Virus record (IMG/VR): IMGVR_UViG_3300019935_000055
Location: 1 to 28,742 of that record
From: a virus
Length of the DNA: 28,742 bases
Strand: one strand, 5' to 3'
Shown: in pieces, positions 1-28,742 of the stretch
Layout of the letters: the number at the start of each line of letters is the position of its first letter
How positions within the stretch are numbered: the stretch's first letter is position 1
Notes under the pieces: model-generated
Told to the model about the DNA's origin: nothing
The model's database searches: none
The model's input: the letters and a program-made list of their open reading frames with translations, nothing else
Translations under genes and position numbers: made by a program

Positions 1-537
1 CTAGGCTTCATACACAACATGGCTAGATTCTAGCTCAATAGGCTGCTCACTCTCCAATAGCCAACCCTGTTTTTTAAGCTGTCTTTTTATAAAAAATGCT
101 GTCAACTGGGTGCACTGCAATACTAGCTTTTGCTTAACGCGACGCTCGAATAATAAAGCATTTCGCTTATTCTCATGCAATAGAGAGTCGGGCACAAAAG
201 ACAGCTTAAGGTTTAGCGACATTTCGGGGCTGATTCCCGCAAAAAAAGAATATTCTTTTGCTAACGCTATGGACTGTATGCGAGACAGTGAGAACGTTAA
301 AAAACGGCAGTCTGTATGCGAGTATGCATGAATATAATAGCCGTCATCCGCCTTAAATACTTGTTTTATTGATAGAAAAAGGTTGCGCGGTTTGTCGCGG
401 TTGTCTGCTGGAATATAAAATATTTTTACACATATTTTACTGAGGTAAGCATGGCGCACGAGCTTGACTTGCTCGTCATTCAGTTTTTTATGCAGCGTTA
501 CGTCTATGCAAATATCGCTCAAAATAGACATGATCAT
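1..537 (-). CDS. WYL-domain-like protein, possible regulator or moron
   Basis: Encodes 178 residues. Residues about 29-95 resemble a WYL fold: a hydrophobic strand at KICVKIFYIPADN, then a conserved-looking Pro/Leu stretch, YYIHAY at 67-72 in the place of the W-Y-L motif, and FSLSRIQSI at 82-90 like the RxDRI segment. WYL domains are ligand-sensing parts of transcription regulators and of some phage-defence proteins; no helix-turn-helix is evident here. The C-terminal third is basic and unrecognised. The ATG overlaps the stop of the preceding 31-codon ORF as ATGA, so it is translationally coupled to the tail operon. A second ATG lies two codons in. It is the last gene before the window edge, where transposable phages often carry accessory genes. 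The WYL call is from pattern only. Confidence 0.5.
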   Translation of the reverse strand: MIMSILSDICIDVTLHKKLNDEQVKLVRHAYLSKICVKIFYIPADNRDKPRNLFLSIKQVFKADDGYYIHAYSHTDCRFLTFSLSRIQSIALAKEYSFFAGISPEMSLNLKLSFVPDSLLHENKRNALLFERRVKQKLVLQCTQLTAFFIKRQLKKQGWLLESEQPIELESSHVVYEA

Positions 538-629
538 ACCTCGTATTGTGACACGTCCGCAGGTGCTGCGGGCGTGGTTGAGGTGCTAGGTGGCGCGGTA
601 AGCTCTTTTAATTCTTTTAATGGGTTCAT
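534..629 (-). CDS. 31-residue coupled small ORF in the tail operon
   Basis: A short ORF running from ATG at 629 to TGA at 534. Its start overlaps the stop of the 102-codon gene upstream (ATGA), and its stop overlaps the start of the WYL-like gene (ATGA). A GGAG lies about 11 bases before the start. The peptide begins MNPLKELKELTAPPS, then a Ser/Thr/Pro/Ala-rich stretch, and ends DVSQYEV. Without it there would be a gap of about 90 bases in an otherwise gapless operon. Function unknown; it could be a small virion or chaperone peptide, or act only to couple translation. Support is the double overlap and the absence of stops, not homology. Confidence 0.5.
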   Translation of the reverse strand: MNPLKELKELTAPPSTSTTPAAPADVSQYEV

Positions 630-916
630 TGGGCAATATACTCCGCTGTTAACGACATAATAATAGTACCGTCCGATCCTACACCATAAGACACCCCCGC
701 CGCAATAATGTTTTTTTTGCCGTGGTTAATAGTCATTGTAGGGGATACAGCAGCGGGTGCACATTCCAGAGTATAGCGACTCTCAACGGCTAATTTTTGC
801 AGCTCTTGCTGTCCTTTCCTTACTAGAACACTTATAGGCAAACCCTGCACACTTACATAAACGTTGGGGGCTTGCTTGTTGATTTCTAAGCCTTTTTTTT
901 TAACTTTCACTTTCAT
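626..916 (-). CDS. Hypothetical small late protein of the tail-tip operon
   Basis: About 96 residues when started at the ATG at 916 (MKVKVKKKGLEIN); a start at 934 is possible but deepens the overlap with the gene upstream to 35 bases. The N-terminus is Lys-rich, followed by alternating beta-type sequence (NVYVSVQGLPISVLVRKG) and a C-terminal Gly-rich strand region. No family recognised. It lies between the 188-residue protein and the 31-codon ORF, so a role in the tail tip or virion is inferred from position only. Confidence 0.6.
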   Translation of the reverse strand: MKVKVKKKGLEINKQAPNVYVSVQGLPISVLVRKGQQELQKLAVESRYTLECAPAAVSPTMTINHGKKNIIAAGVSYGVGSDGTIIMSLTAEYIAQ

Positions 917-1466
917 TATAAGCAACTCGCACAAGAACGGGATAGTCTTTTTCGTCTGTGCTTGGCAGGTTCAGATAAAAAAGGTGGGCAGTGGATGTAT
1001 AAACAAACTCCACTATGGCGGGTGTTGTGTTTTTTAACTTATTGGCAGGCGTGTCTATTTTTTTTAATTCTATTTGCGTATTGCTTTCATTAAACTCTAT
1101 GCCATGCAATAATTGCTCTAAATTATTCCCAAACCAACGCCGCGAAGTTATTGTTTTTAATGGTTTATTTAAGGATAAGCTGTCCTCGTCCCCTGATATC
1201 TGAAACTGCTGTTTTTGCTCAATAAGAAAAGTACGCCCCGTGGGGCTTATTGAGCCGTCCGAGCTTCTAACGTCCAACTTAGAAACATCAATATTATCAG
1301 TCGCATACACAAGAAAAGCAACGCGCTCTCCTTTTAGAAAATTCTCTATTTTCCCCAAGTTTTGCGCGTTTTCCCCGCCTTTGCGCGTGTCAATCTCAGC
1401 GGATAAATGATAATTGTCGCTGTTGGGCACGTTATTTAAATTTATAACGAATGTTGCGGTTGTCAT
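900..1466 (-). CDS. Hypothetical tail-tip operon protein
   Basis: 188 residues, mostly predicted beta strand (TATFVINLNNVPNSDNY at the start, VEFVYTSTAHLFYLNLP near the end). No recognisable catalytic motif, signal peptide or membrane segment. The ATG overlaps the stop of the repeat-rich hub protein by four bases (ATGA), so the two are translationally coupled. A small beta-sandwich tail-tip or accessory structural protein is the most economical reading, but that is inferred from position. Confidence 0.65.
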   Translation of the reverse strand: MTTATFVINLNNVPNSDNYHLSAEIDTRKGGENAQNLGKIENFLKGERVAFLVYATDNIDVSKLDVRSSDGSISPTGRTFLIEQKQQFQISGDEDSLSLNKPLKTITSRRWFGNNLEQLLHGIEFNESNTQIELKKIDTPANKLKNTTPAIVEFVYTSTAHLFYLNLPSTDEKDYPVLVRVAYNESES

Positions 1467-3301
1467 ACTTTTATTTTTACCTGTATTGCTTCTATATTAT
1501 CTATGATGTTCTCAAATTTATATACATGTCTCTTATATGTGTACTCTAACTCTAATAAACTGTAGTCACTGCCATTTTCTGTATATATATTTTTCTGTCC
1601 ACGGACAAAAGAGGGCGCGGATAATTCTTTGTATTGGTATTCATGAGACTTTAAAAAATGGATAGGGTGCTGCACTGTTGCCTGTCCTTCTTTTACTTCC
1701 ACGCGCTCGTTTTCTTCTTTTAACTCTGTTTCAATATACTGAATTTTAACGCTTTCTTTGCTTGTGTGCGTTATTTCTATGTACTCAGCGTCATAAAACG
1801 GCATTGTGTACACATACAGGGTGCTGCTTTCCTTGTCGTACTCGTGAAATATATTTATTTCTTTTTCGTCTGTCACAAGTAAATTATCGTATTCAATATT
1901 TAAGCAGTTTTCTGTATAGGAGAAGTCAAATATATTTATACTTTCCTGCGTTGCGATAGGGTAAGGGTAAGCGGCGACAAGTTCGCCATTGGGCGCACTT
2001 TGAAGCACAGCACCGCATAAGCCTAATAGCTCAGTTACAATATTGATTTTAGTATCTTTTTTAGAATACGAAAAAGGCGGTAATTGAAAATTTTCAATGC
2101 TAAATATTAATTGTAGGGGTTGGCAAATATGGGTTAATGCAGACTCAATGTCTACAGGCTCATTTTTCACTTGCGCTGTAATGCGTTCCTGTAATGCAAA
2201 GTAAGCAGGGCTTACAAATTTAGCTCCATAACTTATAAACCCCTCGTTATTTAATTTTTCTTTATTCAAAAAAACAAGTTTAAAAACATGCTCTTGAATA
2301 TAAAACTCTATTTCTTGGCGGCTTTTTAGCATGTCAAACAATAGAGGGTGCATAAACTTACTGTTTAGCGTCCACACATAGCTATCAATATCCGCCGACA
2401 AGTCGAAATCGACGAGAGGGAATTTTATGTTTTTAATAAGTATATAGCAGTCCTCCAGCACGAAAATATTTTCTATTTCTTTTACATAAACAGGTAATTT
2501 TAATGATGCGGTGATAGGTGTGTGCTGTAGGATATTGAATGGTAATTTTAACGATGTCGTGACAGGTTGCAGCACTGCAACAGGTAGTTTTAACGCGGTG
2601 GTCACAACATAATTATTAAACTCTAATTTTAATGCACTGGTTACAGGTGTGTACTGTAGTACTGTAACTGGTAGCTTTAACGCAGTTGTGACAGGTTGCA
2701 GTACTGCAACAGGTAGTTTTAACGCGGTGGTCACAACATAATTATTAAACTCTAATTTTAATGCACTGGTTACAGGTGTGTGTTGTAGAACATTAAATGG
2801 TAATTTTAATGCTGTAGTAACGGGCTGTAGTACTGATATAGGTAATTTTAACGATGTGGTAACGGATTGATTTACAGCTAATTTTAACGATGTTGTAACA
2901 GTTCCACGTATATGTACAGGTAATTTTAATGCAGTCGTAACAACATAATTATTAAACTCTAATTTTAACGCAGTTGTGACGGCTTTTAATGCTGTCCACT
3001 GCTGATCTAAGTGTAATGTATTGGTGATTACACTGGACGCTGTCCACTGCTGATCTAAGTGTAATGTATTGGTGATTACACTGGACGCTATCCACTGCTG
3101 ATCTAAGTGTAATGTATTGGTGATTACACTGGACGCTGCCCACTGTTGATCTAAGTGTAATGTATTGGTGATTACACTGGACGCTGCCCACTGTTGATCT
3201 AAGTGTAATGTATTGGTGATTACACTGGACGCTGCCCACTGTTGATCTAAGTGCAGCGCATTAACTGCAACCCATTTTTGATCAAGATACAGGTATGGCA
3301 T
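1463..3301 (-). CDS. Repeat-rich tail hub/tail-tip protein
   Basis: 612 residues in two parts. Residues 1 to about 290 are tandem repeats: five near-identical 16-residue units (LHLDQQWxASSVITNT) at residues 16-95, then about a dozen degenerate VTTALKLPV-type units of 13-16 residues. Residues from about 290 form a non-repetitive mixed domain (LEDCYILIKNIKFPLVDFDL onward) that looks like a tail hub or baseplate protein. Similar ALKLPV-type repeats occur, to my recollection, in tail-tip proteins of other transposable siphophages. It follows the tape measure by five genes and overlaps both neighbours by a few bases. A role in the central tail tip, with the repeats as an extensible stalk or receptor-contacting arm, is inferred. 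Confidence 0.6.
   Translation of the reverse strand: MPYLYLDQKWVAVNALHLDQQWAASSVITNTLHLDQQWAASSVITNTLHLDQQWAASSVITNTLHLDQQWIASSVITNTLHLDQQWTASSVITNTLHLDQQWTALKAVTTALKLEFNNYVVTTALKLPVHIRGTVTTSLKLAVNQSVTTSLKLPISVLQPVTTALKLPFNVLQHTPVTSALKLEFNNYVVTTALKLPVAVLQPVTTALKLPVTVLQYTPVTSALKLEFNNYVVTTALKLPVAVLQPVTTSLKLPFNILQHTPITASLKLPVYVKEIENIFVLEDCYILIKNIKFPLVDFDLSADIDSYVWTLNSKFMHPLLFDMLKSRQEIEFYIQEHVFKLVFLNKEKLNNEGFISYGAKFVSPAYFALQERITAQVKNEPVDIESALTHICQPLQLIFSIENFQLPPFSYSKKDTKINIVTELLGLCGAVLQSAPNGELVAAYPYPIATQESINIFDFSYTENCLNIEYDNLLVTDEKEINIFHEYDKESSTLYVYTMPFYDAEYIEITHTSKESVKIQYIETELKEENERVEVKEGQATVQHPIHFLKSHEYQYKELSAPSFVRGQKNIYTENGSDYSLLELEYTYKRHVYKFENIIDNIEAIQVKIKV
2496..2989 (-). repeat. Degenerate VTTALKLP repeats with a 129-bp higher-order period
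   Basis: About twelve in-frame degenerate units (VTTALKLPVAVLQP, VTSALKLEFNNYV and similar). A three-unit block recurs with a 129-bp (43-residue) spacing: a copy beginning near 2581 matches one beginning near 2710 almost base for base. This array is older and more diverged than the 48-bp array beside it. Confidence 0.9.
2990..3256 (-). repeat. 48-bp tandem repeat, five full copies plus a partial
   Basis: Five consecutive 48-bp units (3017-3256) with a partial sixth at 2990-3016, all in frame and coding 16 residues each. Copies are nearly identical; most differences fall at the codon after QQW, which reads GCA, ATA or ACA (Ala, Ile, Thr). The first 15 residues of the protein (MPYLYLDQKWVAVNA) are a diverged relative. 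Near-identity at DNA level points to recent expansion by slippage or recombination. Confidence 0.95.
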
Positions 3302-4340
3302 ATTCTAACGTCAACCGAAAACCATCATCAATAACACCAACACCCTGTTTTAGCTCTCTTTTTTCACAAATAGGTATGCATTCGTTAGGCTGCAATGTGA
3401 ATTCTAAAGGAGCACCCACGGTGTATTGTGCGAATGTAGCCCCCGTGGGCTCTGAGAATTGAGACGCAAGCGCGTTGGGTGCATTTGTTATGCCGTCGGA
3501 CGCTGTTCCTGCGTACAGGAGAATGTCGCACGTTTCGTGTACTGGACTTTCTGCAATATAAAGCTTACACACTTGTGTTTCTGCTGTTGTATTTTTTACA
3601 TAAAGCCATTTATAGCAAGCACTTTGCCCTTGCACGCTTTCCGTAAAAATATTATTAACAAAGGGGTTTATTGTTATGTTATACGTAGCGTCCGATTCAG
3701 GAAAATTGCCGTCGTGCTGCATCACAATACTATTATCATTTATCTGGATATTAAAATCTTTTGCAGATTCATCGGGTAGTACAGCAGCACCGAGTAACCG
3801 ACCTTGTGGGCTTGCGGGCTGTAATACTGTCTTTGTCAAAACAGTCCCTGTAGACTCTGTTGCAAGTATATACTCCCCTTCGCTGTTTTTATAGAATGCG
3901 TCCACATCACACGAGAATTCATTGTTGGGCTGTGTGGCTGCAACAACAAGCTCACACTGACCAGTACCGACGTGATTAACTGTTAAGCTATAAGAAGAAA
4001 AAAAGCTTTCTGCTTGACGCACAAACTCCTCTATTATTTCTGTCGCTTTTCTCGTTGAGTAAGGAATTTCTATGTCGTCAACATTTTGGAATTCTATATC
4101 TTTTATTTTTAAATTTAGCCTTACAAACCAATCTGTTGACCCCTGGTGAAAATTGAAACTTATTTTTTTTATTCCATCCGTGTATGCTTTATAGTCTAGC
4201 GTTGTACTCTCCTCCATGTTTGCGGAAGCATAAGCAACGCTTAGCCAGTCGGGCAAGCCTGTAACTGTCGCACCCTGAGCGTTTTGATCACCAATTTGCC
4301 CCCCCAAATATCCGCCGCCACTGCATTGTAAAAACATCAT
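3282..4340 (-). CDS. Hypothetical tail-tip structural protein
   Basis: 352 residues from the ATG at 4340 (MMFLQCSGGGYLGG), preceded by GGGAG; a TTG at 4358 in the same frame is an alternative. The N-terminus is Gly-rich, then an alpha/beta region (residues about 40-160) and a long beta-rich C-terminal half (SACYKWLYVKNTTAETQVCKLYIA). The C-terminal half resembles beta-sandwich virion domains, but no family is recognised. It overlaps the repeat-rich hub gene by about 20 bases. Tail-tip or appendage role inferred from position. Confidence 0.6.
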   Translation of the reverse strand: MMFLQCSGGGYLGGQIGDQNAQGATVTGLPDWLSVAYASANMEESTTLDYKAYTDGIKKISFNFHQGSTDWFVRLNLKIKDIEFQNVDDIEIPYSTRKATEIIEEFVRQAESFFSSYSLTVNHVGTGQCELVVAATQPNNEFSCDVDAFYKNSEGEYILATESTGTVLTKTVLQPASPQGRLLGAAVLPDESAKDFNIQINDNSIVMQHDGNFPESDATYNITINPFVNNIFTESVQGQSACYKWLYVKNTTAETQVCKLYIAESPVHETCDILLYAGTASDGITNAPNALASQFSEPTGATFAQYTVGAPLEFTLQPNECIPICEKRELKQGVGVIDDGFRLTLEYAIPVS

Positions 4341-4344
4341 TTTT

Positions 4345-4935
4345 TTAATCGCTCCCAAAAATTTCCGCTAATTTATTATTAATTTCTTGCTCATTTCCCA
4401 CGCCAGATAACGGCTTTATTTTTCCGTTTTCGTCATAATTCCCTTCATCATCGGGAATGTAAATATATAAGCTCTCTGAAATTCCGATATTTTCAATATT
4501 TTCTAAGTTTATAGGTAATACAATAAAGTCTCTATAGCCGTCCGTCATAGTGTTTAATTTTTTTATAATCGGGTGCATGTGCGCATTAAAAATTACGACA
4601 TTTTTAGCAAATTCTTTATTGTCTAATGCCTTTTTTATGTCCAAAAAAGACAGCATGGTGTATGTATTATTTTTATTGTCGCGAGCAACGGGATAAGCGT
4701 CCCAGAATTCGGCATTATATTCCGCCCCACGAGCAACAGAAACTTTTGTCCAATAACTATATAGCTCTTGTCTTGCTGAAAAAGTGGCAACAAGCCCAAA
4801 TGTGGCTATTGTTACGGGAGCGGATGAGAGATGCGTGTATGTAAAATTAAAAAGTCTGTATAACGCAACATCGGCAGAAAAAAAATTAACAGACTTGACA
4901 CGCATATACTTACGCGGCTTATATACACTATTCAT
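4345..4935 (-). CDS. Hypothetical tail-operon protein
   Basis: 196 residues from the ATG at 4935 (MNSVYKPRKYMRVKS), which overlaps the stop of the upstream gene (ATGAATAG); an ATG at 4959 would add eight residues and lengthen the overlap. Strand-rich centre (APVTIATFGLVATFSARQ), followed by a helical and acidic C-terminus. No transmembrane helix or catalytic motif seen. It sits among large structural tail genes; function not recognised. Confidence 0.6.
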   Translation of the reverse strand: MNSVYKPRKYMRVKSVNFFSADVALYRLFNFTYTHLSSAPVTIATFGLVATFSARQELYSYWTKVSVARGAEYNAEFWDAYPVARDNKNNTYTMLSFLDIKKALDNKEFAKNVVIFNAHMHPIIKKLNTMTDGYRDFIVLPINLENIENIGISESLYIYIPDDEGNYDENGKIKPLSGVGNEQEINNKLAEIFGSD

Positions 4936-6229
4936 TATGTATATTTTCCGTGTCAACATTTCCCAGCATGTCTATATATTTACTCGTTTTTACATGCTCA
5001 ACTTCCACATAACTATCACCATCGCCCGTCACTTTTTCCCGTTCACGCTCCTGATATATAACAACTTTTGGCAAGTCGTCCTTGCTTAATTCTGCAACAT
5101 GGACAGCAGCGGAAAACGACAGCGTTGCAGCACTATCGCCGTTCGTGCAAAGCACATCTATACTAGGTGATTGCACACTGGAAAAATTTATTTTTTTAAA
5201 AAGTTTATAGCGTTCTGTTTTACTGTCTTCAGTTTTTTCTATTTCATGGGTTATCAATGGGTGGGGTTTTGACTCTATAAAGTCGCCCGTGGCTTTTGAA
5301 TATATTGCGCTGCCCACAGGTTCTATAGAGCACGAAATACTATAAGGCTGTTTTAATTCCCCAGCGTCATAATATATTTCGTATTCGTCGTAACTGGTCT
5401 GATACTCCACAATAAGAGAACCATAAGCGCGCTCGGAACTGCGGAATGTATGCCCGCGCTCCTTATACAAGCTTTTCCCTAGACGGGGGTCACTGTATTT
5501 TATTCTTAGCCAATAATTTTCGCCTGTGCTGATATTGTCAGGGGGCTTGATAGAATTCCCGTGTATGTCTTTGAATTCTGTAGAGCTTAATACGGAAACA
5601 ACTGGATTATCATAATGGTATTTTATCGTTTTTTCTTTTTCCCCGTTAAATTTTAATGTTTCTCTTATGTATGTTGTTTTGCGCCCGTTGTGCTTTATTT
5701 GCTTGTCTGAATTTTCAGCATTTACAATGTATGTACGCTCAAACTTTTGAGAATAAAACTCGTAGGAAAGCTTGACGGCTGCAATATTCCCCTTATAGCC
5801 GTAGGGTGCTGAAACATTATTTTCTATGCTTATATCGCTAAGTCCTGCATACACTTTTATATTAGGCTTTGTCTCTTTTTTCTCCCCATCAATATAGTAA
5901 TGTGTAGGCGCATAAAGTCGCACTATTTGCCGCCCATATGATAACAATTGCAAAGGGGGTGTATAACGTGTGTCGTCTTGCATTTCCGCATTAAAATTAA
6001 GAAACACAACAGAGGTTTTATTATTTACAACACCTTCGGCTGTGGGTACAAACTGAGCAAAAGCCGCATCTTTTGCCGCTTGACTTGGCTCATCGTCTAG
6101 CGGGTAGTAAGGCAAGTACATAGCAGGTACACAGCGTTGTTTATCGCGCTCGTCTATGACAAGTTCCGCATTAAACGGCAAGTATTCGCTGCCTAGTGTT
6201 AAGGCAAGGCTTGTGCTAGCCAAAACCAT
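4928..6229 (-). CDS. Hypothetical large tail structural protein
   Basis: 433 residues from the ATG at 6229 (MVLASTSLALTLGSEYLPF). A start at 6277 would overlap the previous gene by 62 bases and is less likely. The start is short and hydrophobic, then long beta-rich sequence with many Tyr and charged residues (YEIYYDAGELKQPYSISCSI), like virion beta-sandwich or receptor-binding proteins. No enzyme motif seen. Its place after the tape measure and before the hub supports a tail-tip, baseplate or fibre role, by inference only. Confidence 0.6.
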   Translation of the reverse strand: MVLASTSLALTLGSEYLPFNAELVIDERDKQRCVPAMYLPYYPLDDEPSQAAKDAAFAQFVPTAEGVVNNKTSVVFLNFNAEMQDDTRYTPPLQLLSYGRQIVRLYAPTHYYIDGEKKETKPNIKVYAGLSDISIENNVSAPYGYKGNIAAVKLSYEFYSQKFERTYIVNAENSDKQIKHNGRKTTYIRETLKFNGEKEKTIKYHYDNPVVSVLSSTEFKDIHGNSIKPPDNISTGENYWLRIKYSDPRLGKSLYKERGHTFRSSERAYGSLIVEYQTSYDEYEIYYDAGELKQPYSISCSIEPVGSAIYSKATGDFIESKPHPLITHEIEKTEDSKTERYKLFKKINFSSVQSPSIDVLCTNGDSAATLSFSAAVHVAELSKDDLPKVVIYQEREREKVTGDGDSYVEVEHVKTSKYIDMLGNVDTENIHNE

Positions 6230-7160
6230 AGCCCCATATTTGGGCAAAATCCGCCCCGCCGCTGCTTTCGCCATCATTTATTTTCAGACTAAGAAAAAAC
6301 GGCATGGTTGCGGGGTTCAATGTTAATTTAACAATGTCGCCTGTGTCGAAATTCTCAAAACATAAGCCGCGTATGGTGAAGTATGGCAAATTGTAAAGCG
6401 GATTCTGTGGGGAAAAATTTGATAATGCACTGCCCGATCCTAGGTCTCCAAACTGAGCAGACGTACAGGTAAAATCTGTCGAGTTTTGAAAATCGAATGT
6501 GACAACGTCGGACTGTGTAGACTTATTATAAGTGTCTATTTTTTCAGCGTCTACAATACCCGCCGCGCTTGTTTTTTCCGATACAACAGCGTGGGCGTAT
6601 ACGTCACCATACTCTATAATCTTTGATACTCTTGTTTTCACTATTTGGCTGTTGTAAGTTCGGCTTAATGCATATGTGCGCTTGTGTGCTGCACTTGTTG
6701 TTAATATGACATTTTCCCCACTTTCAGCAACAGCAGAAACTGTATAAAAATCTATATAGCCCGTTTGATCATTATCGGCCGCTCTGTTTGTTACAACAAT
6801 TTTATCCCCAACAGACCAAACCCCCCCACCTTTTTTCAATGTAAGGTTTTGACCACCAGCAGATATTAGATCGCCACAACTCGCCAAATCACCACCAGCC
6901 GAAAAACTATTGTCGTAGCTTGCTTTTTTTAATGTCGATTCGATATTGCCCGCAACAGGAAAAGCCAAAAAAAGACAAGAGCTTCTATACTTTGCCTGCT
7001 CGTCGTTAATATTTTTTGCATGGAATTTATAATGCTTTTCCGTCTGCTGCACAGTGTCCTCTGCTGTAAAGTCCTCCAGTGTTGGGGAATTTAAAGACAT
7101 GCGCCCGCCATCTTGACTTTCGCTTGCATAAAATACTAAATCTTGTCTCGTTAAACCCAT
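6216..7160 (-). CDS. Hypothetical tail structural protein
   Basis: 314 residues. Starts MGLTRQDLVFYASE and contains Ser/Gly-rich turns and beta strands (VGDKIVVTNRAADNDQTGYIDFYTVSAVAE), a pattern typical of virion proteins built on beta sandwiches. It begins three bases after the stop of the 119-residue gene, so it is in the same operon as the tape measure. No named family; candidate distal tail or minor tail protein. Confidence 0.6.
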   Translation of the reverse strand: MGLTRQDLVFYASESQDGGRMSLNSPTLEDFTAEDTVQQTEKHYKFHAKNINDEQAKYRSSCLFLAFPVAGNIESTLKKASYDNSFSAGGDLASCGDLISAGGQNLTLKKGGGVWSVGDKIVVTNRAADNDQTGYIDFYTVSAVAESGENVILTTSAAHKRTYALSRTYNSQIVKTRVSKIIEYGDVYAHAVVSEKTSAAGIVDAEKIDTYNKSTQSDVVTFDFQNSTDFTCTSAQFGDLGSGSALSNFSPQNPLYNLPYFTIRGLCFENFDTGDIVKLTLNPATMPFFLSLKINDGESSGGADFAQIWGYGFG

Positions 7161-7163
7161 TTT

Positions 7164-7523
7164 TTACACCGTTGTTAATTTTATATTACCTGTATATAGC
7201 TGTTTTTCTAATTCTTCATATTCTATTAAGGGCTTGAAATTTAACCCTAAAATAACAGCCTTGGCTGTGAAACTGTCCCAGTTAACTGTGTGCGCTGTGG
7301 GCATGTTGTATAATTTTACAAGCTGCTGTACTTGGTTATGCGTTAGCCATACGTATTTTTCATTAAACTCTATATTTAAATTAAAGCCGCTTTTTAAACG
7401 CTGCATAAACACATAAACACCGCCGTTCGTTAGTCTTCTAACTGTCTTTTGCGTGCTTGTAACATGCCCATGCTCTAGCCATGTCGTGCCTTCTGGGAGT
7501 GCAAAATTAGCAATAGAACGCAT
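7164..7523 (-). CDS. Small tail protein following the tape measure
   Basis: 119 residues, starting MRSIANFALPEGTTWLEHGHV. Mixed alpha/beta, with WLTHNQVQQLVKLYNM in the middle. Its ATG overlaps the stop of the tape measure gene (TAATG). In siphophages the gene after the tape measure is usually a distal tail or minor tail protein; this one is short for a Dit protein. Role assigned by position. Confidence 0.6.
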   Translation of the reverse strand: MRSIANFALPEGTTWLEHGHVTSTQKTVRRLTNGGVYVFMQRLKSGFNLNIEFNEKYVWLTHNQVQQLVKLYNMPTAHTVNWDSFTAKAVILGLNFKPLIEYEELEKQLYTGNIKLTTV

Positions 7524-10468
7524 TAGGCAAGCCCTATACCTGTTGTCTTAAGAAAATCAACAAGGTTTTCTACGTTCTTTCTCTCGTCCCGCAACGTAGT
7601 ACGCCCACCCGATGAATTTTTTAAAATCAATTCCACAATATCGCGTGAACCCTTTTCGCCGCTTGCGTCAAAATTAGGAATATTTAATGCTCCACCTACT
7701 GGTAAAACAGCCCCCCCGTCTTGTCGGCGTTGCACAACAGAGGAGAGCATATTATTAACAGCACCTAAAGGCGCATAATTCAACATATTAAGTAATTCAT
7801 GGAATACACGCGCACGCTCTTTTTTTACGACAAATTCGCCCGCTTCCGCCAAGAGGGGAACTTTATCCCCCCCACCATAGCCGCCCAATTTTCCGCCGCT
7901 TAAAATGCTTTTAGCAGCAGCAAAAGAGAAGCCCACAAGCCCCCCCGCTTGCCTTGCTTCGACGTACTGCGTCTGGGCTTTTATATTTACTGTCTTGTCT
8001 GTCATAGAGTCTATAAGCGTTTGAAGTTCATTTATATTTTTTGTCGCAACGCTTGTATTAACATCTATTTGCAGTTTTTTAGCTTCACCACTTAGAGTGT
8101 TGATGCTTTCTTTTAGGCTTGCAGTTTGTTCTTTTTGCTTTTCCGCTGCTTTTTCTGCTGTTGCAATTTCTTCTTTTTTGCTCTCATTTAGCACCTGACT
8201 TGCCTGTTTAAATATAGCAATAGCCACCTTATTATCCCCCAGGCTTTCCGCCAAGGTTTGGGCTTGTTTTGCGAGTTCCTGCGTTTCTTCCGAGTCGCCC
8301 GAGTTGGCTGCAATGCGTGCTTTTCCAAGTGTTTCGAGTGCTTGCTTTTGCTTGTCAAGTTCGCGTTGATGTGCCGACATGCCCGCCTGTTGAAGTGCTC
8401 TAAGGCGGCTTTCTTGGTCTTGTTGTTCTGCTGCTAATGAGCGTCTAAGCCCCTTAACTTTTTGAACATAAGCACGCTCTTGTGCTTCACTTTTATTTAA
8501 TGCTGTTTTATTTTTATCGAGCACGGCTTGTATGTCCGCCAGTTTCTTTTGTCTTAATTCCAAGGACATTGCAGCGCGTTCATTATTAGAACTGGACTCT
8601 ATACCTTTTAACTTGCGTATAGCGGCGGCTTGTTTGTTTATTTCTTCAAAGCCACCTTGGTTAGTTATATTTAAATTTACATTTTTTAATTCGGCTTTTA
8701 GGTCTTTTATTTGCTGCTTTGTTTTATCTAATTCGGCATTATCGACCCCCGTACCAATACCGAATATTGAAGCCTCATCTAATGCGGATAATTCGGCATA
8801 AATGGCTTCTAATTGACTTAGGCGGCTTATGAGACTTTCACGTAATGATACAAGATCATTAGCGTCACCATTGCCAGCCTGTACCGCTGCTGCTGTAGCC
8901 TTAAATTTTTGTTGCTCTTGCGCCACGGCTTGCAATGTTTGTTTGTAGCGTTCACCTGCGTTGGTTGCCATGTCGGACGCTGTAGAATAGGCTGTATAAG
9001 CTTCTTTTACTGCATAAGCACTTGCCGCAGCCACTGCCAACGCGGCAAGCGGTACAGCCGCCGCAGCGGCTGCACTGGCAACGCCTGCGAGCATAGGCGT
9101 TAAAATACCCATTGCAGCACTAGCCGCCGTGGTTATTGCCACGCCCGCCGCTAATGCCCCCGCTAACGCCACCACACCCGCCGCTATACCCGCAAGAGCT
9201 GCGGAAATTTTAGGGTTTTCTTTTAAGAACCCAGCAAATTGTTTTATTAGTTTTGCAATGACAGACACAACACTGTTAACAGCATCAGATACCCCAGAAT
9301 CAATTACAGCAGACTGTAAAGAACGCCATGCCGCTTCAATTTGATCACCCGCGTTTAGATTGGAGTTTTTAAGCGTATCAGTTGCGCCCGCCAGGTCTTT
9401 CATTTTTGTTTTTGTTATATCAAGACTAAGGGCTGTTATATCTCCCAAATCTTCAAAGGGCGTGCCTAGTAGTTCGGCAGCAACGGATAACCTAACTGTA
9501 TCACTTTCTACATTATTTAATTTATCAATAATGTGCTGTACAGACTCCAGACCGCTCACCGCCCCACTATTGAGGTCGTTTATAAAGTCCTCAGCATCCA
9601 ACCCTATTTTTTTGTAAGCTTCCTTTGATGCATCTGTTAAAGCATCTGCAGTTCTTAAACGAAATTCTTTTATTAAATCCGGGAATTTATCCACGCCGAT
9701 ATTTCCCCCGACAACCTGCCCACTTGATAAAATACTGTAAAATTCTTCAGCACTTGCCCCCAAGCTTTCAAACTGTACGGAATACTCTAATATAGAATCT
9801 AAAAAATCACCTGATGCATCCAAGCCGTTTGCAAACCCCGACGCAATAAAGTCAGTCGCCTCTTTGCTGCTTAAGCCTAATTTTGTTGTAAGCTGCTGCA
9901 CGGAAAAAATGACTTTTTCAGAGTCCGCCTGATAAACTTTATTTAACCTTAGTGCTGTATCGCTAACGCTTTGTATATCAGTCTCTAAATGTTGGGCGGC
10001 TTTTCTTACTATGCCCGTGGTTTCTTCTAATGTTGCGGCATTAGATGCATCATTAAAAATATTTTTTGATATATCAAGTATTTCGCCCGCCTGCTCTTTG
10101 ACTTTCCCGCCCATGCTCTCCAACTGACTTAAGAGCTGACCCTCTTCTAATGCAGGCGTAACAACAAAACCTTGAAATGCATCTTTAAATCCGCCTGCTA
10201 TATCTGCGAACGTTTGCGCGATATCAAGGGCTGCGGCAAGGTTAAGCGGCATATTCTCAAGGCTATTATTGAGACTGTCCGCGCTTTTTTCTGCACCTTT
10301 TTCTGCTTTTTGGAGTTTAAAGAATTCCTCTATAAGTTCGGCAAGTTCGCGATCATCTAAATCTTCGAATTTTTTGCCCGCTTTCCCTAGGCTTCTTAAA
10401 AGGTCGTCTATTACGTCGCTTATATTGTCCTCAACAGAGAGCAATACTTTTAGCTCTTCCTCTGTCAT
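7523..10468 (-). CDS. Tail tape measure protein
   Basis: 981 residues, the longest gene here. Acidic coiled-coil N-terminus, a hydrophobic Ala-rich segment at about residues 420-490 (GIAAGVVALAGALAAGVAI), extended coiled-coil from about 500 to 820 rich in Gln, Lys and Glu, and a C-terminal GGLVGF...GGYGGGDKVPLLAEAGEFVVKK segment at about 840-880. That GGGD-VP-L-GEFVV signature is common in phage tape measures. It sets tail length and acts in DNA ejection. Its ATG overlaps the stop of the chaperone frameshift extension. Length is normal for a siphophage; no sheath gene is present. Confidence 0.93.
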   Translation of the reverse strand: MTEEELKVLLSVEDNISDVIDDLLRSLGKAGKKFEDLDDRELAELIEEFFKLQKAEKGAEKSADSLNNSLENMPLNLAAALDIAQTFADIAGGFKDAFQGFVVTPALEEGQLLSQLESMGGKVKEQAGEILDISKNIFNDASNAATLEETTGIVRKAAQHLETDIQSVSDTALRLNKVYQADSEKVIFSVQQLTTKLGLSSKEATDFIASGFANGLDASGDFLDSILEYSVQFESLGASAEEFYSILSSGQVVGGNIGVDKFPDLIKEFRLRTADALTDASKEAYKKIGLDAEDFINDLNSGAVSGLESVQHIIDKLNNVESDTVRLSVAAELLGTPFEDLGDITALSLDITKTKMKDLAGATDTLKNSNLNAGDQIEAAWRSLQSAVIDSGVSDAVNSVVSVIAKLIKQFAGFLKENPKISAALAGIAAGVVALAGALAAGVAITTAASAAMGILTPMLAGVASAAAAAAVPLAALAVAAASAYAVKEAYTAYSTASDMATNAGERYKQTLQAVAQEQQKFKATAAAVQAGNGDANDLVSLRESLISRLSQLEAIYAELSALDEASIFGIGTGVDNAELDKTKQQIKDLKAELKNVNLNITNQGGFEEINKQAAAIRKLKGIESSSNNERAAMSLELRQKKLADIQAVLDKNKTALNKSEAQERAYVQKVKGLRRSLAAEQQDQESRLRALQQAGMSAHQRELDKQKQALETLGKARIAANSGDSEETQELAKQAQTLAESLGDNKVAIAIFKQASQVLNESKKEEIATAEKAAEKQKEQTASLKESINTLSGEAKKLQIDVNTSVATKNINELQTLIDSMTDKTVNIKAQTQYVEARQAGGLVGFSFAAAKSILSGGKLGGYGGGDKVPLLAEAGEFVVKKERARVFHELLNMLNYAPLGAVNNMLSSVVQRRQDGGAVLPVGGALNIPNFDASGEKGSRDIVELILKNSSGGRTTLRDERKNVENLVDFLKTTGIGLA

Positions 10469-10710
10469 GACTCTATAAACTCCTGAAATTGCCGCTTATC
10501 AGCATGGGTTGCAATACGTAGTGCAACAGCTTGCTGTCTTAATTTATTTTCTTGTTGCATGAAAAATGCATTATAAGCTGCAATAAACTGCTTTAAGCTT
10601 AATTTTTTTATTTCATTCAATGGCATATAAGGCAATAAAAAAGACAACATGCTGTTTAATTCCTGCGCTATATCATGCCAATCATTGCCGCTTTCGCTTG
10701 CACAATGAGC
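10465..10710 (-). CDS. Frameshift extension of the tail chaperone (gpT-like part)
   Basis: This reading frame is open from the slippery site down to 10465 and would be joined to the first 92 residues of the chaperone, giving about 173 residues. The joined sequence continues AHCASESGNDWHDIAQELNS and then MLSFLLPYMPLNEIKKLSL. An internal ATG at 10650 could start a 61-residue peptide, but no ribosome binding site is evident and the region upstream remains open in frame. Its stop overlaps the start of the tape measure (ATGA). In lambda the GT form recruits tail tube subunits to the tape measure. Confidence 0.75.
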   Translation of the reverse strand, partial: AHCASESGNDWHDIAQELNSMLSFLLPYMPLNEIKKLSLKQFIAAYNAFFMQQENKLRQQAVALRIATHADKRQFQEFIES

Positions 10711-10985
10711 TTTTTTACATCTAAATCACCGAAGCTTAATCTATAGGCTTCCATAGCAATTTTTATTTTATACTGCATTGCAATTTTTTTGATTTTTTCC
10801 ATATCATGCTGTAAAGCGTCCACACATAACATGTTTAGCCATTTTTCAATTTCTAGTTCTTTAGATGCCAAATAATCCCCCAAAATATAGGAAATTGTAG
10901 ACATTTTGATATGGTGCAATTCAAGCTCTAAGCCGTTAATTTCTAGCTTTTGCGTTTGCTCATAAAGCAGGCTTAAATTAGACAT
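10668..10985 (-). CDS. Tail assembly chaperone (gpG-like)
   Basis: 105 residues, helical, preceded by AAAGGA at a good distance. It sits between the tail tube and the tape measure, where lambda-like phages encode the gpG chaperone that coats the tape measure during tail assembly. The slippery heptamer A_AAA_AAG lies at codons 91-92; most ribosomes read through it to the TAG at 10668, and a fraction would shift -1 and make a longer gpGT-like product. Sequence similarity to gpG is not evident; the call rests on position, size and frameshift. Confidence 0.75.
   Translation of the reverse strand: MSNLSLLYEQTQKLEINGLELELHHIKMSTISYILGDYLASKELEIEKWLNMLCVDALQHDMEKIKKIAMQYKIKIAMEAYRLSFGDLDVKKLIVQAKAAMIGMI
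10710..10716 (-). promoter_or_regulatory. Programmed -1 ribosomal frameshift site A_AAA_AAG
   Basis: The minus strand reads A AAA AAG, with AAA and AAG as zero-frame codons, a canonical bacterial slippery heptamer. A -1 slip here opens the downstream frame for 81 codons, to the base before the tape measure overlap. It is upstream of the zero-frame TAG at 10668-10670 by 39 bases. Confidence 0.8.
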
Positions 10986-10999
10986 TTAAATAATCCTTT

Positions 11000-11734
11000 T
11001 TAGCGTTGTGTATATTTAAAATGCCCATTCCAACCCACAGGCTTATACAGTAGCCCGTCGAATTTTAAAGACACAAAATCGTCACTGAATAAATCAATGT
11101 CGCCGCTTGGCATAAGTTCGGCTTTTGCTGCTGCAAAAATAATATTTTTGTTGTTTACTCGATTTTTACCAATTAACTTAATGGCAACGTCTTTTTTTGC
11201 AAACACGCCCCCCTCGACTGTGAAGCCGTCGCCCACATCGTAGTCGTAATTTACTGTTACGTCTTCACCATCTACAACGCCCGCCGCACCCACGGCAACG
11301 CGTAACATATCACCGTCAATGGTGATATCCTCAGCGTTTACACCTGCAATTACAACATTAGACACCCCTAAATGGGGTAATTCGTAAAACTGCCCACGTT
11401 GCATTGCTGCAACTGTAAAGACGTTCGATCCTGTACTAGCAGCTAAATCCGTGCTAGAACCTAATAACCATTTATTTAAATTTTCTTTGTGTAAGTCGTT
11501 TAATTCAAAAGAAATTTTAGTTTCTTCTTGCTCGCTTCTTGAAATAGTGTCTAATGCATTCCCATAGTCTGCTTTTTGCTTAGAAATACGTTTTTTCGTC
11601 TCTGTTGTAGCAGAGGGGGAAACGGTGAAAGATGTTGTGTTTCCCACGGGAAAATATCCACCAGTTAAAATACCATTAACCAATTCCCCGATCATGAGAT
11701 CGCCTGCTAAATTTAGACCACCATTATTATTCAT
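11000..11734 (-). CDS. Major tail tube protein
   Basis: 244 residues with AGGTGA before the start. Sequence begins MNNNGGLNLAGDLMIGELV; the pattern of Thr-rich KISFELNDLHKENLNKWLLGS and the C-terminal DDFVSLKFDGLLYKPVGWNG is characteristic of phage tail tube proteins, which stack as hexamer rings. A central Gly/Val-rich region (residues about 130-185) looks like an inserted beta domain. It lies just upstream of the chaperone pair and the tape measure, the standard siphophage order. Confidence 0.82.
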   Translation of the reverse strand: MNNNGGLNLAGDLMIGELVNGILTGGYFPVGNTTSFTVSPSATTETKKRISKQKADYGNALDTISRSEQEETKISFELNDLHKENLNKWLLGSSTDLAASTGSNVFTVAAMQRGQFYELPHLGVSNVVIAGVNAEDITIDGDMLRVAVGAAGVVDGEDVTVNYDYDVGDGFTVEGGVFAKKDVAIKLIGKNRVNNKNIIFAAAKAELMPSGDIDLFSDDFVSLKFDGLLYKPVGWNGHFKYTQR

Positions 11735-11790
11735 AAATCACCTATTTTTAAAAAATTGCTGTTAAATTTTGAGACTACACCAAACACCCA

Positions 11791-12177
11791 CTATTTAGTT
11801 TTTATATACATTTCAAATAATGCAAAGAGAAAACCCGCAACCCCCGCTGTCATAAGACCTATAACTGTAAATGCGAATTTTTTAAACATAGCGATGGTGG
11901 GCTTTGCGAGCGTTTCCCAGTACAGTAGCTTGTCCTGTAGAATGCTTAACTGTCTGTCTTGCTCATTTATTTTATTTTTTAATGTTTCACATTCTTTTCT
12001 TAACTGCTCAAGCCCGCGTAATGTAGTTTTATTATCATGCTCGTGCTGGTGCTGCTTTTTTTCTAACTGCTCTATTCTTTTTACATAATTTGTAAGCTGT
12101 TGAATATTTTTCTTTATTTGACTTATATGCAATTCGACACGAATTAATTTTTCTTTATTTTCCTGATGGTCACTCAT
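11791..12177 (-). CDS. Coiled-coil protein with C-terminal membrane anchor (XhlA-like lysis candidate)
   Basis: 128 residues: a charged heptad-rich coiled coil at about 14-88 and a single hydrophobic helix at about 101-121 (FAFTVIGLMTAGVAGFLFAL) with a short positive tail. This architecture resembles XhlA-type lysis proteins and some tail-associated membrane proteins. It overlaps the previous gene by eight bases. The position between the tail terminator candidate and the tube is unusual for a lysis gene, so a virion or exclusion role is possible. No endolysin lies next to it. Confidence 0.6.
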   Translation of the reverse strand: MSDHQENKEKLIRVELHISQIKKNIQQLTNYVKRIEQLEKKQHQHEHDNKTTLRGLEQLRKECETLKNKINEQDRQLSILQDKLLYWETLAKPTIAMFKKFAFTVIGLMTAGVAGFLFALFEMYIKTK

Positions 12178-12565
12178 AAACTACACCGCTCAATTTTCCT
12201 TTTAACATAGTCACTAACCCTATTTCGTTTATAGCCTCTGTTGACTTTTGAAACTTCCAGTCTAAAAATATTTTTTTGTTTTCCGAGAGCGGATCGGGAC
12301 GAACTGTGACACCACCAAGGGCAACCGCAAAAAATTCTGTAAAATCTAGCGGCTTTTTAAAATTATGAAAAATATAGAGTGTTGCCCAACCTTTAAACCT
12401 GAATAAACTTTTTAATTCTTTGGTATCATTTGAGCCCTCAGAAAACTCTAGCTCATCAATAAGTACAGTTGGCTCAAATTCGCCCCATACATCAGCGGCA
12501 CTTTCAGGCAAAAATTCCAACAAAGGGGCTTTTAATGCGCTTTCTAGCTCTTGCCTTATGTTCAT
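12170..12565 (-). CDS. Putative tail terminator/tail completion protein
   Basis: 131 residues, with an N-terminal helix (MNIRQELESALKAPLLEFLP) followed by beta strands, consistent in size and layout with tail terminator proteins that cap the tube and join it to the head. The assignment is from its place between connector-like genes and the tail tube. It overlaps both flanking genes by a few bases. No conserved motif is decisive. Confidence 0.5.
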   Translation of the reverse strand: MNIRQELESALKAPLLEFLPESAADVWGEFEPTVLIDELEFSEGSNDTKELKSLFRFKGWATLYIFHNFKKPLDFTEFFAVALGGVTVRPDPLSENKKIFLDWKFQKSTEAINEIGLVTMLKGKLSGVVYE

Positions 12566-13248
12566 ATCACAACCCCGAAAAATCCGCCTATATCACTGTC
12601 GTTACCATCAAAATCATTTAATAAGTTTTTTAATAATTCGCTGTATCTTATTTTTAAATTTTTAATAAAAGCTTGTTGCTCACTCGCAGTGAGGAAACGC
12701 GCAGTACTCCCGCCCGCAGCTCTTGCCACGGTATGCGCTCCATCTAGCGTAAAAGTATTTAAATATGGCAGCACACTTATATAACATGCTGTATATACAG
12801 CCTCTTGGAAGTCTGTTTTTTTATCGTTTTCAGGCTTTTCTATGCCTGTTTCTTGCTGTACGCGCTTATAAGCTATATAGGCATGTTGAGCAATAAGCAC
12901 ATCATTTACATGCTCGTTTATATTGAAAAATTTCTTGATGTCGTGGACATTTATGTCTGTCCTAACTGCTAAAAAATAAGCGTCGCGCAAGTCGTTTGCA
13001 CGGCTTTTATAGGCTTCTCTATCTTTTATTGTTAAAGTGGATTGTGTTGCCAGTCGCTCGCAAACATTCGCCGCTGCAAGTGCTAAAACAGCTTCTTTAT
13101 GTTTCGCTGGTAAAGTGCCAGGCGTGTGATATATGCCGTATGTTGCAATCACATTCTCATCAGACACCACGCCCTGTGTATTTTCTTCAATACGCAGGAC
13201 GGGAGATGGTGTGTAAATTAGGCTGTATTGACTTGTTTTAAGTTGCAT
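12562..13248 (-). CDS. Putative head-tail connector protein
   Basis: 228 residues, mainly helical (HKEAVLALAAANVCERLATQ; NEHVNDVLIAQHAYIAYKRV), starting MQLKTSQYSLIYTPSP. Helical connector or adaptor proteins (gp6-like, Mu gp36-like) occupy this slot in related phages, but it is longer than most and not clearly homologous. Its stop overlaps the next start (ATGA). No good ribosome binding site precedes the ATG. Confidence 0.5.
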   Translation of the reverse strand: MQLKTSQYSLIYTPSPVLRIEENTQGVVSDENVIATYGIYHTPGTLPAKHKEAVLALAAANVCERLATQSTLTIKDREAYKSRANDLRDAYFLAVRTDINVHDIKKFFNINEHVNDVLIAQHAYIAYKRVQQETGIEKPENDKKTDFQEAVYTACYISVLPYLNTFTLDGAHTVARAAGGSTARFLTASEQQAFIKNLKIRYSELLKNLLNDFDGNDSDIGGFFGVVI

Positions 13249-13303
13249 ATATCACACTAAATAACCAACCAAAAAAATTAAAAATTATTTTGCTTTTTAC
13301 ACG

Positions 13304-13501
13304 CTAAGCAAAAAACGCGTATATATAAAAAAAGCCTTTTGCAATCGCTTGTAATGATAGCAACGCAGCAAAAAAGAGCGTTGCTATAATAAGTAAATGC
13401 ACAATATCTACATTAAGCTTTACTTTGTGGAAAATGTGCAAATACAAATAAAATAAAAGGCTTAGGAATGCGGCAATAAGGAGAAATAAACTAAGCCCCA
13501 C
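13304..13501 (-). CDS. Small two-TM membrane protein, holin candidate
   Basis: 65 residues starting at GTG, with two hydrophobic helices (about 3-23 and 34-62) joined by a short charged linker HKVKLNVD. Size and topology match class II/III small holins, but no endolysin or spanin gene is nearby, and other small membrane proteins have this look. Begins just after the stop of the 368-residue protein and precedes a gap of about 55 bases that holds no recognisable site. Confidence 0.5.
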   Translation of the reverse strand: MGLSLFLLIAAFLSLLFYLYLHIFHKVKLNVDIVHLLIIATLFFAALLSLQAIAKGFFYIYAFFA

Positions 13502-13504
13502 TGA

Positions 13505-14611
13505 TTAGCCGCTAATACGGAATGTTTCTGTGGCGGCTTCATAAACATATGTGAAGGATTCCCCAGCACCAACCTCAACAAAATCTACTTCATTCGGATC
13601 TGTGAATGTCCCGTCTTTTTTCTGGAATTTAAGCAAGGAAGAGCCAGCGGGGTTGTCAGTAAGATGCACAGGCATAGCCCCAGTGTTGTGCACGCGAATG
13701 TTCATACCATCCGTAAGCTGCTCAACAAAGAACATAAAGCGACCTTTCGGCGTTGTGCCGTTAGCTTCCATTTCTGTCGTTGAAACAAAAATATGAGGAA
13801 AAAAGCCCTGAATGCTATTACCTGTTGTATTTACAGGGATTGTTTGAATGACGGGTGCCCCGCGCCGCACGTCCCACTCTGTTGAAGACTTGCGAGTAAT
13901 AATGTCGTTTGGATAAACACGGGTTGTTTCATCGTCCCCGCCGTCTACAGTTAATGTTGTGACATCAAAAATTGCTGTTACGATATATTGATCCCCTAAT
14001 CGCGTGCCTGCCGCATCGCCTAATGCACCCGCCTCACCGATTAGAACGTTTGCATTTTCAAGTACTTGATTCTGAATAAAAAACGCCATAGTATTTATAA
14101 ATCTCCCCCCATCGAAAATTATTTGCAATGTTTCGAAAGGGTTACTAAAATTAAACTCTGCCAGCCCATCAGTATTATTAATACTGAAAAGCTGGCAACC
14201 TTGAAAAATCACGCTTGTGTTACTGTCAAGAGCCACAAGCGTGTACTCTTTCCCCTTTGAAAGGAGTGAGCAATCAATTGTGACGCTCGCCCCCTCCTCT
14301 AGGAAAATCTTGCTATCAAGCGGGGATGCAGTATATTCACCCACCGCCGTTGCGACTTGATCAACACTTGCGTTTTCAGCATTTACAAACTTTTGCCACG
14401 TTTGCAAGTCATTGAGCAGTCTATAATATTCGTCATTTGCGGCGACATGTACAAGCATTCCGTGCTGTCGCCGCGCTGTTGTTATTTCTTCTAAATTTGC
14501 CAGCGTTTGGACATGTTGCAGCCCCCCCGCCCCCAAATTCGCATGATGCGTGGCGTATGTGTCTTTTTCGTCTGTGCAAACGAGACTCGCAGCAACAACA
14601 GTTCCTGACAC
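13505..14611 (-). CDS. Virion surface/appendage-like structural protein
   Basis: 368 residues. The N-terminus (DTYATHHANLGAGGLQHVQT, then HGMLVHVAANDEYYRLLND) matches a motif common in phage neck, fibre or decoration proteins, where a strand rich in Gly is followed by RxxGMLVxVxxxxxYYRL. The middle is beta-rich with repeated short strands, as in trimeric beta-helices. The C-terminus has FTYVYEAATETFRISG. It lies between the head and connector genes, so it may be a head fibre or neck appendage. Confidence 0.6.
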   Translation of the reverse strand: MSGTVVAASLVCTDEKDTYATHHANLGAGGLQHVQTLANLEEITTARRQHGMLVHVAANDEYYRLLNDLQTWQKFVNAENASVDQVATAVGEYTASPLDSKIFLEEGASVTIDCSLLSKGKEYTLVALDSNTSVIFQGCQLFSINNTDGLAEFNFSNPFETLQIIFDGGRFINTMAFFIQNQVLENANVLIGEAGALGDAAGTRLGDQYIVTAIFDVTTLTVDGGDDETTRVYPNDIITRKSSTEWDVRRGAPVIQTIPVNTTGNSIQGFFPHIFVSTTEMEANGTTPKGRFMFFVEQLTDGMNIRVHNTGAMPVHLTDNPAGSSLLKFQKKDGTFTDPNEVDFVEVGAGESFTYVYEAATETFRISG

Positions 14612-14631
14612 ATCAACACCCCATTAACCAA

Positions 14632-15549
14632 TTAAATAACAACAGTAATTGCACCGTTAAGCGCATTCAAACTTCTATAAAAATTATAATTCTGTGTATA
14701 CCCATGCTCATTTGTTACGCTTTCGAGCACAGGGGGCTGCATAGCCACATTAAAACCTGTTGATGGGTCTTTAAACGATGGGTTGGCAGTAGCTGGCAAC
14801 ACTATCCATAGATATGGTTTAGCGTCCGTATTTGAGCTAAAAACATACGTACCATTTTCATTATTTTGTATGCGCTTAACCAGATCGTTTACACTAGGCT
14901 GTGTTTCTAGCCCACGCCCAAACCATATTGGTTCGACAAATTTAACTGTTGTGCTGGCGGACGCTGTTTTGCTCTCATAATTCCCTGTTAACGTGAACGT
15001 TTTAGAACTTGAAAGTGTGACATTTAATACACGTAATGCATTATCTAGCATTGCCCCATTAAGCAACTGAGAATCGACATTATCCGAATACGACCACGAC
15101 AACATCACATTAACTTCACGCCCTTTTTCTACAAGCCCCACGGACGCGGAAAAGCTAATAATTTTTAACTGCGTGGGGGGGATTTCTATATTGGCAGTCG
15201 TTTCATTAACAGAAACTTTTACCCATTCGCCCGAAAAATCCAATGTATCCACATTCCCCAGCAAAGAGCCACCCACAGCAACCTTTACCAAACTAGAACC
15301 CACGCCCAATGGTTGACCCAATGCATCCACAGCGGGGGTATGAACGGCTTCAATTTCGGAAAAGCCTGCTAAAAAATCTTCAGGTAATGTTGCAACATAT
15401 TCGTTTAACTGCAATACAACACTTTTTAATAGAGGAAAATCAGCACTATATTGTGCTAATGCATTATCAATACACGTCGTCAATACATCGTCGCTTGGCA
15501 ATGTGTCGTCGCCCTTAAAGTACTGTTTTAATTCCTCTATTGTTGCCAT
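14632..15549 (-). CDS. Structural protein with Ig-like C-terminal region
   Basis: 305 residues. The first about 50 residues are helical (IEELKQYFKGDDTLPSDDVL). From about 130 onward the sequence resembles an Ig-like beta-sandwich used in phage virions (KIISFSASVGLVEKGREVNV, then SKTFTLTGNYESKTASASTT and a WFGRG motif). Role as a head decoration or appendage base protein is inferred from its place next to the appendage gene; no exact family identified. Confidence 0.6.
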   Translation of the reverse strand: MATIEELKQYFKGDDTLPSDDVLTTCIDNALAQYSADFPLLKSVVLQLNEYVATLPEDFLAGFSEIEAVHTPAVDALGQPLGVGSSLVKVAVGGSLLGNVDTLDFSGEWVKVSVNETTANIEIPPTQLKIISFSASVGLVEKGREVNVMLSWSYSDNVDSQLLNGAMLDNALRVLNVTLSSSKTFTLTGNYESKTASASTTVKFVEPIWFGRGLETQPSVNDLVKRIQNNENGTYVFSSNTDAKPYLWIVLPATANPSFKDPSTGFNVAMQPPVLESVTNEHGYTQNYNFYRSLNALNGAITVVI

Positions 15550-15552
15550 TTT

Positions 15553-15744
15553 TTATACTAACCTTGTTGATTTTTTCAACTTTCTAGCGGCAATTTTTGC
15601 ATTAAGCTTGCGGGCTTGTTTTCTTGCTTTAACAGCAGTTTTAAAACTTGCTTTTTCAGCGTCTTTTTTAGAGTCAAAGACAACCCATAAGCCGCTTGTT
15701 TTATTTTTACGCACAAAGTAGCGTTGATACTTCTTAGCCATCAT
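15553..15744 (-). CDS. Small basic protein, DUF2188-like
   Basis: 63 residues, very Lys/Arg-rich (KKYQRYFVRKNKTSGLWVVF at the start, then KARKQARKLNAKIAARKLKK). The first half has the spacing of a DUF2188-type fold: strand, W-x-V strand, then helix. AAAGG precedes the tandem ATGATG. It lies between the capsid and the structural gene in the late operon, so it may bind packaged DNA, but this is not shown. Confidence 0.6.
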   Translation of the reverse strand: MMAKKYQRYFVRKNKTSGLWVVFDSKKDAEKASFKTAVKARKQARKLNAKIAARKLKKSTRLV

Positions 15745-15757
15745 TAAACCTTTTGTA

Positions 15758-16663
15758 TTATGCGTGCCCGATTGTCACAGCGTCATCTATACCGAAGCCG
15801 AAATCCGCGTGTGAACCAATAGTGTATTTAAATGCGCGTTTCCGCCCATCATACTCACCTGTTTTTTTCATTGAATTATTGACAATAACAATTATTAAAT
15901 TACTTAATGGGGAGTAAATGCAGTCATCATCCGACATGTATGCACAAACCTCTAAGCCCTGCCCCATATGCGTTAGTACGGGAGATTTTGTGATAGTTGT
16001 ATCTGTTGTATGTAGCCCGACTTCTTCAGCCCAACCCAGTGCAGTATTGGGGGAAACAATAAAGCGGGAATTTGCACGAAACCTATGATCGCTTGCTTTC
16101 GCGATTTTTTGAAATGACTTTACATAGCCGTCAGTTTCAAAATTAATATTGACTTTTTTTGTTCTTGCTGAGTTCTTAGCTAAATGAATAAAACCTTTGT
16201 TCAAATTCAGCCACTTTTCCTCTAGCGTTGCGCCTGTGTAGTCATCCCCTTCCCCATTGAATGCGAGATCTGTTAACTCATTTCTAAATGAAGTTACAAA
16301 AGCCTTTTCTAGATCGCTTTTTAGATTTGGATTGTCACCATGACCCAGCACAGCACTCTCTCCGATCGTTGGGAAAAACTGCATAGGTAATGCTTTAAAG
16401 TCCTTCCCTAAGGGTACGCTGTCGACAGAATCGGATGGATCTGCCCCTTCAGGTACTCGCTGCATTTGACGTGCTGCAATGTCAAAAACGGGAAGCGATA
16501 CTTCCAGCGAACTTACCTGTACAACTCTGATTTTTTTAAGAAAATCGTCGTCAACAACAGCAGAGATAAGTCTATTTACAGTGTTGCGCGGCATTGTTGA
16601 GGAAACAGAAAAATCCGCCGCTGCAATAATACCCTTTGCCACGTCTATTAATTTATCGCCCAT
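15758..16663 (-). CDS. Major capsid protein, P2-N-like HK97 fold
   Basis: 301 residues. The motifs MPRNTVNRLISAVVDDDFLK, ALPMQFFPTIGESAVL and the C-terminal SDDDCIYSPLSNLIIVIVNN followed by RKRAFKYTIGSHADFGFGID match the P2 gpN type of capsid protein in order and spacing. It follows the protease/scaffold gene by 11 bases. Length is slightly below P2 gpN. Assembles the icosahedral procapsid. Confidence 0.85.
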   Translation of the reverse strand: MGDKLIDVAKGIIAAADFSVSSTMPRNTVNRLISAVVDDDFLKKIRVVQVSSLEVSLPVFDIAARQMQRVPEGADPSDSVDSVPLGKDFKALPMQFFPTIGESAVLGHGDNPNLKSDLEKAFVTSFRNELTDLAFNGEGDDYTGATLEEKWLNLNKGFIHLAKNSARTKKVNINFETDGYVKSFQKIAKASDHRFRANSRFIVSPNTALGWAEEVGLHTTDTTITKSPVLTHMGQGLEVCAYMSDDDCIYSPLSNLIIVIVNNSMKKTGEYDGRKRAFKYTIGSHADFGFGIDDAVTIGHA

Positions 16664-16674
16664 ATCTTAAACCC

Positions 16675-17583
16675 TTATAGGAAAAAATCGGCATTGTCAT
16701 CAGGTTTGTTCTGCCCCGACTCTTTTACGCCTTTCTGCAAAAATGCTGACAAAGCGTCTTGCACAGTTTTGAGTACTTCTGCTTGCAAGTCTTCGCTAAT
16801 TGTGTCATCAGCAACTTTTCCACCGTCGGGCGCATCATCTCCCACGCCTTTTTTAATATCACCTTTAACATCTTTTTGCCCCTTCTCCAGCTTATCAATT
16901 CGCCCTGTAAGCTCTTGAACAGCTTTTAAAATTTTATCTTCTTTTGTTTCAACTTTCGGGGCACTTTTTTCTAATGTCCCTAGTCGTTGAGAAATGCCCT
17001 CGAGTGCTGTTTTTAGCTCTGCGTCCATTTGATCACCATTTGTTTTATCTTTTTCAAAAAAAAGACTTTTAAGTCTTTCAACAACATTAATTTCATTTTC
17101 TTTATGTTCTTTTACAGGCTGTACAGTTGCCTCACCTGCCAAGCTTAACCCCGTTAGATCGCCTTTTTTTACGCTCTCCCACAGTTCATTTTTATAAACT
17201 TGAACACCCACAGCCCACGCACCCACGTATTCGGAAAAAAGCGGATCGCCTTTCCTCACAATCCAACTTTCAACCACAGAAGCATCTATAGGCATAAAAT
17301 TATGTTCTTTATCAACCACATCACCTTGCATTTGCTCACGAGAAAAACGCTCTTGAGCTTTTAAAATTTCAGCTTCGTCTGTGTAATCCCCCTGTTTATC
17401 AACAACATTGGGAGTATAGACAATCCCATAAATTCGTTTTAATTCTTCATTTTTCTGCACATGCAGTAGCTCTTGAGCGTGCGCCGCATTCTCATTTTTT
17501 AACAACCAACCTAAACCAGTAGCGGGTTTTCTAACCAAGCTGATAAATTTTACATTTAGGTTTGTGAGCTTTCGGCGTTTCAT
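16675..17583 (-). CDS. XkdF-like prohead protease fused to a scaffold region
   Basis: 302 residues from the ATG at 17583 (MKRRKLTNLNVKFIS). An upstream start at 17673 would add a poorly conserved Phe-rich leader and consume the divergent promoter region, so I reject it. Residues about 20-155 match the XkdF phage serine-protease family (RIYGIVYTPNVVDKQGDYT, VVDKEHN with H94, GAWAVGVQVYKNELWESVKK, GLSLAGE with S147). After about 190 it is coiled-coil and acidic, as in scaffolding proteins. It directs procapsid assembly and maturation. Confidence 0.82.
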   Translation of the reverse strand: MKRRKLTNLNVKFISLVRKPATGLGWLLKNENAAHAQELLHVQKNEELKRIYGIVYTPNVVDKQGDYTDEAEILKAQERFSREQMQGDVVDKEHNFMPIDASVVESWIVRKGDPLFSEYVGAWAVGVQVYKNELWESVKKGDLTGLSLAGEATVQPVKEHKENEINVVERLKSLFFEKDKTNGDQMDAELKTALEGISQRLGTLEKSAPKVETKEDKILKAVQELTGRIDKLEKGQKDVKGDIKKGVGDDAPDGGKVADDTISEDLQAEVLKTVQDALSAFLQKGVKESGQNKPDDNADFFL

Positions 17584-17748
17584 AAAAATAACTGTCCAAA
17601 AAAATGCATAAAGAAAATAGACGCTTTTTACACTATTACAATTTTCAAAGAAAAACAACAAAAATGCGTCCATATATGGAAAACATGAAAAAAAAGTTTA
17701 AAAAATAAGTTAAACTATAAAAAGACAGCACATTAAAAGGAATGTAAA
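17584..17748. promoter_or_regulatory. Divergent late promoter region
   Basis: 165 bases separate the leftward protease/capsid operon from the rightward portal/terminase operon. It is very AT-rich and contains the 12-base perfect palindrome TCCATATATGGA at 17669-17680. Promoter boxes are weak and ambiguous by eye, as expected if an activator is needed. An AAAAGGA Shine-Dalgarno sequence precedes the portal start. Both late operons must begin here. Confidence 0.5.
17669..17680. promoter_or_regulatory. 12-base palindrome, candidate operator
   Basis: Perfectly self-complementary TCCATATATGGA in the middle of the divergent gap. Candidate binding site for a late activator or repressor controlling both directions. 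A short AT-rich palindrome can also arise by chance. Confidence 0.35.
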
Positions 17749-18915
17749 TTGTTTAATCTATTCGATAAAAAGAAAAAAGAGACGCAAAATGACAGCGGCG
17801 TATTTTCCATACAAAAGGAATCAATCGATGTAGGCGTAAATATTGATGATGGCATAGAATACCCCGTGTCAAATTTTTCCCTATATAGCCTGTATGATAT
17901 GAGTGTTGAGCACAGCCGATGCTGTCAAATCAAAGCAGAGGGGAGCACTGGAGGCGGGTTTGATACTGAAAAAGACAGCCAACTTTTAGAGCTTGAAAGA
18001 CTAAGTCACACAGATCTGAATGCGGCATCACTGGACTATCAGGTTTATGGTAATGCTTATTTTGAAGTCGTAAAAGCACCAAGGGGGCAAATATTAAAAA
18101 TAAGACACTTGCCCGCACTTACAATGTATAGACACAGAAATGCAAAAGACTTTATACAACTTACATTTACACCAGACGGTAATGAAATAAAAACAGTTAT
18201 AGAGGGAGAGTATATTATACATTTACGTACTCCTTGCCCTTTGGGTTCTTTTTACAGTAAGCCATCTTGGTATGCATCGCATTTATTATGTGAGCTTGCC
18301 CACAAGGCAATGGAATATAATATAAAATTCATGGAGAACAATGCCCGCCCTGAATTTGCAATTATGACCAAGGGGAGTCCATTAAACCGCGCACAAAAAA
18401 ACAACATCATTGATTTTTTTAAACCATTTCGCGGGGTGAAAAATGCGGGCAAAGCATTGTATTTACACCAGCATGATACAGAGGGGGGGATTGAATTTAA
18501 GGACTTATCAAAAAATGAGCAAGGCAGCTTTTTAAAAGTACTGGACGCTGTCCGCGACCGCGTACCCATAGCGCATGGTGTACCCCCTCGTATGCTGGGA
18601 ATTATTGCGGCGGGTTCGCTTGGTGGTGGTAGCGAGGTTATAGGGCAAATGCACACATTCGAGCAACTCACATTAAACCCCATAAAGCGGCAATTACTTG
18701 CCCAATTAGGCGACGTTTTCAGTAGCTTAAAAATTAAGCCCCAAGACGTAAAATTTAAGCCTATTGACCTAACCCCGCCTGATAACAGTCAACTTTCTCA
18801 GAATGTACAAACTGGAATATTAACACAAGAAGAAGCCCGCGAAATGCTTAATAAATCGCAACCATCAAATGATATTTATGATGAGATTATAGCTAAATTC
18901 ATGGGGGGCTTTTAA
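17749..18915 (+). CDS. Portal protein, PBSX/P2 family
   Basis: 388 residues starting at TTG with AAAAGGA about eight bases upstream; no in-frame ATG gives a sensible start. Residues include YGNAYFEVVKAPRGQILKIR, the hallmark IAHGVPPRMLGIIAAG, and a C-terminal segment TGILTQEEAREML, all typical of the PBSX/P2-Q family of portals. It forms the dodecameric ring through which DNA is packaged and ejected. The terminase gene follows after one base. Confidence 0.88.
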   Translation: MFNLFDKKKKETQNDSGVFSIQKESIDVGVNIDDGIEYPVSNFSLYSLYDMSVEHSRCCQIKAEGSTGGGFDTEKDSQLLELERLSHTDLNAASLDYQVYGNAYFEVVKAPRGQILKIRHLPALTMYRHRNAKDFIQLTFTPDGNEIKTVIEGEYIIHLRTPCPLGSFYSKPSWYASHLLCELAHKAMEYNIKFMENNARPEFAIMTKGSPLNRAQKNNIIDFFKPFRGVKNAGKALYLHQHDTEGGIEFKDLSKNEQGSFLKVLDAVRDRVPIAHGVPPRMLGIIAAGSLGGGSEVIGQMHTFEQLTLNPIKRQLLAQLGDVFSSLKIKPQDVKFKPIDLTPPDNSQLSQNVQTGILTQEEAREMLNKSQPSNDIYDEIIAKFMGGF

Positions 18916-18916
18916 T

Positions 18917-20485
18917 ATGCCCATGAAATACACGCAAGCACAAAAGGCATATGTAGAGGAGAAGCTATTAAAAGGCTCTACAGTAAAGGAAATTTCAGAA
19001 GACACAGGGATAACAGAGCGCACAATCAGAACTTGGTATAAGGCAAAACACATCAAGGGTTTACAAGAAAACAGGCAGCAAACAATAATAAATCTTGAAA
19101 AGCGAATAAAAGAGCTATCAGGGAAGAAAGGGGGGGATTCTGCAAAAGACTTGGCAATGCTCACAAACTCACTAAAAAGAATACAGACAACAACAATAAA
19201 AGCCCGCCCTGTCCCTGTTGTTCAAAAGTCGATAAACGAGGACATATTAAAAAGAGTTTTAGCACCTGAGTATGGTTTATATAAATATCAATCGGATTAT
19301 ATCAAATCAGATTCCCGTTTTAATATTGTCAACAAAAGTAGACAAATCGGCTTTACATGGGTTGTTGCACTAAAGGCACTTATAAAAGCAGTAAGTGGCA
19401 GAAAACAGAATGTATTAAGTGCAAGTGAGCGACAGGCAAATATTGTCAAAAAATACATTTTAGATCATGCAAAACGACTAAACATTGACGTAAAAAAACA
19501 AGAAAACGGCTTAAGCGTTGGCGGCGTAGATATAAATATCCTCCCCTGCAATATTATTACAATTCAAGGGCTTGTAGGGGATATTATACTTGATGAATTT
19601 GCATGGGCTAGGAGGCAAAAGGAATTATTTAATGCAATTGTCCCAGCTATTACGACGTGTAATGGGACAATTGACATTATCAGCACGCCAAGCGTGGCGG
19701 GGAATTTCTTCTATGAGATCATGACAAATCAAAGGGGAAAATACGACAGCTACGAAAGACACACTATCACTATATTGGACGCAATAGATCAAGGTTTGCC
19801 GATTTCCGATAAAGAGCTGGTAGAACTAAAAAGCCTTTTTGATTCAAGTAGCTGGGATATGTTGTACATGTGTGCATGGGCAATGGATGGAGATGCATTA
19901 TTAAGCTGGGACTTATTGCAAAGTGCTGCAACATTGGAGGCAGAAAATACCTTATACACAAAAAATATTTGTTTCCTAGGTGTGGATGTTGGGCGTAAAA
20001 ATGACCTTTCCGCCTTTGCGCTTGTTGAACAACTAAAAGTGGACAAATTCGCGTTAAAATTCATAAAAACATATAAAAATATAAGGTTTGAAAAGCAAGA
20101 GGAAAAAATACAAGAGCTTATGCATAAGTATAATGTATATAGCGCAAATATAGACAAAACAGGCATAGGTATGCAGCTTGCGGAAAGCCTAGAAAACAAC
20201 TATGACAACGTGCAGGGGCGACATTTTACACTCAAGTTTAAGCAACGTTTAGCAAAGAACTTATTATTTATGCTAGAACGTGGAATGCTCGCACTACCTA
20301 GCGATAGTTTTTTATTATCTAAACTCCACAGCGTCAAGAAAAAAGCCACACCATCGGGAAAAGACATAACCTATGATGCGGATCGTGACAGTCAGGGACA
20401 TGGGGATGAATTTTGGGCGTTGGCGTTGGCTGTCGATAATTTAGCCAGTGAGGGCGCATTGTGCGAAGCTGAAATTTTAGGCTAA
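18917..20485 (+). CDS. Terminase large subunit with N-terminal HTH
   Basis: 522 residues. An N-terminal helix-turn-helix at about 17-43 (KEISEDTGITERTIRTWYKA) suggests fused DNA recognition, as in P2 gpP. ATPase: a deviant Walker A, KSRQIGFT, at 140-147 and Walker B, DIILDEFAW, at about 222-230. Nuclease: GVDVGRKND with D357, NIDKTG with D413, HGDEFWALALA with D497. The nuclease block resembles Mu gp28-type terminases. No separate small terminase gene is seen. The HTH may take its role, but that is inferred. Confidence 0.88.
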   Translation: MPMKYTQAQKAYVEEKLLKGSTVKEISEDTGITERTIRTWYKAKHIKGLQENRQQTIINLEKRIKELSGKKGGDSAKDLAMLTNSLKRIQTTTIKARPVPVVQKSINEDILKRVLAPEYGLYKYQSDYIKSDSRFNIVNKSRQIGFTWVVALKALIKAVSGRKQNVLSASERQANIVKKYILDHAKRLNIDVKKQENGLSVGGVDINILPCNIITIQGLVGDIILDEFAWARRQKELFNAIVPAITTCNGTIDIISTPSVAGNFFYEIMTNQRGKYDSYERHTITILDAIDQGLPISDKELVELKSLFDSSSWDMLYMCAWAMDGDALLSWDLLQSAATLEAENTLYTKNICFLGVDVGRKNDLSAFALVEQLKVDKFALKFIKTYKNIRFEKQEEKIQELMHKYNVYSANIDKTGIGMQLAESLENNYDNVQGRHFTLKFKQRLAKNLLFMLERGMLALPSDSFLLSKLHSVKKKATPSGKDITYDADRDSQGHGDEFWALALAVDNLASEGALCEAEILG

Positions 20486-20501
20486 AGAGAAAAGGAATAA
20501 C

Positions 20502-20918
20502 ATGGCAAAGAAAACAATAAACATGCATAAAATCGCCCTGCTGGTGGGCGCAAAACTTGTGGAAGTAACAACAAGACAGGAAAATATACCATTCCAAACT
20601 GGAGACCTTAGAAAATCTATAACGTTCCAAACTGAGCAACAGGGGAATACTAGCGTTATAGTTGTGGGTAGTAATTTACCTTACGCACGCGCTGTGCACG
20701 ACGGACGACCCGCGTTAACCATCTACGCTAAAAATGGGGGGGCGTTATTTTGGGCGGGGGCGGCGCATCCTGTAAAGAAAGTACAGCAGCCTGCGCGTCC
20801 CGCCAACCCATTTATAACGCGATCAATTGACATTATGCAACGTGAAGGACTGCAATTTGTGGCAAAAGAAGTGCGTAAACAAGTGGAAAAGTCTATAAAA
20901 GACAGAATGAAAGATTAG
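20502..20918 (+). CDS. HK97-gp10-like/virion morphogenesis protein
   Basis: 138 residues with AAAAGGA before the ATG. The motifs TGDLRKSI, SNLPYARAVHDG and LFWAGAAHPVKKVQQPARP followed by ANPFI match the HK97 gp10 head-tail joining family in the usual order. It acts in tail attachment or neck completion. It ends exactly where the opposing DciA-like gene ends, with no base and no terminator between them. Confidence 0.82.
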   Translation: MAKKTINMHKIALLVGAKLVEVTTRQENIPFQTGDLRKSITFQTEQQGNTSVIVVGSNLPYARAVHDGRPALTIYAKNGGALFWAGAAHPVKKVQQPARPANPFITRSIDIMQREGLQFVAKEVRKQVEKSIKDRMKD

Positions 20919-21377
20919 TTACAGGCTATTAAGTAAACGCTCTAAACGAGCGCGTATTGCTTCATTTTTAACACTTGCGGCGGTATTGAGTGCATCTGCT
21001 TTTGTGGCGGATGTTGGTGGGATCGGCTTTGGTTTTAAAGGTGCAGTATATTTAGGGGCGTTTTCCAATTCATGCATTTTTAAGCTCTTGACTATTTTAA
21101 TGCTTTTCAGGCTTGCATATTTACTATTTTTTCTTAACTCCTTTTCAAGCTGAGGAATAATAAAACGCAGTCGTGTATATATAGCATTATTATCTGTACA
21201 CAGTATAAAAACTTTATTTTTTGCCCCCTGCATATGCACTTGATTAGCTATTTTCTCACTCATTATGCGAGCTATAACGCCGCGCACGTCTTGCAAATAT
21301 TCTGCGTAAACCTTTGCTAAGCCCATAACGCGCATTATTTTTGCGTCCTGACCTAGGGAATCATTTATATTTTTCAT
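20919..21377 (-). CDS. DUF721/DciA-like protein
   Basis: 152 residues. Residues 54-98 (KVFILCTDNNAIYTRLRFII then PQLEKELRKNSKYASLKSIK) match the DUF721/DciA core: a buried strand, a short helix with RLRF, then a strand after a helical turn. A Pro-rich linker leads to PPTSATKADALNTAASVKNE and a final Arg/Leu helix, which fits the conserved C-terminal patch of gammaproteobacterial DciA. DciA loads the replicative helicase DnaB in most bacteria. The gene overlaps the minor head gene by four bases (ATGA) and is the last of the leftward early transcript. Family call by eye; phage helicase loading is inferred. Confidence 0.65.
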   Translation of the reverse strand: MKNINDSLGQDAKIMRVMGLAKVYAEYLQDVRGVIARIMSEKIANQVHMQGAKNKVFILCTDNNAIYTRLRFIIPQLEKELRKNSKYASLKSIKIVKSLKMHELENAPKYTAPLKPKPIPPTSATKADALNTAASVKNEAIRARLERLLNSL

Positions 21378-22228
21378 GATTCAGCAACCGTGACAGTTCT
21401 ACACTTAAAATGATAGGGAGGCAAGCCCACATTATCGCCGCGCTCTAATGCCTCATTTAATTCTTTTTCGTCTTTAAACATGCGCCAAGCGGCGTTACTT
21501 GCGGGCATATTCCTTTGCTCTATGGCTTTTAAATAGTCTTTCTTTTGCTTACTAAGTGCACTAACAGCTATTACTGTATCATGCATTTTTCGGCAAATAT
21601 CCGTCGTTGTTTCGCTCAAATGTGCACGAATGCGGACGCTCTCAATTTCTGCATCCTCATAGGCGGCAACACGCCCCAATTCCCGCGTTTTAGTAGCGGT
21701 ATGGTCTGCAAGCATAGTCCAATAATGTTGCCCCCTGTTACCTAAGCCCGCAAAATCATTGGCGAACCTTTCCGCTAGTTGCGCACGTGTCATGCCTTTT
21801 TCAAAATAATCTTCTAACGCCTTATCAAACAAGTTTTTAGTGTATGAATTCCAGCTATTCCCCACCCAATACATAGACCCTTTTTGTATAATATTCAGCG
21901 CATGGCGATCCGCTTTATTAAAACCAATATCCACATCATTATGCATTTCTTCAAGCGGGAGAGCGGATTGTTTAGCCTCCTTATATAACCCCTCTGTTAA
22001 CCTTAAAACGGACTTAAATAAAAGCCGCTGCATTGCTTTTTTACCCATCGCTTTTTCAAGTACAAGCAATATACTGTCTTTTTCTGAGCTTGTTACTTTT
22101 TTATTCTCGTCTTTCTTCTTTTTTAAATAACCTAGCACCCCGCGCAACGCTGACTGATGCGCCGACCCGTGCGCACGGGTGTAGGCTTGCTTTAGTAATT
22201 CCTCAAATTGTTCTGTTGTCATTTTCAT
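21374..22228 (-). CDS. Minor head protein, SPP1-gp7/Mu-F-like
   Basis: 284 residues. The central TATKTRELGRVAAYEDAEIE, the later HLSETTTDICRKMHD and the C-terminal LPPYHFKCRTVTV match the SPP1 gp7/Mu F head-morphogenesis family. The N-terminal half is helical. The protein joins the procapsid interior near the portal. It is coded on the strand opposite to portal and terminase, coupled to the zinc-ribbon gene (ATGA) and to the DciA-like gene (ATGA), so it is transcribed with the early/middle genes and not with the other head genes. Confidence 0.8.
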   Translation of the reverse strand: MKMTTEQFEELLKQAYTRAHGSAHQSALRGVLGYLKKKKDENKKVTSSEKDSILLVLEKAMGKKAMQRLLFKSVLRLTEGLYKEAKQSALPLEEMHNDVDIGFNKADRHALNIIQKGSMYWVGNSWNSYTKNLFDKALEDYFEKGMTRAQLAERFANDFAGLGNRGQHYWTMLADHTATKTRELGRVAAYEDAEIESVRIRAHLSETTTDICRKMHDTVIAVSALSKQKKDYLKAIEQRNMPASNAAWRMFKDEKELNEALERGDNVGLPPYHFKCRTVTVAES

Positions 22229-22434
22229 AAAAATAAATCCAGTTGATCACTGTCTGCTTTTTTCACTTCTTCACCCACAGACTTATAAAATAACTCCAAA
22301 CCAATTGTTAAAAATTTATATCCACATTGCTTGCATTCTCTATAACGTAATACAGTATTTTTATACTGGACTGGAGAGAGTCGCGTGGCATACACATATG
22401 TATTATTACTCCGACAGTTTTTACATTCTGACAT
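22225..22434 (-). CDS. Zinc-ribbon protein, possible late regulator
   Basis: 69 residues with two CxxC knuckles (C4-C7 CKNC; C34-C37 CKQC) separated by 26 residues, giving a four-Cys zinc ribbon, followed by LTIGLELFYKS and an acidic tail. AAAGGGG lies before the ATG. Size resembles Ogr/Delta-type late activators of P2-like phages and Mu Com, but the spacing is not a clear match to either. Between GemA and the minor head gene; a regulatory role is plausible. Confidence 0.7.
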   Translation of the reverse strand: MSECKNCRSNNTYVYATRLSPVQYKNTVLRYRECKQCGYKFLTIGLELFYKSVGEEVKKADSDQLDLFL

Positions 22435-22438
22435 GTGA

Positions 22439-22849
22439 CTATTCCCCTTTTTCTTTGTTATATTTTTGCCAGTTTATTAAGCCTGTTATGACATCGCTTG
22501 CTTGTCTATTTGTAAGCCATGCAACATTATCAATATTTACTGTACGCTTCACAAAAGCCTTGAATTGTGGGCTATCCATACCATCAGACCACCCCATGCC
22601 AATGCATAAATCTTTTATATAGTTTTTTTGCCATTGGGTAGGTTTATTTTTATTCTTTTCTTTTACAAGTAAGTCTATATATTCACATATATTTATAAGC
22701 GTTTTTTCTGTTGCTGATTTACAGCTATTTATAGCCCATTTGGATAAAATACCTCTATATTGTTCATCGGATAAATTTGCCTGTTTTTTTAAAATATGCA
22801 CTTTTGCTAATAATTTCTGTCTTTTATCTTTTGCCATTTTTGCCACCAT
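22439..22849 (-). CDS. GemA-like (Mu gp16, DUF1018) protein
   Basis: 136 residues from the ATG at 22849; an ATG at 22837 (MAKDKRQKLL), preceded by GGTGG, is an equally good start. LLAKVHILKKQANLSDEQYR followed by GILSKWAINSCKSATE and TQWQKNYIKDLCIGMGWSDG matches the GemA/gp16 family of Mu-like phages. GemA affects host gene expression and DNA topology in Mu. It lies directly after an intrinsic terminator, so it may be expressed from its own promoter or by readthrough. Confidence 0.8.
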   Translation of the reverse strand: MVAKMAKDKRQKLLAKVHILKKQANLSDEQYRGILSKWAINSCKSATEKTLINICEYIDLLVKEKNKNKPTQWQKNYIKDLCIGMGWSDGMDSPQFKAFVKRTVNIDNVAWLTNRQASDVITGLINWQKYNKEKGE

Positions 22850-22857
22850 ATGATCAA

Positions 22858-22881
22858 AAAAAGGGCTTTCATGCCCTTTTT
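22858..22881 (-). terminator. Intrinsic terminator upstream of gemA
   Basis: Stem AAAAAGGGC/GCCCTTTTT with a six-base loop (ATGAAA on the minus strand) and a run of Ts, between the zinc-ribbon gene at 22888 and the GemA-like gene. It works for minus-strand transcripts and, by symmetry, could also work in the plus direction. Confidence 0.8.
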
Positions 22882-22887
22882 ATTTAA

Positions 22888-23172
22888 TTATTTTTTTAAC
22901 GAATGTCTAGCCACCAACTCTTTAAGCTCAGAAAAAAGGGGGGAGTGTTCCGTGCACTCTTGTTTTTCCACATCGTAATAAAAAAAACCTTCTTCACTTT
23001 GCTCTATTTTAAAATCTGTTGTTACAAATAGAGAGCAGGCATTGCAAAAACTTACATCCACCATTCGCCCACTATCGCTATATAGCGGGCTATTATTAAA
23101 TCTTTCCGCGTAAGTTATAACATAGTTACAAACTGGACAATGCACACGAATGGGCGGCTTTATACTACACAT
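22888..23172 (-). CDS. Zinc-ribbon-like early protein
   Basis: 94 residues with two CxxC knuckles (C12-C15 CPVC; C43-C46 CNAC) and a basic C-terminus (ARHSLKK). It starts eight bases inside the upstream gene. A four-Cys zinc ribbon in a phage early region suggests DNA or RNA polymerase contact, but it is not clearly Ogr or Delta. The terminator at 22858-22881 follows its stop. Confidence 0.65.
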   Translation of the reverse strand: MCSIKPPIRVHCPVCNYVITYAERFNNSPLYSDSGRMVDVSFCNACSLFVTTDFKIEQSEEGFFYYDVEKQECTEHSPLFSELKELVARHSLKK

Positions 23173-23635
23173 TCAAATTATCCTTATATTGCTGCATTCT
23201 TTTTGTCTCATTCTCAAAATTTAACAGCAATTTTTGTTGCTCTTCCAACTGTGCAAGCATTCGCCATTTTACGTAAATTCTCCGCATCACATAGTACTCC
23301 CAAGCCTCTTGCTTTGTTGTAAAAACACCTGAAACAAAAGGGGTTGACTCAGTAAAAACAGTGATTACTTTTTTTGCTAACTCTCCATTTTTATCGAGAC
23401 AAACAAAATGACTTTTAGACAATAATTGCATTCTCTTAAAAAGCTGAGTGCTTGGTTTATTTTTACGTATTTTCAGCGATTCGCAATGGTTTGATCTGAC
23501 GTACACGCGCTGTGGTTTTATATGCCGTCTAGGCTTCACAAAGCAAGATGCCCCACTCCCTTGATGATAGTCGGATATATATAAATACTGTCCGTCAAGT
23601 TTGCCCGACCTAACATCATTTAAATCAACTTCCAT
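23165..23635 (-). CDS. Hypothetical early protein
   Basis: 156 residues from the ATG at 23635 (MEVDLNDVRSGKLDG), which has GGGGTG at a good distance. A longer frame to 23686 would start inside the terminator hairpin and is rejected. Rich in Lys/Arg (KPRRHIKPQRVYVRSNH), with a Gln/Glu-rich C-terminal helix. Not recognised; position suggests an early host-takeover or regulatory protein. Confidence 0.65.
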   Translation of the reverse strand: MEVDLNDVRSGKLDGQYLYISDYHQGSGASCFVKPRRHIKPQRVYVRSNHCESLKIRKNKPSTQLFKRMQLLSKSHFVCLDKNGELAKKVITVFTESTPFVSGVFTTKQEAWEYYVMRRIYVKWRMLAQLEEQQKLLLNFENETKRMQQYKDNLNV

Positions 23636-23647
23636 AAACCACACCCC

Positions 23648-23674
23648 AAAAGCAAAGCAGCCCGAAAGGGCTGC
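23648..23674 (-). terminator. Intrinsic terminator after the CPRC protein
   Basis: Perfect GCAGCCC-TTTC-GGGCTGC hairpin on the minus strand (23657-23674), followed by a T-rich tract (TTTGCTTTT). It stands after the stop at 23687 and before the start at 23635. The compact GC stem with tetraloop is a textbook Rho-independent terminator. Confidence 0.85.
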
Positions 23675-23686
23675 AAACAGTGTCAA

Positions 23687-24001
23687 TTAGCTAATGCTTT
23701 TAAAAACATTCTCTTTATAATCAAACTCTGCTACGACGTTTTCACCCCCGTGATGAGCCATAAAAGTGTATGCTGCTCTTTCTACAGCGTGCCACAGCTC
23801 CCAGTTTGTCCCATCACTTGTCTCAAAAGCAATATCATCTGTAGGACTCATGTCCCCGCTTATTAAAAAAAGTGGGGCATTTTTTGGGGCTTTCTCGCTA
23901 TATTCAAGACGAACAGGAATAACGTCTGCAATAATAAGTCCCGCCTCATGTCGAAGGGCTGGCATAAGACAACGCGGGCAATTTTTAGGTAAATGATTCA
24001 T
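23687..24001 (-). CDS. Hypothetical early protein with a CPRC motif
   Basis: 104 residues from the ATG at 24001, which has AAAAGGTG at eight bases; a GTG at 24010 gives three more residues. One CPRC motif near the N-terminus and no second pair, so a metal site is doubtful. The middle has YSEKAPKNAPLFLISGDMSP and WELWHAVERAAYTFMAHHGG. No family recognised. It follows a 67-base gap with a 10-bp hairpin. Confidence 0.6.
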   Translation of the reverse strand: MNHLPKNCPRCLMPALRHEAGLIIADVIPVRLEYSEKAPKNAPLFLISGDMSPTDDIAFETSDGTNWELWHAVERAAYTFMAHHGGENVVAEFDYKENVFKSIS

Positions 24002-24040
24002 TTTAAACACCTTTTTATGTGTTAAATTCTAGTGTTAGGT

Positions 24041-24067
24041 TTGCGCTTATTATCTATATAAGCGCAA
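24041..24067. repeat. 10-bp perfect inverted repeat in the gap after gam
   Basis: TTGCGCTTAT and ATAAGCGCAA flank a seven-base AT loop between the Gam-like gene and the CPRC gene. No T-run follows on the minus strand, so it is not a classic terminator; it could be an operator or an mRNA processing or stability hairpin. Confidence 0.55.
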
Positions 24068-24077
24068 TAAGTATAAT

Positions 24078-24623
24078 TTATTTAGGATTATTAGTCTTAA
24101 TATAAAACTCGTCTTTCTTCTCAACGCTGCAACATTGGCGAACAACAGCGGGCAGTTGCTCGTAATACTTTTTGATTGCAGCTTTGTCAGGCTTTGCTTT
24201 GTAAATAAGGCAATCATGTTGCCCTGCGTCCTCCAGTGTGCGGACTAACATTTGTTCACTCTCCACACTTAAAGCTGTGGAAGCTTTCCAACCAATAACA
24301 CCATTACGCAGGGCTTTACTTTTCTTGCCGTCCTGCAATAACTCCCCTTTGTTTTTCTCACAATACTCACTAACAACGTCATACAAGGCATTTGACTTTA
24401 CAGAGAGCAAGCCCAGCTCGTCGTCGAATTTCGCAACGGCTTCAAGTGCAGTTTGCACAGCCTTTGTTTGTAAAGCATCGTAACGCGCTGCAACTTCTGC
24501 ATATTCACGCAAAACAATTTCTAATTCTTCAACGCTTTTAATATTTTCAATAGTAACGGGCTTTAATTCTCGCCCTTTGCGTGCACATTTAATAGCCTGC
24601 ACGACTTCTCTGTAATTACCCAT
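24078..24623 (-). CDS. gam: Gam-like host-nuclease inhibitor / DNA-end protector
   Basis: 181 residues, the usual length (Mu Gam 174). The block VVSEYCEKNKGELLQDGKK, then VIGWKASTALSVESEQMLVR and LEDAGQHDCLIYKAKPDKAA matches Mu Gam from its CEANRDEL segment onward (ending KAAIKKYYEQLP). Gam binds double-strand ends and shields linear phage DNA from RecBCD-type nucleases. The ATG has AAAGGTGG upstream. It sits after MuB as in Mu. Confidence 0.87.
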   Translation of the reverse strand: MGNYREVVQAIKCARKGRELKPVTIENIKSVEELEIVLREYAEVAARYDALQTKAVQTALEAVAKFDDELGLLSVKSNALYDVVSEYCEKNKGELLQDGKKSKALRNGVIGWKASTALSVESEQMLVRTLEDAGQHDCLIYKAKPDKAAIKKYYEQLPAVVRQCCSVEKKDEFYIKTNNPK

Positions 24624-24635
24624 ACTGCACCACCT

Positions 24636-24974
24636 TTAAATAAAATCAGTCAAATCAACAGGACGCTCTACGCTAAAATCAATTAGCATGTAACGCTCTG
24701 ATCGCTCCAGCCATTCCTCACCAGAAAATCGAACCATGTAACCATCGACGTTGTATAACTCACTTTCTAAATTCGTATTTAAACATGAGCGTGTGAAGCT
24801 TAAAGCCTGTAAATTTTCAGCAACATACACGGGGACAGTTACATTTTTTGCACGACTCAAGTTAAAAAAATTCGCTGCTATACATACGTCCACAAATTGC
24901 TGTATTTGCTTTATGTAGCTTGCATGTCGTTCTACATGCAGAGAAAAATCAAACGCGTTTTGTTCGCTTTTCAT
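24636..24974 (-). CDS. Hypothetical early protein between muB and gam
   Basis: 112 residues, starting MKSEQNAFDFSLHVERHAS, with a central Arg/Cys stretch (NVTVPVYVAENLQALSFTRS). The ATG shares a base with the TAA of MuB (TAATG), so the two are coupled. No motif identified. In Mu several small non-essential genes lie in this interval. Confidence 0.65.
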   Translation of the reverse strand: MKSEQNAFDFSLHVERHASYIKQIQQFVDVCIAANFFNLSRAKNVTVPVYVAENLQALSFTRSCLNTNLESELYNVDGYMVRFSGEEWLERSERYMLIDFSVERPVDLTDFI

Positions 24975-25747
24975 TAGCCCAGCTCCTTAGCAGCCGCAGC
25001 AACCAAATCAGTTGTTAATTTTTCAAATGTGGATGGGTTAGACTCCATTAAACGCTTGCACGCTGTCGTTAATTCCGCAGCACGACCCCACAAACCGCCC
25101 GAAACCTTTAAAAATAAAGCCGCTGTGCTTTTGGTGGGCTTTGTATCGAAGTTTGGCAAAATAAAATACTGTACGCATTCCTCTAAACTTTCGACAGGCT
25201 TTAACTCCAAATGCTTTGCACCTATACGGCGGCTTAACTGCTGCAAATATACGCCACTTTTTCCCACAAACTTCTGTTCAAAAATTTGTGTGCCTAGCAA
25301 CACAATAACCGCCCCGCACTCGTCGGACAAATAGCGCAAAGCCTCAAATTCCAACCACCCCAAGTGATTACATTCATCTATTAGAAAAATTTCATTCTCA
25401 ACACGAGACTGTAAAAATGTTATAGAGGAGTCAAAGCCACCCGAACCCGTACCCCCAAAACGCTCAGCTAGTTTATTAAATAGCGTTTTACGTCGCATAC
25501 CTGAATATGCACATATGCGGACACCGTCGAAAATTTTGGCAAGTGCATAGCATGTGTGAGTTTTACCGCTACCGGGCAAGCCGTGAATCTTTGCCATGCG
25601 CCCGTGCCCGTCTGTTGCTGTCGCCTTGACAAGAGCCACAGCCGCGTTTAGCTGCTGTGTTTGTAGAACGTCGCCCACTGGTGTACTTATTAGCTTTATA
25701 GCGGGCTGCTGTTTGTTCTGTGTTTGTGTTTTTGCTATACTATTCAT
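24974..25747 (-). CDS. MuB-like AAA+ ATPase, transposition target selector
   Basis: 257 residues. Walker A GLPGSGKT at 56-63, Walker B IFLIDECNHL at 120-129, sensor LLGTQ near 150 and LSRRI near 171. MuB binds DNA as an ATP-dependent filament, brings target DNA to MuA and activates it. It is shorter than Mu B (312) and lacks an obvious N-terminal HTH. It is preceded by an 89-base gap after MuA that holds a weak hairpin. Confidence 0.9.
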   Translation of the reverse strand: MNSIAKTQTQNKQQPAIKLISTPVGDVLQTQQLNAAVALVKATATDGHGRMAKIHGLPGSGKTHTCYALAKIFDGVRICAYSGMRRKTLFNKLAERFGGTGSGGFDSSITFLQSRVENEIFLIDECNHLGWLEFEALRYLSDECGAVIVLLGTQIFEQKFVGKSGVYLQQLSRRIGAKHLELKPVESLEECVQYFILPNFDTKPTKSTAALFLKVSGGLWGRAAELTTACKRLMESNPSTFEKLTTDLVAAAAKELG

Positions 25748-25790
25748 TATGTATTTACCTTTTGTACTGTTAGTGTAATTGTGAATACAA

Positions 25791-25813
25791 GCGGCGTGTG
25801 TCGAGCACGTCGC
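25791..25813. promoter_or_regulatory. Weak hairpin between muA and muB
   Basis: GCGGCGTG and CACGTCGC pair at seven of eight positions around a seven-base loop. No U-tract follows on the minus strand. It could tune relative expression of MuA and MuB, or be incidental. Confidence 0.3.
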
Positions 25814-25836
25814 AATCTTTTAAACCCTGTCTAACC

Positions 25837-27966
25837 TTAATCATCATCTTCTTCACCCCACTCAAAATCAGGCAAACCCTGCCCATCCTCTGGCAGCCAC
25901 TGGCTAACCTGCTGCTTTTTATTCTTACCTATTGAATCATCAATAATTTTTGCCCCTTCTTCTATGGCTTTTGCCATTTTTTCCGTATCACCTGCGAAAT
26001 CAATCCGCAAACCTTTTGGCGTTTCTACGTCATCGGGCAAGTTCATTGCTTTTACCTCGTCCAACAAACTCAGTCTATCTATGTTCTTTTTGCGGTCTTT
26101 TATGACACGTTGTAATTTTTTATTGCGCCGCGCTTGTTCCGCCGCCCCACTTGAGCTAAGGAATGCATGTTTCTCGTCTTCTTTTGCGACACATAAAAGC
26201 GCGTCACCCTCAAATACAAAAACCATTTTAGGATCATGACTTGGGTAGCGTATACGTAACTTACGCCCTGTATAAGCTAACAAAGCATCACTATAAAATT
26301 TCTGACCGTTATAATTCACATATCCCCGATCAATAACCCGTTCATCTTCAACGGAAAACGCTAATAATAAATGCTCGTACTGTATCCCTGTTGCTTTCCA
26401 GCCCTCATCAATAAACTGTTGCAGTTTTGCATTAGGACTCATGCCGTCAAGCGTTCCCTTTTGCTCCATATTGTGATAAAAGCGTAATTGTGTATCGAGC
26501 GCATCCTGCATTGCTTGCTCATCACCTTGAAAAGTTGGGGCAGCTTTTCCTAGATGATGTATTTTTTTATTCATGCGATCACCGCCATGATAGCCATCCA
26601 GCATCCCGTTAAACCCTTGCAAAACAGAAAAAAGCCCCTCGATAGGTTTAGCTGCGGAATTGTAAGGACGGGCGCGGTGAACATGATCCCCGTCAAGCGA
26701 ATATTCAAAACCCAGATCACTACTCTCTGCAAGCTTTGCTAAACTATTGAAAGCGTTTATCATTTCGCTCCACTTGTATTCCGATCCATTATCCAAATAC
26801 AGCCGGCGCGGTAGCCCCCATGATTCGCACATACTGGCAAAGCTTGCCGCAATATGTTTGCGTGTAACCCCTTCACCTTTCTTTAATACAACCATTGTTA
26901 TATACAATCTGTTCGTGGCTATATCCTGCCAAGCCACCAGCTTAGGATAAACAACCGACCCATCATCACGATGCATAGCGATATCGAGCGGGTGAACGTC
27001 GCCAACGATTATATCCATCGGTTTATACATATCTCTTTTCCGTTGAATACGCGGCAAATGTTTATCATAAAACTTTTTCGCGTCTTTACTATCTATCGCC
27101 AATAGGCTGTATTCCTCTTTGTCGCGCTCTACATAATGCCGTGTAAGCTTGCACAAAGCTTGCACAGCCTCCACATTTAAACCCGCCTCGACGGCTGTTA
27201 TCTGCGCTAATTTAGCACTAGCAATAGCTGAGCATTTCACATACCCCGTCACACCTTCAGCCCAAAGAGAGCGCACATACTTTTTAATTTCTTTCTCTAC
27301 ATCTTGTGCTTTTTCTAAGCCCAATGTGTCAATAAATGCCTTATCCCATTTTCGAGAAATCAAAGCCCGAGCTGTTCCCTTGCTCTTGTTGGGTTTTCTT
27401 ACCAATGCGTCAAAGCCACCGTTTTTATACAACTCTATCCATCTATACACACTTGCTTTAGAAACACCATGCTTTTCAGAGAGCAATAAAACAGCCTGTG
27501 TATACATTTTTGAACCAGTCGGAAATTCTGTAATATCCTGCACTATCTTATTTCTGAACTGTGCGCGCTCAATTTCTTCACGCTCTAATATAGTTAGCTT
27601 AACTTCACCAAGAGCGGGGAGCGCGACAGCTTGCGGCATAGCTTCGATAACAGTTTGCTCTTGCTCTTTCACTGCTACCGCAACAGAAGCCACAGCCGCC
27701 GCCGTTGCTTTTTTCTGCACCACTGGAGTGGAAGCAGAAACAGGAACAGGAACGAGAGCAGAAAAGCATTTTTCTTGTAAGTCTATGGGGAGACTGTTTA
27801 TATTAACGTCCAGCCTTTGCTGCCCCTTATCATTTACGCTCTGTATCACATCCAGCTCACATTTACGCCAATGTCCGCGCTTTAACGCACGCTGTATTAT
27901 TCGCTTATTAACACCTGCTAGCTCAGCAAGCTCTGAGCTTGTTATATATCTAGCTTCTTCAATCAT
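25837..27966 (-). CDS. MuA-type DDE transposase
   Basis: 709 residues. N-terminal winged-helix region at 6-60 (TSSELAELAGVNKRIIQRAL), a low-complexity Val/Ala linker at about 80-115, a second HTH at about 155-200 (GVSKASVYRWIELYKNGGFD), then the RNase-H core with GDVHPLD (D323), YLDNGSEYK (D392) and KPIEGLF (E443). Order and spacing match Mu A (D269, D336, E392). A beta-barrel and an acidic C-terminal tail (GLPDFEWGEEDDD) follow. It cuts phage ends and joins them to target DNA. The Ner-like gene stops one base before its ATG. Confidence 0.95.
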   Translation of the reverse strand: MIEEARYITSSELAELAGVNKRIIQRALKRGHWRKCELDVIQSVNDKGQQRLDVNINSLPIDLQEKCFSALVPVPVSASTPVVQKKATAAAVASVAVAVKEQEQTVIEAMPQAVALPALGEVKLTILEREEIERAQFRNKIVQDITEFPTGSKMYTQAVLLLSEKHGVSKASVYRWIELYKNGGFDALVRKPNKSKGTARALISRKWDKAFIDTLGLEKAQDVEKEIKKYVRSLWAEGVTGYVKCSAIASAKLAQITAVEAGLNVEAVQALCKLTRHYVERDKEEYSLLAIDSKDAKKFYDKHLPRIQRKRDMYKPMDIIVGDVHPLDIAMHRDDGSVVYPKLVAWQDIATNRLYITMVVLKKGEGVTRKHIAASFASMCESWGLPRRLYLDNGSEYKWSEMINAFNSLAKLAESSDLGFEYSLDGDHVHRARPYNSAAKPIEGLFSVLQGFNGMLDGYHGGDRMNKKIHHLGKAAPTFQGDEQAMQDALDTQLRFYHNMEQKGTLDGMSPNAKLQQFIDEGWKATGIQYEHLLLAFSVEDERVIDRGYVNYNGQKFYSDALLAYTGRKLRIRYPSHDPKMVFVFEGDALLCVAKEDEKHAFLSSSGAAEQARRNKKLQRVIKDRKKNIDRLSLLDEVKAMNLPDDVETPKGLRIDFAGDTEKMAKAIEEGAKIIDDSIGKNKKQQVSQWLPEDGQGLPDFEWGEEDDD

Positions 27967-28215
27967 TTAGCTACTCCCTCCATTATTTTCTAGCTCGGCA
28001 AAAAAGGAGAATCCAACCGTTTCCTCTAAACCTATAACAACGTTATTCGCAACCGTCCCCTCAGCTGGATAGCATCCATTTTTTATTGCTCGTCGTATAC
28101 TTGTATCCACAGTTGCCGCGCTAAAGCCGTTTTTTATAGCCCAGCTTCTTAATGTATAACGTTCACCATGCAGCGCGCGCCTTATATGCGCAACACTTAC
28201 ACATGCATCCAACAT
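27967..28215 (-). CDS. Ner-like early regulator
   Basis: 82 residues with a probable helix-turn-helix (RYTLRSWAIKNGFSAATVDT then SIRRAIKNG) and an acidic Gly/Ser C-terminus. The G-rich stretch GGGGGG stands before the ATG. Ner in Mu is a small DNA-binding protein that turns down early transcription and the repressor gene. Position as first leftward gene, directly before the transposase and opposite the repressor, fits that role. Sequence similarity to Mu Ner is limited. Confidence 0.75.
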   Translation of the reverse strand: MLDACVSVAHIRRALHGERYTLRSWAIKNGFSAATVDTSIRRAIKNGCYPAEGTVANNVVIGLEETVGFSFFAELENNGGSS

Positions 28216-28239
28216 ATTCGCCCCCCGTTATAGTAAAAG

Positions 28240-28278
28240 TTTATACGAATGTATGAACAATTCATACATTTGTATAAA
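28240..28278. promoter_or_regulatory. Operator 1: 18-bp inverted repeat at the Ner side
   Basis: Two 18-base arms flank a CAA spacer with one mismatch. The 19-base core, TGTATGAA-CAA-TTCATACA, is at 28250-28268. It is the strongest palindrome in the window and sits about 25 bases upstream of the Ner start, where it would block the early promoter. Confidence 0.7.
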
Positions 28279-28323
28279 TCATATAACACGCATACCAACA
28301 ATGTCAATACAAAATAAAATAAA

Positions 28324-28352
28324 TTTACTAAAACAGCTCACACTGCAATAAT
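28324..28352 (+). promoter_or_regulatory. Candidate repressor promoter TTTACT-17-AATAAT
   Basis: A -35-like TTTACT (28324-28329), a 17-base spacer and a -10-like AATAAT (28347-28352) lie about 48 bases before the repressor ATG. The -10 runs into the second operator copy, so the repressor could regulate itself. Assigned by eye. Confidence 0.45.
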
Positions 28353-28370
28353 GTATGAACTATTCACACA
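28352..28370. promoter_or_regulatory. Operator 2: second copy of the operator core
   Basis: TGTATGAA-CTA-TTCACACA repeats the operator 1 core with one arm mismatch and the same three-base spacer. The two cores are 102 bases apart. A pair of identical half-site arrangements around both promoters is typical of a phage immunity region. Confidence 0.6.
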
Positions 28371-28400
28371 TCTATTTAAAACAAAATTTATAAAAACACA

Positions 28401-28742
28401 ATGAATTTAAAACAAACGTCTAAAGAAATAGGTATTCGTCTTGCGCAAGAGAGAAGAAAATTAGGCTTAAGTCAAGAAGAACTTGCCAAGCTTGCAGACT
28501 CAACAAACCAGTCACAGAGTAATTACGAACTAGGGAAACGTTACCCGAACGCCAAATATTTTGCACTCATTGCAAACCTTGGCGCGGACATTCAATACAT
28601 AGTCACTGGGCTACGTTCCATAAATTGGCATATGAACTCACTTAAGAATAAAACGAAAGTAACGAAAGACGAACTAATGGACACGCTAGAACTTATAAAA
28701 ACGCAAGGAGAGAGGGGTTTAGAACTTATAAAAAAATTATAA
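28401..28742 (+). CDS. XRE-family phage repressor
   Basis: 113 residues. Helix-turn-helix from about residue 10 to 60 (RLAQERRKLGLSQEELAKLA, then QSQSNYELGKRYPNAKYFAL), followed by ANLGADIQYIVTGLR and a short Lys-rich coiled helix. No LexA-type protease domain, so induction is not by RecA-driven autocleavage. A Shine-Dalgarno sequence is not evident. Divergent to the Ner-like gene across 185 bases with two operators, so it is the immunity repressor candidate. It is not a close relative of Mu c by eye. Confidence 0.85.
   Translation: MNLKQTSKEIGIRLAQERRKLGLSQEELAKLADSTNQSQSNYELGKRYPNAKYFALIANLGADIQYIVTGLRSINWHMNSLKNKTKVTKDELMDTLELIKTQGERGLELIKKL

Follow-up and report, generated by a model that had tools for sequence, protein, structure and literature searches.

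Most bacteria possess DciA in place of DnaC (PMC5109545), and the two proteins use a common binding site on DnaB (PMC9912922). DciA of V. cholerae contacts the LH-DH collar of DnaB through its C-terminal hairpin, and binding is abolished when the hairpin is lost (PMC9912922). The founding paper of 2016 described dciA as 'almost exclusively genomic', with a single mobile case, in Streptomyces, and the neighborhood of secA and lpxC is the established site of the gene in beta- and gammaproteobacteria (PMC5109545). Loader replacement has been told as a one-way process, in which phages carry DnaC or DnaI and DciA is the resident chromosomal gene (PMC5109545). For phage Mu in E. coli, strand transfer is followed by disassembly of the transpososome and then by PriA-dependent loading of DnaB from the DnaB-DnaC complex (PMC3334882). 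The locus presented here bears on the supply of DnaB to Mu-type replication in bacteria devoid of DnaC, of which there are many.

The stretch of DNA analyzed (the window), an IMG/VR record of 28.7 kb, belongs to a Mu-type transposable phage, as the earlier note had recognized, with a MuA-type transposase, a MuB-type ATPase, Gam and GemA all matched. The leftward cluster, in the right part of the window, starts with a small HTH-like gene (27967-28215) and continues with TnpA, the MuA-like transposase (25837-27966, minus strand; phrog_310, E=2.4e-58; PF09299), TnpB, a MuB-like AAA+ protein (24974-25747, minus; phrog_296, E=4.2e-17; PF13401), the Mu Gam homologue (24078-24623, minus; PF07352, E=1.7e-18) and several small genes. 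The GemA homologue (22439-22849, minus; PF06252, E=1.1e-10) then opens a unit comprising a 69-aa zinc-ribbon protein (22225-22434, minus; PF22811, E=4.6e-8), a 284-aa minor head protein similar to Mu F (21374-22228, minus; phrog_115, E=3e-7; PF04233 weak) and, lastly, dciA. Portal, P2-like terminase and a gp10-like neck gene are transcribed in the opposite direction; the last of these, a convergent HK97-gp10-like gene (20502-20918, plus; PF04883, E=3.1e-8; phrog_5, E=6e-13), has a stop that abuts dciA. Homologues of F were found in 28 related phage loci at identities of up to 46%, and the order tnpA-tnpB-gemA-(Zn)-F is kept in most of them, the zinc-ribbon protein between gemA and F also occurring in related phages. 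This protein carries an NrdR-like ribbon and is possibly a Com-like regulator. TnpA, TnpB, Gam, GemA and the F-like gene are thus shared with Mu and related transposable phages; whereas Mu relies on the host's PriA and DnaB-DnaC (PMC3334882), the window phage has its own dciA. A scan of 20 proteins from the transposition side and the head module recognized no further helicase loader and no initiator.

The dciA gene (20919-21377, minus strand, ATG to TAA) encodes a highly basic protein of 152 aa, whose pI of 10.04 equals that reported for VcDciA (PMC9865707). Its KH-like/DUF721 domain (residues 25-97; 21087-21305, minus), delimited by a Pfam match over residues 25-95 and by the model described below, includes VFILCTDNNAIYTRLRFI at residues 56-73. 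A Pro/Lys-rich linker with the motif APLKPKPIPP (residues 98-119; 21021-21086, minus; pLDDT low at 100-119) leads to a C-terminal helical hairpin (residues 120-152; 20922-21020, minus), the predicted DnaB-binding element. The ATGA overlap with the upstream F-like gene is present at 21374-21377, as previously described, the stop adjoins the convergent gene ending at 20918, and the base composition (GC 0.38) is the same as that of the neighboring genes.

Membership of the DciA family follows from nearly every sequence and fold feature amenable to testing. The protein matches Pfam PF05258 (DciA/DUF721) with E=1e-6 and 29.3 bits, above the curated cut-off of 24. No other Pfam family was matched, NCBIfam gave nothing, and the matches in PHROGs were at chance level. 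A host profile was built from 29 chromosomal DciAs, selected by PF05258, from bacteria carrying related prophages; PF05258 was detected at E<=0.1 in 44 of 50 such genomes, in 41 of them above the cut-off. Against this profile the window protein scored 51.2 bits (E=1.8e-13, residues 30-150), while the best of 10,000 shuffled sequences reached 13.1 bits. At the sequence level, the match is thus far beyond chance and takes in the C-terminal tail beyond the Pfam domain, in agreement with the DUF721 core and conserved C-terminal patch that had been read from the sequence. Split in two, the KH part (22 bits) and the C-terminal part (26.1 bits) each match the host profile alone. A search of the window and the phage loci (21,103 ORFs in all) with the same profile returned only the window protein and one protein of a second phage contig, L190 (E=1e-5). 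A further gammaproteobacterial profile, 'gg', gives the window protein 80 bits and is biased, having been built from genes found via the phage profile; the PF05258-chosen set is therefore the one quoted.

The reciprocal search led to the same family. A profile of the two phage proteins matched in 148 of 369 gammaproteobacterial genomes, nearly always in single copy and often over the full length, and most of the 30 loci fetched from these matches showed secA and/or lpxC motifs. Searched against the PDB, it ranked V. cholerae DciA (8a3v, the DnaB-DciA crystal) first and over the full length (E=0.0018), a match that reached 3e-15 once five chromosomal DciAs had been added to the profile.

An AF2 model of the window protein, computed from a two-row alignment (mean pLDDT 68), consists of a helix (4-38), two strands (48-53 and 56-61), a second helix (64-82) and a third strand (92-97), and this alpha-beta-beta-alpha-beta order is that of the KH-like (DANL) N-terminal fold. 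At the C-terminus, helices 123-133 and 139-151 form a hairpin, preceded by the Pro-rich linker at low confidence. In a PDB fold search, VcDciA took ranks 1 and 2 (best E=3.6e-5, 8a3v) and the D. radiodurans DciA domain rank 5, so that the structural comparison proposed in the earlier note also points to DciA. Over the whole chain the TM-score reaches only 0.45, a low value to be expected from a flexible linker and a domain-swapped target. No match at E<=1e-3 was obtained with the model in a viral fold library.

Residues of known function were mapped through a protein from a Caulobacter MAG, on which the published positions were placed by motif spacing. Leu163, Leu167 and Leu170, required in Caulobacter DciA for DnaB binding (PMC9825169), correspond to I141, L145 and L148 in the window protein and to L117, V121 and I124 in L190. 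Arg106, required for ssDNA binding (PMC12547741), corresponds to E80 and K63, respectively, and the ssDNA-binding L119 to I93 of the window protein. Since the Arg106 column is variable among chromosomal DciAs (R 19, Q 11, K 8, E 3), E80 and K63 neither support nor exclude loading.

Sequence profile, reciprocal search, fold and functional residues together confirm the assignment: the product of the window gene is a complete DciA of the chromosomal type found in beta- and gammaproteobacteria. With the V. cholerae protein it shares the KH-like domain, the Pro-rich linker, the C-terminal hairpin, the leucine-type contact positions and the basic pI. It differs from chromosomal DciAs in its low identity to those sampled (at most about 26%), in the glutamate at the Caulobacter R106 position and in its genomic site, which is in a phage, between F and gp10 and coupled to gemA-F, rather than at the typical (non-defining) chromosomal position between secA and lpxC. 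DnaC/DnaI, which are AAA+ proteins, and lambda P would share its expected task of setting the host's DnaB on DNA on behalf of the phage, but Pfam finds no AAA+ domain in the window protein, and both sequence and fold searches return DciA. A known family is found here in a carrier where it was not previously known. That such a gene had not been described for Mu-like phages, as the earlier note suspected, is consistent with the open-licence literature, in which no report of a phage-borne DciA was found; subscription papers are mostly outside this coverage.

The gene is rare among phages. About 200 related loci (phages and prophages) were gathered by transposase-based searches, those in named genomes belonging mainly to alpha-, beta- and gammaproteobacteria, and dciA was present in two of them: the window phage and L190, the one further carrier that the search among relatives suggested earlier has yielded. 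A tblastn search of 50,697 phage records with the window, L190, Thiotrichales and alphaproteobacterial DciAs gave no match, and PF05258 found only L190 among 95 related viral records. In viral_contigs, a peptide-pattern search for close relatives of the window protein returned only L190's own contig, and a degenerate DNA pattern for RLRF[IM]xPxLEK returned that contig and two chance matches. No PHROG corresponding to DciA was found. Two near-hits, PHROGs 30915 and 10441, were considered as hidden DciA families and taken as chance, given that dciA is common in gammaproteobacterial genomes, whereas of 185 such genomes the first matches just 1 and the second 7. As to the host, no close prophage was detected in 369 gammaproteobacterial genomes (best transposase 44%), and neither a tRNA nor an Rfam match was available as a clue.

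L190, a contig of 14.3 kb, belongs to a distinct transposable phage whose portal is of the Mu type (PF06074, 4e-108). The dciA of this phage (126 aa) follows Gam on the transposition-side strand, grouped with TnpA, TnpB, GemA and Gam and facing the virion genes, among them F and portal, on the other strand. In both phages, dciA thus closes the transposition-side cluster and faces virion genes, and because the F of L190 is on the opposite strand, what recurs is an association with the transposition/replication side rather than with F. Against PF05258 alone the L190 protein scores 18.8-20.2 bits, under the Pfam cut-off, so that its putative membership of the family rests on the full-length profile; its model (pLDDT 58) is too uncertain for a fold search. 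In a tree, the two phage proteins are placed on long branches within the beta/gamma part and are not grouped together, but a single clade for them is not rejected (p-AU 0.24), so that the tree is compatible with one capture of dciA or with two. The L190 gene is bracketed by identical 22-nt palindromic REP-like repeats (GTCACTCCCGCGCAAGCGGGAG; 9141-9162 and 9829-9850 of that contig, 688 nt apart), which may be the mark of an inserted cassette; a third copy with 2 mismatches is located at 13518.

The proposed tie of the window gene to the leftward early transcript holds in part. The best promoter-like site, TTGACA-18-TATGAT (28307-28278, minus; 11/12, a consensus match only), is located upstream of the whole cluster and its small HTH-like gene and is likely the leftward early promoter, and the ATGA overlap couples dciA to the gene before it. 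However, an intrinsic-terminator-like hairpin directly before gemA (22858-22881, minus; GGGC-ATGAAA-GCCC followed by T7; folding z-score -2.6), read as GGGCATGAAAGCCC-T7 between a 94-aa gene and gemA, interrupts this path, so that dciA belongs to a gemA-F-dciA unit and its early expression is not assured. A second such hairpin occurs in the leftward cluster at 23674-23657 (minus), and the two suggest that the cluster is divided between an early transcript for tnpAB-Gam and another for gemA-Zn-F-dciA. Consequently, the coupling of dciA to gemA-Zn-F is firm, whereas that to tnpAB is only conditional.

The best explanation of these observations, which we consider probable, is that a captured chromosomal-type DciA loads host DnaB at transposition forks. 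The gene would have been captured from a bacterium and retained by a Mu-type transposable phage. Strand transfer by TnpA would leave forked intermediates at the phage ends, the C-terminal hairpin of the phage DciA would bind the LH-DH collar of the host's DnaB, and its basic KH domain would hold the single strands of the fork. With DnaB set on the fork, replicative transposition could proceed independently of the amount or control of the host's loader, and the step replaced would be the one performed for Mu by DnaC and PriA in E. coli. We infer binding, loading, timing and need from the identity of the protein and its surroundings, and on these grounds a role in supplying replicative transposition with a DnaB loader is plausible. 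The position of the L190 gene on the transposition-side strand, apart from F and portal, argues for a role on the DNA side and against one in the virion. Transposition in these phages does not require dciA, as shown by its presence in only two of about 200 loci. Against a loader role, the terminator-like hairpin separates dciA from tnpAB, the gene is tied to F, which is usually expressed late, and E80 replaces the Arg106 that Caulobacter DciA needs for ssDNA, albeit at a position variable among chromosomal DciAs.

Phages often target DnaB, and the phage DciA may instead be a host-takeover factor that competes with the host's DciA for DnaB or strips DnaB from oriC, so that initiation on the host chromosome falls and the helicase is freed for the phage, any loading activity being secondary or absent. 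The well-kept DnaB-binding hairpin and hydrophobic positions, together with E80 in place of the ssDNA-binding Arg106, are in line with such a function; a pure competitor would need little beyond the hairpin, yet the whole protein is kept, including the KH domain and its basic charge, and we regard this reading as unlikely. It is also improbable that the gene is accessory cargo (a moron), that is, a loader placed in a variable slot at the end of the operon, aiding the lysogen or making up for a host loader that is weak or has been replaced, and having no specific part in phage replication. Relatives hold a different gene for 120-130 aa in the slot after F, and the rarity of dciA and the repeats flanking it in L190, as for an inserted cassette, leave room for cargo. 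Set against this are the tight packing of the window gene between a 4-nt overlap upstream and an abutting stop downstream, its neighbor-like base composition, and the fact that two phages with different virion modules keep dciA in a similar place.

That the product is a neck or head-completion protein merely resembling DciA, an alternative raised in the earlier note, has very little probability. Coupling to the F head gene and contact with the gp10-like neck gene are what this idea has in its favor, but no structural PHROG or Pfam family matches the protein, the neck protein is the neighboring gene at 20502-20918, sequence, fold and reciprocal searches all return DciA, and the L190 gene has no link to virion genes.

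A phage with a full DciA means that the ancestral loader is phage cargo as well, and suggests that some phages bring it along to copy their own DNA. More tentatively, transposable phages may have recruited DciA, perhaps more than once, for their own replisomes at transposition forks in DnaC-less bacteria, and may also be able to move dciA between bacteria; this would be the counterpart of the known phage-borne spread of DnaC/DnaI that displaced DciA. The window phage offers a natural system in which to ask whether DciA can load DnaB at a transposition fork, and its protein a divergent DciA for mechanistic work.

Other features of these genomes concern their general organization. In the window, portal, P2-like terminase (with an HTH domain) and gp10-like neck gene (17749-20918, plus) form a plus-strand island flanked by genes on the minus strand, so that the head module is divided in an unusual way; in relatives, too, gp10 and terminase are found opposite F or beyond the transposase. 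The left-end ORF (1-537, minus) has a WYL-domain match (PF13280, E=9.5e-5). In L190, the transposase is the C-terminal part of a 1192-aa ORF (1601-5179, plus) with a long extra N-terminal region. Where the window has dciA, the after-F slot of relatives (L167, 17066-17431; L105, 16736-17113; L182, 10281-10658; and others) encodes a conserved protein with the pattern H..RSA.E..RD.L...Q.AELD.VDAYW and no Pfam match.
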